A stretch of DNA of 64,000 bases from an uncultured Mollicutes bacterium. GTDB taxonomy: Bacteria > Bacillota_I > Bacilli_A > Acholeplasmatales > Anaeroplasmataceae. Below, in pieces: positions 1 to 64,000 of this stretch. Under the pieces are notes generated by a model. That model did no database searches, was not told the DNA's origin, and saw only the letters and a list, made by a program, of their open reading frames with translations. The position numbers and the translations under genes are program-made. The stretch's first letter is position 1, and the number at the start of each line of letters is the position of its first letter. The DNA lies in NCBI GenBank assembly GCA_947174785.1, contig CAMWKG010000002.1, positions 1 to 64,000 of the forward strand, written 5' to 3'.

Positions 1-67
1 GAATATAGCAATGCAAACAGCCATCACTACATTTTTTACATCCTCTCCAAGGATTCCACATTGTCAT
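1..67 (-). CDS. DUF5131 (phage Gp37/Gp68-like) family protein, N-terminus only
   Basis: Only the first 22 codons lie in the window; the gene runs off the left edge. The ATG at 67 follows an AGGAGTGAG ribosome site, and the peptide begins MTMWNPWRGCKKCSDGCLHC, the hallmark opening of the DUF5131 family (WNPW-x-GC then clustered cysteines). The spaced cysteines suggest metal or Fe–S binding. Family members are common on phages and mobile elements; the biochemical role is not settled. The identification rests on this short but distinctive motif. Confidence 0.75.
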   Translation of the reverse strand, partial: MTMWNPWRGCKKCSDGCLHCYI

Positions 68-87
68 AGTATCTCACTCCTAGAATC

Positions 88-168
88 TTAATATTCATAA
101 TTGTAAGGCATATTCGCACCTACAACATCTTCTATTTTATCATAAAAGAAATTTACTTGAAATATATT
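88..168 (-). pseudogene. C-terminal fragment of an unidentified gene
   Basis: A 26-codon open stretch ends in YNYEY-stop just upstream of the DUF5131 start. No start codon or ribosome site is visible, and an in-frame stop precedes it, so it looks like the tail of a lost gene. A similar but frameshifted copy of its last codons lies on the same strand around 2690–2725. Low confidence that it was ever more than this. Confidence 0.3.
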
Positions 169-205
169 TTACATAAATTTCAAAGTAGTAAAAGCAAAAG
201 AAAAT

Positions 206-244
206 GCCCTTAACGAATTACTTGAAGGTTAATACATTAAGGGC
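206..244 (-). terminator. Terminator after the secreted caspase-like peptidase
   Basis: Inverted repeat GCCCTTAA/TTAAGGGC (206–213 with 237–244). On the minus strand it is followed by a T-rich tract. It lies 26 nt beyond the peptidase stop codon. Confidence 0.65.
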
Positions 245-269
245 TTAAATCAATCAATTATAAAAATTT

Positions 270-1772
270 TCAGATTTCATTTATAGTAGAATAATCTATT
301 ATAAGACCTGTAGCTAAATTTACGCAGTTAGCTTCTTCAATTATTTGATTACCTTTTTTATAATTACCGATAATAATTAGAACTGGGACCATTACATTAT
401 CAATTGAATAATAAACTATATTTCTTAAAGTTTCTTCTTCGAGGATATATATCTCATCCCCAACTGTTTTTTGATTAGGCAAGATATAATTCAAATGTTT
501 TGCATTAATATTTAAAGTAGAAAAGATATCTTTTCTATAATCCTCTATTTCAACTATACATCCATTTTCGTATGCTACATCAATAAAACTATTTGTTAAA
601 TAGCCATTAATTTTTTTATAATATCTTCCTTTAGTATCATCTAGAGAAATATATTCATAATCATCACCTAAATTGTCAATGATAGATAAATTTGAATTTC
701 TCATACTAAATGATGATATTGTTGGAGAACTATCAGTAACTCTCATTTCTTCATTACCAAAAATGACATATTTTTTTCCGTTATCCCAAGGCCAAAGAAG
801 CCCTTCTGCCCCATATTTTGCTGCTTCTTTTACTGTAGCTCCTGAAGCTAGCTTTGTAAAAAAGCGATTTGTAAATGTTTTTGATGAGGAAAATTCAACG
901 GCTTCACTAAAACCTACAGCAGATTGTGCTCCATGACGAACTGAAAATTCAGCAATAGAAATATTTCCTGGGTTTGTAGAATTAGCAGAATAGCATGCTG
1001 CCCACATTGCAACTTTAGTTTTTTTCATATTTAAAAAACGATCATTGGTTGTAATTCCTCCTGTATGGAAAGAAACACCGAAACCCTTATTATCTTCATC
1101 ATTCTTATACCCATGACCAGTAAAAAACATAATCTCACTATTAATTCTTGCCAGATCACGATCATCATTTGCAAATGCTTCCCAAGAACTTCCATTTTCA
1201 TACTTTATAGATTCAAATATAGATTTGAAAGCATTATAAGGAATCTTTAAATCAGAGATTGTGCTATGCCCATGACCGTCATCATATCCGAACATAGAAA
1301 ATCTTTGTTTTCTAAGTTGTAATGTAAATGAGCCTGATGTGCTTGATGAAAAGAATTTAGTGGAAATATATACTGGTTTCCCTTGAAGTCCTTTAAACTC
1401 CACTTTTGCATTTAAGTTACCGCATGAATCGTCATTGATTATGGTCCCTGTTGCAGTATTTTCAACTCTCAATTTCGTATCATAATCACCAATAGTTTCT
1501 ACTACAAAATAGAAATCTGCTTCAGGTGTATATGTGAAATATGCTATTTCACCACTATTTAAGGTAACATCATTTTTCACATTCAAATAAATTCTAGTAT
1601 AATTTGTACCATTGTCGCTAATAATCTCATAAGATAAATCACTATTAGTCATAAACTCATTTTCTTTAAAAAAATCCCCACATTCCGAAGCTGAAACACT
1701 TATGCTAAAAAGATTAATTGAAAACAAAGATAATACTACTAATATTAAAGATAATTTTACAATTTTTTTCAT
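270..1772 (-). CDS. Secreted caspase-like (clan CD / CHAT-like) cysteine peptidase
   Basis: A 500-residue exported protein. Residues 1–29 form a Sec signal peptide ending near SVSASE. A β-rich N-terminal part (about 30–155) precedes a caspase-fold domain with the clan CD pair: His220 in FFTGHG and Cys260 in WAACYSAN. The region continues to about 340. A C-terminal β-rich part (about 345–500) has no assigned function. The ATG has an AGGAGA site and overlaps the TGA of the upstream XRE regulator by 4 nt, so the two are translationally coupled. The dyad is seen directly; secreted protease activity and any target are inference. A gingipain-type C25 relative is an alternative within the same clan. 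Confidence 0.75.
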   Translation of the reverse strand: MKKIVKLSLILVVLSLFSINLFSISVSASECGDFFKENEFMTNSDLSYEIISDNGTNYTRIYLNVKNDVTLNSGEIAYFTYTPEADFYFVVETIGDYDTKLRVENTATGTIINDDSCGNLNAKVEFKGLQGKPVYISTKFFSSSTSGSFTLQLRKQRFSMFGYDDGHGHSTISDLKIPYNAFKSIFESIKYENGSSWEAFANDDRDLARINSEIMFFTGHGYKNDEDNKGFGVSFHTGGITTNDRFLNMKKTKVAMWAACYSANSTNPGNISIAEFSVRHGAQSAVGFSEAVEFSSSKTFTNRFFTKLASGATVKEAAKYGAEGLLWPWDNGKKYVIFGNEEMRVTDSSPTISSFSMRNSNLSIIDNLGDDYEYISLDDTKGRYYKKINGYLTNSFIDVAYENGCIVEIEDYRKDIFSTLNINAKHLNYILPNQKTVGDEIYILEEETLRNIVYYSIDNVMVPVLIIIGNYKKGNQIIEEANCVNLATGLIIDYSTINEI

Positions 1773-2419
1773 ATACTTTCTCCTATAAATCCTTGAACTA
1801 ATTTATACATTGAATAATTAACTGGCTCGTAGTAAAATGCCGTTGCACCATCATCAAGATAAAATTGATTAATTCTATATGTTTTTGCTTTAAAATAAAT
1901 CATTATATCAAATGAGGATGACGTCTTTTTGATAAATAAATGCTTAGGGATAACACTAATATTTAATATTTTATTGAACAACTGCATTTGCTCATTTTCA
2001 TCAAATGTAAAAATTTTACCATCATAATTTAAAACTTCAATTCTATCAAACGTGGAAATGTCTTCTTTTACATAACTTGATAAATCTCTAGGGTGATAAA
2101 TAATACCTAAGGCGATTGCAGAAACTATTACTAACGATAAAATTGCTATTAATATAATGACAATTCTTTTTAATAGTGAGATTTTCTTAGTATCAAGCAT
2201 CCTAATCATCTCAAGTTGCTTTTCACTTAAAAGTTCATCAATACTTAAATCAAATAATTCAGAAATTTGTTGTAAAGTTTCAATGTTGGGAAATCCTCGA
2301 TTTTGTTCCCATTTCACAATAGTTCTTCGTGATACAAATAATTTCTTTGCCAAATCTTTCTGAGTTAAATTTTTAGATTGTCGCAAATGCTTTAACTTTT
2401 CACTAAATAAATTCATCAT
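1769..2419 (-). CDS. Membrane-anchored XRE-family transcriptional regulator
   Basis: About 216 residues. An N-terminal HTH_3 domain (LRQSKNLTQKDLAKKLFVS, about residues 10–65) is followed by one strong transmembrane helix (about 85–108) and an extracytoplasmic tail of about 105 residues. Such an arrangement suits one-component sensing across the membrane. The ATG at 2419 is preferred because AAGG lies 9 nt upstream; the ATG at 2428 sits directly against that site. It is coupled to the secreted peptidase by an ATGA overlap, which suggests it controls that gene, perhaps in response to an external signal. The tail has no family I recognise. Confidence 0.75.
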   Translation of the reverse strand: MMNLFSEKLKHLRQSKNLTQKDLAKKLFVSRRTIVKWEQNRGFPNIETLQQISELFDLSIDELLSEKQLEMIRMLDTKKISLLKRIVIILIAILSLVIVSAIALGIIYHPRDLSSYVKEDISTFDRIEVLNYDGKIFTFDENEQMQLFNKILNISVIPKHLFIKKTSSSFDIMIYFKAKTYRINQFYLDDGATAFYYEPVNYSMYKLVQGFIGESI

Positions 2420-2787
2420 ATCACTCATCCTTTTATCAAAAAAACTAAAAACGCTTTAACATTATAATTTTATCATTCAAAATCCATTTTAGAAACATTT
2501 ATTTAATCTTTTGTATGATTCTTTTCGTAGCACTCCTTCAAGAAAGGAGAATTAGTTTATAAGAATATTAAAAATGTTGGATTAGATTTTCTAGCGTTTA
2601 GAGACTTTGGCTTCTATTCTGAAAATTTTTGTTTGACTTTCTGTATTTATCGCCATATCATTTCATTCCTAGTAGTTTGGATTTCATAATTGTAAAAGGC
2701 ATACTCCTACCTGAAAAATGCGTATTCACATAATTTTTATATCACATTTCAAATATAAAAGCAATAATTCTAAAATAAAAAAGCGTA
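2420..2787. other. Intergenic region with gene debris
   Basis: No convincing gene. A TATAAT-like hexamer near 2461–2466 on the minus strand could serve the XRE–peptidase operon, though no good −35 is seen. Around 2680–2730 the minus strand resembles the sequence upstream of the DUF5131 gene at 70–125, including the shared block ACAATTATGAA, but is frameshifted. A short minus-strand reading frame beginning MAINTESQTK stops after 21 codons. I read this as remnants of a second copy of the element at the left edge. Confidence 0.35.
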
Positions 2788-2817
2788 TTGAAAACACTCT
2801 CGTTATATGATTATAAT
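2788..2817 (+). promoter_or_regulatory. Promoter of the small membrane toxin mRNA
   Basis: TTGAAA (2788–2793), 18-bp spacer, TATAAT (2812–2817). Transcription should begin near 2824, giving a leader of about 115 nt before the small toxin reading frame. Confidence 0.7.
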
Positions 2818-2938
2818 AGAGTTGGTCGAAAGACTACAAGGTTATGCCTTGGGCAAGGCTAGGGAAAACGTTCTATCTAAATCGTGCAAATTGTTTGTGA
2901 CAGTTTTGTTGCACAACAAGAAATGAGGTGAGGATAGA

Positions 2939-3109
2939 ATGAGTTTGATCTTTACTATTGTTGTTGCAATTTTGAATTTTATAGCAGCCATTATAGAATG
3001 GGTTTCTATTGAAAGAGAAATTAAACTTCAGTATTTGATTCTTTCTTCAAAAAAGAAAGAATCAAGTAAAAAGAAAAGAACTACCCGATGCCGCCAAGCT
3101 AAAAGGTAG
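2939..3109 (+). CDS. Putative type I toxin, small membrane peptide
   Basis: A 56-residue peptide: ATG at 2939 behind GAGGTGAGG, a hydrophobic helix at residues 2–24, then a very basic tail (KKKESSKKKRTTRCRQAKR). Size, one membrane span and lysine/arginine-rich end match holin-like or Fst/TxpA-type toxins of type I systems. The stop codon lies inside hairpin 3078–3112. Its mRNA carries short elements at 2836–2844 and 2870–2879 that recur inverted at 3140–3149 and 3154–3162, so they would sit as direct repeats near the 5' end of the opposing RNA. That is the layout of the pAD1 par locus. No sequence match to a named toxin is claimed. Confidence 0.6.
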   Translation: MSLIFTIVVAILNFIAAIIEWVSIEREIKLQYLILSSKKKESSKKKRTTRCRQAKR

Positions 3110-3182
3110 TTCAAATCTCAATTTTGTTTAAAACAATACTAGATAGAACTACCTAACCTTGTTTTTTTATTTTGCTTCTTAC
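3068..3182 (-). ncRNA. Putative antisense RNA antitoxin of the type I locus
   Basis: A consensus minus-strand promoter at 3189–3217 would start an RNA near 3182. It reads through ACAAGGTTA and GTTCTATCTA blocks, which are also present in the 5' leader of the toxin mRNA, and ends at a hairpin GAACTACC/GGTAGTTC (3078–3112) followed by a T-rich tract. The RNA would be about 110 nt, overlap the 3' end of the toxin message, and carry leader-complementary segments. Existence and function are inferred from promoter, terminator and repeats. Confidence 0.55.
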
Positions 3183-3188
3183 ATCTAT

Positions 3189-3217
3189 ATTTTATGCTAA
3201 GAAAAATGATTTGTCAA
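3189..3217 (-). promoter_or_regulatory. Promoter of the antisense RNA
   Basis: TTGACA (3217–3212), 17-bp spacer, TAAAAT (3194–3189) on the minus strand. It is a near-perfect vegetative promoter with no protein gene immediately downstream, pointing back toward the small toxin gene. Confidence 0.7.
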
Positions 3218-3230
3218 TATTATTTTACGC

Positions 3231-4121
3231 TTAGAATTTTTCTTTGATAATAGTATAAAAATCCGTCTTATGCTCTACATCTTTTTTAAATGCATTAAAG
3301 ACAGCCATAGTTACATAAGAGTCATTAAAAGCATCATGAACCTGTATCTCATCATTTTTATAATATGTCTGATATAATTTAAATAAACCAGGTTCATTTT
3401 TTAAATGATAGTACGTTTGAATCAATTTACAAAGATTTACATATCTAATTCTATCACTCAAATTTTCTACTTCATGAATTTCAAAGGAATCATTTAAAAT
3501 CAACTTGTCATTCTTTCCAAAAATTAAAATACTTGGTTGATATTTTAAAACTAGCATTTTAAATTCTTCATAAAATTCATTATAAGGGATAGCCTTTTGA
3601 TGGAATTCTTCTCTAGTTAACTTCAAAAAATCTAATGTTCTATTACTGATATCCTTATGAATTTTAGGTTGAATGTAGTTGTTATAACGAGAGATTTCAT
3701 TTCCCTGACCATTTACTAAAACATAGCCAGCTTGGATTATCTCCATTCTATACCCTTTTCCTGAAAAATTATAGGATGGCATAGTCATTTCTAAATCCAA
3801 AAACATAATATTCCCTAAGCTATTTAAGAAATCAGCTAATGAACTATTTAATTCGCTTTTATCATAATATAATATTTTTTGGAACATATTAAAGCGATAG
3901 ATTTGATGAACATAGTTCACAAAAAAGGAGGCAATACCATTTTTTGTAAAGCTCTTCTCATCATCATAGTCTAAATCAATGTAGGTGCCTGGATATAAGT
4001 ATCTTCTAAATTGACTAAACTGACCACTTTGAAAATGCAAATACAAAATTCGGTTATATGTCTTTATTTCAATTAGTCTATATTTATTTTGTGTCTTATA
4101 AATTCTACCAATAATGCGCAT
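3231..4121 (-). CDS. DEDDh 3'-5' exonuclease (ExoIII-domain, KapD/Eri-1-like)
   Basis: A 296-residue protein. An N-terminal β-rich region of about 85 residues, possibly OB-like, precedes an exonuclease domain with the four acidic ligands in order: Asp109 and Glu111 in FLDLEM, Asp205 in FGKND, and His262/Asp267 in HDAFND. The spacing fits the DEDDh class (DnaQ/KapD-like) acting on RNA or DNA ends with two metal ions. It lies 1 nt after the O-methyltransferase and is probably the last gene of the alaS–ruvX–DUF1292 operon. The substrate cannot be told from sequence. Confidence 0.8.
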   Translation of the reverse strand: MRIIGRIYKTQNKYRLIEIKTYNRILYLHFQSGQFSQFRRYLYPGTYIDLDYDDEKSFTKNGIASFFVNYVHQIYRFNMFQKILYYDKSELNSSLADFLNSLGNIMFLDLEMTMPSYNFSGKGYRMEIIQAGYVLVNGQGNEISRYNNYIQPKIHKDISNRTLDFLKLTREEFHQKAIPYNEFYEEFKMLVLKYQPSILIFGKNDKLILNDSFEIHEVENLSDRIRYVNLCKLIQTYYHLKNEPGLFKLYQTYYKNDEIQVHDAFNDSYVTMAVFNAFKKDVEHKTDFYTIIKEKF

Positions 4122-4122
4122 A

Positions 4123-4746
4123 CTAATCCTTCTTTACTGAGATGGCAACACCATCACCAAGTTCAAATATAGTTGTGTCATAATTCAGATTTTTCAATAG
4201 ATATTCCTGATATCCAGCAAGTTTACGAATAAGCCCTCTTACAGATCTAGATTGTGCTTCATAGTCCTGCGTATTTACAAGTCCATGAAAGCTCATATTG
4301 TCAGAAACCACGATTCCATGTGTTGATAACAATGGAGTATAAAGTTCAAAAAACTTTTGATATTGAGCCTTGGCTGCATCAATGAAAATCAAATCAAAAG
4401 AGGTATCTTTGACAAAATCAAAAGCCTCTAAGGCATCACACTCAATCAAACGAATCTGCTTTTCATATCCTGAACGTTGAATCGTGTTTTTAGCTATCTC
4501 CACCATTTCATGATTTCTTTCAATGGTAGTAATTTGACTCCCACAAACTCTTGCCATACGGATTGCAGAATAGCCAATTGCTGTACCTATTTCTAAGATA
4601 TGCTTCGGCTTTGAAATTCGGATAATTTGTTCTAATAAAGCTAAGCCTTCATCCACTATAATTGGAACATGATGTTCTTTTGCGTAAGCCTTAAGCTCAA
4701 TATCTAAATCTGTCCAAACTAAAGAATTATTCGCCACAGCTTCCAT
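4123..4746 (-). CDS. SAM-dependent O-methyltransferase (YrrM-like)
   Basis: About 207 residues of class I methyltransferase fold. Motif I is EIGTAIGYSAIRMA, the acidic residue ending strand β2 is in TTIERN, and FIDAAKAQY gives the metal-binding Asp of the cation-dependent O-methyltransferase (COMT/YrrM) family; SDNMSFHG follows. The ATG at 4746 is chosen because upstream codons would run through the DUF1292 gene; even so the two overlap by 20 nt, so coupling is likely. In many Bacilli yrrM follows the alaS–yrrK–yrzB block, as here. The YrrM-type enzyme has been linked to tRNA wobble-uridine methylation in Bacillus; that role is plausible but not shown. Confidence 0.8.
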   Translation of the reverse strand: MEAVANNSLVWTDLDIELKAYAKEHHVPIIVDEGLALLEQIIRISKPKHILEIGTAIGYSAIRMARVCGSQITTIERNHEMVEIAKNTIQRSGYEKQIRLIECDALEAFDFVKDTSFDLIFIDAAKAQYQKFFELYTPLLSTHGIVVSDNMSFHGLVNTQDYEAQSRSVRGLIRKLAGYQEYLLKNLNYDTTIFELGDGVAISVKKD

Positions 4747-5059
4747 CACAGTCACAATCATCTGTTCCACAGCCACTGCAACCTCCACAATTTCCACTAC
4801 AGCCCTCAGCTTTATCACTGCTATAATAGTCGTTAACAAGCTCTTCTAGCATATTCCATTCTTCCTCTGTTTCAATTCCGTGTAGTGCACCTTTGCCATC
4901 GCTTTCTTCTTCATAGCTAGCTGCTGAAAGCTGCTCTTCTCCACGTGGCTGAAAAATAACATAATCCTTGTTAAATTGTTCACTATGATATGTAAATAGG
5001 ATATCACAAGTAACCTGCTTGCCATCCTCCATAGTTAAAACCAATGTACGATCTTCCAT
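4727..5059 (-). CDS. DUF1292 (YrzB-like) protein with a cysteine-rich tail
   Basis: A 110-residue protein. Residues 1–80 match the DUF1292 pattern (LVLTMEDGKQVTCDILFTY, then DYVIFQP and a W-containing C-terminal helix). The function of the family is unknown; it is nearly always found between ruvX and downstream genes of this block. The odd part is the last 25 residues, which hold nine cysteines in glycine-rich pairs (CSGNCGGCSGCG and so on), suggesting metal binding. The tail overlaps the start of the methyltransferase gene. Confidence 0.8.
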   Translation of the reverse strand: MEDRTLVLTMEDGKQVTCDILFTYHSEQFNKDYVIFQPRGEEQLSAASYEEESDGKGALHGIETEEEWNMLEELVNDYYSSDKAEGCSGNCGGCSGCGTDDCDCDGSCGE

Positions 5060-5073
5060 TCTAATTCTCCTTT

Positions 5074-5493
5074 TTAAAAACTCAATTTATCTAAATAATT
5101 TTGTAAAATGACAACAGCCGCCATTTCATCTTTTTTCTTTTTTCTGTCTTCTCTTCTGACATTTCCAGAAATCATTGCTTTATCTACTAAGACTGTAGTT
5201 AAACGCTCATCTTCTAGTATAACCTTCAAATTGCCTTTTTCTTCAAGCATAGCCTTAAAATCATAAGAAATTTGAGCACGAATTCCTTGATCTCCATTCA
5301 TATGCTTAGGTAAGCCTAAGACAACTGTAGTAATCTTTTCCTTTTGACATAAGCTACAGATATAATCTGCTGCAGATGAATAATCATCATCTGAAAAACG
5401 AAAGGTTTCTAAAGCCCTTGCTAAAAACCCTAGTTCATCAGAAATAGCAATACCTAAGGTTCTACTTCCTAAATCTAATCCTATGACTTTCAT
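5074..5493 (-). CDS. ruvX: Putative pre-16S rRNA nuclease / Holliday junction resolvase-like RuvX
   Basis: A 139-residue RNase H-fold protein of the YqgF family. MKVIGLDLGSRTLGIA carries the first catalytic Asp, VLGLPKHMNG and LEDERLTT the other conserved blocks with the acidic residues. It is implicated in processing the 5' end of 16S rRNA. The ATG at 5493 overlaps the alaS stop (ATGA) with AAGGA 9 nt upstream, better than the in-frame TTG at 5499. Translational coupling to alaS is the usual Firmicute arrangement. Confidence 0.88.
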   Translation of the reverse strand: MKVIGLDLGSRTLGIAISDELGFLARALETFRFSDDDYSSAADYICSLCQKEKITTVVLGLPKHMNGDQGIRAQISYDFKAMLEEKGNLKVILEDERLTTVLVDKAMISGNVRREDRKKKKDEMAAVVILQNYLDKLSF

Positions 5494-8096
5494 CTGCAAA
5501 GTTCCTTAGCTTTTGCGATTGCAGCATCCACTTTAGAGGAGTCCTTACCACCAGCTTGAGCAAGGTCCTTCTTACCTCCACCGCCTCCTTGGCAAAGCTT
5601 TGCTGCCTCCTTAACTAGCATAGATGCATCTAAAGCTTTTGTTGCACAAACAAAAGTTACTTTATCTCCATCCACACTCGCAAAGAAAACCACATCTAAA
5701 TTTTTATTATTTCTTAAAGCACAAGCCATATCCTTTAATAAAGTAGAATCCATTGCATCTACCTTAGCAAATAGCTTACCATCTTCTATACTACTATCAA
5801 AACGATTTAAATCTGATAAAGCACTTTGACTCTTCTTTGCTGTATATTCCTTTTCTAAAGCCTTCAAGGCAGCCTGAGCTTTGGCAAGTTCATTTCTCAT
5901 CGCTAAAATATAGCGATAGCCTACTACCTCTGGTTCTTTAAAGCTATAGCTGTAGCTTAGGATGATTCCTTCAGAAGCAGAGCTTTTCAAAAGATCATTT
6001 GCCTTGTTTAAGATTGCCTCAATAGATTTAGAAACATTATCTGTTGATGCCTTTACATACTCCATAGCATTCTTAGAGGTTGCAGCAGTCACTCTGAATA
6101 TTCCACTACCAATAGACTCTAAGGAATAGATGGCGAAGCTTTCTACCTGTGAAGTATTTTCTACATGGGTACCTGCACAGAATTCTTTAGAAATCCCCAT
6201 ATCAACTACACGAACCATAGAGCCATACTTTTCACCAAATAGAGCCATAGCTCCTAATTCTTTAGCCTCTTCAATTGGTAATACCTTTGTGTCTACCTTA
6301 TGAGCTTCACTGATATAACGATTTACCAAATCCTCTACTGCTAAGATTTGTTCATCTGTTAAAGCATTATAATTATTAAAATCAAAACGACAATAGCTTG
6401 CACAAACCTGTGAGCCCTGCTGATGTACATGATTTCCTAAAATCTTCTGTAAAGCTGCCTGAAGTAAATGTGCACTAGAATGATTCTTTCTAGTTAAATC
6501 ACGATTGTTCTTATCTACAACTACATTTACTACATCTCCAACCTGAAATGGATTTTCAGCTAAAATATGTAAATGCTGTCCATTAGGCATTTTTATAACA
6601 TCCACTACTTGAATGTCATTTATGGTCCCCTTATCACAAAGCTGTCCACCAGAGAATGCATAAAATGGTGTTTCATCTAAAACTATACCCTCATCAAATA
6701 CACCAATCACCTTAGCCTTTTGACTCAAAGCTTCGTAGCCTGTAAAAGTAGATGGTTCTTTAAAATTTAGGTATGCCTCATTTTGTCCACCCATAGAATT
6801 TTCATCCTTACGAGCATTTCTAGCACGATTTTTTTGTTCTAAAAGACAAGCATTAAATCCTTCTTCATCTACAGTCAAATTCTTTTCTAAAGCATATTCC
6901 TTTGTAAGCTCAATAGGAAAACCATAGGTATCATATAGTGTAAAAGCATCAATACCAGAAATCACTTTATCCGCCTTTGCGGCAATTGCCTCAAAACGTT
7001 TTTCACCAGAAGCTAAAGTTGCCAAGAATTTTTCTTCCTCTGAAGAAATAATCTTCTTTATAATTGCAGCCTTTTCATGAAGATAAGGATAGTATGGATC
7101 CATTATGGAAATGACTACATCCACTAACTCTGCCATAAATGGTTTTTCAATACCTAAGGATTTTGCATATTTAGATGCTCTTCTCAAAACTCTTCTTAAA
7201 ACATAGCCTCTTCCCTCATTGGACATCACAGCTCCATCAGCTACCGCAAATGTAACAGTTCTTACATGGTCAGCAATGACTCTAAAGGCTCTTTGATCCT
7301 TATAGGTAACTCCACTGATTTCTTCAGTTTTGGCAATGATAGGACGGAACAAATCAGTATCATAGTTTGTATCTGCCCCTTGCATAACAGAGCATAATCT
7401 TTCAAGTCCCCAGCCTGTGTCTATATTCTTAGAAGGTAGTTCCTTATAATCCTTACGATCTACACCTTCTTTAGAGCTATATTGTGAAAATACGATATTA
7501 CCAATTTCAATAAAGCGGTCATTGTCGATATCATTAGCGATAAGTTCTTTTCCGCGCTTATCATATTTTTCTCCTCTATCAAAGAACATTTCAGTGTCAG
7601 GACCACATGGTCCTTCTCCTATTTCCCAGAAATTTCCAGCCAAAGGGATTAAATGCTCTTCACTAATTCCTTGCTTCAACCATAAGCTTTTGGCTTCTTT
7701 ATCCTCTGGATAGTAAGTAATAAATATCTTATCTTTGTCAAAATCAAACCATTCTTTACTAAATAGGAGTTCATATGCATAGGCAATGGCTTCCTTTTTA
7801 AAATAGTCTCCAATAGAAAAATTACCTAACATCTCAAAGAAGGTATGATGATATGTGTCTCCAACATTTTCAATATCATTTGTACGAATACACTTCTGTG
7901 CATTTGTAATTCTTGGACACTCAGGAACAACTGTTCCATCAAAATATTTCTTTAATGGTGTTACACCTGCATTTGTCCATAATAGAGTTGGATCATCATG
8001 TGGTACTAAGGATGCAGAAGGTTCTACCTTATGTCCTTTAGACTGATAAAAGTCTAACCACATTTGTCTAATTTCATTTGATTTTAATTTCTTCAT
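5490..8096 (-). CDS. alaS: Alanine–tRNA ligase
   Basis: An 868-residue class II synthetase, the normal length. The catalytic domain starts with MWLDFYQSKGHKVEPSASL and contains the motif 2 and 3 regions; the editing domain has its zinc site in NHSSAHLLQAAL and CAGTHVENT; the C-terminal DHHA1 domain ends with GQGGGGKKDLAQAGG-type glycine residues. It charges tRNA-Ala and clears mischarged serine or glycine. No T-box is visible upstream. It leads the operon alaS–ruvX–DUF1292–O-methyltransferase–exonuclease. Confidence 0.97.
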   Translation of the reverse strand: MKKLKSNEIRQMWLDFYQSKGHKVEPSASLVPHDDPTLLWTNAGVTPLKKYFDGTVVPECPRITNAQKCIRTNDIENVGDTYHHTFFEMLGNFSIGDYFKKEAIAYAYELLFSKEWFDFDKDKIFITYYPEDKEAKSLWLKQGISEEHLIPLAGNFWEIGEGPCGPDTEMFFDRGEKYDKRGKELIANDIDNDRFIEIGNIVFSQYSSKEGVDRKDYKELPSKNIDTGWGLERLCSVMQGADTNYDTDLFRPIIAKTEEISGVTYKDQRAFRVIADHVRTVTFAVADGAVMSNEGRGYVLRRVLRRASKYAKSLGIEKPFMAELVDVVISIMDPYYPYLHEKAAIIKKIISSEEEKFLATLASGEKRFEAIAAKADKVISGIDAFTLYDTYGFPIELTKEYALEKNLTVDEEGFNACLLEQKNRARNARKDENSMGGQNEAYLNFKEPSTFTGYEALSQKAKVIGVFDEGIVLDETPFYAFSGGQLCDKGTINDIQVVDVIKMPNGQHLHILAENPFQVGDVVNVVVDKNNRDLTRKNHSSAHLLQAALQKILGNHVHQQGSQVCASYCRFDFNNYNALTDEQILAVEDLVNRYISEAHKVDTKVLPIEEAKELGAMALFGEKYGSMVRVVDMGISKEFCAGTHVENTSQVESFAIYSLESIGSGIFRVTAATSKNAMEYVKASTDNVSKSIEAILNKANDLLKSSASEGIILSYSYSFKEPEVVGYRYILAMRNELAKAQAALKALEKEYTAKKSQSALSDLNRFDSSIEDGKLFAKVDAMDSTLLKDMACALRNNKNLDVVFFASVDGDKVTFVCATKALDASMLVKEAAKLCQGGGGGKKDLAQAGGKDSSKVDAAIAKAKELCR

Positions 8097-8142
8097 GATT
8101 TACCTCCATCATAAATAATCAAAAAATTTCTTAACGTATAAT

Positions 8143-8171
8143 ATTTTACCAAATAATGCAAGTATTATCAA
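8143..8171 (-). promoter_or_regulatory. alaS operon promoter
   Basis: TTGATA (8171–8166), 17-bp spacer, TAAAAT (8148–8143) preceded by TGG, giving an extended −10. The leader to the ATG at 8096 is about 40 nt with a GGAGG site, too short for a T-box. Confidence 0.65.
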
Positions 8172-8294
8172 GAAATAAACCTTTATTCCTTACAAAACAT
8201 TTTTAATTTTCTAAAAAAAATCTATTTTTAAGAGAAATCCCATTTTTTTAAAATCAAAGACTTTTTCTAGTATAATAAAAATAGGTGATACCCC

Positions 8295-8522
8295 TTGACA
8301 CAAAAAGAATTCATAGAGCTTATAAAGAAAAAAAGACTAGCCCAAATGATTCCTCAAAAGGATCTAGCCAAAAAGATTCCTATATCTAAAACTGCATATT
8401 CCAAAATTGAAAACCATCTTCAAAATCCAAGTGTCTTTGTCATCCAAAGATTGGCAGAAATCTTTGATATTGATTTAAATATTTTAAAAAATCCACCTAG
8501 GGATTTTATAGATTACGATTAA
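8295..8522 (+). CDS. Small XRE-family HTH regulator
   Basis: A 75-residue protein that is almost only a Cro/C1-type helix-turn-helix: EFIELIKKKRLAQMIPQ, DLAKKIPISKTAYSKIEN. TTG at 8295 is taken as the start because an in-frame TGA lies just upstream and AGGTGAT is placed 6–7 nt before it. A TATAAT element at about 8272–8277 gives a very short leader. The last 17 nt overlap the 3' end of the convergent acetyltransferase gene. Targets are unknown; autoregulation is likely for such proteins. Confidence 0.72.
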   Translation: MTQKEFIELIKKKRLAQMIPQKDLAKKIPISKTAYSKIENHLQNPSVFVIQRLAEIFDIDLNILKNPPRDFIDYD

Positions 8523-8979
8523 AATAGTACCTTAAAAAGTTATCATGGACTTCTTTTTGAACAAATCCTACAGCTTCAAAAAGATGTATACTAAATACAT
8601 TTGTTTTTTCAATTGTAGCATAGATTTGGTCAACTTTCCCTTGAACAAGGCTCTCCACTTGAATCGTAAGATCAGATAGTATTTTTTTCCCAAAGCCTTG
8701 ATTTTGATAGTGAGGGTTTATAATAAACGGATTGATTCCAACCTCAAAGATATTCTCATAGGTATAGTAATTTAAAACAACATATCCCATTAAAATACCA
8801 TCAATATAGATTGCCTTTAAAACATCTCCGATTTTTTCTTCATAAGTATTGTTTTGATAAAATTCAAATTCATCAACAAAGGAAGAGTCAAACATAGCAT
8901 ACTTTATTATTTTTTCATCGGATAGCCAGGAATTCATACTTGTGGCTATTTCTTTAGTACAATCCTTATACTCTATCAT
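8506..8979 (-). CDS. GNAT-family N-acetyltransferase
   Basis: A 157-residue acetyl-CoA-dependent transferase. The acetyl-CoA loop is NQGFGKKIL (about residues 92–101), preceded by the FEVGINPFIINPHY strand, and the C-terminal motif B region holds FSIHLFEAVGFVQKE. Substrate cannot be inferred. Its 3' end overlaps the divergent-facing HTH gene by 17 nt. Confidence 0.78.
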   Translation of the reverse strand: MIEYKDCTKEIATSMNSWLSDEKIIKYAMFDSSFVDEFEFYQNNTYEEKIGDVLKAIYIDGILMGYVVLNYYTYENIFEVGINPFIINPHYQNQGFGKKILSDLTIQVESLVQGKVDQIYATIEKTNVFSIHLFEAVGFVQKEVHDNFLRYYFNRNL

Positions 8980-9021
8980 AGTACCATCACCTATCCAATT
9001 ATACCATAGGAATAAAGTAAA

Positions 9022-9046
9022 GAAAAGGGACCGCTGGTCCCTTTTC
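9022..9046. terminator. Bidirectional terminator after recD2 and the 37-residue peptide
   Basis: A perfect 11-bp stem GAAAAGGGACC/GGTCCCTTTTC with a 3-nt loop; T-rich on both sides. It starts immediately after the TAA of the small reading frame at 9047. Confidence 0.8.
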
Positions 9047-9160
9047 TTATTCTATATTAATTTTTTTCAAGACTTGCTTCATTGGTTTTTTAATACAGTT
9101 AGCCTCGCTTAGCATCATACCAACAAGCATACCTAAGCCTAGCATCATTAATTTTTTCAA
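9047..9160 (-). CDS. 37-residue hydrophobic peptide
   Basis: Starts at TTG 9160 with GGGTGA 10 nt upstream and reads MKKLMMLGLGMLVGMMLSEA, then a short basic tail to KINIE-stop. It lies 53 nt beyond recD2 and its stop codon abuts a strong terminator, which favours a real third gene in the mnmA–recD2 operon. The methionine- and glycine-rich hydrophobic start resembles a membrane peptide. No family recognised. Confidence 0.45.
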   Translation of the reverse strand: MKKLMMLGLGMLVGMMLSEANCIKKPMKQVLKKINIE

Positions 9161-9213
9161 TTCTTTTCACCCATTCATAGTATGGAAAAATATAATCTTT
9201 CTATAATGGAAAT

Positions 9214-11481
9214 TTATTCCATAAAGCTATAAGGAGTAATATCTTCCATATCGTATTCTCCTAAAGTGTCAAATGGAATTGTAGCATCCAAAATTTTAAC
9301 CTCACTAACACGAATTCCTTGTAGTAAATTGAGTAATCCTGTTTGTCTTTGTGGCTCTAGAGTTTTCACTGCTTCTTTCAAGGTGTTGACATCTCCTAAA
9401 AGAATCAACTTCTTTTTAGCACGAGTCATTGCGGTATAGATGATTTTCTTCCTAAGCATCATATGATAATTTGGCAAGATAGGCATGATAACATTTTCGT
9501 ATTCACTACCCTGTGCTTTATGGATAGAGATTGCATAAGCAAGTCTTAAATTATCCACCTCTTTGGCAGGATAGGAAACCATACGGCCATCAAAATCAAT
9601 GAATAAGGTTTCCTTTTCATTGACCTTCGAGATTCCCTTGATAATACCAATATCTCCATTCATTAACTGTAGAGTCGGATCATTTTTGAGCTGTAAGACC
9701 TTGTCATTTTTCTTTAAAACAAGATAATCCCTAACTAGCTTCTCTTCTTCTTTATTATACCTTGTGGTGATTGCCTCATTGATAGCATCTATTCCTGCAA
9801 CACCTGCATACATCGGAATTAAGATTTGCATACCTGTTAGTAAATCACTTCCCGTTGCAAGATAAGCATCAATCATTTTAAAAAGCATTTGATTTAAGCC
9901 CTTTGCATCACATGGATAAAAATAGACTTCTTTTTTATCACTGAATACTCTAAAATCCACATCCCCTGAAAATACCATATGAGATAGCTTTACGATATTA
10001 GAATCTCTTGCCTGACGCATAATTTCAAATAGCTTTACTGTCATAAATAAATTAGAAGCGATTAAATCATGAAACACATTTCCTGGTCCTACTGAAGGCA
10101 ACTGGTTTTCATCTCCAACAAGAATGACTCTAGCACTCAAAGGAATTGCCTTAAATAGAGAGGCTGCTAAATTTATATCAATCATAGAAGACTCATCCAC
10201 AATCACTAAAGAACAAGAAAGCGGGCTATCCTCAGAATAGGTAAAGCCTCCTTCATAATTATAGCCTAATGCCTTATGAATGGTGGTTGCCTTGAAGTTC
10301 GTAACCTCACTCATACGCTTAGCTGCCCTGCCTGTTGGAGCCATCATTGTAACCTTATAATCAAGTGTATCACAAGGAAAGGTTAGATTATTTAAAATTG
10401 CATAGCTTCTAAGGATGCCATTAATAATCGTAGATTTACCTGTACCTGGACCACCAGTAATAATGGTTAGCTTATTGGTTAACGCTTTATAGATGGCCTC
10501 CTCCTGTAAATCCGTATAAGTAATAGAAATATCCTGTTGAACTATCTTTATTGCTTCTTTGATTTTATCTGGCTTGAATTCTCTTGTGTAGTGTTTTTTT
10601 AGCTTTTGAATTGCCTCTGCACACCTAATTTCACTTTTATATAATAGCGGATCAAAGTATCGGTCCTCATCTTGAATAATCTTTTCATTTTGGACTAAAT
10701 TCGCTAAGGCTTTAGATAATTCATCCATAGAAATCAATGGATTGCTACCTAAAAGCATATAGCTAGAATTTAGAAGCTGTCTAGAGGTTAAAAAGGTATA
10801 GCCCTGTTGATAGCATACAGTATTTAATGTATATCGGATTGCTTCTCTTAATCTAAGCGGATCATTTTCAATAAAGCCTAACTTTAAAGCTAGGGCATCA
10901 CTCTTCTTAAAACCAAAGCCTTCTACATCATAGATTAAAGAATATGGATTATCCTCGATACGCATTGCCGCCTCTGTTCCATAAGCATCATATAGACGGT
11001 AAACCATCTTATTCGTTAAGCCATAGCTATAAAGCTTAATCACAACCTGTTCTGTTGCATAATTTTGTTTCAAGGTTTCTACAATAACCTTCTTTTTAGT
11101 TTCATTCATTTGCTTTACAGAATCTAAAACAGAAGGTTCATCCATAATCTTTTGAATACAATCTATGCCTAGTTCTTCTACTATGTTTTTGGCAAGCTTT
11201 TGACCAATACCAAAAAACTTTTCGCTAGATAGATATGCAATGAGTCCATCCTCTGAGAATGAATTACTTCTTGTGTAGGACTCCACCTTAAACTGCTCTC
11301 CATATTTTGCATGCTTAATCGTTTCTCCTACAAACTCATATTCTAAGCCTTCCTCTAGCTCAATAAAAGATCCAACAATAATAATTTCTTTATCCTTTGT
11401 CTTAACTCTAGCAACCTTATATAAGGAATCTTCACTTTTATAAATATAAGAATCAATACTACCATATATAATCTCACTCAT
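9214..11481 (-). CDS. recD2: RecD2 (RecD-like) ATP-dependent DNA helicase
   Basis: A 755-residue SF1B 5'-3' helicase. The N-terminal region contains helix-hairpin-helix turns (FFGIGQKLAKNIVEELG, about 90–105) typical of RecD2 rather than RecD of RecBCD. Walker A is GGPGTGKST (343–351), the Walker B region VDESSMID, and the C-terminal UvrD-like part has YAISIHKAQGSEY and TAMTRAKK. RecD2 acts in replication-fork repair and mismatch-related processes in Bacilli, which lack RecBC. ATG at 11481 overlaps the mnmA stop by 1 nt (TGATG), so the two are coupled. Confidence 0.93.
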   Translation of the reverse strand: MSEIIYGSIDSYIYKSEDSLYKVARVKTKDKEIIIVGSFIELEEGLEYEFVGETIKHAKYGEQFKVESYTRSNSFSEDGLIAYLSSEKFFGIGQKLAKNIVEELGIDCIQKIMDEPSVLDSVKQMNETKKKVIVETLKQNYATEQVVIKLYSYGLTNKMVYRLYDAYGTEAAMRIEDNPYSLIYDVEGFGFKKSDALALKLGFIENDPLRLREAIRYTLNTVCYQQGYTFLTSRQLLNSSYMLLGSNPLISMDELSKALANLVQNEKIIQDEDRYFDPLLYKSEIRCAEAIQKLKKHYTREFKPDKIKEAIKIVQQDISITYTDLQEEAIYKALTNKLTIITGGPGTGKSTIINGILRSYAILNNLTFPCDTLDYKVTMMAPTGRAAKRMSEVTNFKATTIHKALGYNYEGGFTYSEDSPLSCSLVIVDESSMIDINLAASLFKAIPLSARVILVGDENQLPSVGPGNVFHDLIASNLFMTVKLFEIMRQARDSNIVKLSHMVFSGDVDFRVFSDKKEVYFYPCDAKGLNQMLFKMIDAYLATGSDLLTGMQILIPMYAGVAGIDAINEAITTRYNKEEEKLVRDYLVLKKNDKVLQLKNDPTLQLMNGDIGIIKGISKVNEKETLFIDFDGRMVSYPAKEVDNLRLAYAISIHKAQGSEYENVIMPILPNYHMMLRKKIIYTAMTRAKKKLILLGDVNTLKEAVKTLEPQRQTGLLNLLQGIRVSEVKILDATIPFDTLGEYDMEDITPYSFME

Positions 11482-12611
11482 CAGTATTTTCTTCTTTCTT
11501 CATCATAATAAACTTGATCAATAATGGCCCCACCTAAACAAATCTCGCCATCATAAAAGACAACAGCTTGACCTGGAGTTACTGCCCTACATAAGCCTGG
11601 ATAAAACACCTTTATCGTGTTTTCGTCCACATATTGCATTGTTACAGGGATATCCTTTTGACGATATCTAAACTTAGCGGTATATGGATGATTTTCTTTT
11701 AGAGGATCTGTAATCCAGTTAAAATCCTTAGCTGTACACCAGTTAGACTCTAAATAAATACTATCATGACCTTGTCCTACGATAAGCTCATTTTTTTCTA
11801 AATCCTTTCCACATACAAACCATGCTTCACTTTTATACTCATTAGAACCACCTATACCTAGGCCTTTCCTTTGGCCTATCGTATAATACATTAACCCATC
11901 ATGAGTACCTATTACTTTCCCATCTGTTGTGACCATGTTTCCTGGTTTAGCTGGCAAATAGTTTTTTAAGAATTCTTTAAAGTTACGCTCACCTATAAAA
12001 CAAATTCCTGTGGAATCCTTTTTCGTAGCCGTATAAAGATGTGCATCTGCTGCAATTTTTCTTACCTCTGGCTTTGTTAAATGTCCTATAGGAAATAATG
12101 CTTTTTTGAGTTGTGCTTGTGTAAGCATACACAAAAAATAGGTTTGATCCTTATTGTCATCAACTCCACGTAAAAGATAACTTTTCTCCTTTTCATGACG
12201 AACTCTTGCATAATGTCCCATAGCAATATATTCTGCTCCTAGGGAATCAGCCTTCTTTAAGAAAGCATTAAACTTAATATATTTATTACACATAATATCT
12301 GGATTAGGAGTTCTTCCGCTTTTATATTCATTTAAAAAATAAGTAAAAACTGTATCCCAATACTCTTCTATAAAATCAATGCGGTGAAGAGGAACATCAA
12401 GCTCTTCTGCAACCTTAACTGCATCCTGATAGTCAAGCTCCTGTGGACAAACTTCATTATTCAAATCTGGATTTCCTAAAATATCATTATTCGTTGCAGA
12501 ATCCCAGTTGCGCATAAACATTGCTTCAACATCATAGTTTTCATCCTTTAATACCTTAAGTGCTACACTAGAATCTACACCACCAGATAAACCTAATATG
12601 ACCTTTTTCAA
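11481..12611 (-). CDS. mnmA: tRNA-specific 2-thiouridylase MnmA
   Basis: About 376 residues. The PP-loop SGGVDSS (residues 9–15) adenylates U34; the catalytic cysteines sit in PDIMCNKYIKF and STGICFIGERNF. It makes s2U34 in tRNA-Lys, -Glu and -Gln using sulfur from a cysteine desulfurase. I choose TTG at 12611, which gives the typical start MKKVILGLSGGVDSS and has AAGGTGGTG 6–9 nt upstream; GTG at 12623 would fall inside that ribosome site. First gene of the mnmA–recD2 operon. Confidence 0.95.
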   Translation of the reverse strand: MKKVILGLSGGVDSSVALKVLKDENYDVEAMFMRNWDSATNNDILGNPDLNNEVCPQELDYQDAVKVAEELDVPLHRIDFIEEYWDTVFTYFLNEYKSGRTPNPDIMCNKYIKFNAFLKKADSLGAEYIAMGHYARVRHEKEKSYLLRGVDDNKDQTYFLCMLTQAQLKKALFPIGHLTKPEVRKIAADAHLYTATKKDSTGICFIGERNFKEFLKNYLPAKPGNMVTTDGKVIGTHDGLMYYTIGQRKGLGIGGSNEYKSEAWFVCGKDLEKNELIVGQGHDSIYLESNWCTAKDFNWITDPLKENHPYTAKFRYRQKDIPVTMQYVDENTIKVFYPGLCRAVTPGQAVVFYDGEICLGGAIIDQVYYDEERRKY

Positions 12612-12708
12612 GAGTTTCACCACCTTATATAGAAATATTTTAGCACATACTTACACAATAATCTAGAAAAGACTTTATTTTTTTTGTATAATACGTATGG
12701 TGATAGTT

Positions 12709-13482
12709 ATGCAAAACGAAAATGAACACACTTATGATAATGGATTTCATCCTAAGGAGGTCCATTTAAAAGCAAAGTATAAGTTCTATAATCAAAATAT
12801 ATTCTTCCGCTTTTTTGGTTGGCTTACTGTACTCTTTACTAGACTATGGCTAATTTTCCCAAGATTTTTTATGGGAGTAAAAACCATTGGAAGAAAAAAT
12901 AAAAGAAAGGTCAAAGGAGCAGTTATGGTTTCTAACCACATTCATCCTCTAGATGCCTTCTTCTTAGCAGCTACAGTTTACGGAAGAAAAGTATATGTGA
13001 CAATGCTAGAAAGTAATTTAGGCTTTGGCATTGTTTCAAGATATATGCGTATGGCAGCAGCTGTTCCCATTCCAACAGAGCGCAGACAATTAAGACGCTT
13101 TAGTGAAGATACAGAAAAGACTTTAAAAAAAGGAAAAAACATTTTATTCTATCCTGAAGCAGCATTAATGCCATACTGTGATCATATCAGAAACTTTTTA
13201 CCAGGAGCATTCCATTATGCAGTCAGCTGTAATGCCCCTATAATGCCATGTTGTTTTACTTTCCACAAGCCTAAAGGAATTCAAAAATTATTTAGGAGAA
13301 AAAAGCCTGTTGTTCATTGTAATTTCCTAGAGCCTTATTTTATCACTCCTAAGGAAACTAGAAAAGAAACGATAGAGGCTACTGCCAAAGAGGTTCATGA
13401 TATAATAGAAGCTTATTTCATTAAGCATAGTGATTACTATTATAAGGATGGAAAGAAAATAGAAAAAGAAACTCAAAAATAA
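12709..13482 (+). CDS. PlsC-like 1-acyl-sn-glycerol-3-phosphate acyltransferase
   Basis: About 257 residues. NHIHPLD gives the acyltransferase catalytic NHx4D pair, VPIPTERRQ is the second block, and FYPEAAL replaces the usual EGTR block. A hydrophobic segment near residues 30–55 suggests peripheral or integral membrane association. It would acylate lysophosphatidate in phospholipid synthesis. ATG at 12709 is preferred: GGTGAT lies 4 nt upstream, while the ATG at 12697 is only 5 nt from the TATAAT at 12687–12692. The leader is therefore extremely short. Confidence 0.85.
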   Translation: MQNENEHTYDNGFHPKEVHLKAKYKFYNQNIFFRFFGWLTVLFTRLWLIFPRFFMGVKTIGRKNKRKVKGAVMVSNHIHPLDAFFLAATVYGRKVYVTMLESNLGFGIVSRYMRMAAAVPIPTERRQLRRFSEDTEKTLKKGKNILFYPEAALMPYCDHIRNFLPGAFHYAVSCNAPIMPCCFTFHKPKGIQKLFRRKKPVVHCNFLEPYFITPKETRKETIEATAKEVHDIIEAYFIKHSDYYYKDGKKIEKETQK

Positions 13483-13495
13483 TATTCTAGCAAAA

Positions 13496-13524
13496 AGAAG
13501 CAATCGTTTTAAAGGATTGCTTCT
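13496..13524. terminator. Bidirectional terminator between plsC and the secreted-peptide gene
   Basis: AGAAGCAATC/GATTGCTTCT stem of 10 bp with a 9-nt loop, followed by T-rich sequence on both strands. The stop of the minus-strand peptide gene at 13509 lies inside the loop. Confidence 0.85.
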
Positions 13525-13667
13525 TTTTCTTTTTTTAAATATACATTTAAGTTATCTGAAATTAAATATGGTCTATCATCAAACTCCATTTCTGCTGATG
13601 TTGTAACGCTAAACACATTAATAACAAAAACAAAAAATAATAAACCTATCAAAAATTTATTTTTCAG
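13509..13667 (-). CDS. Short secreted peptide with a probable CTG start
   Basis: 52 codons. The reading frame opens (L/M)KNKFLIGLLFFVFVIN, a clear signal peptide, with cleavage near TTSAE, then an acidic mature part (FDDRPYLISDN). AAGGAG overlapping the stop of the upstream lipoprotein gene is 7 nt before CTG at 13667, the ideal distance; no ATG, GTG or well-placed TTG is available. Either CTG initiates or an ATG was mutated. Adjacent lipoprotein and shared operon suggest a common envelope role. No family recognised. Confidence 0.5.
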   Translation of the reverse strand: MKNKFLIGLLFFVFVINVFSVTTSAEMEFDDRPYLISDNLNVYLKKEKEAIL

Positions 13668-13678
13668 AAAATATCTCC

Positions 13679-14194
13679 TTATCTATCAAATATATATTTT
13701 TCTTGAAGATATAAACTCCCCTCTTTTTTTTCATATATTATTCTTTTGTGTATTATAAACCCCCAACCTCCAAGAAAAATATAAAACTCTCCACTGTCTT
13801 GAGTAAATATTTCTTTTTTTATTGTAAATGTTTCACAAAAATTAAAATTATATTCATTGTTAATATAATTATAATAATATATGTCATTATTAAAATCTGT
13901 AATAGTATATAATATTACTGTATCCTCACACGAAAAGACATTATTAGCGTTGGGATTCATAGGAGAATAGGCTAAAGAATAGTGCATATCTTCTATTTGG
14001 CAATATCGCTTTTGATCATATTTATCAAGACCTATAGAAATTTTTATATTTATATCCTCATCCAAATTGTATTTTGACTCCAATTCTATTGGAAAATAAA
14101 TATTTGGAATTTCAACATTTTGTTTTGATTTACAAGAAGAAAATAAAAAAACATAGAATAAAAAACATACTGATATTAAAAATTTTTTCATCAT
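13679..14194 (-). CDS. Small hypothetical lipoprotein
   Basis: 171 residues. A signal sequence ends in the lipobox LFSSC (Cys at about 21), so the protein should be lipid-anchored outside the cell. The mature part is rich in Asn, Tyr and Asp and β-strand-like; no domain recognised. GGAGG precedes two adjacent ATGs (14194 and 14191); the second is at slightly better spacing. The downstream secreted-peptide gene follows 11 nt later. Confidence 0.7.
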   Translation of the reverse strand: MMKKFLISVCFLFYVFLFSSCKSKQNVEIPNIYFPIELESKYNLDEDINIKISIGLDKYDQKRYCQIEDMHYSLAYSPMNPNANNVFSCEDTVILYTITDFNNDIYYYNYINNEYNFNFCETFTIKKEIFTQDSGEFYIFLGGWGFIIHKRIIYEKKEGSLYLQEKYIFDR

Positions 14195-14457
14195 TTAACC
14201 TCCTTTTAAATAAAATATATTATATTAACTCATTATAAATATATAGAAATTCAAGAAAAAGTTAACTTATAATTAAAATGAATTTTTACCTTTGAAATAA
14301 ACATGAATTATCACCCTATTTACTCTCTTCTTTTCTTTATTTTACCATAATGGACATTATCTTTCAATGCTTTTAAAATAAATTTTGATTTTGACAAAGA
14401 AAAAAAGACTTGAAAATCTTCTACTTAAAAATTAGATTCTTAAGCCTCTTTTAAAAT

Positions 14458-14940
14458 CTAAAAATATAACCCATAGATATCTAAATAAGCATAAGGAAAT
14501 TGTCCACTGCCTTCCTTTTGAAATCCGTACTTTTCGTATAATCTAACTGCTTTAGCATTACAAGCATCTGCTAAAATACCTAATCCTTCTACTTTCATTG
14601 TTTTGGCTTCTTCTATCATAGATTTAACCAAAAAGGACCCATAATGCCTTCCAACATATCCCTCTTTTACCATGACTCTACCAAAGCTTTGAAGATTTTC
14701 TTTTTTAAATGTATGGGATGGATATTCTACACTTGCAGGATGAAAACAAGCATAGGCAACAATACCATCCTCTTCCACTACTCGTCCATAGCCTTTTTCT
14801 ATATCCTCTACTATCATTTCATCATAGGGATAGCCATCTAGCCAAATTGGCAAATTTTCTTTTATAATTCTTTTTTTTACCTCATTTTTCATAAAAATGA
14901 TTTCATCAATATCCTTATGATTTGCAATACGATACTTCAT
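14458..14940 (-). CDS. GNAT-family N-acetyltransferase
   Basis: About 160 residues. The acetyl-CoA binding loop is EGYVGRHYGSFLVKSM and motif B has CNAKAVRLYEKYGFQKEGSG, both standard for this superfamily. ATG at 14940 has GGAAG 7 nt upstream; the ATG at 14946 is too close to it. Monocistronic between the lipoprotein and the divergent DUF368 gene. Substrate unknown. Confidence 0.82.
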   Translation of the reverse strand: MKYRIANHKDIDEIIFMKNEVKKRIIKENLPIWLDGYPYDEMIVEDIEKGYGRVVEEDGIVAYACFHPASVEYPSHTFKKENLQSFGRVMVKEGYVGRHYGSFLVKSMIEEAKTMKVEGLGILADACNAKAVRLYEKYGFQKEGSGQFPYAYLDIYGLYF

Positions 14941-15090
14941 ATTCATCTTCCTTTTCTATAAGCTATTATACAATATTTATCAAAGTTTGAAAATTGTTTT
15001 TTATTTCTGTCAAAAGCATTCCTTTTTTGAAGGATGCATTTTATTTAAAAGGCTTTAAAACTATGATATGATACTATTAGGTGATGCCTC

Positions 15091-16011
15091 ATGACAGAAT
15101 ATGAAACATTGGAGTATCAAGATAGTAAAGAAATTATAAATAGCAGCATATTAGGATTTTTTATAGGACTTGCCGTGATTGTTCCTGGAATTAGCGGTTC
15201 TGCAATAGCTATCATATTTAAATTATATGATAAACTTTTATATGCAATAGGTAACATATTAAAAAAATTTAAACTGTGTTTTATTTTTTTGATTCCTATT
15301 GCTATTGGAGCAGTCTTAGGCTTTGGACTAGGCTTTTTTGCAATACAGAAGCTTTTAAAGGTTTTCCCCTTTGCAATTACAGTTTTTTTTGGAGGATTAA
15401 TGATTGGTGCATTTCCTGCAATAACAGATGAAATCAAAGAGGAAAAAGTCACTTTAACTAAATCTCTTCTTTTTCTTCTCGGTTTAGGAATTCCTTTAAT
15501 CATTAGCATTGTTTCTATATTTATCCAAGGAGGGAATCAAACCTTCGATGACATTCAGTTTTATCATTATTTTTTATTTCTCATTATAGGATATATTATC
15601 GCCATCACACAAATTGTTCCTGGTTTAAGTGCTACTGCCCTTTTAATGGCATTTGGATATTTTAGACCTTTACTTGAATCTGTGAGCATCAGCTATATAT
15701 CAGCTAATCCAACCATCCTTGGTATTTATATTTCTCTTATTGTAGGTTTCCTTATAGGAATGATTTCATTTTCTAGCTTTTTAACAAAGGTTTTTGAAAA
15801 GAATAGAAAGCTTGCCTTCTTTATGATTGTAGGATTATCTTTAGGATCTATTCTTTCTATGTTTTTCAATCCTGACATCTATGAAACCTATCAGTCCTGG
15901 ATCCATGGAAATATGTCCTTTGGATTAGATTTAGGATTAGGAATTCTACTTTTTATTATCGGTATATTACTTTCTGCTAGCTTTCTTAAATACGAAAAAA
16001 GACAAAAATAG
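15091..16011 (+). CDS. DUF368 membrane protein, probable polyprenyl-phosphate translocase
   Basis: 306 residues with about eight to nine hydrophobic segments and two internally related halves, each with the DUF368 signature: VPGISGSAIA near residue 31 and VPGLSATALL near 175. DUF368 proteins (PopT type) recycle undecaprenyl phosphate across the membrane for cell wall and glycan synthesis; that is family knowledge, not shown here. AGGTGAT is 5–6 nt before the ATG. The ArsB-like carrier follows 60 nt downstream on the same strand. Confidence 0.82.
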   Translation: MTEYETLEYQDSKEIINSSILGFFIGLAVIVPGISGSAIAIIFKLYDKLLYAIGNILKKFKLCFIFLIPIAIGAVLGFGLGFFAIQKLLKVFPFAITVFFGGLMIGAFPAITDEIKEEKVTLTKSLLFLLGLGIPLIISIVSIFIQGGNQTFDDIQFYHYFLFLIIGYIIAITQIVPGLSATALLMAFGYFRPLLESVSISYISANPTILGIYISLIVGFLIGMISFSSFLTKVFEKNRKLAFFMIVGLSLGSILSMFFNPDIYETYQSWIHGNMSFGLDLGLGILLFIIGILLSASFLKYEKRQK

Positions 16012-16071
16012 ACTTTCCTTCTTGCCAAGCCATAGAAAAAGGTTTAAAATCTTTGTTGTGAGGTGAGAACT

Positions 16072-17355
16072 ATGCTATGCTTATGCCTAGTTATAATAAC
16101 AATATGCCTAATCATTGCATCCATATTATTTTTTCCAAGTATTCGGATTGGAAATCATAGAATCAGCTGTTACTGGGTAATCTCATTAATAGCAGCAGGA
16201 ATACTTATTCTTTGCCGACAGGTATCATGGGAAAACATATGGGGAAGCTTTACAGCAAACACAAGTGTAAATCCTTTAAAAATACTCATCTTATTTATTT
16301 CTATGACCATTCTTTCTATCTTTTTAGATGAGATAGGATTTTTCAGGTATATTGCTGTTGCATCAGCACATAAGCTTAAAGGAAGTCAAATGAAGCTCTT
16401 CTTTGGATTTTATGCACTAATCTCTATTTTAACTATTTTCACATCCAATGATATTATTATCTTAACCTTCACACCCTTTATCTGCTACTATGCTAAAAAT
16501 ACAAAAATCAATCCAATACCTTATTTAGTTTTAGAATTTGTGGCAGCTAATACTTGGAGTATGGCACTTATTATAGGTAATCCAACTAACATTTATTTAG
16601 CAAGTGCACTTCATATTGATTTTTTATCCTATTTAAAGGTTATGATTTTACCTACAATTATTGCAGCAGGTATTTCACTTTTACTTTTATTTTTAATCTT
16701 TAGAAAAAACTTGAAAAAGCCTATGGAAGAATTTAGTGAAACAATAAAGAAACCCAATCCTATTCTACTTATCATAGGCCTACTCCACCTTTTTATAACA
16801 ACCGTTTTACTTGCTATTGCATCCTATATAAATTTAGAGATGTGGATTATCACCATATCTTTTGCTGGAAGTCTTTTAATAATAACGACTCTATACTTAC
16901 TCATAAGAAAGGAAAAAATGACTATACTTAAATATACACTTCTTAGAGCACCATGGAGTCTTATCCCTTTTGTTTTATCTATGTTTATTCTAGTACTATC
17001 TCTTAATCAACAAGGAATAACGAAACAGATAGAAAGCCTTCTTCTAAATCTTTCCCCAATTTATGCTTATGGTATTGCAGGTACGATTACTGCAAATTTA
17101 ATTAACAATATTCCTATGAGTGTGCTTTTCTCTAATCTTTTAACCAACGCTCCTTCTACTGCAATCTTTGCAAGTGTCATTGCTTCTAATATTGCAGCAT
17201 TTATTACTCCAATCGGAGCACTTGCAGGGATTATGTGGATGAAATTACTTAAAACGTATGATATCAAATTCAGCTTCAAGGATTTCACCTTATATGGCTG
17301 TATCATAGGAATCCCAACTCTTATTGGAGCATTATCTATTCTTTACATATTCTAA
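16072..17355 (+). CDS. ArsB/NhaD/CitM-superfamily ion transporter
   Basis: About 427 residues with roughly eleven membrane segments. IFTSNDIIILTFTPF and IIGNPTNIYLA, and in the second half NLINNIPMSVLF, are the paired hairpin motifs of the ion transporter superfamily (ArsB, NhaD and CitM types). The ion or dicarboxylate is not predictable. ATG at 16072 is chosen with GAGGTGAG just upstream; GTG at 16063 lies within that site. Probably cotranscribed with the DUF368 gene. Confidence 0.78.
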   Translation: MLCLCLVIITICLIIASILFFPSIRIGNHRISCYWVISLIAAGILILCRQVSWENIWGSFTANTSVNPLKILILFISMTILSIFLDEIGFFRYIAVASAHKLKGSQMKLFFGFYALISILTIFTSNDIIILTFTPFICYYAKNTKINPIPYLVLEFVAANTWSMALIIGNPTNIYLASALHIDFLSYLKVMILPTIIAAGISLLLLFLIFRKNLKKPMEEFSETIKKPNPILLIIGLLHLFITTVLLAIASYINLEMWIITISFAGSLLIITTLYLLIRKEKMTILKYTLLRAPWSLIPFVLSMFILVLSLNQQGITKQIESLLLNLSPIYAYGIAGTITANLINNIPMSVLFSNLLTNAPSTAIFASVIASNIAAFITPIGALAGIMWMKLLKTYDIKFSFKDFTLYGCIIGIPTLIGALSILYIF

Positions 17356-17370
17356 ATATATTTTCACTAA

Positions 17371-17398
17371 AAAACACCCTCTAATGTAGAGAGTGTTT
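17371..17398 (+). terminator. Terminator of the DUF368–carrier operon
   Basis: AAAACAC-CTCT/AGAG-GTGTTTT stem with loop AATGT and a trailing T tract, 15 nt after the stop. Confidence 0.75.
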
Positions 17399-17422
17399 TT
17401 ATTTTATTTAGCAACGCAGAAA

Positions 17423-18235
17423 TTACAATTTTTTGTTTTCTTCTTTTTCTTTCCATCTATTTCTTTTTTGAGCTTTACGAATATAAGGTAGTGTTTTTTT
17501 GACAAACTTCTCAGTGGCATAAATAATAAATGATTTAAGTATAGCACTGATGATGATTAGCACAATCCCACTTATAAAAATGCCCATTCCCCATGGGGTG
17601 TATTCAAAAATACAAAGACAAGCAATTCCAGCAACAATAAGGGCTAAAGAAATCCATGCCAAAATTACAACTAAAATAGAATTGATTCTTAAGTTTTTGG
17701 GAAGCTCTGAAAAGTCATAGGCAAGCTCATCATAAAACTCTTCCATAATGACTGCAGTATTTTTATATCTTTTAATTTTTATTTCAGGTTTCTTATAAAG
17801 CTGATTGAATTGTTCTTGATTATAATTATGTGCTGTTTTATACAAAACTTCTTTTCCATTGATATAAAACTTTAGTTTTAGAGAATAAAAGGTATTATAA
17901 TTCCATCCCAAATCTCCTCTTTGTCCATGTTTTATTGACATTGAAGAATAGTCACAAATAGTTGCAGTATCCTCTATTCCATACTTTAATGCTTTCAAGC
18001 TTTGGTAATATGGTATAAGTCTTTTCATACACTGGATAAATAAAAATACTGAAAAGCCTAAAAGTAAGAATAAGATGATACAGATAAAAATCATCGCACT
18101 CATTGGAAATGGACTACCATCCACCCATATTATAATTAAACCTACACTAACGGCTGTAAAGACAAAGCATACAACTAAACCAATATAAGCCCAAGTCAGC
18201 TCTTGTTTAAGAATTTGTTTTATTTCCTTATTCAT
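17423..18235 (-). CDS. Membrane protein with DUF3592-like topology, function unknown
   Basis: About 270 residues: two helices (about 15–40 and 48–75), a soluble β-rich insert of about 100 residues (with KLKFYINGKEVLY and KIKRYKNTAVI), two more helices near 185–245 and a basic tail. The pattern of helices around a small extracytoplasmic β domain recalls DUF3592 proteins, but I do not claim membership. ATG at 18235 with GGTGAT about 10 nt upstream is taken as start; GTG at 18253 is possible. Confidence 0.55.
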   Translation of the reverse strand: MNKEIKQILKQELTWAYIGLVVCFVFTAVSVGLIIIWVDGSPFPMSAMIFICIILFLLLGFSVFLFIQCMKRLIPYYQSLKALKYGIEDTATICDYSSMSIKHGQRGDLGWNYNTFYSLKLKFYINGKEVLYKTAHNYNQEQFNQLYKKPEIKIKRYKNTAVIMEEFYDELAYDFSELPKNLRINSILVVILAWISLALIVAGIACLCIFEYTPWGMGIFISGIVLIIISAILKSFIIYATEKFVKKTLPYIRKAQKRNRWKEKEENKKL

Positions 18236-18324
18236 AATTGTATTTATCACCACTCTTTACCATTTTTTAATTTAAAAAATACCTTCATTTATTTTGCAAT
18301 AAGTGAAGGTAATTTCATCAAAGC

Positions 18325-18408
18325 TGGTGCGGGTAACAGGAATCGAACCTGCACTCCAGGGGAACTAGATTCTAAGTCTAGCGCGTCTGCCAGTTCCGCC
18401 ATACCCGC
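18325..18408 (-). tRNA. tRNA-Leu (anticodon TAG)
   Basis: An 84-nt class II tRNA including encoded CCA. Acceptor stem GCGGGTA pairs with TACCCGC, the discriminator is A, the anticodon arm is CTAGA-CTTAGAA-TCTAG, the variable arm is long as in leucine tRNAs, and the T arm contains GGTTCGATTCC. Decodes CUN leucine codons. Confidence 0.95.
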
Positions 18409-18495
18409 ATTTTTCTTGACGCAATATGTATTATATATAAGATAGTTTTCAATGTCAAGAAAAATCGTGATTTTTTTAAAGATTTTAAAAGAACA

Positions 18496-19254
18496 CTAAA
18501 GATTTATCGTAGCAATTAGCATAGTACGATCATCATTAATTTCAAACCCTATGCTTCTATAAAAATTGATTTCCTCTTCTTCATAGTGAGATACAAGCAC
18601 TACAATTTGGTATTCTTGAAACTGCTTTATAATTTCTTTTACTAGGAGCTCCTTTACCCCTTTTGAAATATACTTTGGTAATGCTTTGAGTTCTTCTATA
18701 TAAATCTCATCCTCTACAATAGAAGCCTCAATATAACCTATTGGCTTTTTAGCTTTTACTGCAACATATACCATTTCCAAATCTAATTTTTTGTCTGTTG
18801 TTAGCTTCTTAAATAACTTAGCATATTTCTCATTATACTTACATATAGAAATAGAATTTAAAGAGATGCTCGTTGTTTTATGGAAAGGATTCCATTCCAT
18901 AGCATGATGGGAAATTTCTATATTGGCATGGAGCTTATTCAAAATAGATTTAGTGGTTTCTTCATTATTATATAGAAGATATTCTAAGGTACTTCCAGCA
19001 TACTTTGATTTCAGGAATAAAATAACTTCTTCGAATTTTTCTTTTGCTATACCAAATAATAAATCAATTGATACATAATTTTCATAGGCATCTCCACCAA
19101 ATAACCCTATTAAATTATTGTCCATCCAAAATCCATAAACATAACTTTTTTCTCCTTCTAAAAGGTAAGTTGCCACTTCTAAAGCATCTTCAAACTCTGA
19201 AAGAGAATCTAAATAGTTGATTAAAATGTTCTTATCTGTAACTTCTTGAATCAT
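18496..19254 (-). CDS. GNAT-like acetyltransferase, two-domain form
   Basis: About 252 residues, roughly twice a single GNAT domain. The N-terminal half (YVYGFWMDNNLIGLFGG) and the C-terminal half (VYVAVKAKKPIGYIEASI, EEEINFYRSIGFEIND) both look GNAT-derived, though the acetyl-CoA loop of the second half is degenerate (SKGVKELLVKEI). ATG at 19254 with GGAG 9 nt upstream. Only 20 nt separate it from rsmH, so it is the third gene of the preQ1-riboswitch operon. Substrate unknown. Confidence 0.6.
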   Translation of the reverse strand: MIQEVTDKNILINYLDSLSEFEDALEVATYLLEGEKSYVYGFWMDNNLIGLFGGDAYENYVSIDLLFGIAKEKFEEVILFLKSKYAGSTLEYLLYNNEETTKSILNKLHANIEISHHAMEWNPFHKTTSISLNSISICKYNEKYAKLFKKLTTDKKLDLEMVYVAVKAKKPIGYIEASIVEDEIYIEELKALPKYISKGVKELLVKEIIKQFQEYQIVVLVSHYEEEEINFYRSIGFEINDDRTMLIATINL

Positions 19255-19274
19255 TTTTTGTTTCTCCAACTTTA

Positions 19275-20198
19275 CTATCTTTTTCTAAGAACTCTCATTT
19301 TAGCACTATGAGAACGATTGTTCTTCTGAATTTCATCCTCACTAGGAAGCATAGGTTTTTTTGTGATAAGCTCAAAAGGAGCCTCTTCCTTGACAATGAT
19401 AGGAACTCCTTTTGGAATGAAGACTGTACTCTTTTCTTTAAAGATTGTTTTACAGATTCGATCCTCTAAGGAATGAAAGGTAATCACAACTGCTCTTCCA
19501 TTTGGATTTAATAAATCTAAAGCATCTAATAAGCTATCCTCAAAAACTCTTAGTTCATCATTTACAGCAATTCTTAGAGCTTGAAAGGTTTGTTTGGCAG
19601 GATGTCCCTTTTGCCTCAATACCTTTGCAGGAAGAGCACTTTTTATTACTTCAACTAATTCTAATGTAGTTTCAATATGTTTACTCTTTCTTGCCTCTTC
19701 AATTTTTCTTGCAATCAATTTAGAAAAAGGCTCTTCTCCATAGCGAAATAAGATTTGAGCTAGTTCTTCAAAAGAATACTCATTCACAATATGATATGCA
19801 GATAGTTCTTGCCTTTGATTCATCCGCATATCTAGTGGTGCTTCTAGCTTATAAGAAAAGCCTCTTTCTTGTATATCTAATTGAAAGGAAGAAACTCCTA
19901 AATCATAGATAATACCATCTATATGATTTACTCCAAGCTTTGCAAGCTCTTTTTTTATGTTTACAAAATTAGAAGCTATAAATGTGTAGTTTTTTCCTAC
20001 AACATCTAGTTTTTCTTTTGCTCTCGTGAAAGCATATTCATCTTGATCAAAGCAATATAAATGACCTGTAGTTAGCTTAGATAGGATTAAAGAACTATGT
20101 CCACCACCACCCGTTGTAGCATCAACATAAATTCCATCTGGCTTAATATCAAGCATATTTACAGCCTCTTCTAACAAAACGGTAGTATGTGTATACAT
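19275..20198 (-). CDS. rsmH: 16S rRNA (cytosine1402-N4)-methyltransferase RsmH
   Basis: 307 residues, standard length. SAM motif I is [32 protein letters not shown] and [14 protein letters not shown] are family blocks. It methylates C1402 in the ribosomal P site. ATG at 20198 has a strong AGGAGG site. In most Firmicutes rsmH heads the mraZ–ftsL division cluster; here it sits 24 nt downstream of a QueT-like transporter and is followed by an acetyltransferase, with no division genes nearby. Confidence 0.95.
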
Positions 20199-20222
20199 AG
20201 CTTCTTCCTCCTTTCTTTTTTA

Positions 20223-21137
20223 TTACAAATACTCTTGATTCTCTTTTTTAATTTCCAAATAATAAATATATCCTGATGCTAAAGCATATAGCAATAGGTA
20301 TAGAATGAATCCATAATAATAAGGATAGCTTACAGCTTCTTTAAAGCAAATTCCTATAAATATATAGCTTATCAAGGTACCTATCCATAAGCAAGCATTT
20401 CCTATTAGTTTTAAAATTCCTTTTGTGAAAAGCCCCCACAAAATAGTTAAGGCACCTAGGATGCAAAAAACAACCACCCATACTTGTTCCTTAGTTAATA
20501 CTAACGCTGAAGCTGTACTAATTTCCTCTCCTACTGTCCTTTCTAAGAATGGATAAGCAACATAGAATATGATACCTAAAGTTCCTAATACTGTCGTTAA
20601 ACATCTTGGAAGTGTAATTACAGAATGAGTAGGAACGTGTGAAGAATCCAATTCTAATAATTCTAGCATCGTTTTGTTTTTACATAATCCCATCATTGCT
20701 GGAATACCAACACAATAAAGCACCACAGCCTCACCAAGACCAACAGTTAACACATTAAACCAAAAAGCCTCAGGTGCAAATAAATCGAAAGCTAGTCCAA
20801 GTTCTACGGATACTATAATCGCATTACTGATTACAGGAAATATAGAAGCTATTTCTAAACGTTTCAATTTAAGCATTGGTAAAACTGCAAGTATTGTGGC
20901 AAGTGTTCCAAATACCATATCATACCACCCCATCGGTGATGTCGTATTTGCAACAAAGCATCCAACAATTAATGCATAAGCATATTTCGGATTTAAAGCT
21001 ACTAATAATATAAGTATCTCCGAAATACGAAATTGAATTGCACCATAGGATATAGGTGCAAGTAGCCAGGTTAATGCCACATATAATGCAGCAATTATCG
21101 CTGACTGCGCTATAAAGCGAATATTCATTTTTTTCAT
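20223..21137 (-). CDS. queT: QueT-family (preQ1/queuosine precursor) transporter, with C-terminal extension
   Basis: 304 residues. Residues 1–165 match QueT, the membrane S component of an ECF transporter: MNIRFIAQSAIIAALYVALT, IQFRISEILILLVALNPKYA, MVFGTLATILAVLP. QueT is normally about 165 residues; here roughly 140 more follow, with four further hydrophobic segments. The ATG at 21137 is used because the preQ1 riboswitch and GGAG site lie immediately upstream; longer reading would pass through the aptamer. The riboswitch supports transport of a queuosine precursor. Function of the extension is unknown. Confidence 0.85.
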   Translation of the reverse strand: MKKMNIRFIAQSAIIAALYVALTWLLAPISYGAIQFRISEILILLVALNPKYAYALIVGCFVANTTSPMGWYDMVFGTLATILAVLPMLKLKRLEIASIFPVISNAIIVSVELGLAFDLFAPEAFWFNVLTVGLGEAVVLYCVGIPAMMGLCKNKTMLELLELDSSHVPTHSVITLPRCLTTVLGTLGIIFYVAYPFLERTVGEEISTASALVLTKEQVWVVVFCILGALTILWGLFTKGILKLIGNACLWIGTLISYIFIGICFKEAVSYPYYYGFILYLLLYALASGYIYYLEIKKENQEYL

Positions 21138-21147
21138 TTTTAAATCT

Positions 21148-21193
21148 CCTTGTTTTTTATATTTTGGAAGATGGTTAGGCAAGGAACATCTTC
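21148..21193 (-). promoter_or_regulatory. preQ1-I riboswitch
   Basis: On the minus strand: P1 GAAGATG (21193–21187) pairs with CATCTTC (21173–21167); the loop holds TTCCTTGCCTAAC; an A-rich stretch leads to CAAGG (21152–21148), which pairs with CCTTG in the loop (21184–21180) to form the H-type pseudoknot. The CAAGGAG segment is also the ribosome site of the queT-like gene, so ligand binding should block translation. The order of elements (loop UAACC, then AAAACAAGG) matches known translational preQ1-I aptamers. A TATAAT lies just upstream at about 21205–21210. Confidence 0.85.
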
Positions 21194-21296
21194 TACGATA
21201 TGAGATTATACCACAAAACACAAAAAAGACAAAATAAAAAAGAAAAATTGCCATTTTTCTTTTTCTTAAATTATTTATTAATATCATGTAAATAGA

Positions 21297-21321
21297 AAAT
21301 AGACACCCCTAGTGTCTATTT
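21297..21321 (-). terminator. Terminator after rpmF
   Basis: AAATAGACAC/GTGTCTATTT, a perfect 10-bp stem with 5-nt loop, 27 nt after the rpmF stop. T tract is short. Confidence 0.65.
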
Positions 21322-21347
21322 CTACCTTTAATATTTACTTAAAAATA

Positions 21348-21542
21348 TTATTCTTCAGTCTTCTCAGCCTTAGGAGCAACTACTAATTTTCCTTTATAAT
21401 AACCACAGTTAGAACATACTCTATGAGCTAATGTTAATTCACCACAGTTAGGACAAGTAATCATTCCAGGTGCTTTTAAAGCTAGATGAGAACGTCTAAT
21501 AGCCTTCTTCATCTTTGAAGTTCTACGAAAAGGTACTGCCAT
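21348..21542 (-). CDS. rpmF: 50S ribosomal protein L32
   Basis: 64 residues starting [19 protein letters not shown], the diagnostic L32 N-terminus. Zinc ribbon cysteines are in CPNCGE and CSNCGY. A GGAGG site precedes the ATG and the gene follows yceD by 12 nt, the conserved yceD–rpmF order. Confidence 0.97.
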
Positions 21543-21554
21543 ACTTCACACCTC

Positions 21555-22019
21555 CTATAATAAATCCTTCAGCTTTGCAAAAGCAGGATTAATACCATCA
21601 GATTCATCCTTTATGGATTCTTCTTCATCACTTTCAAAGCTAACTCCTTCAGCAGTTACAGTCATTGGCTTATTCATAAGCACATTGGTTAAAACTGCTT
21701 CTTTGGTATCTAGCGTTTGTTCAGTAATAATAAAGGCATCTTCAATTTGATCATCTGTTGTAAAAATCTCTTCAGCAGTAGCTGAAATCTTATAAGGCAC
21801 ATCCTGCAAGGTAATAGCACATTGCATCACAAGATCCACCTCAAAGCTAAAGGTAACTAAATAAGTATCTAAGCCTCTCTCATGAATTACATAGTCTATC
21901 TTTGCAATACTTACAGAACGAATATCTTCAAACCCTGATAATTCAGGAGTTAAGTCCAATTCTTCGCTTGTATGATATGGCATAGAAAGCTTACGTAATT
22001 GAGCTAAAGTTAAACGCAT
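21555..22019 (-). CDS. yceD: DUF177 / YceD family protein
   Basis: 154 residues with an acidic, β-rich middle (DVPYKISATAEEIF) and the conserved C-terminal block ending INPAFAKLKDLL. YceD family proteins accompany rpmF and have been linked to 23S rRNA maturation in some organisms. GAGGTG precedes the ATG, and a consensus promoter lies 25–50 nt upstream. Confidence 0.85.
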   Translation of the reverse strand: MRLTLAQLRKLSMPYHTSEELDLTPELSGFEDIRSVSIAKIDYVIHERGLDTYLVTFSFEVDLVMQCAITLQDVPYKISATAEEIFTTDDQIEDAFIITEQTLDTKEAVLTNVLMNKPMTVTAEGVSFESDEEESIKDESDGINPAFAKLKDLL

Positions 22020-22041
22020 AAAAAATCACCTCAGCTTTTTA

Positions 22042-22070
22042 ATTATATAAATTTTAGAGACAAAAGTCAA
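22042..22070 (-). promoter_or_regulatory. yceD–rpmF promoter
   Basis: TTGACT (22070–22065), 17-bp spacer, TATAAT (22047–22042) on the minus strand; leader about 16 nt. Confidence 0.75.
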
Positions 22071-22103
22071 GAAATATTTACTTTTCGATAATAAGAAGGA
22101 AAA

Positions 22104-22136
22104 AATGACTTAAGCAAGAGATTTGCTTAAGTCATT
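22104..22136 (-). terminator. Terminator of the BspA-like lipoprotein gene
   Basis: A 14-bp perfect stem, AATGACTTAAGCAA with its complement, 5-nt loop, followed on the minus strand by a T tract; 15 nt after the stop. Confidence 0.85.
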
Positions 22137-22151
22137 ACATTCTATCCTTTA

Positions 22152-24314
22152 TTACCAAATGGTTGGAACTCCATCTACATAATGCCAATAATTACCTGCT
22201 TCTATTGGTGCTTCTTCACTATAGAAGTATAGTACAGAATCTGTAAGTGTAGTGTTATCTGCTTCAATAGTAACATTATTCCAAGACTCTTGTGTCCCTT
22301 CAAAGAAAACATTCGTCAAGTTTAATGTATTTGCAAAAGCATTATTTCTAATTCTTGTAATATTTTTTAATACTACCGTAGTTAAGCCAGAGCAATTTTG
22401 AAAGCAATATGCTGGTAAAACAGTAACATCTTGTAAATGTATTTCTTTAAGAGATGTCATATTTTGAAATTCATTTCTATATAATGTTGTATCTCGATAT
22501 ATCGTGATTTTCTCTAGTTCATATGGGCAATATCCAGCATTAGCACTTGGTCCAACTTTATATGAATTTGAATATGCTGTATCTCCAAAAAATAAATCTA
22601 TTATAGAAGTATTTATGGTAGAGGTAGGATGAATATCAATCTCTATACTTTTTACATTATAGCATCCTGTAAAAGCACCAATTTGAATGGATGCAATAGT
22701 ATTAGGAATATTAATTTCTTGTAAAGAAATACAATTACTAAAAGCTAGATTACCAATCTTAGTTATACTAGAACTAAACGTAATTTTTTCCACATCCTTA
22801 AAATTTGCAAATTGTTTGCTTCTAATTTCTTGAATTGTAGAATCAGTGATCTCTATATTCGTAACACGTTCGGGTTTATTCTCAGAATTCACAAAGAATA
22901 TATTTTGAGCATACTGAACAGGTTGGTTGCCTCCAAAAGCAATATTTGCCCAATCATTTATAGTTCCTTTATAATAAATACTGTCCAAGTTAGTACAGCT
23001 AGATAGTCCTGCAGCGCCGAATTCTTTTAAATTTGAATCAAACCAAAGCTCTTTTAAGTTCTTACACCCAACAAAAGCACCTTCTGATGGAGTAAATCTA
23101 GTAATATTAGTAACTTCCTTTAAAACAATTTTTTCTATATAGGTACAACCATTAAATGTATTATATAATGAACCGCCAATATAAGTTACTGTTTTTAGGG
23201 ATTGTGGAATATATCCATAACGAACCTCATAAGAATTTTCAAAGCTTTTTCTAGAAAACCAAAGGCCTATTGATCCATCAAGAGGGTTAGGTAAATGTGG
23301 TGTGGTTAAGGATTCTAAATTACTACAACCACTTAATATTGCATCTCCTCTTTGTTTAACACTAGTAGGAATCACCAATTCCCTTAATCCTTTACAATTC
23401 TTAAATGCAGCTTGTCCTATGGATATAATGCTTTCAGGGATATTCAATTCTATAATACTGAACTGATCTTGGAAGGCATAATCTCCTATTTTCTTAACAG
23501 GCTTATCCATATAGGTTTCTGGGATATGAATCGTTGTTCTTTCTATTGCAACACCAGTAACTGCATATCCGCCTACTTCATTATCATATTCATAGGTTAA
23601 ATATTCCCATGCTGCTAAATCACCACATCTAGTACAGATTTCATTAGAATCATAACTATGACCTAATGCAGGAATCTCCTTTATAGTGGAATAATCACAC
23701 CTACTACAATATTCATATGCTTCATAACCAACCTCTTTACAGGTTGGAGCTTTGGCAGATACAGTTTGAATATCATGACCAACAGCTTTAATTTCTTCTT
23801 CTTTAATTTGAGTAGTAAATGCCTTATTTTTAAATTCAGCTGTATAAGTAATTTTCCCTGCTTCTAAACATTTTGCTGGTTCAATACTTTTTGTTACATC
23901 AACAGTTTCTGATATTATGTGAGTTTGATTTCTATCACATAAAATAGTTGCTGTAACTTTTGAATTATCTTGGTTCCAAGAATAGGTTGCCGTACTATAC
24001 ATATGATCTAATGCAGGGATACTTTTATAAGTAGTATAGGAACATCTCTTACAGGTATCATATGCTTCATAGCCAGCCTCTTCACAGGTGGCAGCTTTTC
24101 CTTCATGATGTTCTAAATCATGACCTAATGGTTTTTTCTTATTATCTTCATAAAAGTCACCACATTCTTCACAAAGATAAAGAGTAAAACCTTCTTCTGT
24201 ACAAGTAGGCTCATTAACATCTTTTAAGTATTTATGCTGATGCCCACAGCTTACAAAAAGCATAGGCAATATACATATGGATAAAATACAACATAATTTT
24301 CTAATATTTCTCAT
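22152..24314 (-). CDS. BspA-like leucine-rich-repeat surface lipoprotein
   Basis: 720 residues. A lipoprotein signal ends in LFVSC (Cys about 23). Residues 25–235 hold repeated modules with paired cysteines and histidines (PTCTEEGFTLYLCEECG, then KAATCEEAGYEAYDTCKRC and APTCKEVGYEAYEYCSRC). From about 240 on there are LRR_5/BspA repeats with the pattern IxxIPxxxxxIGxxAFxxC. Such proteins are surface-exposed adhesins in gut and oral Firmicutes and Bacteroidota. The gene has its own promoter, interrupted by a 12-base G tract, and a strong terminator, so it is monocistronic and probably phase variable. Confidence 0.85.
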   Translation of the reverse strand: MRNIRKLCCILSICILPMLFVSCGHQHKYLKDVNEPTCTEEGFTLYLCEECGDFYEDNKKKPLGHDLEHHEGKAATCEEAGYEAYDTCKRCSYTTYKSIPALDHMYSTATYSWNQDNSKVTATILCDRNQTHIISETVDVTKSIEPAKCLEAGKITYTAEFKNKAFTTQIKEEEIKAVGHDIQTVSAKAPTCKEVGYEAYEYCSRCDYSTIKEIPALGHSYDSNEICTRCGDLAAWEYLTYEYDNEVGGYAVTGVAIERTTIHIPETYMDKPVKKIGDYAFQDQFSIIELNIPESIISIGQAAFKNCKGLRELVIPTSVKQRGDAILSGCSNLESLTTPHLPNPLDGSIGLWFSRKSFENSYEVRYGYIPQSLKTVTYIGGSLYNTFNGCTYIEKIVLKEVTNITRFTPSEGAFVGCKNLKELWFDSNLKEFGAAGLSSCTNLDSIYYKGTINDWANIAFGGNQPVQYAQNIFFVNSENKPERVTNIEITDSTIQEIRSKQFANFKDVEKITFSSSITKIGNLAFSNCISLQEINIPNTIASIQIGAFTGCYNVKSIEIDIHPTSTINTSIIDLFFGDTAYSNSYKVGPSANAGYCPYELEKITIYRDTTLYRNEFQNMTSLKEIHLQDVTVLPAYCFQNCSGLTTVVLKNITRIRNNAFANTLNLTNVFFEGTQESWNNVTIEADNTTLTDSVLYFYSEEAPIEAGNYWHYVDGVPTIW

Positions 24315-24345
24315 TTTAATATTCCTTTCTTTTTTTTATAAAATA

Positions 24346-24378
24346 ATTAAACCCCCCCCCCCCGAGCATTTTTGTCAA
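24346..24378 (-). promoter_or_regulatory. Promoter with a G12 tract in the spacer (candidate phase-variable switch)
   Basis: On the minus strand TTGACA (24378–24373) is followed by nine bases, twelve G (24363–24352) and then TTTAAT (24351–24346). The spacer is 21 bp, too long for good activity; loss of four G residues would give 17 bp. The ATG of the BspA-like lipoprotein is 32 nt downstream. Slippage in such tracts is a known on/off mechanism for surface proteins. Confidence 0.7.
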
Positions 24379-24444
24379 TGGAAAAATAGTATTAAAAACA
24401 GGATAAAAATGATATAATATGAAGTGAAATGAAAGGATGATATT

Positions 24445-25380
24445 ATGAGTAGCTTTAAAGATTTAAGAATTGTAGATAATTTTTATCAGACATCTTCCTT
24501 TTTCCCTATGCCAACCATATTGATTGGAACCTTGGATGAAAAAGGAAATACTTCCTTTGGTGCATATTCTCTTTGCTTCCCCTACTATATTGCTGGAAAA
24601 GACTATTATGCAATGGTATTAGAATGTAGAAATAGTTCAAATACCTGCAAAGGGATTTTAAGAACAGGGAAATGTAGTTTAAACTTTTTACCTGATTCTA
24701 AAAAGTATTTTAAAGAAATTGTAAGACTAGGATTTCCTGGAGAAACTCCTGAAGAAAAAATGAAGGACTGCTTCTTCACTTTAGAAGAGGGATTAAGAAA
24801 ACAAGAAAATCCTAACGAAGTTTATCCTAAGGTTATCCAAGAGGCTTTTCAAGTTTTTGAATGTACTTGGGTAAAAGAATTAGATAATGCTCAAGATGAT
24901 ACAATTCAGGAAGAATACAATGGTCCTTATCATGACTTCAATGGTATCACTTCTAAGTATGGTGCACATTTCATTTTAAAAATTGACAAAATTTTAATGA
25001 AAGAAAAATACTATACTTCTATTGTGGATGGAGTAAATAAAAACAATTTTCCTAATGTACCTGTAGATTATGGCTATAGAGATTCAACAAACTTCTGGTG
25101 CTCTCAATTTAAAAAGCCTTTTGCTGAACCTATTCCAAATAAAGAAGTCGATATTGAATCTGTAAAATATGCAGCAAACCGTGCAGACCCAGTTGTGAAA
25201 TTTTCAGATGATGCATGCAGAACTATGGTGAAAATTCCAAGAGTATTTTTATCTATGGTTTTAAAGGGATGCGTTGCTTGGGCAAAGGAAAACAATTGTA
25301 CTTTAATAACAGCTAAAGAAATGCAAATCATTAATGACAAGCGTAAGGAAGAAAAAAACAAAAAAAAGAATAAACAATAA
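24445..25380 (+). CDS. Flavin reductase-like FMN-binding split-barrel protein
   Basis: 311 residues. The N-terminal half has the flavin reductase-like pattern: PMPTILIGTLDEKGNTSFGAYS, then MVLECRNSSNTCKGILRTGKCSLNFLP, corresponding to the FMN-phosphate and isoalloxazine contacts. The middle (GAHFILKIDKILM) is the usual second strand group. The C-terminal about 80 residues end in a lysine-rich tail (KRKEEKNKKKNKQ). Likely FMN-dependent oxidoreductase; substrate unknown. ATG with AAAGGATG upstream. Confidence 0.75.
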   Translation: MSSFKDLRIVDNFYQTSSFFPMPTILIGTLDEKGNTSFGAYSLCFPYYIAGKDYYAMVLECRNSSNTCKGILRTGKCSLNFLPDSKKYFKEIVRLGFPGETPEEKMKDCFFTLEEGLRKQENPNEVYPKVIQEAFQVFECTWVKELDNAQDDTIQEEYNGPYHDFNGITSKYGAHFILKIDKILMKEKYYTSIVDGVNKNNFPNVPVDYGYRDSTNFWCSQFKKPFAEPIPNKEVDIESVKYAANRADPVVKFSDDACRTMVKIPRVFLSMVLKGCVAWAKENNCTLITAKEMQIINDKRKEEKNKKKNKQ

Positions 25381-25402
25381 AAGAAGGCGATTAGGCCTTC
25401 TT
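25381..25402. terminator. Shared terminator between convergent genes
   Basis: AAGAAGGC/GCCTTCTT stem of 8 bp with a T tract on the plus side, overlapping the stop of the convergent acetyltransferase. Confidence 0.75.
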
Positions 25403-25804
25403 TTTGTTCATTTGAATGTGTTCGATATTAGCTTCCATAAAGATTTGTCCTACTTCTTCGTAACCTAAAGATTTGTAGAATCCTCTTGCATGCATTTGTG
25501 CATGAAGTACAATCTCTTTATGTAAGGAAATCTGTTTTTCTGCAAGCTGCATAACCTTTCTGCCATATCCTAATCCTCTATAGTTTTTCTTTACACAGAC
25601 TCTGCCTATAATTGCAGGAGTAGATAAATATACTCTAGCATAGGCGATAAGGATTTCATCATTATAGATACAACAGTGAATATATTTATCTTCATCTGGT
25701 TCTATTTCCAGCTCTTTAGGAACATTCTGTTCTTTGATAAAAACTTCTGTTCTTAAAGCTTTGATATCTTCATTGATATCATAAAGTATTCTACTTGCTT
25801 CCAT
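25391..25804 (-). CDS. GNAT-family N-acetyltransferase (ElaA/YjcF-like)
   Basis: About 137 residues. ALRTEVFIKEQNVPKELE is the distinctive opening of the YjcF/ElaA-type GNATs, followed by IGRVCVKKNYRGLGYGRKVM with the acetyl-CoA loop and HARGFYKSLGYEEVG. ATG at 25804 overlaps the ABC-F stop by 14 nt, so it is translated from the ABC-F mRNA. Substrate unknown. Confidence 0.8.
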   Translation of the reverse strand: MEASRILYDINEDIKALRTEVFIKEQNVPKELEIEPDEDKYIHCCIYNDEILIAYARVYLSTPAIIGRVCVKKNYRGLGYGRKVMQLAEKQISLHKEIVLHAQMHARGFYKSLGYEEVGQIFMEANIEHIQMNKKKA

Positions 25805-27350
25805 TTTCACTCTCTTCAAACTTAAGCTCTAAATCAACAAGCCCATCATAAAATTCTGGCTCATGTGTAACTAAAATGACACTTCCAGGAAAATCATTAA
25901 TACTATCCCAAAGCTCAGATTTTGAATAGATATCTAGATGATTGGTAGGCTCATCAAAGATTAAGACATTACTTTTCTTCATTGTCATAAGAGCTAGTCT
26001 TACCTTTGTCTGTTGTCCACCAGATAGATTAGCCATAGGCTGCAAAGACATTTCACCTTTGATGCCAGCTGTTGCTAAAATACTTCTAAGCTCACCATCT
26101 GTTTTCATTGGATAAAATCTTCTTAAGTAACTGATTGGAGTTGTAACAGAATCATACTCTTCTTCCTGGGCAAAATAGTTTAAATCTGCTGAAGGATTCC
26201 ATACATATTCTCCACTAATTGTTGGCAGGATTCCTAAAATACTTTTTAAAATCGTGGATTTCCCTATTCCGTTATGTCCTAGGATTACCACCTTTTCGTT
26301 ATGCTTCAGCAAAAAATCTATGTCAGATAAAACAGGTTTCCCATTATATCCTACTGTGAGTTTCTTGAGTTTTAATACTTCATCTCCTAACCCTTTAGAA
26401 AATGGAAACTTCAAATGCATCGGTTCATGATGCATAGGCTTTTCTAAAACCTTAACACGTTCAAGCATTTTTCTTCTAGATTTCGCTTGCTTAGAAGTGG
26501 TTGCTCTGACAATATTTTTTTGAATAAATTCTTCTGTTTTCTTTATCCATTTCTTTTGGTTTTCAAATGCGTTTTGATATTGTTCATCCCTTATAGCTTT
26601 TTCCTTTAAGTATAGGTCATACTTCATCTTATAGCGAACCATTTCTTTATTGGACAAGCAGTAGACAATCTCACCAATGGCTCTTAAGAAATCCTCATCG
26701 TGACTAATCACAACAAAGGCTTTATCAAAATCAACTAAATACTTTGCAAGCCATTCAATATGAGCTGTATCTAAAAAGTTAGTAGGCTCATCCATCAATA
26801 AAACATCTGGTGCTTCTAATAATAATTTTGCAAGATACACCTTAGCACGCTGTCCACCACTTAAATGATTTAGGTGTGTATCCATTCCATAGCCTGCAAT
26901 ACCTAAGCCATTTACGACATTGCCGAGTGTGGAATTCATTTGATAAAAGTTCTTTTCTTCTAATTCTTCTTGAATACTTTGAGCTCTAGTTAAATATTTT
27001 TCATATTCATTTTCTGGACAACTACATAATGCTTCATAGTAGGAGTTCATTAGTTTTTCTTTTTCCAAGAGTGGGGCAAACACCTCAGTTAAATAATCAT
27101 AAATAGAGATATCCTTCTTAACCTTCAATTGTTGGTCCAAATACCCATAGGTAACATGGTTTAACCAAGTGATAGAGCCTGCATCTGGAATTAAATTCTT
27201 AGCTATTAAATTCATAAATGTGGATTTGCCACAGCCATTATCTCCAACTAAAACGATATGTTCTTTAGGCTGAATCCGAAAGCTTACCTTATTATATAAG
27301 CCAACATCTGCATATTTAAATTCTAAGCCTTCTACCTCTAATAGTCCCAC
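25791..27350 (-). CDS. ABC-F family ATPase
   Basis: 519 residues with two nucleotide-binding domains and no membrane segments: Walker A GDNGCGKST and GHNGIGKST, signatures LSGGQRAKV and LSGGQQTKV, Walker B VLLMDEPTNFLD and VLIFDEPTNHLD. A charged inter-domain linker (about 220–320, with KAIRDEQYQNAFENQKKWIK) is typical of ribosome-associated ABC-F proteins such as translation factors or ribosome-protecting antibiotic resistance proteins. Which class cannot be decided. GTG start at 27350 behind a consensus AAGGAGGTG. Confidence 0.88.
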   Translation of the reverse strand: MGLLEVEGLEFKYADVGLYNKVSFRIQPKEHIVLVGDNGCGKSTFMNLIAKNLIPDAGSITWLNHVTYGYLDQQLKVKKDISIYDYLTEVFAPLLEKEKLMNSYYEALCSCPENEYEKYLTRAQSIQEELEEKNFYQMNSTLGNVVNGLGIAGYGMDTHLNHLSGGQRAKVYLAKLLLEAPDVLLMDEPTNFLDTAHIEWLAKYLVDFDKAFVVISHDEDFLRAIGEIVYCLSNKEMVRYKMKYDLYLKEKAIRDEQYQNAFENQKKWIKKTEEFIQKNIVRATTSKQAKSRRKMLERVKVLEKPMHHEPMHLKFPFSKGLGDEVLKLKKLTVGYNGKPVLSDIDFLLKHNEKVVILGHNGIGKSTILKSILGILPTISGEYVWNPSADLNYFAQEEEYDSVTTPISYLRRFYPMKTDGELRSILATAGIKGEMSLQPMANLSGGQQTKVRLALMTMKKSNVLIFDEPTNHLDIYSKSELWDSINDFPGSVILVTHEPEFYDGLVDLELKFEESENGSK

Positions 27351-27376
27351 TTTGACACCTCCTTACAATAAGATAG

Positions 27377-27396
27377 GGTCTATGAAAACATAGACC
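27377..27396 (-). terminator. Hairpin after thrS
   Basis: GGTCTATG/CATAGACC stem of 8 bp just beyond the thrS stop; the trailing T tract is weak, so termination may be partial and the ABC-F gene may be partly cotranscribed. Confidence 0.5.
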
Positions 27397-27407
27397 TTAC
27401 CCTCTCA

Positions 27408-29306
27408 TTAATTTTTTTCTTTTACATGATTTAAAATCATATCTATAAATTCGTCTATAGAAACAGATACTTGTTCTTGTTTTCCATATGGACGATAATT
27501 AACAGTATTAGATTCTAGCTCCTTATCACCTATTACCAAAGTATAAGGTATTTTCTTTGTTTGAGCCTCTCTAATCTTATAACCAAGCTTTTCATCTCTA
27601 AAATCATTTTCAAAACGAATTCCTACTTTTTGGAAGGCTTCATTTAGCTTTAAGCAGTATTCCTTATGTGCATCAGCTACTGGAATTAGCTTGACCTGAA
27701 CTGGAGCTAACCAAGTAGGGAAAGCACCTGCATAGTTTTCTGTAATGATACCAATAAAACGCTCTAAAGAACCAAAGCAAGCTCTATGAATCATAATAGG
27801 TGTTTTCTTGCTTCCATCTTCTGAAATATAAGTACAATTAAAACGACCAGGAAGCTGCATATCTAGCTGTACAGTACCACATTGCCAAATACGGTTCATA
27901 GAATCCCTTAGCTTAAAGTCAAGCTTTGGTCCGTAGAAGGCACCATCACCAGGATTAATTTTAAAGCTGTGTCCTGTTGCAAGACAAGCTTCTTCTAGTG
28001 CTTTTTCAGCTTCATTCCAAACTTCAATTTCACCAATATAATTCTCTTCAGGTCTTGTAGAAAGTTCAATAGAATAATCTAGTCCAAAAATAGAATAAAC
28101 ATAATCATATAGAGATAATATTCTTGCAACCTCATCTCCTACCTGATCTTCCTTTAGCATAATATGGGCATCATCCTGAGTAAAGCCACGTACTCTAAAT
28201 AAACCATTTAAAGCACCACTTGCCTCATAACGATGTACATTACCTAATTCAGAATAACGAAGTGGTAGCTCCTTATAGGAATGCAAATCATTCTTATAAA
28301 CTAAAATAGCTCCTGGACAGTTCATAGGCTTAATCGCATAAGTACCATCTTCTACATCAATTGTAAACATATCATCCTTATAATGATCCCAGTGACCTGA
28401 AGTTTCCCATAACTCACGGTTTAACATAATAGGAGTATTGATAGTTAAATATCCACGCTTCTTATGAAGATCTAACCAGAAATCCTCTAGTGTTCTTCTT
28501 AACTGATAGCCCTTAGGTAACCAGAAAGGAAGTCCTGGACCATACTCGGAAAGCATAAATAAATCTAATTCCTTACCTAGCTTACGATGATCTCTTTTCT
28601 TTCTTTCTTCTAAGTTATGTAGATGAATTTCTAAAGCTTCAGGCGTTGCAAAGCAAGTACCATAAATACGAGTAAGCATTTCATTTTTAGAATCTCCACG
28701 CCAGTACGCACCTGATACATTTAACAATTTAAAATTCTTTAAAACACTTGTAGAAATAACGTGTGGTCCTCTACAAACATCTGCATAATCTGCTTGTTCA
28801 TAAATGCCAACCTCTTCATCCTCTACTGCATCAATCAGTTCACATTTAAACTTATCTGAAGCAAATTTCTTTTTTGCCTCACTCTTTTTCAAATAGTAAT
28901 GTTGAATAGAAACATTTTCCTTAACAATCTTTTTCATCTCTGCTTCAATTTTTGGTAAATCCTCTAAAGCGATAGGACTATTTACCTTAAAGTCATAATA
29001 GAATCCTTCTTCAATTGCAGGACCAACACCAAAGCAGGTATCAGGATATAATCTATGCATTGCATGAGCAAGTAAATGTGCGCAAGAGTGATTTAAAACA
29101 TCTACTGCCTCTTTATCTTCTAAAAGAATTAATTCTAGCTTGCAGTCTTTAACAAGTGGTGTTTTTAAATCAACTAAAACATCATCCACTTTAGCAACAC
29201 AAGCCTTCTTGGCAAGACTTGAGGACAATTCCTTTGCAACCTCAATGACTAATTTTCCTTCTTCAACCTCTTTAATACTTCCATCTTTTAAACTAATCTT
29301 TAACAT
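27408..29306 (-). CDS. thrS: Threonine–tRNA ligase
   Basis: 632 residues, full length. An N-terminal TGS domain (1–60), the editing domain with HSCAHLLAHAM, the class II core with motif 2 and zinc ligands (MNCPGAILV, HRYEASGALNGLFRVRGFTQDD, and TPIMIHRACFGSLERF), and the HGTP anticodon-binding domain at the end. It charges tRNA-Thr. The gene lies 15 nt behind a GNAT gene, both downstream of a threonine T-box. Confidence 0.97.
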   Translation of the reverse strand: MLKISLKDGSIKEVEEGKLVIEVAKELSSSLAKKACVAKVDDVLVDLKTPLVKDCKLELILLEDKEAVDVLNHSCAHLLAHAMHRLYPDTCFGVGPAIEEGFYYDFKVNSPIALEDLPKIEAEMKKIVKENVSIQHYYLKKSEAKKKFASDKFKCELIDAVEDEEVGIYEQADYADVCRGPHVISTSVLKNFKLLNVSGAYWRGDSKNEMLTRIYGTCFATPEALEIHLHNLEERKKRDHRKLGKELDLFMLSEYGPGLPFWLPKGYQLRRTLEDFWLDLHKKRGYLTINTPIMLNRELWETSGHWDHYKDDMFTIDVEDGTYAIKPMNCPGAILVYKNDLHSYKELPLRYSELGNVHRYEASGALNGLFRVRGFTQDDAHIMLKEDQVGDEVARILSLYDYVYSIFGLDYSIELSTRPEENYIGEIEVWNEAEKALEEACLATGHSFKINPGDGAFYGPKLDFKLRDSMNRIWQCGTVQLDMQLPGRFNCTYISEDGSKKTPIMIHRACFGSLERFIGIITENYAGAFPTWLAPVQVKLIPVADAHKEYCLKLNEAFQKVGIRFENDFRDEKLGYKIREAQTKKIPYTLVIGDKELESNTVNYRPYGKQEQVSVSIDEFIDMILNHVKEKN

Positions 29307-29321
29307 ATTTTCTTCTCCTTT

Positions 29322-29759
29322 TTATAAATATTTAATCATATTCACTTCGTGTATTCCATCCTCATCAACAACATCAGTTTCTATAAAGCCTACTTTTTCA
29401 TAAATATGCTTAGCCTGATCATTGCCCCATAAGTAGGTGGTGGTTAATTCCTTTGTATGAAATCTAGATTTCATAAATTCTATCAACTGTCTTAAAGCAA
29501 TCGTACCATAGCCTTTATTTTGAAAATTACTATCAATGGCATAGTCCCATAAAAAATAATCTGTTTCAGAATATTTTCTTAACATTGCAAATCCAACACA
29601 TTCAGTATTCAAACAAATATTATAGGCAAGTATATCTGGCTTACCTATAAACTTCTCTATTGTTTCGAAACTTGAAATTTGCCTTCTTTGTTCCTCTGTT
29701 AAATGAATCAAAATCCCCTTTGATTCTAAAAACTGGAAGATAGGATTAGTCTGGCCCAT
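29322..29759 (-). CDS. GNAT-family N-acetyltransferase in the thrS operon
   Basis: About 145 residues. Acetyl-CoA loop NKGYGTIALRQL, preceded by WDYAIDSNFQ, and motif B NDQAKHIYEKVGFIETD. ATG at 29759 follows GAGGGTGATAGC and comes after the T-box terminator; reading further upstream would enter the leader RNA. It is the first gene after the T-box, so its expression should rise on threonine starvation. A RimI-like or amino-acid acetylating function is possible but unproven. Confidence 0.8.
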   Translation of the reverse strand: MGQTNPIFQFLESKGILIHLTEEQRRQISSFETIEKFIGKPDILAYNICLNTECVGFAMLRKYSETDYFLWDYAIDSNFQNKGYGTIALRQLIEFMKSRFHTKELTTTYLWGNDQAKHIYEKVGFIETDVVDEDGIHEVNMIKYL

Positions 29760-29785
29760 GCTATCACCCTCTAACAATAAAAAAA

Positions 29786-30005
29786 TCGCCCCTAAACAAA
29801 AGGACGAAAAAGCTTTCCGCGGTACCACCTTAATTTTAGAATTTCTTCTAACACTTTAAAAATTCTTAACGCGAATCAACGAAGTGGCATTTCCTCCACT
29901 CATCTTTAAAGGTAGTAACTAAATATACTTTATAGATACTTTCACCAAATGTATCCTCTCTGAAATAAAGCTCATATTTAATCGTGTCCTTTATCAAACG
30001 ATTTG
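29786..30005 (-). promoter_or_regulatory. T-box riboswitch leader (threonine)
   Basis: The minus-strand leader contains AGAGAGGATACATTTGGTGA-type Stem I sequence, a candidate specifier ACT (Thr) in GTTACTACC at about 29913–29921, and the T-box core AAGGTGGTACCGCGG ending at 29819. A terminator follows: TCGTCC (29807–29802) with GGGCGA (29791–29786) and a T7 tract. Uncharged tRNA-Thr should favour antitermination into the GNAT–thrS operon. The T-box core is unmistakable; the specifier assignment fits thrS but is from reading alone. Confidence 0.88.
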
Positions 30006-30010
30006 TTAAT

Positions 30011-30039
30011 ATTATATACTAATTTATTTTAAAATACAA
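30011..30039 (-). promoter_or_regulatory. Promoter of the T-box–GNAT–thrS operon
   Basis: TTGTAT (30039–30034), 17-bp spacer, TATAAT (30016–30011), placing the start near 30004. Confidence 0.75.
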
Positions 30040-30114
30040 TAGACTTAAAAAAATTTCTACAAACCTTAAAATTCCCTTTTAATAAAAGCATTAAACCTTT
30101 ATTTTTATCAAAAT

Positions 30115-30549
30115 CTATTTAAGATTTGGCTCGCCATATTCGCGAACCATTGCCTCCATCGTGATAATCCACTGCTTACCATACTTCATAACATCAATAC
30201 CTTCCTTTAGCTTTCCATATGATATAGCTTTTCTCAATGTACTTTCATTCAATCCCCAAAGTGTCGTGGCATCCCCAAAGGATAGCAAATGATCAAATGG
30301 TGTTTCTATAATAACACCATTTTCAAATAGTTCATCACAAGATAAATCTATTTCATCATTCCACACAACACCATAACCACCAGTATCTACAAAGCATTCA
30401 TAAAATAAATTATTCATTTTTAAATTATTAAAAGCATTAAATCTATCAAATAATGGTTTTACATCATATTTTTTAGTTACGCCTTCTGAAAATAAAATCA
30501 TAAGCTGATACTCTTCTAAAGGAATAACTGATTTAATCTTATGAAACAT
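30115..30549 (-). CDS. DUF2442 domain protein with C-terminal HTH-like segment
   Basis: 144 residues. Residues 1–80 match DUF2442 (SVIPLEEYQLMILFSEG, KYDVKPLFD, GYGVVWNDEIDLSCDELFENG). Residues 90–144 (TTLWGLNESTLRKAISYGKL) look like a small helix-turn-helix. DUF2442 proteins are usually partnered with DUF4160, as here, 16 nt upstream, and the pair is regarded as a possible toxin–antitoxin or regulatory module. The HTH suggests this is the DNA-binding, antitoxin-like partner. Confidence 0.72.
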   Translation of the reverse strand: MFHKIKSVIPLEEYQLMILFSEGVTKKYDVKPLFDRFNAFNNLKMNNLFYECFVDTGGYGVVWNDEIDLSCDELFENGVIIETPFDHLLSFGDATTLWGLNESTLRKAISYGKLKEGIDVMKYGKQWIITMEAMVREYGEPNLK

Positions 30550-30565
30550 TTGAGATTCCTCCTTA

Positions 30566-30820
30566 TTATTTTAGTGGTTCAAGTTGTTTAAAGACTTGAG
30601 TCTCCCATATCTGTAATAAATCCTCTTTATGAAGCCCCATCCATTCTAAAACAAGAGTTAAAGCTTTAGATGGTAATTCTCCTTCAATAACCTTGAAGTC
30701 TATCAGTGATATAACTGCAACATATTCATTATATATAGCATGGAGATGAGGTGGGTTATGTTCTGCTTGCTGAAAGTACATTCGAATGATTATCCCATAG
30801 AATCTTGATAAAACAGGCAT
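30566..30820 (-). CDS. DUF4160 family protein
   Basis: 84 residues: MPVLSRFYGIIIRMYFQQAE then HNPPHLHAIYNEYVAVISL, the diagnostic DUF4160 block with conserved histidines. ATG at 30820 has GGAGG at the right distance. It is the first gene of a two-gene operon with the DUF2442–HTH protein. The conserved HNPPHLHA could be a catalytic or metal site, but the activity is unknown. Confidence 0.75.
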   Translation of the reverse strand: MPVLSRFYGIIIRMYFQQAEHNPPHLHAIYNEYVAVISLIDFKVIEGELPSKALTLVLEWMGLHKEDLLQIWETQVFKQLEPLK

Positions 30821-30839
30821 AATCTTTACCTCCAAAATT

Positions 30840-30868
30840 ATTGTATCACGTTATAGTGATGTTGTAAA
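30840..30868 (-). promoter_or_regulatory. Promoter and palindromic operator of the DUF4160–DUF2442 pair
   Basis: TTTACA (30868–30863), 17-bp spacer, TACAAT (30845–30840). Inside the spacer lies the inverted repeat ATCAC-N6-GTGAT (30845–30860), well placed for autorepression by the HTH-bearing partner. Confidence 0.6.
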
Positions 30869-30928
30869 GAGTTTTTAAAAAAATATACCCAATTATCATT
30901 ACAAATAATTGGGTTATAATATTCTCTT

Positions 30929-31795
30929 TTATCTTTTATAACTACGATTATCTAATTCAATAATTTGAACTAGACCATTTAATCTAGAAATAATGCGTTG
31001 TGCTTTTAAGGAGTCAGATTTTGACTTAGATGTTGCAAGCTGTTCTTCTAGGTCTTCTCCAGGATTTAAATTTGATGAAATGAAAACTGGTTTTTCTTCC
31101 ATTAAACGATAATTTAATACTGGTCCTAAAACCTCATCTCTTAACCAAGGTGTCATATTTTCACTACCTAAATCATCTAGAAGTAATACATCTACACTCT
31201 TTAGATAATTGATTAATTCTTCTAATCTAGAAGAACCAATCGAATTTTTTAATTCTACAACTAAATCAGGGAAATAGATAATTAAGGATTCTATTCCATT
31301 TCTGGCAAGCTCATTTGCAACACATCCCAAAATAAAGGTCTTTCCTGTTGCAAAGCCACCATGAATATATAAACCTTTTGTAAAAATATTTCCCTTCATA
31401 TTTTGAATAAATTTAACAATATACTCATAGATTTTTCTTCTATTTTCTGTGGAAGTATCATATGCTGATAAATCTGCTTGTAAAATATTCTTTGGAACAA
31501 ACAAGGTTTTAATTCTCTGGTTTTCATTTTCCTTCTTGGTTGCTTCTTTTTTAAATTTACAAGGTATAAGAACAAAAGAATTGTCTTCAGGCTTGAGGAT
31601 ATACCCTTGATTTGTATTCATGCAGGCTCCAAGACCTTTGCACTTACTACAATTTCTTTGTTCTTCTGCAAATAGTGCGAAATCATTTGCATTCCATGAA
31701 GTAATATCATAGCCTTCTAATAGAGGATCTTTCTTTAATTTTTCAACATAGTCTAAGACATCTTTTTCATTTGCTTCTATATTTACTTTTCTCAT
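30929..31795 (-). CDS. dnaI: Primosomal helicase loader DnaI
   Basis: 288 residues. An N-terminal cysteine cluster (CSKCKGLGACM ... PCKFK, about 52–85) forms the zinc-containing helicase-binding domain. The C-terminal AAA+ part has Walker A GGFATGKT and Walker B VLLLDDLGSEN. It loads the replicative helicase at oriC and stalled forks with DnaB, whose stop codon overlaps this ATG by 4 nt. Last gene of the polA–dnaI operon. Confidence 0.93.
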   Translation of the reverse strand: MRKVNIEANEKDVLDYVEKLKKDPLLEGYDITSWNANDFALFAEEQRNCSKCKGLGACMNTNQGYILKPEDNSFVLIPCKFKKEATKKENENQRIKTLFVPKNILQADLSAYDTSTENRRKIYEYIVKFIQNMKGNIFTKGLYIHGGFATGKTFILGCVANELARNGIESLIIYFPDLVVELKNSIGSSRLEELINYLKSVDVLLLDDLGSENMTPWLRDEVLGPVLNYRLMEEKPVFISSNLNPGEDLEEQLATSKSKSDSLKAQRIISRLNGLVQIIELDNRSYKR

Positions 31796-32964
31796 AAGGA
31801 TTCAAATCCTCCTGCTTTATATTTGGTTTGAGTTACTTTAGACTTCTTTGCATCTGGTGCTTCAAAGGTTGTGGAATACTTAATAGCATCACTAGTAGTA
31901 AAGATATTATGACTAATCCAAGTTTCACTTACCTTTTTAAAATAAGCTAGTGTTGGAAGCTCTCCACTCTTTTCTTTTAATATTTTAATAATCATACAAT
32001 TTAATACACCCTTTGGCAAATCAATATTTGCATAAATTTCTTCAATTGTATTTAAATACTTAGGAGGAAAATCAGGCATAATTTGGGATAAGATTTCTGA
32101 TGGAGAGACATTATCTAAATACTCTATCAAATCTACACTTTCAATGTTTTCTTCTTCCTTAGTAATGAGCTTAGGAGCATCCATATGATGCAAATAGCTA
32201 TAAAGAATATTGGCTTTTTTCTTTAGCAATCTATAATCAAACAATCCAGTTCTATTGATGGATTCATTATATAAATTTGCCATTTGTACCTCATCAAATG
32301 CATAGACAAAGGCCAAATTATTAATTTGATCTTTAAATTGTTTTGTAATTCCCGTTTCTAAGAAATCCAAATTAATTTGCTTTTGGAACGCTTCAAAATT
32401 AAATTTGTTGTTATTAAGCTTAATATTATTGACAGGCTTTCTTCCAAGTAAATACTGAAATTTAGAAAAGCCTACATCTTCATTTAAAACAGAGGTATAA
32501 ACATCTTCAAAGCTCTTGGTTACGTTTTTAAATCTAGACTTATCTATTTTTTCAATCTTAAAATGATTATAAACTTTATCTGAAAGCTCCTTACCAATTT
32601 TTGAAGATAAATATAAACCTAAGGTTGCATCCTTTATGAAATTCTTAGGAGATAACGGTGCACAAATAACATACAAAAGTTCTTCTCCAGCTTCATAAGT
32701 AGTTAATAAGCCAATGCCTTCTAGCTGATATCTCGCCTTTAAAAATGATTTTTCCGTTAAGCTAAATAAATCTAAGATTTCTTGATGCGTGTATGTTTCA
32801 CTTTTTAAATTATTTCTTTCTAGTAAAGATTCTAGGCTGAAATAAAGCATCACTGCATCACTTCCAATCAGTGGTGCATAAAGTAAGGATAATGTAGAAA
32901 CATCATCACTAGATAAGCTAAAGCTAGAATATATATTTAGTTTTTTTGGTGCTAATGCTTCCAT
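31792..32964 (-). CDS. dnaB: Replication initiation and membrane attachment protein DnaB (Bacillus type)
   Basis: 390 residues. N-terminal winged-helix region (LSLLYAPLIGSDAVMLYFSLESLL) and the C-terminal DnaB_2/DnaD-like domain around 270–360 (ILSQIMPDFPPKYLNTIEEIY, then ELPTLAYFKKVSETW). This is the co-loader of the replicative helicase, not the E. coli DnaB helicase. It is coupled to dnaI by ATGA overlap, a Bacilli signature. Confidence 0.9.
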   Translation of the reverse strand: MEALAPKKLNIYSSFSLSSDDVSTLSLLYAPLIGSDAVMLYFSLESLLERNNLKSETYTHQEILDLFSLTEKSFLKARYQLEGIGLLTTYEAGEELLYVICAPLSPKNFIKDATLGLYLSSKIGKELSDKVYNHFKIEKIDKSRFKNVTKSFEDVYTSVLNEDVGFSKFQYLLGRKPVNNIKLNNNKFNFEAFQKQINLDFLETGITKQFKDQINNLAFVYAFDEVQMANLYNESINRTGLFDYRLLKKKANILYSYLHHMDAPKLITKEEENIESVDLIEYLDNVSPSEILSQIMPDFPPKYLNTIEEIYANIDLPKGVLNCMIIKILKEKSGELPTLAYFKKVSETWISHNIFTTSDAIKYSTTFEAPDAKKSKVTQTKYKAGGFESL

Positions 32965-32978
32965 AAGTATCCTCCTTT

Positions 32979-33329
32979 TTATTTATGTAATCCTAAGCCC
33001 TTAAATTCGAAGCTTTTTCCTAATTCCTGATAAATTGTAGTTAAAAGGCTATAGATTTTATTTTTGTTGCCAAATAAAAACTCTGCATCAATATAAAAAT
33101 CTATAGAAGTCTCTACAGGAGTTTGCTCAATAATTTTTGCTTGAATTGACATATGTGGTTTTTCAGCATAAATCTCTAAATAGTTATCATCAATGGAGAT
33201 TACACTGATATGCAATCTATCTAAAATATCTAAATAACAATCCTTTAATTTTTCATAAGAGGTTTTATAATAATGTGTTTGTAAGATTTCCTCTTGTGCA
33301 CGTTCGTTTGTTTCTACTATTTTTGCCAT
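32979..33329 (-). CDS. Conserved hypothetical protein between coaE and dnaB
   Basis: 116 residues, soluble, mixed α/β (KLKDCYLDILDRLHISVISI, then β-rich QAKIIEQTPVETSIDFYI). I do not recognise the family. GGAGA precedes the ATG; gaps to neighbours are 2 and 14 nt, so it is inside the replication/repair operon. In Bacillus this slot is held by nrdR, but the four-cysteine zinc ribbon of NrdR is absent. Confidence 0.6.
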   Translation of the reverse strand: MAKIVETNERAQEEILQTHYYKTSYEKLKDCYLDILDRLHISVISIDDNYLEIYAEKPHMSIQAKIIEQTPVETSIDFYIDAEFLFGNKNKIYSLLTTIYQELGKSFEFKGLGLHK

Positions 33330-33331
33330 AG

Positions 33332-33922
33332 TTATTCTCCTTTAATAAGTTTTAATATTTTTTTTACATTTTCTTTTGTTTCAGAAAATGACTCTTTAGA
33401 TTCAATCACAAAATCGGATTGACTCTTTTTTTCATCTAAAGACATTTGAGATGCAATCTTAGCTAGTGCATATTCTTTAGATATCCCATCTCTATGTATA
33501 AGACGCTTTAGTTGAGTTGCCTTATCCACATAGACACATACTATTGTATCACATAAATACGAAAGTTTAGCTTCAAAAAGTAACGGAATATCTAAAAAAA
33601 TAAGGTTTTCTTCTGTTTTTTGGATTAAATTCTTCATTTCTTCGACAATTAAGGGATGAGTAATCCTATTTAGCTTTTCTCTTGCCTCTGGATTTTCAAA
33701 AATATACCTTCCTAATTTCTTTCTATCTAATTCTAAATTGGGAAGAAAATATGCTGGTCCAAAGCCTTCTAATATTGCAGAATAAATAGGTTTTCCCTTT
33801 TGACTAAGAGCTTTAGAAATTACATCTGAATCAATCACAACATATCCTAATGAAATTAAATATTGACATACTGTACTTTTACCACTGGCAATACCGCCAG
33901 TGATACCCACTACTTTTTTCAT
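33332..33922 (-). CDS. coaE: Dephospho-CoA kinase
   Basis: About 196 residues. Starts MKKVVGITGGIASGKST with the P-loop at 8–17; lid and CoA-binding blocks include DSDVISKAL and LDIPLLFEAKLSY. It catalyses the last step of coenzyme A synthesis. ATG at 33922 follows the mutM stop by 4 nt; the longer in-frame reading overlaps mutM and lacks the family start. Confidence 0.95.
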   Translation of the reverse strand: MKKVVGITGGIASGKSTVCQYLISLGYVVIDSDVISKALSQKGKPIYSAILEGFGPAYFLPNLELDRKKLGRYIFENPEAREKLNRITHPLIVEEMKNLIQKTEENLIFLDIPLLFEAKLSYLCDTIVCVYVDKATQLKRLIHRDGISKEYALAKIASQMSLDEKKSQSDFVIESKESFSETKENVKKILKLIKGE

Positions 33923-33926
33923 ATAC

Positions 33927-34736
33927 TCACCTTTGACAAGCCTTACAATAATAACTTGTTCTTCCACCAATTTTTATAATCGTTAAAGCCTTGTTACAAC
34001 AAGGACATTCCCTTTTTGTATGGACCTTTAAAAAGTTTTGATAATTCCCAATAACACCTAAGGAGGAAGTATAGGATCGGATTGTTGTTCCCTTTTGTAG
34101 AATTGCTTCATTTAAAATGCTTTGACTGGAAATAAGAATTTGTTCTAATTGCTTTTTCGTTATACTAGAGGATTTACGTAAAGGAGATATATGAGCATCA
34201 TATAATACTTCATCTACATAAATATTTCCTAATCCAGAAATAAAGGTTTGATCTAAAAGAAGAGTTTTAATTGGAATACTTTTCTTCTTTATTCTAGTAT
34301 ATAATTCATCAAGATTATACTCCTTTTGATTGGCTTCTATCCCAAGAAGAGATAAGGGAGGAGTTGTATATAATTCTTTCTTAGATTTATATTCTATTCT
34401 TCCAAATTTTCTGACATCCTGATAAATCAATTTATATCCATTGCTCAAATGAAATACAACATGCTGATGCTTCTGAATTGGATAAGCTTCATCTACATAA
34501 AAATATTTTCCTTCCATACGTAAATGAGAAATAAAGGCACCATTAGAAAGAATAAAAATCAAGTATTTAGCATATCTTCTAATCTCAACAATCGTTTGAT
34601 TGCTTACTTGTTCTTTAAACAAATTTATGTTTTCTATAATTGGTTCATAGGTACAATCGATACCTGTAATAGTTAAGCCTGCTAACTCTTTATGTAATGT
34701 GGCTCTTACCACCTCAACCTCTGGAAGTTCTGGCAT
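33927..34736 (-). CDS. mutM: Formamidopyrimidine-DNA glycosylase
   Basis: 269 residues. N-terminal MPELPEVEVV with the catalytic Pro2/Glu3, the Lys/Asn region QTFISGLGNIYVDEVLY, and the C-terminal zinc finger CPCC-x16-CKAC. It excises oxidised purines such as 8-oxoguanine. The polA–mutM–coaE order is classic for Bacilli; here a nitroreductase gene is inserted after polA. Confidence 0.95.
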   Translation of the reverse strand: MPELPEVEVVRATLHKELAGLTITGIDCTYEPIIENINLFKEQVSNQTIVEIRRYAKYLIFILSNGAFISHLRMEGKYFYVDEAYPIQKHQHVVFHLSNGYKLIYQDVRKFGRIEYKSKKELYTTPPLSLLGIEANQKEYNLDELYTRIKKKSIPIKTLLLDQTFISGLGNIYVDEVLYDAHISPLRKSSSITKKQLEQILISSQSILNEAILQKGTTIRSYTSSLGVIGNYQNFLKVHTKRECPCCNKALTIIKIGGRTSYYCKACQR

Positions 34737-34738
34737 AG

Positions 34739-35251
34739 CTAGTACCTATTATGATGAACCAAATCATCCTTGAATTTATTTTTATCATAGAATACTGTTT
34801 TATCTTTTGGGTATCCAATCGTAATTAACGCAAAGGTAAATGCGCCACCATCTACTCCTAAAATCTCATCACAGGCAGACACACGATCCTCTAAAGGATA
34901 TATTCCAATATAACAACTACCTAAACCTAAATGTGTTGCCTCAATCAAGATATTTTCTACAGCACAGGATAAATCCTGAACCTGCATATGGGGAGTGGAC
35001 AATGCTTCTTTGTTTTTTCCAATAACTGCAAGAACTGTATTACAATTCTTTAGCACTCTTGAGCCTTGTGAAACATTAGAAAGTCTTTCAATAATTGAAG
35101 CCTCATCAATGATGATATATTCCCTACTTTGTTGATTTCTAGCTGTAGGTGCAGACTCTCCAACCTTACATAACCTCAATAGTGTTTCATAATCTACTTT
35201 TTTTGAAGTGTCATATTCTCTTACACTTCTACGATTTATAATTGCATCCAT
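34739..35251 (-). CDS. Nitroreductase-family FMN oxidoreductase
   Basis: 170 residues. MDAIINRRSVREYDTSK holds the Arg-Ser-Arg FMN phosphate contacts, APTARNQQSREYIII and GLGSCYIGIYPL the other flavin blocks. Likely an NAD(P)H-dependent reductase of unknown substrate. Its ATG directly follows the polA TAA, with GAGGTG inside the end of polA, and it ends 2 nt before mutM, so it is embedded in the repair operon. Confidence 0.85.
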   Translation of the reverse strand: MDAIINRRSVREYDTSKKVDYETLLRLCKVGESAPTARNQQSREYIIIDEASIIERLSNVSQGSRVLKNCNTVLAVIGKNKEALSTPHMQVQDLSCAVENILIEATHLGLGSCYIGIYPLEDRVSACDEILGVDGGAFTFALITIGYPKDKTVFYDKNKFKDDLVHHNRY

Positions 35252-37882
35252 TTATTTCACCTCATACCAGTTTTTACCGAAGGAATCTCCAACTACAAGA
35301 GGAACATCTAAATCCATAGCTGTTTGCATATTCCTACGAACAAGCTCAAGCATGATATCCTCTTCTCCACTTGCCACCTCAAAGACTAGCTCATCATGTA
35401 CCTGAAGGAGCATTTTGCTCATCAGCTTACGCTCTTCTATTTCTTGATCCACCTTAATCATTGCAAGCTTAATAATATCTGCTGCAGTACCTTGAATTGG
35501 AGCATTCATCGCCATACGCTTACCAAATTCTCTTTGCATATAAATTTTGGAATTAATTTCTGGAATCATACGAGTACGATTTTTCAATGTTTGAACATAC
35601 CCATGTGTTTGACAAAATTCTATTGTCTCATCCATAAATACTTTTATTTCTGGATATACTTCAAAATAACGTTTGATGAAGTTGGAGGCTTCAACATTAG
35701 TGATTCCTAAATCTGATGCTAAGCCGTAGGCAGATATACCATAAATGATACCAAAGTTTACTGCCTTAGCACGTCTACGATCTTCTTTTGTTATTTCCTT
35801 TTTATCAAAAACCTCTGAAGCGGTTTTAGCATGAATATCCTCATTTGCAATAAAGGCTTCCTGTAATTTTTTAACTTTGGCCATATGCGCTAAAACTCTA
35901 AGCTCAATTTGAGAATAATCTGCAGAATATAAAATATTGTTTGAATCTGAAGGAACAAACATTTTACGAATGAGATGTCCTTCCTCTGTACGAATTGGAA
36001 TGTTTTGCAGGTTAGGATCCACACTAGACAATCTTCCTGTAGTCGTTAAAGCCTGTTGGAAAATTGTATGAACCTTTTGGTCAGGAAAAATTTGTTCCTT
36101 TAAGCCCAAAATATAGGTGGAATAAAGCTTTGTCTTCGCACGATACTCGATGATACAATCTACAATTGGATGAAGGTTCCTAATGTGTTCTAAAACTTCA
36201 ATATCCGTTGAATAGCTTGTGGCCTTCTTCTTTGGATAAGGAATTCCTAATTTATCAAATAAAATTCCACCTAATTGTTTTGGAGATGCAATATTAAAAA
36301 CCTCACCACTATACTGATAAATCTTATTTGTAAGCTCATCAATATCAGCTTCTAAAAAGCTTTGTTGACGTTCTAGCTCTTTTAAATCTACACGAACTCC
36401 TTCATATTCCATTTTACCTAAAACCCTAGAAAGTGGGATTTCAATATCTGTCATTAAGGATACCTGATTGGTTTCCTTTAATTTTGTTAAACAATCGTTT
36501 TTAAGGAAGTAAACACAATTCACCTTTTTTGCAATATGCTGAAATAACAATTCCTCATCTGCTGGAATAGCCTTTTTCGCACCTTTCCCATAGACCTGTT
36601 CATCATATAAAACATCTGCATAATCAAAGTAATCACTTACCACCTTAAACTCTTCTTTTCCTAAGGATGGATTTAAAACATAGCTGGCTAATAATAAATC
36701 AAAGTCAATACCTTTCAAATCAAAGCCCAAACGCTTTAATAAGACATACGCTCTTTTATAGTCATAAATGGACTTATGGTTTTCTTCAGATAAATATAAC
36801 TGAAAATCTATACTAGCATAAAGCATATCTTGTTTTACTATAAAGGTACCTAGCTTATTTTTTATTCCCATTGCAAGTAGTGGATACTTATGGTAATTAT
36901 ACTCAAAGGTTTCAAAGATAAAGGCAGAATATGGTAATAAAACTTCCTTTAATCTCCAAACATCCGTTATGATTTCATATTCTGTTTTTTTGGTGGACTT
37001 AGAGATTTCACCGCTACCATAAGAAACATCTTTTAGCAAAGAACGAAACTCTAGTTCTTGATAAAAGGAAATCAGTTTATCTCTATCATATTCCTTTTTC
37101 AAAGTGTCTTCTAGAGTTACAGCAATATCAAAATCTCTAATGATGGTTGCCATTTTACGACATAGTAAAGCTTGTTCATAGTTTTCCTGAATTTTAACTC
37201 CATCTGCACCTTTAATTTCATCCTTATGAGCTATAATCTCATCTAAAGAGCCAAAGGTTTGGAGGTATTTAACAGCCTTTTTCTCACCAATTCCTGGTAT
37301 ACCAGGAAGATTATCACTTTTGTCTCCCATCATAGCCTTTAAATCAATAAACTGTGAGTATTCAATCTGATATTTTTCAAAGAAGGTTTCAGGGGTATAA
37401 TCCTCTAAATCAGTCATTCCTTTTTTCGTTAAATGCACTGTGGTATTGGGACTAACAAGCTGAAGCAAATCCTTATCTGAGGAATATACATCCACATGAT
37501 ACCCTGCTTCTTCACCCTTCTTTGCCATAGTACCAATGATATCATCTGCTTCATATAAGCTTTGTTCATATTGCTTGATACGCATAATTTCTAAAAATTG
37601 TTTTATATAAGCAATCTGCATTCTAAATTCATCTGGCATTGGAGGACGACCAGCTTTATACTCTGTCATCCATTCATGACGAAGTGTTTTTTTGCCTGCA
37701 TCAAAGGCAACTAAAATCGCATCATATTTACTATTAATTAAATGATTCATCATTCTTACAAATGCATAAATAGCATTCGTATAGAGTCCTTTGGAATTCT
37801 GTGTTAAATTTCCAACTGCCGCCATACCATAATATGCACGATACATCAAAGAGTTCCCATCAACTAAAATCATTCGTTTCAT
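35252..37882 (-). CDS. polA: DNA polymerase I
   Basis: 876 residues. N-terminal 5'-3' exonuclease (LVDGNSLMYRAYYG, SDKDLLQLV, GDKSDNLPGIPGIGEKKA). The central domain has lost the proofreading acidic residues (FETFEYNYHKYPLLAMGI in place of the DTET site), as in other Bacilli. The polymerase has motif A DYSQIELRVLAH, motif B RRAKAVNFGIIYGIS and motif C QVHDELVFEV. First gene of a seven-gene replication/repair operon ending with dnaI. Confidence 0.96.
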   Translation of the reverse strand: MKRMILVDGNSLMYRAYYGMAAVGNLTQNSKGLYTNAIYAFVRMMNHLINSKYDAILVAFDAGKKTLRHEWMTEYKAGRPPMPDEFRMQIAYIKQFLEIMRIKQYEQSLYEADDIIGTMAKKGEEAGYHVDVYSSDKDLLQLVSPNTTVHLTKKGMTDLEDYTPETFFEKYQIEYSQFIDLKAMMGDKSDNLPGIPGIGEKKAVKYLQTFGSLDEIIAHKDEIKGADGVKIQENYEQALLCRKMATIIRDFDIAVTLEDTLKKEYDRDKLISFYQELEFRSLLKDVSYGSGEISKSTKKTEYEIITDVWRLKEVLLPYSAFIFETFEYNYHKYPLLAMGIKNKLGTFIVKQDMLYASIDFQLYLSEENHKSIYDYKRAYVLLKRLGFDLKGIDFDLLLASYVLNPSLGKEEFKVVSDYFDYADVLYDEQVYGKGAKKAIPADEELLFQHIAKKVNCVYFLKNDCLTKLKETNQVSLMTDIEIPLSRVLGKMEYEGVRVDLKELERQQSFLEADIDELTNKIYQYSGEVFNIASPKQLGGILFDKLGIPYPKKKATSYSTDIEVLEHIRNLHPIVDCIIEYRAKTKLYSTYILGLKEQIFPDQKVHTIFQQALTTTGRLSSVDPNLQNIPIRTEEGHLIRKMFVPSDSNNILYSADYSQIELRVLAHMAKVKKLQEAFIANEDIHAKTASEVFDKKEITKEDRRRAKAVNFGIIYGISAYGLASDLGITNVEASNFIKRYFEVYPEIKVFMDETIEFCQTHGYVQTLKNRTRMIPEINSKIYMQREFGKRMAMNAPIQGTAADIIKLAMIKVDQEIEERKLMSKMLLQVHDELVFEVASGEEDIMLELVRRNMQTAMDLDVPLVVGDSFGKNWYEVK

Positions 37883-37962
37883 CGTATCACTTCCTCATTC
37901 TTAAATATTATTATAACAAAATATGAAACAAAATAAAACAAAAAATGCAAACTAAAGAAAAA

Positions 37963-37988
37963 AAGAAGGCTCTTCTAATAGCCTTCTT
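37963..37988 (-). terminator. Terminator of the M60 peptidase gene
   Basis: AAGAAGGCT/AGCCTTCTT, 9-bp stem, followed on the minus strand by a T tract; 8 nt after the stop codon. Confidence 0.85.
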
Positions 37989-37995
37989 ACTTTTA

Positions 37996-40900
37996 TTAAT
38001 CCCAATAAACTAATGAATCGATGTTTGCATTTCCAGAACATTGAATTGAAACCTTGTGCTTACCTTGTTCTAACAAGGAAGAAATGTAAACCATAACAAC
38101 ACCTGAACCCTCTTTCAATTCAATGCTATCTATCTTTTTACCATCAATGTAAACCTCAAAGTCATGTCCTAAACTGCTAGAAGATAGAATACCAAACTGA
38201 GTTCCTTCAAATTCGTATTCAACTTTTGAATTCTTTTTTCCAACATATACATGACCAAAGCTTGATAACATAGACTTTGGATCCCACTTCCCCTTCATAG
38301 TTACATCTGGAGAGTCTAAGGATATTTTATGTCCATTATTAATTTCAAAAACCTTTGCAAACTGAATCTCACTTAAAATAATATAAGATCCTGAAGATTT
38401 CGTAATTGTCAATCGATAGTACCTAAAGGTTTGTGCTTCTTCAAAATTTGCAATAACACTTGTATTGGTTCTTTTTACACCCTCAAATTTTCCTATTTCA
38501 AAGAAGGTTGTTCCATCTAGACTTCCTTCTAATACAAAATCAGTAGGGCAATGATAATCTCCATTTGGTCTATACTGAGTCAGCATTGTCATTTGATTAG
38601 CTGTAATCTCTTTTCCTAAATCCACTGTTAATACTAAAGGCTTTTGTGCGGAGGCAGTATAATTTGTATGCATAAAGGTATTAGTATTACCATCCACGAG
38701 ATTTTCAATCTTATGATCATTTTTATTCCAAGGAGAATAATTTTCTGAACTTACTAAAGTAGCAGAATCCTTATAATAGATATTATCCTTATAATCATAA
38801 GAATATGTTCTCTTATAGAAATAATCTGTCTCGAATTTAGCCTTGTTTGGTACATAAGAATTTCTATAGGCTGTTGCGTAAGCCATAGATGTAGGAGCAA
38901 TTGGAGTTACATTACTTGCTTCTGCCTCTGTAACTTCTTTACCTTGAGCATTAAAATACTTTGTGATTTCTTTGCCATTTTCATCTGTTGTTGTTTGAAT
39001 TGTATAGGTAGGCGTTGTCCACTGAGACACACCAAGACCTATATAAGGCGTTGTATCACTTGCCTGTGTAATCAGTACAGTTTTATAATAAATCCAGCTT
39101 TCTTCTTCTGTAATTTCTACATCAATATAAGTATTTTCATCATTTAATCTAAATTGAGCACTATTACTGATAACTTTTTCGTCTTCAATCTTTGCAGCAA
39201 GTTTAAATGTCTTACCCTCATCTTCAGAAATATATAATGCACAATTATTTCTTCCACGTAAGGCAATACGATATTTTCCAGTTGCCTCAAAGAAAAGTTT
39301 TCCTTTCACTTCAACAACACTATTATCAGGTACGATATGATCTGGATGCTGAGTATTACCTTTTGGAGCATACCAAATATCTGTGTTACTATTTTGAGTA
39401 AAGTTAATATTGTCAGCTTCTTTTTTGTCCTTATAGCCTGCATAATTGTTATTATATGCTTCTATAGCACTTGTATAGCCTTTACCTTCTTCATAAGAAT
39501 AGGTTGTACGCTCTACTATTGTTTTTGTTCTTTCATGAGTTTGTTCAAATTCTAATACTAAATCTACATCTTCAACCTCAAAGGCATGATCGTCCTTAGT
39601 GATTTCTAAGGTTACATATATCTTACCAGAACGTAGTTCATCATTTGGTTTAAAGGTATAAATATAATCAGAATCCACTTTCTTTTCAAATTTTCCATTT
39701 ACTTCTTTTGAATCAACACTTTTAATCTTATAACTAAATCCTTTTGGAATAACAACACTACCACTCGCATACTGGCCATTCTCTTCGGTATATGGTGATA
39801 AATCCACCTCATATTCACTTCCATAATTGATTACAAATGGCTGTTGAGTTTCAATGTATCTCTTTTCTCCATCGTAATTATAGCTTCTTCCTGTCTGATA
39901 TACACTAGAAACTGGAACAAACATTGGATAAGATGATTGTTGTTGATGTAAAGATGCTTTATAGTTATCTCCGTTGGAGTAAGTATTGGTTAATCCTGCA
40001 TAATAGGACATATCATAATGAACCGTATTACCCCAATTTACAAAATAAGCTTCACCATTTCCTTTGGAGGATTTCATAAACGCATCCTGTCCAAAATTAT
40101 GTAATAGGGTTGCATATACCGCAAGACCATTTGTACTACTGATAGAATTTGCATTTACTCTGCTTAAAGCCCAAGAAGCACTTGTGTAATTATTCCAACC
40201 GCCAAGACCAGCAGCTCCATAGGAACCTATCTGACGCTTAGAAGATATTTTAGTAAATAAACTATATTCAACAATGTTTAAAGCATTGTTTGTTACCTCT
40301 CCATCGGCTCCGCCACCACAGCCATAGCCTTGGAAGTTATGATTATATTCATGCATATTTCCCCATGAACCACCACTGACTAATCCTTCATAGTTCAGTG
40401 ATCCATTCATCCAGTCCATTGGACAGTTTACAGAACCTTGTCCTGGGAAGGCAACAGCCGCACCAGCTGCAACAAAAGGATCATACAAGAAAACAATGCC
40501 TTGTTTACTTCTTTGAGTTGATACTAAAGAGATTTTGTCCCATAAAACTGCTGCATCATAGATTTGTTCATAGTTAAACTTTTCTGCATATTTTTTAGGA
40601 CCAGAATGTAGAACACCATATTCCCATACCTCTAAATCAAAATATGGAGTAGATGTTTTAGCATTTGCATTAAACTCTTCTTCAGTTGTATAACCCAAGA
40701 TAAAGTGTGAATAGTTAACTGCTCCTGAAATTGTAGTTGAAAAAGTTACACTTTCGTTTCTAATGTAGATTGGTCCACCTAAGAAGGAACCAATATAGGC
40801 GGTGTAAATACCTTTTTTCTCATCAAGAATTGCAGTATCCTTATCCACATTCAAGGTATTTAAAATAACAGGGAAACGATTCATCGCATTTTTTTGTACC

Positions 40901-41841
40901 CAAATGTTGTTTGCCTTACTATTATATAATGCTTGTCCTATATGAATTACGATTCCACCTGTTGCATCCATATCCTCTTTAGAGATTTCAATTTTAACGA
41001 CTTCTCCTGCTGGAGCATATAAACCAGTTATACCATAGCCTCTATCATAGCCTCTAGGTCCCATTGTAATACGCTTTACAACACCTGGTTCATCATCATT
41101 GACATCACCCAAATACATACCTATAGATGCAGAATGCTTATATAGTTTATCTGGAGTATTTGGACCAGATGGTGTATCATAATTTCCAAGATAAAGATTT
41201 CCATCCTTGTCCATTCTATCCCAAGTATTCTTTGGGAAGCCATCTGAACCAATTCTTGTTTTTGTGGATGCTAAATTCCAAGATTCATTGATGAGTGCAT
41301 TTCTTTTAGCTACTGCTTCATCACTACTACCAATAACAGACTTTAAAGTTGAACCATATTTTGGATATGCTTCAAGTCCTTCGTTACTAACCTCTGGAAT
41401 ATTACGCTTAACAGTTCCCAAATATTCTGTTTCATACTCAACTTTAGTTGTTGTTTTATAAGGATTAATATAAGCATCATTATTATTTGAGCATGATCTA
41501 ACACATAATATAATGACTATAACCAATGCAAATAATATGACAAATCCAACTGCAGTTAAAATAGATACTATTTTAGTTTTCTTATTGGAATCATCCTTAT
41601 GAGATGGTTCTTCCTTTTTTATTTCTTTTGCAGTTTCTTTTTGTTTTGGTGCAGCAGTTGATTTCGCTGATGCACTTGCTGGCTTTTTAGTTTCTGATGG
41701 AGTCTTTTTAGCTGTCGTTGTAGGTTTAGACGTAGACTCTTTTGTTGTATTCTTAGCTGTTGTTGAGGCCTTTGAAGTAGCCGTACTCTTCTTTGTAGGT
41801 TCTTTAACAGTAGATGTTTTTGTTGTTTTAGTTTCTGGCAT
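37996..41841 (-). CDS. Membrane-anchored M60 (enhancin-like) peptidase with discoidin domain
   Basis: About 1281 residues. A cytosolic N-terminal tail of about 88 residues is almost only Lys, Thr, Ser, Ala and Pro; one membrane helix follows (about 90–114). The M60 domain (about 230–640) has the zinc site HEYNH (497–501) and the downstream Glu in GADGEV. Further on come a β-rich PA14-like region (about 800–925) and an F5/8-type C discoidin domain (about 1045–1165), and a final β domain. M60 peptidases cleave mucin-type glycoproteins, and discoidin-like domains bind glycans, so a host-mucin role is likely. ATG at 41841 has GGAAGGTG upstream. Own promoter and terminator. Confidence 0.88.
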   Translation of the reverse strand: MPETKTTKTSTVKEPTKKSTATSKASTTAKNTTKESTSKPTTTAKKTPSETKKPASASAKSTAAPKQKETAKEIKKEEPSHKDDSNKKTKIVSILTAVGFVILFALVIVIILCVRSCSNNNDAYINPYKTTTKVEYETEYLGTVKRNIPEVSNEGLEAYPKYGSTLKSVIGSSDEAVAKRNALINESWNLASTKTRIGSDGFPKNTWDRMDKDGNLYLGNYDTPSGPNTPDKLYKHSASIGMYLGDVNDDEPGVVKRITMGPRGYDRGYGITGLYAPAGEVVKIEISKEDMDATGGIVIHIGQALYNSKANNIWVQKNAMNRFPVILNTLNVDKDTAILDEKKGIYTAYIGSFLGGPIYIRNESVTFSTTISGAVNYSHFILGYTTEEEFNANAKTSTPYFDLEVWEYGVLHSGPKKYAEKFNYEQIYDAAVLWDKISLVSTQRSKQGIVFLYDPFVAAGAAVAFPGQGSVNCPMDWMNGSLNYEGLVSGGSWGNMHEYNHNFQGYGCGGGADGEVTNNALNIVEYSLFTKISSKRQIGSYGAAGLGGWNNYTSASWALSRVNANSISSTNGLAVYATLLHNFGQDAFMKSSKGNGEAYFVNWGNTVHYDMSYYAGLTNTYSNGDNYKASLHQQQSSYPMFVPVSSVYQTGRSYNYDGEKRYIETQQPFVINYGSEYEVDLSPYTEENGQYASGSVVIPKGFSYKIKSVDSKEVNGKFEKKVDSDYIYTFKPNDELRSGKIYVTLEITKDDHAFEVEDVDLVLEFEQTHERTKTIVERTTYSYEEGKGYTSAIEAYNNNYAGYKDKKEADNINFTQNSNTDIWYAPKGNTQHPDHIVPDNSVVEVKGKLFFEATGKYRIALRGRNNCALYISEDEGKTFKLAAKIEDEKVISNSAQFRLNDENTYIDVEITEEESWIYYKTVLITQASDTTPYIGLGVSQWTTPTYTIQTTTDENGKEITKYFNAQGKEVTEAEASNVTPIAPTSMAYATAYRNSYVPNKAKFETDYFYKRTYSYDYKDNIYYKDSATLVSSENYSPWNKNDHKIENLVDGNTNTFMHTNYTASAQKPLVLTVDLGKEITANQMTMLTQYRPNGDYHCPTDFVLEGSLDGTTFFEIGKFEGVKRTNTSVIANFEEAQTFRYYRLTITKSSGSYIILSEIQFAKVFEINNGHKISLDSPDVTMKGKWDPKSMLSSFGHVYVGKKNSKVEYEFEGTQFGILSSSSLGHDFEVYIDGKKIDSIELKEGSGVVMVYISSLLEQGKHKVSIQCSGNANIDSLVYWD

Positions 41842-41868
41842 AATATGCACCTTCCTTAAATATTATTT

Positions 41869-41898
41869 ATTATATCATATTTCTAGTATTATCTACAA
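41869..41898 (-). promoter_or_regulatory. M60 peptidase promoter
   Basis: TTGTAG (41898–41893), 18-bp spacer, TATAAT (41874–41869) on the minus strand, 28 nt before the ATG. Confidence 0.65.
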
Positions 41899-41925
41899 TA
41901 AATTATCCTATTTTTTACAATAAAA

Positions 41926-41959
41926 AAGCAAGAAAAATTTTATTTTTAATTTCTTGCTT
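41926..41959 (-). terminator. Terminator of the adhE–yhbY operon
   Basis: AAGCAAGAAA/TTTCTTGCTT, 10-bp stem with an AT loop and T tract, 14 nt past the yhbY stop. Confidence 0.8.
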
Positions 41960-41973
41960 TCCTTTAAACAATA

Positions 41974-42273
41974 TTATTTTTTTAAAGGTAATAGTATTGG
42001 ATTTTTTGCATCCTCTGAATGCTTATATAAAACTAAAATATGACCTATTTTTTGAACCAATTCAATATCAACTTCACTCAAGAAAGGTTCTATTTCCTCA
42101 AGTGTCACACTAGAATTATTAAGAATACTCACCTTCATAAGCTCGTGCTTTTTCAAATAATTCAACAAATCAGTTCTTAAATTCTCACTTAGTCCATCTT
42201 TTCCAATTTGAAAGCATGCCTTTAGTGGATGAGCTAAGCTTTTTAAATAAGCCTTTTGTTTAGGTGTTAACAT
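41974..42273 (-). CDS. yhbY: YhbY-family CRM-domain RNA-binding protein
   Basis: About 99 residues: MLTPKQKAYLKSLAHPLKAC, then FQIGKDGLSENLRTDLLNYL and the HEL-KVSILNN block, the single CRM fold. YhbY binds the large ribosomal subunit precursor. ATG at 42273 is 1 nt after the adhE stop, with the ribosome site inside adhE. Being downstream of adhE is unusual; in Bacillus it sits with the GTPase yqeH and aroE. Confidence 0.88.
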   Translation of the reverse strand: MLTPKQKAYLKSLAHPLKACFQIGKDGLSENLRTDLLNYLKKHELMKVSILNNSSVTLEEIEPFLSEVDIELVQKIGHILVLYKHSEDAKNPILLPLKK

Positions 42274-42274
42274 A

Positions 42275-44902
42275 TTAGTTTTCCTTTTCAAAGAATTCTT
42301 CTGTATAGTATGCATCCTTTAAAATCTTTTGCATATCTTCAACCATTGGAACTCTTGGGTTTGCTGGTGAACATTGGTCCTCGTATGCTAAATAAGCTAA
42401 TTTCTCTAAAGCTGCTAAATATTCCTTTTCATCAAGTCCTTGACTCTTAAAGTTCATCTTGATGCCACATTTCATACCTAACTCACCACAAGCTTTTGCA
42501 TAGGATTCTACTCCCTCTTCAACTGTTGAAGCAGGTAAACCAAGAATTCTTGCAAGCTCGGCATACTTTTCATCAGCACGATAGTAATTATACTTTGGCC
42601 ATGTAGAAAGCTTTTGAGGCTTTGTACCATTATAACGTACAGTAAATGGTAATAGGATTGCATTAGCACGACCATGAGGAACATGGAATTCTGCACCAAT
42701 CTTATGTGCCATAGAGTGGTTCATACCTAGGAATGCATTAGCAAATGCCATACCAGCAAGTGCAGATGCATTGTGCATTTTTTCACGTGCTTCTGGATCA
42801 TTTGGTCCATTTTTATAAGCACGCTCTAAATAAGCAAATACCATCTTAATTGCTTGAATTGCTAAACCATCTGTAAAGTCAGATGCAAGTGTAGAAACAA
42901 ATGCTTCTGTTGCATGGGTTAAAACATCCATACCTGTATCTGCTGTAATAGCCTTTGGTAAACCCATAGTTAATGCTGGGTCAATAATTGCAACGGTTGG
43001 AGTTAAAGAGTAATCGGTTAATGGATACTTCTTATGCTCTACCTTATCTGTGATAACAGCAAATGGAGTTACCTCAGAACCAGTTCCTGAAGTAGTTGGA
43101 ATACAAACTAGGTTAGCCTTCTTACCTAATTCTGGATACTGGAATGCACGTTTACGGATATCCATAAACTTTTGTTTTAAGTCATTAAAGTTAACCTCTG
43201 GATGTTCATAGAATAACCACATACCCTTAGCAGCATCCATTGCAGAACCTCCACCTAAAGCAATGATTGTATCAGGCTCAAAGGAACGCATTAATTGTAC
43301 TCCCTTTAAAACAGTTTGAATAGATGGGTCTGATTCTACATCACAGAATAATTGATGCTGAACCTCTGGACTTCTAAGCTTTAACTGGTCAGTTACACGA
43401 TTGACATAGCCTAAATCCACCATAGAACGGTCAGTAACAATAATTACCTTACTCATTTCTTTCATTTGATGTAAGTATTCAATTGAATTTCTTTCAAAAT
43501 AAATTTTAGCAGGAACCTTAAACCATTGCATATTGTTTCTTCTTTGACCTACTTTCTTCACATTTAATAGATTGATGGCACTTACGTTACCAGCAACTGA
43601 GTTATGACCATAAGAACCACATCCTAAAGTCAAGGATGGAATAAAGGAGTTATATACATTACCTATTCCACCAAAGGTTGATGGTGAATTTGCAATAATA
43701 CGAATTGCAGGAATGATATCACCAAAACGCTTTGTCAATGCTTCATCAGCAGTATGAATAGCAGCGGAGTGTCCTAAACCATTAAATTCTACCATTTGTT
43801 TAGAAAGTTCAATCCCTTCTTCAGTCGTGCTTGATTTTAATACTGCTAAAACTGGAGAAAGCTTTTCTCTTGTAAGAGGCTCATCAACACCAACCTTCTT
43901 ACAAGCAACACATAGGATAACTGTATTTTTTGGAACGTCAAATCCAGCCTCATGTGCAATAAAGCTTGCACTCTTACCAACGATAACTGGGTTTAGCTTA
44001 GCTAAAGGCTTATCTTCATCCTTTTCAACACCAAACATATACTTCTCTAATTTTTTCTTTTCTGCATTTGTTACAAAATAAGCACCAAAGGATTTAAATT
44101 CTTTCACTGTTTCATCATAGATTTCTTTATCAATAACAACAGCCTGTTCTGATGCACAAATCATACCATTGTCAAATGACTTAGACATTACAATATCATT
44201 GACAGCCTGACGAATATTACAAGTCTTTTCCATATAAGCTGGAACATTACCAGCACCTACACCTAAAGCAGGTTTTCCACAAGAGTATGCTGCCTTAACC
44301 ATTGCATTACCACCTGTTGCTAGGATGGTTGCAACGGAAGGATGGTTCATTAAAGCACTTGTTGCATCCATACTTGGATGTTCAATCCACTGAATACAGT
44401 ACTCAGGAGCTCCAGCTTCTACTGCAGCATCATATACGACCTTAGCTGCTGCAACAGAACACTTCTGTGCACTTGGATGGAAAGCAAAGATAATAGGATT
44501 TCTAGTCTTCAAACAGATTAATGCTTTAAAAATAGCTGTTGAAGTTGGATTGGTTACTGGGGTAATACCAGCAACAATACCTACAGGCTCTGCTAAGTCT
44601 GTTACACCAGTTACAGGATCCTCACTAATCACACCTACTGTTTTGGTACGCTTCATATTATGTGTAACGTATTCACATGCAAATAAATTCTTTGTGGCTT
44701 TATCTTCAAAAACACCACGCTTTGTTTCTTCTATTGCAAGCTTTGCAAGCTCACCATGCTTGTCTAGTGCTGCAACAGAACACTTCGCAACAATGTAATC
44801 AATCTGTTCTTGAGTAAAAGATGCATAAGCATTTAAAGCCTTAGTTGCATTTTCACATAAAAGATTTACTTCATCTTGAAAAGATAATTTATTTTCTTCC
44901 AT
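42275..44902 (-). CDS. adhE: Bifunctional acetaldehyde-CoA / alcohol dehydrogenase AdhE
   Basis: About 875 residues, standard for AdhE. The N-terminal aldehyde dehydrogenase domain has the catalytic Cys in GMICASEQAV and PVTNPTSTAIFKAL; the C-terminal iron alcohol dehydrogenase has GGGSAMDAAKGMW and the metal histidines in HSMAHKIGAEFHVPHGRANA. It turns acetyl-CoA into ethanol and reoxidises NADH in fermentation. ATG at 44902 follows TGGAGGAAT; the longer in-frame reading is unsupported. The leader has GTAAAACGTTTAC (about 44967–44979), an imperfect cre-like palindrome, so catabolite control is possible. Confidence 0.95.
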   Translation of the reverse strand: MEENKLSFQDEVNLLCENATKALNAYASFTQEQIDYIVAKCSVAALDKHGELAKLAIEETKRGVFEDKATKNLFACEYVTHNMKRTKTVGVISEDPVTGVTDLAEPVGIVAGITPVTNPTSTAIFKALICLKTRNPIIFAFHPSAQKCSVAAAKVVYDAAVEAGAPEYCIQWIEHPSMDATSALMNHPSVATILATGGNAMVKAAYSCGKPALGVGAGNVPAYMEKTCNIRQAVNDIVMSKSFDNGMICASEQAVVIDKEIYDETVKEFKSFGAYFVTNAEKKKLEKYMFGVEKDEDKPLAKLNPVIVGKSASFIAHEAGFDVPKNTVILCVACKKVGVDEPLTREKLSPVLAVLKSSTTEEGIELSKQMVEFNGLGHSAAIHTADEALTKRFGDIIPAIRIIANSPSTFGGIGNVYNSFIPSLTLGCGSYGHNSVAGNVSAINLLNVKKVGQRRNNMQWFKVPAKIYFERNSIEYLHQMKEMSKVIIVTDRSMVDLGYVNRVTDQLKLRSPEVQHQLFCDVESDPSIQTVLKGVQLMRSFEPDTIIALGGGSAMDAAKGMWLFYEHPEVNFNDLKQKFMDIRKRAFQYPELGKKANLVCIPTTSGTGSEVTPFAVITDKVEHKKYPLTDYSLTPTVAIIDPALTMGLPKAITADTGMDVLTHATEAFVSTLASDFTDGLAIQAIKMVFAYLERAYKNGPNDPEAREKMHNASALAGMAFANAFLGMNHSMAHKIGAEFHVPHGRANAILLPFTVRYNGTKPQKLSTWPKYNYYRADEKYAELARILGLPASTVEEGVESYAKACGELGMKCGIKMNFKSQGLDEKEYLAALEKLAYLAYEDQCSPANPRVPMVEDMQKILKDAYYTEEFFEKEN

Positions 44903-45056
44903 AGTATTCCTCCATAGTTTATCTTCATCATTATTATACATTAAAATACACAACATAATACAAGTAAACGTTTTACTTTGAAACAAATTTTGAAGAGCTG
45001 ACAAACTTATACTTTTTTTTACATTTGCACAAATAAATAGAGTATTCATAAAAAAA

Positions 45057-45078
45057 TCCTACCCCCTTTGGGATAGGA
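45057..45078 (-). terminator. Terminator of the rubrerythrin gene
   Basis: CCTATCCC/GGGGTAGG stem (one wobble pair) and a T tract on the minus strand, 7 nt after the stop. Confidence 0.8.
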
Positions 45079-45084
45079 AATATT

Positions 45085-45627
45085 TTAATAATTTTTAGCA
45101 TCTATTTCAAAATAGCTTTGTGGATGCTCACATACTGGGCAAACCTCTGGGGCACTTTCACTTACAACAATATGACCACAATTTCTACATTTCCAAATAT
45201 GTAATCCAGTCTTCTTAGTAAAAACCTCATTGTTTTCTACATTAGATAGTAAAGCTAAATATCTTTCTTCATGATGCTTCTCAATTGCTGCAACTCCTCT
45301 AAATTTTTGAGCAATATCAAAAAAGCCTTCTTCCTCTGCAACTTTTGCAAATTCATCATACATGCTTGTCCATTCTTCATGCTCACCTGCAGCAGCAGCT
45401 TTTAAATTTTCGGCAGTAGAACCAATTCCTCCTAAAAGCTTAAACCACATTTTAGCATGTTCTTTTTCATTATCTGCTGTTTCTAAGAACAATGCAGCAA
45501 TTTGTTCATAGCCTTCCTTCTTTGCCTTTGATGCATAGTAAGTATACTTATTTCTAGCTTGTGATTCTCCTGCAAAAGCAAATAACAAATTAGCTTCTGT
45601 TTTTGATCCTTTTAAATTTTTACTCAT
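45085..45627 (-). CDS. Rubrerythrin
   Basis: 180 residues. The ferritin-like diiron domain has [19 protein letters not shown] and two ExxH motifs ([17 protein letters not shown]); the C-terminal rubredoxin domain has CRNCGHIV and CPVCEHP for the Fe(Cys)4 centre. It reduces hydrogen peroxide using NAD(P)H-derived electrons in anaerobes. Monocistronic with a good promoter and terminator. Confidence 0.93.
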
Positions 45628-45651
45628 ATTCTATTCCTTCTTTCTTAGCTA

Positions 45652-45680
45652 ATTATACTTCACATCAATAAAAAATACAA
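45652..45680 (-). promoter_or_regulatory. Rubrerythrin promoter
   Basis: TTGTAT (45680–45675), 17-bp spacer, TATAAT (45657–45652), 25 nt before the ATG. No clear PerR box was seen. Confidence 0.7.
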
Positions 45681-45711
45681 TCCTTCAAATATTATCTTTC
45701 TAGCAAGCAAT

Positions 45712-46293
45712 TTAATCTAAATCTATTACATCACTTTTTCTATTCTTTTCTTCTAATTTCTGAATTTCTTTATGCAAAAGAATACTTCCTAAAATATCTA
45801 AAACAAAAACAAAATGCAGAACAACTGGAATAACTATATTGGAAGTTAACTTGATTTCTTTGTTCTTTATTAATCGAATTACATAAGAAAAATTATGAAC
45901 ATTTGTAAATAACAAAATGACAAAGGTATAGCCTATTGCCATACAGATGACTAATGGAATGGCAAGCATTAACCATGGATTAGCACAAATACCAACCACT
46001 AATAACCAATCAAAAAAATTAAGAAAATACCAAGGAATGAGTACTAGCTTCATAATCATTGTTGAACGTGTTGGAGATGGAGTATCACTAAAAATATCTA
46101 GAATTGCTATAGCTGTATTCACTAATCCAATCAAAAAGGATACACCCATCAGTATCAAAGCTACAATCAATAAAGACATCAGCAATGTCTCATTGGTAGT
46201 AAAACGGATTAAAATGGTATCTAATTCTACAAATACCTGTGGCAAATACATAGAAATAATTAATGCAATTTGTGCTCCTTTAACTTTTTTCAC
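45712..46293 (-). CDS. Membrane protein of unknown function
   Basis: 193 residues with five hydrophobic segments (about 8–28, 37–66, 84–104, 106–130 and 150–170) and a charged C-terminal tail (KEIQKLEEKNRKSDVIDLD). No family recognised with confidence. The GTG start at 46293 has GGAGG 9 nt upstream. It is 58 nt downstream of the MATE exporter on the same strand and may be cotranscribed with it. Confidence 0.6.
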   Translation of the reverse strand: MKKVKGAQIALIISMYLPQVFVELDTILIRFTTNETLLMSLLIVALILMGVSFLIGLVNTAIAILDIFSDTPSPTRSTMIMKLVLIPWYFLNFFDWLLVVGICANPWLMLAIPLVICMAIGYTFVILLFTNVHNFSYVIRLIKNKEIKLTSNIVIPVVLHFVFVLDILGSILLHKEIQKLEEKNRKSDVIDLD

Positions 46294-46351
46294 TGCTGTT
46301 TTCCTCCAAACCTCATAACAAAATTATTATCTCATAAATAAAATCAAAAGT

Positions 46352-47737
46352 CTAGCTTTGAACATTGTCCATAGAAGCCGGTGAATTTATCGTACAAGTT
46401 TTTCTATAAACATATATAAAGTATAAAATAACTGATATAGATGTGAGTATCCAAGAGGCTGGATAAAGTAAATATAAAGCTGGAATTGTTTTAAAATGGG
46501 CAAAAATTGTATACACCCAAATAATCCTAAATACACAAGAACCCAAAATTAAAAGAATCGCTGGAATGATTGTTTTTCCTAATCCTCTTAATGCAGCGAT
46601 TGTCGCATCCATAAATGCTGAAAGAAAATAAGAAAAGCCCATAACAACTAACCTTTTCATTCCAGCTTCTACTACTTCTTTATCACTAGAAAACAAGGAT
46701 AAAAAATTTCTTCCTAAAAGAACAAACATCAAACCACAAATCAGTCCAATAAAACAGGAATAAAATAAACCAATAAAATAACATTTCAAAATGTTTTTCT
46801 TTTTACCTGCTCCATAATTTTGGGCAATAAAGCTGGCTATTGCCATATAAAAGGCTGCCATTACATCATAGACTAAAGAGTCCGCATTTGCAGCTGCTGC
46901 ATTTCCTTCTACCATAATTGTATCAAAGCTATTTACACCAGATTGAATAAATAAATTCGCCATAGAAAAAATTGCATTTTGCATACCTGCTGGTAGTCCT
47001 AAGGATAAAATTTCCTTAGCTTCTCTTTTATATATTTTTAATAATTTAAACTTGAATTGATAAGGACGCTTTGTCCTTACCAAAGCTATGATAATTAAAA
47101 TAGCTGAAATATATTGTGAAATAATACTTGCAAGTGCTACACCTACAACAGATAAAGAACATACAATAACAAATAAAAGATTTAACGCAACATTGATAAC
47201 ACCTGCTGAAGCTAAAAAGATTAGTGGTCTTTTTGTATCTCCATCAGCACTTAATATCCCATTTCCATAATTGTAGATTGCTAAAGCAGGTAATCCTGCA
47301 AAAACAATATACACATATAAAACTGCATCCTCTAATAATTCTGGCTTCGTATTTAATAGGATAAGCATAGGACGTACTAAAGCACTACCAAGTCCAACTA
47401 ACAATACACCTATAAATAAACAAACCAAAAAGCCTGTATGTGTAATTCTTGAAACACGTGCCTCATCCTTAGACCCTAAAAATCTCGCAATTAGGGCATT
47501 TACTCCACTGCCGAGTCCAATGAGTATTCCAGTAAAAAGAATGACATAGGTTGTAGTTGAACCAACAGATCCAAGTGCTTCCTTACTTCCAAATCTTCCT
47601 ACTACTGCCACATCAGACATATTAAATAAAACCTGTAATAAATTTGAAAGCATTAAAGGTAAGCTAAATATGAAGATTTTTTTAAATGGTGAACCCGTTG
47701 TTAAATCCTTTAGGTTCAAAGCTTTCTCTTCTGTCAC
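46352..47737 (-). CDS. MATE-family multidrug efflux transporter
   Basis: 461 residues with twelve membrane segments. The start LKDLTTGSPFKKIFIFSLPLM and LFNMSDVAVVGRFGSKEALGSVG are typical of the NorM/DinF-type MATE proteins in Firmicutes; GLPAGMQNAIFSMANLFIQ marks the second half. It should export cationic compounds with Na+ or H+. GTG at 47737 with GAGGTG upstream. Confidence 0.9.
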   Translation of the reverse strand: MTEEKALNLKDLTTGSPFKKIFIFSLPLMLSNLLQVLFNMSDVAVVGRFGSKEALGSVGSTTTYVILFTGILIGLGSGVNALIARFLGSKDEARVSRITHTGFLVCLFIGVLLVGLGSALVRPMLILLNTKPELLEDAVLYVYIVFAGLPALAIYNYGNGILSADGDTKRPLIFLASAGVINVALNLLFVIVCSLSVVGVALASIISQYISAILIIIALVRTKRPYQFKFKLLKIYKREAKEILSLGLPAGMQNAIFSMANLFIQSGVNSFDTIMVEGNAAAANADSLVYDVMAAFYMAIASFIAQNYGAGKKKNILKCYFIGLFYSCFIGLICGLMFVLLGRNFLSLFSSDKEVVEAGMKRLVVMGFSYFLSAFMDATIAALRGLGKTIIPAILLILGSCVFRIIWVYTIFAHFKTIPALYLLYPASWILTSISVILYFIYVYRKTCTINSPASMDNVQS

Positions 47738-47814
47738 AATTCTACACCTCTAGCAACAAAAAGAATTATAGCACTTCTTATATATAAGGTCAATATATCC
47801 AATACTCATAAAAA

Positions 47815-47842
47815 GAGTTGCCTATAGTCACATAGACAACTC
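47815..47842 (-). terminator. Terminator of the GH43–Nudix operon
   Basis: GAGTTGTCTAT with ATAGGCAACTC, 11 bp with one mismatch, followed by TTTTT; 10 nt past the Nudix stop. Confidence 0.8.
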
Positions 47843-47851
47843 CTTCAGTTC

Positions 47852-48406
47852 TTATTTACTTCTTTGAATTAATTTTTTATATACCATTTCTACAAACCAA
47901 GGCTCATGAGGAACCTTTAAGGCATCTTCAAATGTAAACCATTGAACACCTTTATTTTCTAGTTCGTTTACTACTAATTTATCATTCTCATCTGCCTCTA
48001 TTAAATAGGTTATATTAAAATGAAGATGGCTTGGAACATATTCTCCTCTTCTCATATGTCCGTTTACATTTAAAGTTTCCAAGCTTAATATTTTATCACT
48101 TACTAAAAATGCATTTTTTACACCAGTCTCTTCTTCAAGCTCACGCAAAGCCACTTTCCGTAAATCCTCTATTCCATCAGCATGTCCACCTATCCATGAC
48201 CATGAATCATAAATCTTATGATATACCATTAATATTTTCGTATGTTCCTTATTGACTGTCCAAGCAGAAACAGTAAAATGGGCAAGCTTATTTTCTCTTA
48301 ATAAATAATTATCATTATTCTTTATAAACTCTATCATCTGTTCTTTATCACTTTTTTCTTGTTCATTTAAGGGGTTATATTTCTTTATTTCTTCTAATAG
48401 GTTCAT
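47852..48406 (-). CDS. Nudix hydrolase
   Basis: About 184 residues. The Nudix box is GGHADGIEDLRKVALRELEEETG (about residues 73–95 from this start), giving a Mg2+-dependent diphosphate hydrolase. An N-terminal helix of about 35 residues and the pattern HLHFNITYLIEADE fit the subfamily seen next to sugar or IPP metabolism genes. ATG at 48406 is about 10 nt behind AAAGGA; ATG at 48415 is almost on top of it. The gene follows GH43 closely, so a sugar-nucleotide substrate is possible but unproven. Confidence 0.82.
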   Translation of the reverse strand: MNLLEEIKKYNPLNEQEKSDKEQMIEFIKNNDNYLLRENKLAHFTVSAWTVNKEHTKILMVYHKIYDSWSWIGGHADGIEDLRKVALRELEEETGVKNAFLVSDKILSLETLNVNGHMRRGEYVPSHLHFNITYLIEADENDKLVVNELENKGVQWFTFEDALKVPHEPWFVEMVYKKLIQRSK

Positions 48407-48423
48407 AGATTTCATTTCCTTTT

Positions 48424-49974
48424 CTAAAGAATTTTATAATAAACTTTACGGAAGGTTGCAGTTTTTTTACTTTCCTTAAAATCTGCACAATGTAGTCCAA
48501 AAAAGGCCCCAGTAAAGCCACCTCTTTTTACTGCCTGGTCACTAAGCTTAGTAGCATCTAAAACAGGTCCTACTGCAATATAATTCATATTATCCAATGA
48601 ATAATAGAATTGTGCTTCTTTAAAATGAACAACAATTTTTAAATAAATGTCATTTTCATATGGAATCTTTATATCTTCATATAAATTAGTTTGATATTCA
48701 TTCTGAGTCATCAATCTTAAAACTTTGCCTAACTGTTCATCATATGTGGAATACAAGAAATATAAATCTCCTTCTTGATAGCGATATACCAATCCTGCCA
48801 TATGAGAGAAAATTTCTGGTTCAAAGGATAACTGACATCCAAATTCACACTCAAAATGTTGTTGACGTCTTTGCCAAGTATTTTGTAAATAAAAAGAATC
48901 AATAGATTGTTTTCCTATAAGAGTAAGCGAAGCATTTGCTTTCATAGCATAGGGATTCATATCTACTCTAAGATTTTGAAAGTCTAAGGAAAATTGTTTT
49001 GATAAGAAATCATAACAAATCACTTTCTCTTCCTTCTCTAATTGTACTTCATCTTTTAACTCATAGTAGTCTCTAGGTTGTTTAGTAAAATCAGCTAAAT
49101 ATGGCCAGTCATCCTTCCACACAATATTTTGTAAAGCTGTTTCTCTACCTAATATACATTTGCCATCTAATGGACGACCACAAAGATGGGCAAGTAACCA
49201 ACCATTCTTTTCACTATATACTAAAGATGCATGTCCTGCTCGCTGTAAATATGCATTTGTATTCTTAGAAGTAATTAACACTCCATTCTTTTCATAAGGA
49301 CCAAAGATATGTTTAGAACGTGAAACAGTCTCAGAATGATTATATCCAGTTCCTCCTTCTGCACAAAACAAATAATAGTAATCCTCTTTTTTATAAATAT
49401 GTGGTCCTTCTACAAAACCTTCTTCTGTTCCTTTAAATACTTTATGACACTCACCTATTAGTTTTCCAGTAGATAAATCTATTTCTTGAACCAATATTCC
49501 TGTAAAACAGTTTCTGCCAGTTAATCCTCTATAGTCCCATTCCATATTAACAAAATAAGACTTACCATCTGTATCATGAAATAAAGAGGCATCAAATCCA
49601 CTTGCGTTGATAAAGATGGGGTCACTCCAAGGACCTTCAATATCTTCTGCACATATTAAATAATTATAGCAATCCTTAAAAGGTCCAGTACACCAGGTTT
49701 CCACGTTGGAAAAGACAATATAAAATTTACCATTATGATATGTTAAATCTGGTGCCCAAACTCCAGAAGATGGAGCATTATTCATCATATCTATGATTCT
49801 TTTTTCATTTAGTGGTCTTGACACTAAATGCCAGTTTGCTAAATCTTTTGATTCATATACAGATAATCCTGGAAAGGTTTCAAAGGTTGATGTTGCAATA
49901 TAATATTTTCCTTTTCCATAGCAGATACAAGGGTCTGGATTAAACCCCTTTAAAATTGGATTTTTTATTTTCAT
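48424..49974 (-). CDS. Glycoside hydrolase family 43 (β-xylosidase / α-arabinofuranosidase type)
   Basis: 516 residues. The five-bladed GH43 domain (1–310) has the catalytic trio: base Asp14 in FNPDPCI, pKa-modulating Asp128 in GFDASLF, and acid Glu189 in VEGPHIY. The C-terminal β-sandwich (about 320–516) is the GH43 C2-type domain with YRYQEGDLYFLYST. There is no signal peptide, so it acts inside the cell on imported xylo- or arabino-oligosaccharides. GGAGG precedes the ATG. Cotranscribed with the Nudix gene. Confidence 0.9.
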   Translation of the reverse strand: MKIKNPILKGFNPDPCICYGKGKYYIATSTFETFPGLSVYESKDLANWHLVSRPLNEKRIIDMMNNAPSSGVWAPDLTYHNGKFYIVFSNVETWCTGPFKDCYNYLICAEDIEGPWSDPIFINASGFDASLFHDTDGKSYFVNMEWDYRGLTGRNCFTGILVQEIDLSTGKLIGECHKVFKGTEEGFVEGPHIYKKEDYYYLFCAEGGTGYNHSETVSRSKHIFGPYEKNGVLITSKNTNAYLQRAGHASLVYSEKNGWLLAHLCGRPLDGKCILGRETALQNIVWKDDWPYLADFTKQPRDYYELKDEVQLEKEEKVICYDFLSKQFSLDFQNLRVDMNPYAMKANASLTLIGKQSIDSFYLQNTWQRRQQHFECEFGCQLSFEPEIFSHMAGLVYRYQEGDLYFLYSTYDEQLGKVLRLMTQNEYQTNLYEDIKIPYENDIYLKIVVHFKEAQFYYSLDNMNYIAVGPVLDATKLSDQAVKRGGFTGAFFGLHCADFKESKKTATFRKVYYKIL

Positions 49975-50284
49975 TATTATACCCTCCTTTAGGAGTAAAA
50001 CTATTTAAAACTTTCTTAACTCAAAAATATAAGGATACTACTGTTACAAGAAAAGTAATTACAATTAAGATGTTCTTTAATACTAGAACATTATGATGCC
50101 TTTATTTTTATAATAACATATAATTTTTCTCTACGAAATGTAATGACATCTTTATTTACACGAGCAAATACCTAATTTCTCTTTTAAGATTGAGTTTTTA
50201 ATTTATCTTTCATTGCACAATAACCCTTATTTTGATTAGAACCCACTCTTATAATTAAGTTCAAGAATTTTAAAGAACTGAGAT
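49975..50284. other. Intergenic region upstream of GH43
   Basis: No gene seen. It holds a small hairpin ATGTTCT/AGAACAT (about 50069–50092) and very AT-rich sequence. A minus-strand stretch of about 20 codons ending MKDKLKTQS-stop has no good start. It separates the housekeeping backbone from the accessory island. Confidence 0.4.
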
Positions 50285-50319
50285 AAAAAAGTAAAATTAA
50301 TAGACTCTTCTATTTTACT
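50285..50319 (-). terminator. Terminator of the eight-gene biosynthetic operon
   Basis: AGTAAAAT (50319–50312) pairs with ATTTTACT (50297–50290), with short inner pairing, followed on the minus strand by T6. It is about 135 nt beyond the deacetylase stop. Another inverted repeat ATTGCATA/TATGCAAT (50397–50436) lies between. Confidence 0.65.
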
Positions 50320-50452
50320 AGCAATCTTTAAAATAGTAATAACTATTTATGTCAAAAGAACATAAGAAAACAATTAGGTTAAATTCTATTTGAAATATTG
50401 CATATTTTAAAATATAAATAAAAACCACTATGCAATAATTATTCTGATTACG

Positions 50453-51346
50453 CTATAAAATATCGTTATAAGTTATATAATCAATTTTATTTTTTTTGCA
50501 ATATTTTTTTACCTTTTTTAAACTCTTCAATTCCTTTACTCTATCTTTATTTGAAAAAAGCGAATTATGGCATTGCTTTTTGTCGTAAAATCCTGGATGC
50601 GTCATTACTTGAATTACAGACTCTTTTCTTAAATTCTTAATTTGCTCAATAAAAACTTTAGAAGTTCTAAAGTATCCATACATGGTTCCCATATAAGCTA
50701 TTTTGTCACTATGACAATTATTTATACACAAAAAATTATATAACAACATATCATATTTAAAATAGTAATTAAAATTATTTTTTATAACGTCAAAATTAAT
50801 TGAATCTCTTCTATAGTCCTTAAAGTTATTTCTTTTAGCCATTCTCTTCCTTTCAAAAAAATCTAGTTTTTCAAATGGTATTCTCAAATGAATTTGATGC
50901 TTGAACGCACATTTTTCAAAAATATCATTTACTCTACGATTGAAAATATTACAATGATTATGTCCATCCATATGGTTAGGCAAAAAGCTAAACATCTCAT
51001 TAAACTTTTTAAATTGTGCAATCACCTCTTCCTCTATATAACGAATATTAATAGTATCGCAAATAGCGTTTGCCCAAAAATTATATTTTGAACGATTAAA
51101 AGAATAACTTCGATTACAAAAATCTTCAGTTTGGTATTTAATTAATGGATTATCAGTAAGATTGATATGCAACCCAACGCTTACTTTTTTTTTCATTTCT
51201 TTTATTAAACTTATTTGCTCTCTATTTAAGTGGTTGGTAACTATTACACTTACACTTGAAATATATCCTCTTCTTACTGCTTCAGCGATACCCCTATCCC
51301 TATCTATATCTATACCAAAATCATCAGCGTTTAAAATTATTTTCAT
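50453..51346 (-). CDS. YdjC/ChbG-family carbohydrate deacetylase
   Basis: 297 residues. MKIILNADDFGID gives the metal-binding Asp pair, VGLHINLT a conserved histidine block, PNHMDGHNHC the two histidine ligands, and QVMTHPGFYD the last conserved site. YdjC/ChbG enzymes remove N-acetyl groups from amino sugars such as chitooligosaccharides. Last gene of the leftward operon, 9 nt after the P-loop kinase gene. In this setting it probably deacetylates an N-acetylated sugar intermediate made by the operon; that is inference. Confidence 0.82.
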   Translation of the reverse strand: MKIILNADDFGIDIDRDRGIAEAVRRGYISSVSVIVTNHLNREQISLIKEMKKKVSVGLHINLTDNPLIKYQTEDFCNRSYSFNRSKYNFWANAICDTINIRYIEEEVIAQFKKFNEMFSFLPNHMDGHNHCNIFNRRVNDIFEKCAFKHQIHLRIPFEKLDFFERKRMAKRNNFKDYRRDSINFDVIKNNFNYYFKYDMLLYNFLCINNCHSDKIAYMGTMYGYFRTSKVFIEQIKNLRKESVIQVMTHPGFYDKKQCHNSLFSNKDRVKELKSLKKVKKYCKKNKIDYITYNDIL

Positions 51347-51355
51347 ATGATTCCT

Positions 51356-51955
51356 TTACAATACCTTTAATAATCTTGAAATTTCATCATTTACTTCTGC
51401 TATGCATTTGCTACCATCTACAAAAAACACTTTCACATCATTTTCATAGTTTTCTATAAATTTTTTCTTATATTCTTCGCAAATTTGCATATATTTTTTA
51501 TCTATCCAAACACTATTAACAACCTCTTCACTTCGCTGATTTACTCTTGATTCTAATAGATCCATAGGTGCCTCTATAAAAATATAAGCATCTGGTTTTA
51601 GAAGAGTTTTGTTTATACTTTCATGATACCATGCAAGTACTTTTAAATAGGGTTCAAAATCATTATTAAAAATCCCCATAGCGTATGTATGTGCAAGTGT
51701 TGACAGATAATATCGTTCAAACAAAACAATTTTTTTTGGAGAATCTTTAAATATTATGGTCTTTAATTTTTCTAAAAGAAGAAAATAATCAGTGTTAGAA
51801 AAATCTATAAAATTAGTTTTTCTGACATTCTCTAAAAGCTTGCCAATCTTTATATTTATACCATCAACATCATTTCTTTTATTTAAAATAATATTTATAT
51901 TTGTGCTTTTGCCTGCACCAGAACTCCCCTCTAGTACTACTAATTTTTTATTCAT
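51356..51955 (-). CDS. Thymidylate-kinase-like P-loop kinase
   Basis: 199 residues. P-loop EGSSGAGKST (9–18), FERYYLSTLAHTYAMG resembles the DR(Y/F) substrate block of thymidylate kinases, and PDAYIFIEAPMDLLESRVNQR the LID region. The fold is that of dNMP kinases, but conserved dTMP-specific residues are not clear and the operon context suggests a small-molecule kinase. Overlaps the radical SAM–methyltransferase gene by 8 nt. Confidence 0.72.
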   Translation of the reverse strand: MNKKLVVLEGSSGAGKSTNINIILNKRNDVDGINIKIGKLLENVRKTNFIDFSNTDYFLLLEKLKTIIFKDSPKKIVLFERYYLSTLAHTYAMGIFNNDFEPYLKVLAWYHESINKTLLKPDAYIFIEAPMDLLESRVNQRSEEVVNSVWIDKKYMQICEEYKKKFIENYENDVKVFFVDGSKCIAEVNDEISRLLKVL

Positions 51956-53849
51956 CTTTTTTTCTTTCTCTCTTTTTATATAGTCCTTTAATGCCTAAGC
52001 TTTCAAATCTTTTTTCAAAGAATTTCTTGTATTTTTCTGTTTTGGCTATAAGTATAGTTTCCTCAAGGTGCTCAGCACCTATATATATCTCATCACCTGG
52101 ATTCATTGTTGACGTGTACAAATATCCATCATTATTTAGGCTTTCATAAAAATAATCAAGTATATATAGAGGATGTCTAGTATGTTCTAATACGTCTCTA
52201 CAAAACACAAAATCCACCTTTTTTCTTAATAATTCAACCTTCATATTTTCACCAATTCTATAATTTTCCACCTTAATACTTCTATTCTTAAATCTTTCTA
52301 ATGCAAAATCAAAAGTTAATATATCTAAGTCAAGGATAACTACACTATACCCCATTTTTGCAAACAGCAAAGAAAAATCTCCTACACAACATCCATAATC
52401 CATTACCCTTGCCCCCTGCTTTAGATTTTCTTTCATAAAATCAAATATGTGTAATTGTGATTCGAATTTTTCTGGACGGCCAAGAAGTTGCCTTAAAGCA
52501 TAAAACTCGGAAGCGTTTTTATAACTATTGAAAATTTGCTTGTCATTTTCCATGTTTTTAAAAAAGATTGGATACAAGAAATTAAGCTTGTATTCTAAAG
52601 ACTCTATTGCATACCTTTCATTTATTTTTTTAATGAATTCTTTATCTCTTTTGAAAAAAGATAAATATTCCTCTGTTCTTTCTGTTATGTACTCTTTTTT
52701 ATCATCTATCATTATCATTTTTTCTATTTTTTGAGTGGTAAAATTGTCAACCCTGCATTCTCTTTCTATCTCGTCATCATTAAATACAAGCACATAACTC
52801 ATATTCATAGGACATTCCCTACAAAAATCTAACTTATTTTTTCTAAACTCATTCCACTTATCAGAATTCCAAAGTTGTTTAATATTCATTTCATTAATAT
52901 TGCCAATAATTTTATCACGATTATATTCCACAGCATTACAAGGAAGCACCATTCCATCTCCTTCAATAATCATAAATGTACTGGGTATGTCGCATTTATT
53001 TTTTATTCTATTGTCTGGCCAATAAAGTCCATTTTCAAAATTTTCGATAGAATTAAAGTTTATATTATACATATCTAAAAGTTGCTTATTATTAAAAGTT
53101 TTCAAATTATCATTTATTTCAAGACCATTAATTTTATTCACGAGTTTAGGAACATAATTTTTTTTAAAATCTAATATTTCTTGTCCATTTAATAAAAAAA
53201 ATTTATTTTCACTATCTGCTTCTATCATATCAATACTTAACGAATCAGCATGAAGACTAATTGCCAAATCTATCATTGTGCATATGTTTTTATAATTATG
53301 CTTAGATAATACCATCCTTAAGTTTAATTTAAATGGAATTCCACTTTCTTTTGCTTCTTTTATGTTTCTAGTTGCTCTATTAAATAATCCTGGAAGCTTT
53401 CTTAATTCATCATGTTTGTCTGCAAAAGGGGAATCTATTGACAAATTAAGACACATCACACCTGCATCCATAAGTTCTTTAAACTTGCCTAATGTCAAAA
53501 ACCATCCATTTGTATTTATGGATGCTCTCATTCCGTTTTTTGTAACCAGTTTAATAAGTGGAATAACATCTTTATATATTAATGGTTCTCCCCCACTTAT
53601 ACATATTTGTTTTGTCCCTAACTCTTTTAATTGCTTTAAGAGTCTGTCATAATCACCCAAACTCAATTGAAAGTCAGTCGAAAATCTTTTACTTCTTGGC
53701 ATACAATGCTTACAATTTGCACAACACTTCAGTGTAGGCTTTAATACCACAAGCCAAGGCTCTTCTCCTAATTGATAAAAAGATCCCTCTTCTTTATATT
53801 TTCTTGTATAATCTGTATAAAAATATTTTGACTTAAACGTTAATTTCAT
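51948..53849 (-). CDS. Radical SAM / SPASM protein fused to a methyltransferase domain
   Basis: 633 residues. Radical SAM cluster cysteines are C42, C46 and C49 in LKCCANCKHCMP, with ISGGEPLIYKD as the SAM-contact GGE motif. A SPASM-like auxiliary cluster region (IIEGDGMVLPCNAVEYN ... CRECPMN) lies at about 315–370. From about 475 a class I methyltransferase follows (ARVMDYGCCVGDFSLLFAKM, then FVFCRDVLEHTRHPL). SPASM enzymes modify peptides or sugars; the fused methyltransferase suggests sequential radical chemistry and methylation of one substrate. No product can be named. Follows the glycosyltransferase by 3 nt. Confidence 0.82.
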   Translation of the reverse strand: MKLTFKSKYFYTDYTRKYKEEGSFYQLGEEPWLVVLKPTLKCCANCKHCMPRSKRFSTDFQLSLGDYDRLLKQLKELGTKQICISGGEPLIYKDVIPLIKLVTKNGMRASINTNGWFLTLGKFKELMDAGVMCLNLSIDSPFADKHDELRKLPGLFNRATRNIKEAKESGIPFKLNLRMVLSKHNYKNICTMIDLAISLHADSLSIDMIEADSENKFFLLNGQEILDFKKNYVPKLVNKINGLEINDNLKTFNNKQLLDMYNINFNSIENFENGLYWPDNRIKNKCDIPSTFMIIEGDGMVLPCNAVEYNRDKIIGNINEMNIKQLWNSDKWNEFRKNKLDFCRECPMNMSYVLVFNDDEIERECRVDNFTTQKIEKMIMIDDKKEYITERTEEYLSFFKRDKEFIKKINERYAIESLEYKLNFLYPIFFKNMENDKQIFNSYKNASEFYALRQLLGRPEKFESQLHIFDFMKENLKQGARVMDYGCCVGDFSLLFAKMGYSVVILDLDILTFDFALERFKNRSIKVENYRIGENMKVELLRKKVDFVFCRDVLEHTRHPLYILDYFYESLNNDGYLYTSTMNPGDEIYIGAEHLEETILIAKTEKYKKFFEKRFESLGIKGLYKKRERKKDE

Positions 53850-53852
53850 TTT

Positions 53853-54947
53853 CTATTCCTTTTTAAATTCTTCTATTTTTTTAATTAAATAATTTAATGT
53901 ATCTTTTTTTTCTATAAGCTCTGTGCTTTTGGCAATATTATATGAATATAAATTTAATTTCAGTAAGAAATTTTTTAGATTTGTGATTGTAATTTTGTCA
54001 GCTGCATAACCTAAATCGTTTTCTAAAATAATTTTTGCACAATAGTGCTGATCAAAGGTTGGAAGTGGTAAAACAAATACTGGTTTGCCAAGATAAAAGG
54101 ACTCTGAAATAAGCGTGTGTCCCGCTGTGCTAATGACCCCTTTTGCTTCCAATAATTCCTCTATAAATTTCTCTCTCTCATTCTTATATATTTTTATATT
54201 TTTTCCTATATTCATTTTTTCACCATACAATTCTGTTGAGAAAATTACAAATTCAAAATTATTAATATTTTCAAATATGTTTATTACTTCTACATATGTT
54301 TGTCTTATTGGAATATCAATGAATTTGGAAAAATACACGATTATTTTGTTTTTTGTCTTTATTTGTAGTTGTTTATTCCTTATATCCTCTGCAATAATAG
54401 GATACAAAACTTCAACATTTTGAGGCAAATTAATATTTTTAAGGTTATAAAACGAGACAATATATTTATTATTATATTTCGGGAAAAATAAGTTTAATCT
54501 TTTTTTCTCTTCTACGCAAGAAAAACCATGAATAATTTCTTTGTCCATATATATAAATTTGCTTTGTTGATCAATATTCAACAATGGTTTTTTCAACTTA
54601 TAAGAAATTTTTGCAACAATAGGCTCATAATCGCTAATACATACATCAGGAATAAATCCTTCTTTGAAAAGAGATCTCATAACTTTTCTGTTTTTTATTA
54701 ATCCAGGTATAAAAACACAAAAATTACGTCTCAAACAATTGAAAATATCAAGCTTGTCCCCTTTATACAACACCAAAGGAACAAAAACCTTATAAAATTT
54801 AATGTCAGTTTTTTCAAAAAAATTAATTCCTTCTAAATAAGTCAATACACGTACCTCATGCCCTCTATTTATTAGAGCTTTGCAAATCTCATATTGTCTT
54901 ATACAATGTCCCTTTCCTATTCCACAAACACCTATTAATATTTTCAT
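53853..54947 (-). CDS. GT-B glycosyltransferase (MGT/MurG-like)
   Basis: About 364 residues. MKILIGVCGIGKGHCIRQYE has the Gly-rich acceptor-side loop and histidine of MurG/MGT-type enzymes, and HTLISESFYLGKPVFVLPLPTFDQHYCA is the nucleotide-sugar binding block. ATG at 54947 is 1 nt past the epimerase stop; longer readings overlap that gene. It should transfer a sugar, plausibly the uronic acid made by the two preceding enzymes, onto a small acceptor. No membrane segment seen. Confidence 0.78.
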   Translation of the reverse strand: MKILIGVCGIGKGHCIRQYEICKALINRGHEVRVLTYLEGINFFEKTDIKFYKVFVPLVLYKGDKLDIFNCLRRNFCVFIPGLIKNRKVMRSLFKEGFIPDVCISDYEPIVAKISYKLKKPLLNIDQQSKFIYMDKEIIHGFSCVEEKKRLNLFFPKYNNKYIVSFYNLKNINLPQNVEVLYPIIAEDIRNKQLQIKTKNKIIVYFSKFIDIPIRQTYVEVINIFENINNFEFVIFSTELYGEKMNIGKNIKIYKNEREKFIEELLEAKGVISTAGHTLISESFYLGKPVFVLPLPTFDQHYCAKIILENDLGYAADKITITNLKNFLLKLNLYSYNIAKSTELIEKKDTLNYLIKKIEEFKKE

Positions 54948-54948
54948 A

Positions 54949-55932
54949 CTACAACTCATCTTTACATAATTTTTCTTTATACCATGACACCGTTTTTTCA
55001 AGTCCCTCTTTAAGCATTACTCGTGGCTTATATCCAAGTACTTCTTCTGTCCTCTCAATGTCTGCTAAAGAATTTTTTATATCTCCTCTTCTTGATTCTT
55101 CGTATTTGATTTTAGTTTTTTTATTCAAAATTGCACTAATATGGTTGTAAAGTTCTTTTATAGATGTTGACCTACCACAGGCAACATTGAAAACTTTTCC
55201 CCACGCCATTTTTCTAGAAAAGCAAGCTTTTATATTTGCATCAACTACATTCGATACATATGTAAAATCCCGACTTTGAATGCCATTACCATATATCGTA
55301 ATACTATTTTGTTCTAAAATTGCTTTTACAAATTTAGGTATAACTGCCGCATAGACCGAATGTGAATCTTGTTTAGGTCCAAAAACATTAAAATACCTAA
55401 GACCAACTGTATTTAGCCCATACACAAAATAATAAAGCTTAGCAAGATCTTCGTCAGTTTTTTTGCTGAGGGCATATGGTGATAATAAATCACCTTCCTG
55501 ACCAACTTTTTTAATTTTATTTTTGTCATCACCATACACAGACGCACTTGATGCATAAACAAATGTTTTAATTTTATTCACGAAAGATGCTTGCAACATG
55601 TTATGCATACCCAAAATATTATTTTTTGTATATTGTAGTGGCTCTTCAATTGATTTTGGTATCGATCCCCACGCTGCTTCATGCATAACATAGTCTATTC
55701 CTGTTGTCACTTTCAAGCATATACTGTAGTCACAAATATCACCTTTAATAAACTCAAATTTTTTGTGATGTAAAAACTCCTCTATATTTTCTATTCTTCC
55801 GTTAGTAAGGTTATCTATTCCTCTTACATTATAACCTCTTTCAAGGCATTCTTTTGCTATATGTGAGCCAATGAAACCAGCAACTCCAGTAATTAATACT
55901 CTTATCTTTTCTTTTATTTCTATAGGTTCCAT
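54949..55932 (-). CDS. NAD-dependent sugar epimerase (UDP-GlcNAc/GlcNAcA 4-epimerase, WbpP/TviC-like)
   Basis: 327 residues of extended SDR fold. The NAD motif is GVAGFIGSH (16–24), the catalytic Ser lies in YASSASVYG and the Tyr153/Lys157 pair in SPYALSKK; the C-terminal RRGDIKNSLADI is typical of 4-epimerases. HEAAWGSIPKSIEEP recalls the WbpP/TviC group that acts on N-acetylated UDP-hexoses. It overlaps the upstream dehydrogenase by 13 nt. Together they would give UDP-GalNAcA from UDP-GlcNAc; sugar specificity is inferred. Confidence 0.85.
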   Translation of the reverse strand: MEPIEIKEKIRVLITGVAGFIGSHIAKECLERGYNVRGIDNLTNGRIENIEEFLHHKKFEFIKGDICDYSICLKVTTGIDYVMHEAAWGSIPKSIEEPLQYTKNNILGMHNMLQASFVNKIKTFVYASSASVYGDDKNKIKKVGQEGDLLSPYALSKKTDEDLAKLYYFVYGLNTVGLRYFNVFGPKQDSHSVYAAVIPKFVKAILEQNSITIYGNGIQSRDFTYVSNVVDANIKACFSRKMAWGKVFNVACGRSTSIKELYNHISAILNKKTKIKYEESRRGDIKNSLADIERTEEVLGYKPRVMLKEGLEKTVSWYKEKLCKDEL

Positions 55933-57197
55933 ACTATAAATCCCTCTTTTTTTAATTTTTCTTTATTAAAAATAGAGTATAGGTCAAAGATAATTTTGAT
56001 ATTGCTATTTAAAAACAAGTCATTCAAATCAATAATTTCCAAATTGTAATACCGTTTATGCTTACAAGCAAATACTACAACATCAACTTTGGGTACAAAA
56101 AAAGATAAAGACAACCCCTGAGATTCCTCTAATTCATTGTTATTTACATTATAATCTTCAAGATACACTTCAGCACCTTTTCTTATTAGTTCTTTTGCTA
56201 TATCTATTGACCTTGAATTTCTTATATCTGTGACATTTTCTTTAAAAGTTAATCCTTTAATTAAAATTTTAGATGACATTATTTCTTTGCCCATCTTTTG
56301 TAAATTATCAATTATGTTATATACAACATATTCGCTCATAGAATTATTTATTTTTCTAGATGTTAAAATTAGTTCTGGATTGTATCCTAATTCTTGTACT
56401 TTGTAAGACAAATAATATGGGTCTATCCCAATACAATGTCCTCCAACCAATCCCGGATGAAAGTCCAAAAAATTCCACTTAGTTTTTGCCGCTTGAAGTA
56501 CTTCGTTTGTATTTATGTTCATAACACGAAAAATTTTTGATATTTCATTCATAAAGGCAATATTAATATCTCTTTGAGTATTTTCCATTACCTTTGCTGC
56601 TTCAGCCACTTTTAAAGAAGACACTTGTATTATTTTTCCCGAGATACATTTTTGATATAATCTTGCAATTTTTTTTCTCGTCTCAATAGTAGAACCAGAT
56701 ACTATTTTGTTTATACTTTGAAAAGTATGCACTTTATCTCCTGGATTTATTCTTTCTGGAGAATAGCCTACAAAAAAATCTTTATTAAATGTGAGTCCAG
56801 ATACCTCTTCTAAAATAGGTACACATACTTCTTCAGTAGCTCCTGGATAAACTGTAGATTCATAAATTACTATCACTCCATAATGCAAATTTCTCCCCAC
56901 AGCTTGACTTGCTGCTATAATACAATTCAAGTCAGGTTCATTATTGATATTCACGGGAGTTGGAACAGTAATAATAATATAATCTGCACTTTTTATTATC
57001 TTTTCATCAAAAGAGAATTTAATATTAGTTTTCTTTAATATATCATTCCCCACTTCCCCTGTTATATCTATCCCATTCTTATAATCTTCTATCTTCTTTT
57101 GATTTGTATCAAATCCAAATACTTCATAGCATCTACTAAAAGCTACAGCTATTGGTAATCCAACATATCCAAGCCCTACTACCACTACTTTTTTCAT
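55920..57197 (-). CDS. UDP-sugar 6-dehydrogenase (WbpO/TviB/WbpA-like)
   Basis: About 425 residues. NAD motif GLGYVGLP (8–15), three-domain UDP-glucose/UDP-GlcNAc dehydrogenase architecture, catalytic Cys255 in GLVGGHCIGIDPYYL. FHPGLVGGHCIGIDPYYLS is the form found in dehydrogenases for N-acetyl-hexosamines (UDP-HexNAcA) rather than plain UDP-glucose. It oxidises C6 to a carboxylate with two NAD+. ATG at 57197 overlaps the radical SAM stop (ATGA). Confidence 0.88.
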   Translation of the reverse strand: MKKVVVVGLGYVGLPIAVAFSRCYEVFGFDTNQKKIEDYKNGIDITGEVGNDILKKTNIKFSFDEKIIKSADYIIITVPTPVNINNEPDLNCIIAASQAVGRNLHYGVIVIYESTVYPGATEEVCVPILEEVSGLTFNKDFFVGYSPERINPGDKVHTFQSINKIVSGSTIETRKKIARLYQKCISGKIIQVSSLKVAEAAKVMENTQRDINIAFMNEISKIFRVMNINTNEVLQAAKTKWNFLDFHPGLVGGHCIGIDPYYLSYKVQELGYNPELILTSRKINNSMSEYVVYNIIDNLQKMGKEIMSSKILIKGLTFKENVTDIRNSRSIDIAKELIRKGAEVYLEDYNVNNNELEESQGLSLSFFVPKVDVVVFACKHKRYYNLEIIDLNDLFLNSNIKIIFDLYSIFNKEKLKKEGFIVWNL

Positions 57198-58189
57198 AAC
57201 TTTAAACCTCCTTCTTTTATATAAACAATAGGACAAACTAGGCATCTATTTTCCTCTACATTTCTATTTAATATAGGACAACAATCCTTCCACTTTTGCT
57301 TTGATATTTTTTTTGCCAAATCATCTATCATAGATACAATTTTTTCCTTAGTGTCTTCCAATATATTTCCTATACAAAAACTCTTATTTTTTAATACAAG
57401 GCCACATAAATATAAATCACCATTGGAATCCATATGTGGGTCAGCAAGTTTATTAATATAATCTTCTTTGCTATATTTTCCCATTGGACAACTAGTAAAA
57501 AATCTTTTGTCACTCTTATATCTATTATCAATACTTGAATATTCTACACTTATATTTAGATATGATTTCTTTAGGTAAGCGGGTAGCTTTGCAATTAATC
57601 TTTCACAATTTAAATTTTCACTACACAAATATCTATTGTCATTTCCTCTCCCCACTGGTGTTATCATATATATCCTTACCATTTTAGGTTTAATCTGATT
57701 ATCGTACAATAACTTAATTAATACTTCTAACATTTCTTGGTTTTTAGAAGAAATTGGAAAAGTAATTTTAAACTCGAATCCAGCATCTGTCATTTTTTTA
57801 AATACATCTATCACATTATTGAAATACTTATCATATAATTTTTGAGGTAACCCAAGTATATCATTTGTATATAAACTTATACTCAAAGAATTTACATTTT
57901 TCATCAAAAAATTTATTTTTATATCATTTAAAAGCCATGCATTAGTCAAAAAGCCGACTTCTAACCCCAGCTTTTTTACTCTTGTTATATAATCAAAAAT
58001 AGACGGATCCAATAATGGTTCACCACCACTAAAAGTAATCTTTTTCACTCCTAAATCTTTTAATTTATCTATTGCTAATAATTTTTCTTCATAACTCATT
58101 TCATTTTCACTTAATTCTCCCGCTCTTACAAAGCAATGTTTACACTTAAAATTACATCCATTTGTCACCAAAAAAGTTACTTTGTACAT
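57194..58189 (-). CDS. Radical SAM protein with a SPASM-like C-terminus
   Basis: 331 residues. C12, C16 and C19 in GCNFKCKHCFVR bind the [4Fe-4S] cluster; FSGGEPLLDPSIF is the GGE motif. The C-terminal third has further cysteines (FTSCPMG, LYLCGLV, SFCIG, KDCCPILN, CLVCPI), suggesting auxiliary clusters as in SPASM or Twitch enzymes that modify peptides or aminoglycoside-like molecules. Its ATG lies in the last codons of the asparagine-synthetase-like gene (13-nt overlap). Confidence 0.85.
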   Translation of the reverse strand: MYKVTFLVTNGCNFKCKHCFVRAGELSENEMSYEEKLLAIDKLKDLGVKKITFSGGEPLLDPSIFDYITRVKKLGLEVGFLTNAWLLNDIKINFLMKNVNSLSISLYTNDILGLPQKLYDKYFNNVIDVFKKMTDAGFEFKITFPISSKNQEMLEVLIKLLYDNQIKPKMVRIYMITPVGRGNDNRYLCSENLNCERLIAKLPAYLKKSYLNISVEYSSIDNRYKSDKRFFTSCPMGKYSKEDYINKLADPHMDSNGDLYLCGLVLKNKSFCIGNILEDTKEKIVSMIDDLAKKISKQKWKDCCPILNRNVEENRCLVCPIVYIKEGGLKL

Positions 58190-59658
58190 CTTTTCTCCCT
58201 CTCAAACATAAATTCTCTTAATTTTCTATCTTTTAGAGTGTCATCCTTACATGCATTTTGTACAAACATCCACTCAAATAATTCCAAATATAATATTTTC
58301 ATAAAATAATCAATTCCATAATACTCATCGTCAAACTTTATTCCTTTATAAAAACGACTTTTCTTACAGAAGGTTTTCACCATATCAAATGACACGTCTC
58401 CAACAAACAAGGCTTTTAATTCAGTAGCACCACCAATTTTTTTCAGTTTAGCAGTAACTTCTTTTGGCAAGATTGAATTTACTACTTTTTTATGATATTT
58501 TTTAGTTTTATCTCCTCTTTTTGACACTTGTTTAGCTAATGTCATAAATGTTCTAGTTAGATAAGGATATCTACCATTTATTCCATAATAATTTAACATA
58601 ATACCATTCTTCTTCAAGACTTTGTAGGACGCCATCTCATAAACATCTTTATATGGTTTATATTGAATATTATATAATATTTTTTTAAATCCTTTTTTAA
58701 AATTATATAATATTTTTTTAATTTTTGCATATATAGGATGATATAATTCGTAATCAAATACTTGATCAGCACACTCACCTAATAATATATCGTTTACACC
58801 TTCTTTTTTTATGAGATTGGCAAGTTCAAATTGCAAAAATATCCCTGATTCATAAATTGCTCCCTCCAAAGCCCAGACAATTTCAGGATAACAATCAAAA
58901 GTATTTCCATTCACATATGCGTTATAAAAATTTATTCCATCATAGACAGCACAAATTTCTTGTGCTGTAGATATCTCATTTCGCCCAACAACACCACCTA
59001 TACAAAATGTTTTTAATCTTTTTTCATTCTGCTTATTTAATATATACAAAATGTAATTAGAATCGTACCCTGAGGAGATGGTACAAGCTAAATCATCATT
59101 TAAGCAAGATTTACAAGATTGTACAAAAACATTATTATAGTGTTTAATTGACACATTTCCCTTTTGAGGATATGTGGATACTTTATTATATTTTAGTTTT
59201 ACTTTGAAGGACGACAAATATAATTCTAAATATCTATTACTAGGCACTTTAAATATGTTCTTTATTAAGGTCTTTTTACTTGGTAAAAATCCTTTCTTAA
59301 TAAATATTTTGACCCCCTTAACATCAAAAGATAATTCTTTATTTAACTCTTTAATTATTCTTTTCAAGGAATTCGATAACAGCAATTTATTTTTATCAAT
59401 ATAAAAATAAATACTATTACTAAAGCCTAAAAAGTCTTGGAACACAAACAACCTATTTATATTTGCATCGATTATAACAATAGTATATATACCGTCTAAA
59501 TACTCACATAGTTTTTTTCCATATTCACTATAAAGCGAAATAATATTCAGTTCATCCAACTTTTTCAAGTTTTTATCTCTTACATCCCCCAAAATATATA
59601 CCGATACACCCGTGCTAAGTTGTTTTCTATTGAGTTTAACAAACAAACTTTCTCTCAT
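58177..59658 (-). CDS. Asparagine-synthetase-like amidotransferase without the glutaminase cysteine
   Basis: About 493 residues. The N-terminal region keeps the GATase2 fold (SEYGKKLCEYLDGIYTIVII, VFQDFLGFSNSIYFY) but the protein begins MRESLF, so the Cys2 nucleophile needed to hydrolyse glutamine is missing. The synthetase half has a PP-loop, ISSGYDSN (about 194–201), instead of SGGxDS, and later DILLGECADQVFDYE. Loss of the cysteine is seen in β-lactam synthetases and lasso peptide cyclases, which join a carboxylate to an amine. It probably makes an amide bond in the product of this operon. ATG at 59658 with AGGAT upstream. First gene of the operon. Confidence 0.8.
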   Translation of the reverse strand: MRESLFVKLNRKQLSTGVSVYILGDVRDKNLKKLDELNIISLYSEYGKKLCEYLDGIYTIVIIDANINRLFVFQDFLGFSNSIYFYIDKNKLLLSNSLKRIIKELNKELSFDVKGVKIFIKKGFLPSKKTLIKNIFKVPSNRYLELYLSSFKVKLKYNKVSTYPQKGNVSIKHYNNVFVQSCKSCLNDDLACTISSGYDSNYILYILNKQNEKRLKTFCIGGVVGRNEISTAQEICAVYDGINFYNAYVNGNTFDCYPEIVWALEGAIYESGIFLQFELANLIKKEGVNDILLGECADQVFDYELYHPIYAKIKKILYNFKKGFKKILYNIQYKPYKDVYEMASYKVLKKNGIMLNYYGINGRYPYLTRTFMTLAKQVSKRGDKTKKYHKKVVNSILPKEVTAKLKKIGGATELKALFVGDVSFDMVKTFCKKSRFYKGIKFDDEYYGIDYFMKILYLELFEWMFVQNACKDDTLKDRKLREFMFEREKRCTK

Positions 59659-59776
59659 TATTCTATCCTTTTTAATCCTCTCAACAAACATAATATTACT
59701 ATTGTATTTATTATTTTATATATAAATTACTACTAAGAAGTAAAACTATTTTTACAGATCTATATCTAATATTTTT

Positions 59777-59859
59777 AAAAACAACAGGTACTAATTAGGT
59801 TTTCTTTAATCGAAAAATTCAACACAATTCTAATCAACATATTCATTAAATTCCTGTTG
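59777..59859 (-). promoter_or_regulatory. Possible attenuator hairpin in the biosynthetic operon leader
   Basis: CAACAGG (59859–59853) pairs with CCTGTTG (59788–59782), with weaker inner pairing (TGATTAG with CTAATTA), and is followed on the minus strand by TTTTT. It is about 120 nt before the first gene, in a leader that starts near 59912. A short reading frame overlaps the left arm. Conditional termination is possible. Confidence 0.35.
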
Positions 59860-59877
59860 ACACTTCCTTATAAACAC
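59830..59877 (-). CDS. Possible 15-residue leader peptide
   Basis: GTG at 59877 with GAGGTGG about 8 nt upstream, reading MFIRKCQQEFNEYVD then TAG. It lies between the operon promoter and the hairpin, in the position of an attenuation leader peptide. It could equally be a fragment of a decayed gene; no codon run specific for one amino acid is seen. Confidence 0.25.
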   Translation of the reverse strand: MFIRKCQQEFNEYVD

Positions 59878-59918
59878 TATATTATCCACCTCGTTGTTAT
59901 TATAGAAAGTCCAAATAA

Positions 59919-59927
59919 ATTATACCA
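59919..59927 (-). promoter_or_regulatory. Extended −10 element upstream of the biosynthetic operon
   Basis: TGGTATAAT (59927–59919) on the minus strand, about 260 nt upstream of the first gene; no good −35. The same nonamer occurs upstream of the DUF4062 gene. Confidence 0.45.
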
Positions 59928-59985
59928 TAAAAAAGAAAATCTGGTATGCTTTTGGCAGATAATTAAAACAATTTATTTTTTATTG

Positions 59986-60266
59986 CTATTTTGATTGGAA
60001 AAATTTATAATGAATTCTTTTACGATGTCCATACTCATCAATAGCATATCCCCAGAATTCACATTTACAATTTACTTTAGAAATAATGATATAGTCAATA
60101 TCATCTAGAATATTAGAGGCTTGATTTGACATATCAAATACTAAGTAATTAAGCTTAGTGATTTTTTTGCCATTGCTTAAATTTCTTTAATTTCATGTTC
60201 TTTCGAAAGAATCTTTTGAGTTATTTCACTAGTTTTTAAGTTAGAGACTTCTTTTGCTATTGATCT
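59986..60266 (-). pseudogene. Decayed gene, frameshifted
   Basis: Two open stretches on the minus strand in different frames. The first runs from 60266 and contains SIAKEVSNLKTSEITQKIL up to a TAA near 60180; the second continues to the TAG at 59986 with LSNGKKITKLNYLVFDMSN and ends CEFWGYAIDEYGHRKRIHY. Neither has a start codon with a ribosome site. Protein-like composition and the junction suggest one gene broken by a frameshift. Family not recognised. Confidence 0.4.
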
Positions 60267-60375
60267 TCATTATCTATTCAGTAGAACGAGGTTGAAGTCT
60301 TTTATCTATTTCGCTATATCAAAACGAAATTGATTGTATTAATCCAAAAACAGATGGGAATAAAGAATTTTATTT

Positions 60376-60438
60376 TTATTTTCTAAGTTCTAGTAATGTG
60401 ATTGCCTCAACACTATACTCCCATGTTGCAATTAAAAT
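60376..60438 (-). pseudogene. C-terminal fragment similar to the gene at the right edge
   Basis: Twenty codons after an in-frame stop, reading ILIATWEYSVEAITLLELRK then TAA. The block TWEYSVEAI matches TSEYSVEVI at the end of the partial gene at 63968, and the DNA match covers about 20 bases. It appears to be the tail of a lost paralogue. Confidence 0.4.
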
Positions 60439-60471
60439 CTACAAAACTACTATAATTACAGATTTTAATTG
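60429..60471. repeat. 12-bp perfect inverted repeat after the DUF4062 gene
   Basis: CAATTAAAATCT (60429–60440) and AGATTTTAATTG (60460–60471), loop 19 nt. It starts 4 nt past the DUF4062 stop and may act as its terminator, although the T run lies on the plus side. Confidence 0.55.
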
Positions 60472-60475
60472 TTTT

Positions 60476-61963
60476 TCATTTTCTTTCTATTTTTCCCTTT
60501 ATCTCATGTCCAAAGCTTTTAGATGTTATTACATATTCTATCTTATCTGGTATATTCTTAAACATTAGTTGAGCACACAAAAATCGTGAAGTGAATTGCT
60601 TTAAACCGGTAGTAATATCAAATTTTATAATTACATTATCACCTTTAATGTTAACAATAAATGAATAAAGTTCTTTTCTCTTAATATCAAACCATTCTTG
60701 ATAATTTTCTAAATATGGTTCTTTTTCTATTAAAGAATTCAATTTAGAAAATGTTTTAGAAGTGATTGATTTATTTTTTTCCATATTCTCTACATCTACA
60801 TCATCTTTTTTTTCAAAGAAACTTAAAAAATCTTTAACATCATCTGCTATAATTTGATTACTTATTTCCAGTTTTCCAATATCAAAATAATGTTTTTTGT
60901 CAAAAATTAATTTTATAGTAATATCTTCAGCATAGATATTACTCTCATTTTTTATAACAAAAGATGCAAAATACAAATTATCAAACTGGTTAAAAAATGA
61001 AACCGATGCATTATATTTATAGATTTTATTTTTTAATTTTATCAATTTATTTGCTTTTTCTTCTGCTTCTTGTGAATTTAGTTTATATTCCTCTCCAAAA
61101 AAAGAATTCTTATTATACTCAAAATCACCTATATTAATAAAATCTTCATCAATGGATATCCCATTAGATATAGAAAATTCTGTTGCAATTGTTAATATTG
61201 TTTGCAATATTTCATTTAGAGGCTTTGAACCTGATGGTAATTTGATTGAAAATTTAGAAAATTCCAAAAAAAGATAATCATTCCGAGATTTACGAGGCAA
61301 TTCAATCTCATTAATAGCATTAATATCATTTATTATTTCCTTCTTTAAACCATTCACATTTTTCAATTCAAAAAAATCATAACGAGAACATTTCAGATAT
61401 GGAAACAATTCTCCACTTTTATAGCAATATACTGATAAATCCTTTTCTGTTTTGTGCTTTAATTTAAATGCTAAACCATTTAAATGTTCCTTTAACTTTT
61501 CTTTTAAATCCCTTTTATTTTTAAATTCACTGTATAATCCTGCAAATTCACTTTTAAATTTTTTTACTTTACTTAATTGTTCAGGATCAATTGCAGTAAT
61601 TGAAAAACCTTTACCTGTATAAAAATATGTCATAACTTCATGACCTTGATTATATGAACGTTCTATTTCTTCCAATGTTCCCGATTCAAAGTTTTCTGTT
61701 GGAGAACCAAATTTTGTACCAAATAACGCAATCACTGCATCAGCAAAATCAACAAGCTGCTCATTAATTATATCTTGAGCTGGTTTTCCATATGCTGGAA
61801 TACTATTATGTTTCCAATCTAAAGGTTTAAACATTATATTTTTATCATAACCAATCTCATTGTTATATTCTAAAATGGCTTCTCTAACTACTTTTGAATA
61901 TTCCATCATATCACTAGGTGATGAAATTAGGATATTAAAATTTCTTACTACTCTTTCTTTCAT
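60476..61963 (-). CDS. DUF4062 domain protein, candidate defence effector or sensor
   Basis: About 495 residues. The N-terminal domain (about 8–120) begins FNILISSPSDMMEYSKVVREAI and continues with DFADAVIALFGTKFGSPT and SGTLEEIERSYNQGHEVMTYF, the DUF4062 pattern, a fold related to TIR/nucleoside-processing domains often fused to STAND NTPases. No NTPase follows; the rest (about 125–495) is α-helical then β-rich and unassigned. ATG at 61963 has GGGAGTGA 5 nt upstream. An extended −10 (TGGTATAAT, 62126–62118) lies about 155 nt upstream. A role in phage defence is inferred from domain company and neighbours. Confidence 0.6.
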   Translation of the reverse strand: MKERVVRNFNILISSPSDMMEYSKVVREAILEYNNEIGYDKNIMFKPLDWKHNSIPAYGKPAQDIINEQLVDFADAVIALFGTKFGSPTENFESGTLEEIERSYNQGHEVMTYFYTGKGFSITAIDPEQLSKVKKFKSEFAGLYSEFKNKRDLKEKLKEHLNGLAFKLKHKTEKDLSVYCYKSGELFPYLKCSRYDFFELKNVNGLKKEIINDINAINEIELPRKSRNDYLFLEFSKFSIKLPSGSKPLNEILQTILTIATEFSISNGISIDEDFINIGDFEYNKNSFFGEEYKLNSQEAEEKANKLIKLKNKIYKYNASVSFFNQFDNLYFASFVIKNESNIYAEDITIKLIFDKKHYFDIGKLEISNQIIADDVKDFLSFFEKKDDVDVENMEKNKSITSKTFSKLNSLIEKEPYLENYQEWFDIKRKELYSFIVNIKGDNVIIKFDITTGLKQFTSRFLCAQLMFKNIPDKIEYVITSKSFGHEIKGKIERK

Positions 61964-62338
61964 TTTATTCACTCCCTATCGCAAAAACATAGTTTCTTTA
62001 CTTTATACTTATTCTAGTCGTCCCAAATTATCTTAAAATTTATTTTTTAGAATAATCAAATGTTTGTAATTATTCTTCACAGTCAAACGTATGAAGATAT
62101 TATATTAATACATATCAATTATACCATTTTTCTACAAACAAAAAAAGACCAACCTAGTATTCCATAATTTGATCTTGTGTCAATAAATTTAAATATCAAC
62201 AGCATATATAATATCTTTCTGGCTCACTTCGATTAGGGAAGAACTTCTATTTATGGTTTCTTCTGTATGTTTCAAATATATCAATCATAATAAACATTCT
62301 ACTTCTATCTCTGCTCGTCAAGAACTGAATGTCATTAA
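61964..62338. other. Intergenic region between DUF4062 and RES genes
   Basis: Contains the DUF4062 promoter element (62118–62126). On the minus strand at 62196–62297 there is one frame MFIMIDIFETYRRNHK, TAG, then KFFPNRSEPERYYICC, stop: a likely gene remnant with a nonsense codon. No other structure was seen. Confidence 0.35.
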
Positions 62339-63733
62339 TCAATCCTCATAAAAAAACTTTAATTTCTTATCTGCATTTAATGCTGCTTCACAATCTTCTA
62401 TATTTTTAAAATTATGAAGATAAAGTGGCCTTGTTAAAACAAATGCAGTCCCCAATAAACTGCAATATTTTTTCTCTTCTGTAAAACGCAATCCACTAGT
62501 AGGAAAAACATAATTAAATCCCAAATCTGAAGATCTTTCGGAATAACAAGAAAAATATCTTAATCCTAAAAATTTATCTTCACTTCTATTATGTTTTCTT
62601 AACCACTGCATTAACAACTGAGGGATAATGTATTCTGGAGCAAATGGATCTTTTCTATGAGCTCTTATAAATGAACAAGATGCAATCAAAGGATACCAAA
62701 CAAGATAATTTTTTCTTACACTAGTATTATTTATCCATTTATTTAAATTCTTAATTCTTGCATTTTCTTCTAAAGTATTATCTCTCGCTTCTTCTTCGCT
62801 AGAAAAATCTTGTGGTTTTATCCCAAGCTCAAGAACATTAATTTTCATTTCTCTACGATTATGATTTTTGCACACTTCAAACCTCGAACAAATAGAATAC
62901 TTTTCATAAGGATTATTATGCATTTCTTCCAAACATAATTCTACAGATGTTCCAAGGTAAAGGCTAGGAAATCCTGCTATACTATATCTATTTGTAGATA
63001 CTTTTGAACTTAAATTATAAGGTGGGTGGAAAATTCTTTCCCTTAGATGAGTAACATTTTCCTCTACTGATACTGCCCTATAAAGTTTTAAGGAAGATGT
63101 ATCATAAAATTCTCCCAGCCAAGTTGATTTTTGATACTGACCTAGACTCTCATTGATAATGTTAGTCATCAGCACATCTATTCTATCATATGCATCAGAT
63201 GGAAAACCTCTTAAATAGTCAGTAACAGCTTGCTGAATTAGTGAACATGACATTGCTATTTTAAAATAAATATGTAAAAATTGCTCCAAATTATTTCTTT
63301 GCGAATTATTAACTTCATTAGAATATTTTTCTATTATCATATCGCAATAATATGCAATTGATTCTTTGCAAAGTCTAGCCATTCGCTCATCTTCTTCTGA
63401 AAAATGTCTCTGTCGACGCGGATCTTGAAATTTCTTTCTATACTCATCATAAAATCTATCCATTCGTTCATTAGCTCGAGCATAAGCCTTTCTTTTAGCT
63501 TTTAAAATAGCCTCACAATGACGTTCCATATTTATTGCACAATCATGTTTTATATTATTAATAGTATTAGAATCATTTAAATTAAATAAAACATCAAATG
63601 CATTATTTTGATATTTATTAAACAATTCACCTAATGCTTGCTCAAAATCCTTTCCGTCCCAACGCTTCGGCAAAAAAAACGATGTCTCATTAAAAATTTC
63701 TTTGAATTCCCTATCTCCTAAATTTACTATCAT
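62339..63733 (-). CDS. RES-domain protein, probable NAD-consuming toxin or effector
   Basis: About 464 residues. A helical N-terminal part (about 1–205, with KAKRKAYARANERMDRFYDE and a cysteine/histidine-containing core) precedes a RES-like domain (about 215–400). There the family residues are visible: Arg in LYRAVS, Tyr and Glu in SLYLGTSVELCLEEM, and Ser in LIASCSF. RES proteins such as MbcT and Res degrade NAD+ and are usually neutralised by Xre-type antitoxins; none is adjacent. ATG at 63733 follows AGGAGG. Unlike small RES toxins, this one is long, so its N-terminal half may be the regulatory or sensor part. Confidence 0.62.
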   Translation of the reverse strand: MIVNLGDREFKEIFNETSFFLPKRWDGKDFEQALGELFNKYQNNAFDVLFNLNDSNTINNIKHDCAINMERHCEAILKAKRKAYARANERMDRFYDEYRKKFQDPRRQRHFSEEDERMARLCKESIAYYCDMIIEKYSNEVNNSQRNNLEQFLHIYFKIAMSCSLIQQAVTDYLRGFPSDAYDRIDVLMTNIINESLGQYQKSTWLGEFYDTSSLKLYRAVSVEENVTHLRERIFHPPYNLSSKVSTNRYSIAGFPSLYLGTSVELCLEEMHNNPYEKYSICSRFEVCKNHNRREMKINVLELGIKPQDFSSEEEARDNTLEENARIKNLNKWINNTSVRKNYLVWYPLIASCSFIRAHRKDPFAPEYIIPQLLMQWLRKHNRSEDKFLGLRYFSCYSERSSDLGFNYVFPTSGLRFTEEKKYCSLLGTAFVLTRPLYLHNFKNIEDCEAALNADKKLKFFYED

Positions 63734-63769
63734 AGTGCCTCCTATATATTTCATTCTATTATCATTTTG

Positions 63770-63778
63770 ATTATAGCA
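63770..63778 (-). promoter_or_regulatory. Extended −10 of the RES gene
   Basis: TGCTATAAT (63778–63770) on the minus strand, 37 nt before the ATG; direct repeats lie just upstream of it. Confidence 0.5.
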
Positions 63779-63796
63779 TAAAATCTTTGGAAAAAC

Positions 63797-63828
63797 GACA
63801 AAATTCGCCAGACAAATTTCGACAAAGG
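63797..63828. repeat. Direct repeats upstream of the RES gene
   Basis: GACAAAATTCG (63797–63807), GACAAATTTCG (63811–63821) and a partial third GACAAAGG (63821–63828). They sit around the −35 position of the RES promoter and may be operator half-sites. Confidence 0.45.
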
Positions 63829-63879
63829 AATTTATTTAAGTTTACTTTGCGCTACTTTTTAATAGATTTGCAAATTAAA

Positions 63880-63917
63880 AAATGCTTATAAATACTTTTG
63901 TGTGTAAATAAGCATTT
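63880..63917 (-). terminator. Terminator of the gene at the right edge
   Basis: AAATGCTTAT/ATAAGCATTT, a 10-bp perfect stem with an 18-nt loop and a T tract on the minus strand; about 50 nt past the stop of the edge gene. Confidence 0.7.
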
Positions 63918-63967
63918 TATCTTGATATATTTTATTTATCTTTCGTATTTTCTGCTCTTATCAAACT

Positions 63968-64000
63968 TTAAATTACTTCAACACTATACTCCGATGTTTG
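63968..64000 (-). CDS. C-terminus of an unidentified gene cut by the window edge
   Basis: Ten codons ending SEYSVEVI then TAA, reading in from beyond the window. The similarity of this end to the fragment at 60376–60438, and the terminator that follows, argue for a real gene. Family unknown. Confidence 0.35.
   Translation of the reverse strand, partial: QTSEYSVEVI

Follow-up and report, generated by a model that had tools for sequence, protein, structure and literature searches.

An eight-gene operon for the probable synthesis of an unusual, amide-bearing amino-sugar acid through two radical steps

Organization and genomic context of the operon

On the minus strand of the window (the whole 64,000-nucleotide stretch of DNA that was analysed), eight consecutive ORFs run from 50453 to 59658, and re-translation found every one of them open and intact, which bears out the sequence-only reading of eight same-strand genes. 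From the upstream end they encode an amide synthetase, a radical SAM protein, a nucleotide-sugar dehydrogenase, an epimerase, a glycosyltransferase, a radical SAM/SPASM-methyltransferase fusion, a kinase-like protein and a deacetylase. The best Pfam E-values of the eight proteins, from 1e-9 to 1e-54, are highly significant; the dehydrogenase and epimerase aside, the proteins are distant members of their families without an assigned function. Neighbouring genes are separated by 1 to 9 nt or overlap by 4 to 13 nt; the earlier description, overlaps or gaps of less than 10 nt, was almost exact. No membrane segments were predicted in any of the eight proteins, and the operon likewise has no exporter.

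The proposed boundary elements were not recovered. A terminator placed at 50285-50319 was not found by the terminator scan, and the fold at 50270-50345 was no better than those of shuffled sequences (z -0.47). A promoter placed at 59919 was absent from the sites listed by the promoter scanner and is seen by eye only, as an extended -10 element (TGGTATAAT). The region has as many promoter-like sites as the shuffles have on average.

Comparison with sister genomes places the operon in a variable, AT-rich block of approximately 27 kb (contig C2, ~49975-77150, of which 49975-64000 falls in the window) that is bounded by conserved GH43 and rumA genes. Collinearity with one sister genome (G009), at 89.7%, ends at 49974; beyond that point the two are unrelated, and G009 lacks the operon. 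A gene for a large serine integrase lies in the block too, as do anti-phage genes, and the operon's neighbours in it include bSEFIR, PbeA/PbeC and a DNA methyltransferase. By its sequence context the operon appears to be horizontally acquired island cargo, a location that the sequence-only reading had not seen. Insertion of the island into the rumA attachment site itself was rejected, since rumA is uninterrupted here where two sister genomes are split.

Predicted UDP-N-acetylhexosaminuronic acid supply

The UDP-N-acetylhexosamine 6-dehydrogenase (TviB/WbpO-like, 55920-57197, minus strand) scores highest with the TviB model (416 bits, cutoff 592) and exceeds the cutoff of the NDP-sugDHase subfamily model at 384 bits. 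Its best solved relative is Cap5O, with whose GGHC the catalytic Cys in GGHCIGIDPYY aligns. A whole-genome search found it to be the only match to a full nucleotide-sugar dehydrogenase. The adjoining UDP-N-acetylhexosamine (uronic acid) 4-epimerase (WbgU/WbpP/TviC-like, 54949-55932, minus strand) was matched by phmmer against the PDB to WbgU (5e-73) and WbpP (2e-67), both UDP-GlcNAc 4-epimerases. It retains YxxxK in SPYALSKK and, in GDIKNSLAD, the small Ser that WbgU shares in the GD[VI]..S alignment, which we take to be the gatekeeper position for N-acetyl sugars.

By these motifs and matches, the pair appears to be a standard UDP-GalNAcA module, and the earlier claim of a UDP-HexNAcA supply is supported. 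The likeness to TviB/TviC and WbpO/WbpP extends to the adjacency of the two genes, the catalytic motifs and the N-acetyl-type gatekeeper Ser; unlike those systems, the pair scores under the equivalog cutoffs (416/592 and 242/760 bits) and has no accompanying flippase or polymerase. The same two genes also lie side by side in polysaccharide loci on Providencia and Parabacteroides plasmids.

An amide synthetase without the glutaminase half

The first gene (58177-59658, minus strand) encodes a 493-aa Asn-synthase-like protein (Pfam Asn_synthase, 3.3e-20). In an alignment with 12 ordinary AsnB proteins, Cys2 and the N-terminal glutaminase part are absent, and its GATase_7 match starts only at profile position 57, in support of the earlier claim of a cysteine-less amide synthetase. 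The motifs SSGYDS (SGGxDS), GECADQ (GExxDE) and a C-terminal Lys in KKIGG are kept in register. Membership in the glutamine-hydrolysing asparagine synthetases was rejected for want of the N-terminal Cys and a complete glutaminase domain, and the asn_synth model scored 110 bits (cutoff 267). The operon protein shares the ATP-pyrophosphatase synthetase domain and its conserved motifs with AsnB and its cysteine-less relatives of the beta-lactam synthetase type. It is shorter than AsnB, has lost the N-terminal glutaminase active site and has no close relative in the class sample. It also weakly matches the lasso-peptide cyclase model. AlphaFold2 models built without an alignment for the synthetase and the glycosyltransferase had a pLDDT of 34-35.

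Two radical SAM proteins, one fused to a methyltransferase

Both radical SAM enzymes that had been called are canonical. The first, rSAM1 (331 aa, 57194-58189, minus strand; Pfam Radical_SAM, 3.1e-21), carries CNFKCKHC, SGGEP and a C-terminal Cys set of the twitch or reduced SPASM type, and scores far under every NCBIfam equivalog cutoff. The second (633 aa, 51948-53849, minus strand; Pfam Radical_SAM, 2e-22) combines a Radical_SAM (PF04055)/SPASM (PF13186) region at residues 38-347 (SPASM E 1.7e-13) with a C-terminal class I methyltransferase at residues ~470-595 (Pfam Methyltransf_23, 3.8e-12, match 470-586). The methylation step proposed earlier is thus assigned to a domain of this protein, not to a separate gene. 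The fusion protein has the features of the SPASM subfamily, namely CxxxCxxC, GGEP and C-terminal auxiliary-cluster Cys residues.

The best solved-structure match of its radical SAM domain is BlsE (5e-19), although the BlsE model (TIGR04466) gave 78.7 bits against a cutoff of 400, under the scores of AhbD and NirJ2. Since the matches of the operon's radical SAM proteins to BlsE, AhbD, NirJ2 and PqqE all lie far under the family cutoffs, their reactions cannot be read off from them. The SPASM proteins also match several peptide-maturase models weakly.

Glycosyltransferase, deacetylase and kinase-like protein

The glycosyltransferase (53853-54947, minus strand) belongs to the MJ1255/VC2487 family (PF13528, Pfam 1.8e-35; MJ1255 model, 126 bits). 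That family exceeded its cutoff in three of the 390 genomes of the class sample, the other two barely, so that no other genome of the sample holds it convincingly. The YdjC/ChbG/HpnK-like carbohydrate deacetylase (50453-51346, minus strand; Pfam YdjC, 1.6e-37) has its metal ligands in place in NADDFG, GLHINLT, HMDGHNH and MTHPG, in support of the deacetylase called earlier. A chitooligosaccharide deacetylase is its best solved relative (2e-13), and it reached 54.1 bits with the HpnK model (TIGR03473; cutoff 232.6). Between the deacetylase gene and the fusion gene lies the seventh gene, not mentioned in the sequence-only reading, for a thymidylate/deoxynucleoside-kinase-like P-loop kinase (51356-51955, minus strand; Pfam Thymidylate_kin 1.1e-9, dNK 1.3e-8) with the motifs GSSGAGKST and FERYYLS. 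It scored 48 bits with the dTMP kinase model (cutoff 83) and matched VakA at 8e-7.

Distribution among relatives

The whole-genome samples ranged from the organism's own genus up to its own phylum; a donor in Clostridia, Bacteroidota or archaea would lie beyond that range. The fusion protein, the glycosyltransferase and the synthetase had no full-length homologue at any rank sampled, from the genus through family, order and class to the phylum, and no second copy of the operon was found in genome contigs, viral contigs, plasmids, phages or the sampled whole genomes. The comparison of gene order across Bacilli proposed in the sequence-only reading therefore returned neither a second copy nor full-length homologues of these three diagnostic proteins, and conservation gives no support for the eight genes forming one pathway. 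One genome-contig match (L003) and three class matches (L004-L006) were rejected as copies because they cover the radical SAM part only. The plasmid matches examined, a set that leaves out radical SAM matches on Paraclostridium and Clostridioides plasmids, were rejected too: they proved to be ordinary asnB genes, radical SAM genes standing alone, polysaccharide loci or a cluster of aminoglycoside-like type. No published cluster with this gene set was found in the literature.

Partial resemblances were seen. A short contig (L015) has a radical SAM gene with a glycosyltransferase and the end of an epimerase gene, and radical SAM genes adjoin a glycosyltransferase and an NAD-dependent epimerase in a Brachyspira hyodysenteriae plasmid block (PMC4267127). 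As far as the part of that source consulted describes it, the block differs from the operon in having rhamnose-type genes, with no uronic-acid, amide-synthetase or YdjC genes noted.

Proposed pathway and alternatives

The DNA itself shows the protein families with their conserved catalytic motifs, a synthetase that has lost its glutaminase half, how the operon is laid out, its place on an island and how rare it is; the substrates, order of steps and product that follow we infer from the families. The probable product of the operon is an unusual amino-sugar acid that bears an amide, made by way of two radical-chemistry steps. Our preferred account, tentative and given a little less than even chances, is a wholly cytosolic pathway, acquired horizontally, whose single product is a modified hexosaminuronic-acid glycoconjugate, either small or lipid-like in size. 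The dehydrogenase would oxidize UDP-GlcNAc at C6 to UDP-GlcNAcA, and the epimerase would invert C4 to give UDP-GalNAcA. The MJ1255-family transferase could then pass the sugar to an acceptor. The kinase-like protein, which has no obvious part in this scheme, may phosphorylate that acceptor beforehand. The YdjC enzyme may remove the N-acetyl group after transfer. The synthetase, predicted to be unable to use glutamine, would activate a carboxylate with ATP and couple it with free ammonia or some other amine. Remodelling of the sugar or the acceptor may fall to the two radical SAM proteins, and the fused domain would methylate it.

Two known systems are the nearest working analogies, and the operon is a member of neither. 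HpnI, HpnK and HpnJ, a glycosyltransferase, a YdjC deacetylase and a radical SAM enzyme, act in turn on one HexNAc residue, and their route to bacteriohopanetetrol cyclitol ether has the same outline of HexNAc transfer, YdjC-family deacetylation and radical SAM remodelling (PMC12583986). The operon differs from it in its SPASM-type radical proteins, its additional uronic-acid, amide and methyl steps and its HpnK score under the cutoff. In blasticidin S biosynthesis, as here, a radical SAM enzyme stands beside UDP-uronic-acid chemistry, BlsE acting on a uronic-acid nucleoside derived from UDP-glucuronic acid (PMC3715490); the operon has HexNAc-type rather than glucuronic acid genes, and its BlsE score is 79/400. 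It is unlikely that the product belongs to a class of natural products not yet described: a hexosaminuronic-acid conjugate that bears an amide, is methylated and has been rearranged by radical chemistry. The genes for it would be cargo of a mobile island, and it might serve in phage defence or competition.

The absence of a flippase, polymerase and exporter had been taken to argue against a capsule. The operon indeed has neither flippase/polymerase nor initiating transferase, and its flanking genes are not Wzx/Wzy, so it does not qualify as a Wzx/Wzy capsule or O-antigen locus. As an argument against any surface-glycan role the absence is weaker, because a polysaccharide locus apart from the operon lies on contig C12 of this genome. 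That locus carries the genome's single PF02397 initiating sugar transferase, and other ORFs in it look like a flippase, a polymerase, glycosyltransferases and dTDP-sugar genes. It also counts against our preferred account that MurG-like transferases often use lipid-linked acceptors, which then need a flippase. The operon might tailor a surface glycan in trans, supplying an amidated or methylated GalNAcA-type donor or lipid-linked unit to be flipped and polymerised by the C12 locus. This is a possible reading, if a doubtful one: polysaccharide loci are the usual home of TviB/TviC-type genes, the host has no other full sugar dehydrogenase, and radical SAM genes occur in contig L015 and in the Brachyspira rhamnose/glycosylation block. 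However, the operon lies on another contig, in a variable block, with a single glycosyltransferase and no membrane protein, and the C12 locus has no visible need of it.

Less probable still is a blasticidin-like peptidyl-nucleoside, in which a uronic acid would be joined to a base or nucleoside, the kinase would act on a nucleotide, a radical SAM enzyme would decarboxylate and the synthetase would couple an amide. The BlsE match and substrate (PMC3715490) and the nucleotide-kinase-like gene point that way, but the BlsE model falls below AhbD and NirJ2 as well as its cutoff, the dehydrogenase and epimerase indicate HexNAc rather than Glc, and a resistance or export gene is absent. A RiPP-type product, a small peptide modified by the SPASM proteins and then glycosylated and amidated, is very unlikely: peptides are common SPASM substrates and the peptide-maturase and lasso-cyclase matches would fit, yet peptide recognition domain, protease and exporter are all absent, and RiPP membership was rejected. 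The only candidate for a precursor peptide, a nearby 48-aa ORF (59986-60132, ~330 bp upstream), is doubtful, with no ribosome-binding site seen. Hardly any weight falls on a defence or nucleotide-modifying system with the logic of prokaryotic viperins and their kinases, suggested by the viperin-profile match of rSAM1 (PADLOC, 4e-24), the VakA match and the defence-rich neighbourhood. With the NCBIfam viperin model rSAM1 reaches 72.2 bits (cutoff 180), on which pVip membership was rejected; it scores higher with NirJ2 and has a C-terminal Cys set. Viperin systems, moreover, are not known to include uronic-acid, amide-synthetase or deacetylase genes.

Should the hexosaminuronic-acid conjugate scheme hold, one operon would unite UDP-HexNAcA supply, glutamine-independent amide synthesis and two radical SAM steps, a rare combination, in a bacterium whose sampled relatives are without it, and would show that variable, defence-rich integration hotspots can also hold small-molecule pathways. 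Should the operon instead serve ordinary glycan tailoring, its value would be that of one more unassigned sugar pathway. All eight proteins are predicted to be soluble and so lend themselves directly to expression and assay.

Structure of the operon

The operon is real and belongs to no assigned pathway. It comprises eight ORFs on the minus strand, the first starting at 59658 and the last ending at 50453; all of them are open and each has the motifs of its own family. Neighbours overlap by 4 to 13 nt or stand 1 to 9 nt apart, which bears out the compact same-strand run described in the sequence-only reading. First in transcription order comes the gene for an asparagine-synthetase-like protein, followed by those for a radical SAM protein, a 6-dehydrogenase and a 4-epimerase of UDP-sugars, a glycosyltransferase, a radical SAM/SPASM-methyltransferase fusion (51948-53849) and a thymidylate-kinase-like protein; the last encodes a YdjC deacetylase. 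No clear transmembrane segment was found in any of the eight proteins. The promoter claimed earlier comes down to an extended -10 visible by eye, and the claimed terminator found no support. Upstream lie a 48-aa minus-strand ORF (59986-60132) with no visible ribosome-binding site, probably a gene remnant, and a DUF4062 gene (60476-61972) just upstream of the operon whose product matches the PADLOC candidate PDC-S60 (3.4e-25).

Genomic context and rarity

The operon is island-borne and rare. It sits inside a block of ~27 kb (junctions as placed in the draft assembly) that has no counterpart in the sister genome G009, because collinearity with G009 (89.7% over 42052-49974, comprising adhE, rubrerythrin, MATE, NUDIX and GH43) ends at the start of GH43 while rumA is conserved on the far side. 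GC content at codon positions 1, 2 and 3 falls below that of core genes (0.358/0.263/0.214 vs 0.447/0.329/0.237). The adhE-rumA interval (contig positions 42275-78580; window 42275-49974 and 18223-19581 of L007, a stretch of the same contig, C2) is an integration hotspot: the spacing is about 110 bp, 1.6 kb and 21 kb in the related genomes G008, G003 and G004, respectively, and about 32 kb here, and the inserts of sister genomes hold differing cargo. The inserts of G009 and G004 interrupt rumA in its 3' end, both at the same CTCTC (positions 4548 and 14502-14594 of stretch L060; 130-244 and 18219 of L062), like streptococcal ICEs, for which rumA is a known serine-integrase target (PMC4701971). 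Unlike in those two genomes, rumA is uninterrupted here.

The component families are individually known, but their combination was not met elsewhere in the genomes searched. When the fusion protein was searched for in 100 related genomes, in 395 genomes sampled from the class and in 392 from the phylum, all matches were confined to its radical SAM/SPASM part; the glycosyltransferase had no relative among 392 genomes, and the synthetase and kinase-like protein matched only ordinary AsnB-sized proteins among 296. These samples overlap and are confined to the host's own phylum. The sequence-only reading had made its case depend on co-occurrence of the genes in other genomes; none was found in these samples and the objection stands, so the unity of the eight genes as a pathway is argued solely from their layout. 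A different unassigned group of radical SAM and glycan genes lies on a short, possibly stray contig of genome G422 (C36; stretch L015), where two radical SAM genes in tandem accompany a glycosyltransferase gene and the end of an epimerase gene.

UDP-sugar supply and tailoring enzymes

Supply of UDP-HexNAcA is the best-founded part of the pathway; the other reactions we infer. The dehydrogenase, the genome's only full nucleotide-sugar dehydrogenase match, scores 416 bits against the TviB model (cutoff 592) and contains the catalytic GGHC segment. The nearest solved relatives of the epimerase, WbgU and WbpP, act on N-acetylated UDP-hexoses and share with it the small Ser of the GD[VI]..S segment, which we take to be the residue setting N-acetyl acceptance. 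On plasmids of Providencia and Parabacteroides, this dehydrogenase-epimerase pair is likewise found as neighbouring genes within polysaccharide loci.

The tailoring enzymes are distant relatives of known families. In an alignment with 12 ordinary AsnB proteins, Cys2 and the N-terminal motifs of the glutaminase are missing from the synthetase homologue, whereas SSGYDS, GECADQ and the Lys near the C-terminus are retained in register. ATP-dependent activation of a carboxylate should still be within its reach, but it cannot use glutamine-derived ammonia. Both radical SAM proteins contain CxxxCxxC and SGGEP, and they are not a recent duplication, since they share only 30% identity across 139 residues. 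The fusion protein came near no family cutoff in model searches; its best solved relatives, BlsE (5e-19, radical SAM core) and BtrN (SPASM part), both act on carbohydrates. The glycosyltransferase is a member of the MJ1255/VC2487 family, whose Pfam cutoff was passed in 3 of 390 class genomes (barely in the two besides this one) and in the named control genomes of two methanogens and a Bacteroides.

Proposed pathway and alternatives

UDP-GlcNAc would be converted to UDP-GlcNAcA and then UDP-GalNAcA, and the sugar transferred to an acceptor; deacetylation, amide coupling, and then two radical steps and one methylation would follow. The proposed order parallels the HpnI/HpnK/HpnJ sequence, in which one HexNAc is transferred, deacetylated by a YdjC-family enzyme and radically remodelled (PMC12583986), and the radical chemistry parallels that demonstrated for BlsE on a uronic-acid glycoside (PMC3715490).

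The main alternative, which we consider possible but rather doubtful, is that the operon tailors a surface glycan via the host's own polysaccharide locus on another contig, C12. That locus is anchored by a PF02397 sugar transferase (profile match; stretch L042, C12 24000-43500), and other ORFs there resemble, by eye, flippase, polymerase, UDP-galactopyranose mutase and dTDP-sugar genes. The parallels with HpnI/HpnK/HpnJ and BlsE do not place the operon in either pathway, since its proteins fall short of the HpnK and BlsE cutoffs.

Neighbouring genes

Within the ~27 kb block, L007 encodes a large serine integrase (6252-8237) that is 52.8% identical to one in G009's own insert. Beside it lie defence genes, encoding a bSEFIR protein (5104-6174), a Dam-type DNA adenine methyltransferase (11209-12063), homologues of the PbeC ATPase (12503-14602) and PbeA helicase (14755-16818), and a DUF1016/PDC-S02 nuclease (17050-18093). 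Elsewhere in the window are an M60 (enhancin-like) peptidase of 1284 aa with an F5/8 type C domain (37996-41850) and a T-box leader (29797-30007) upstream of the threonyl-tRNA synthetase gene (27408-29306).
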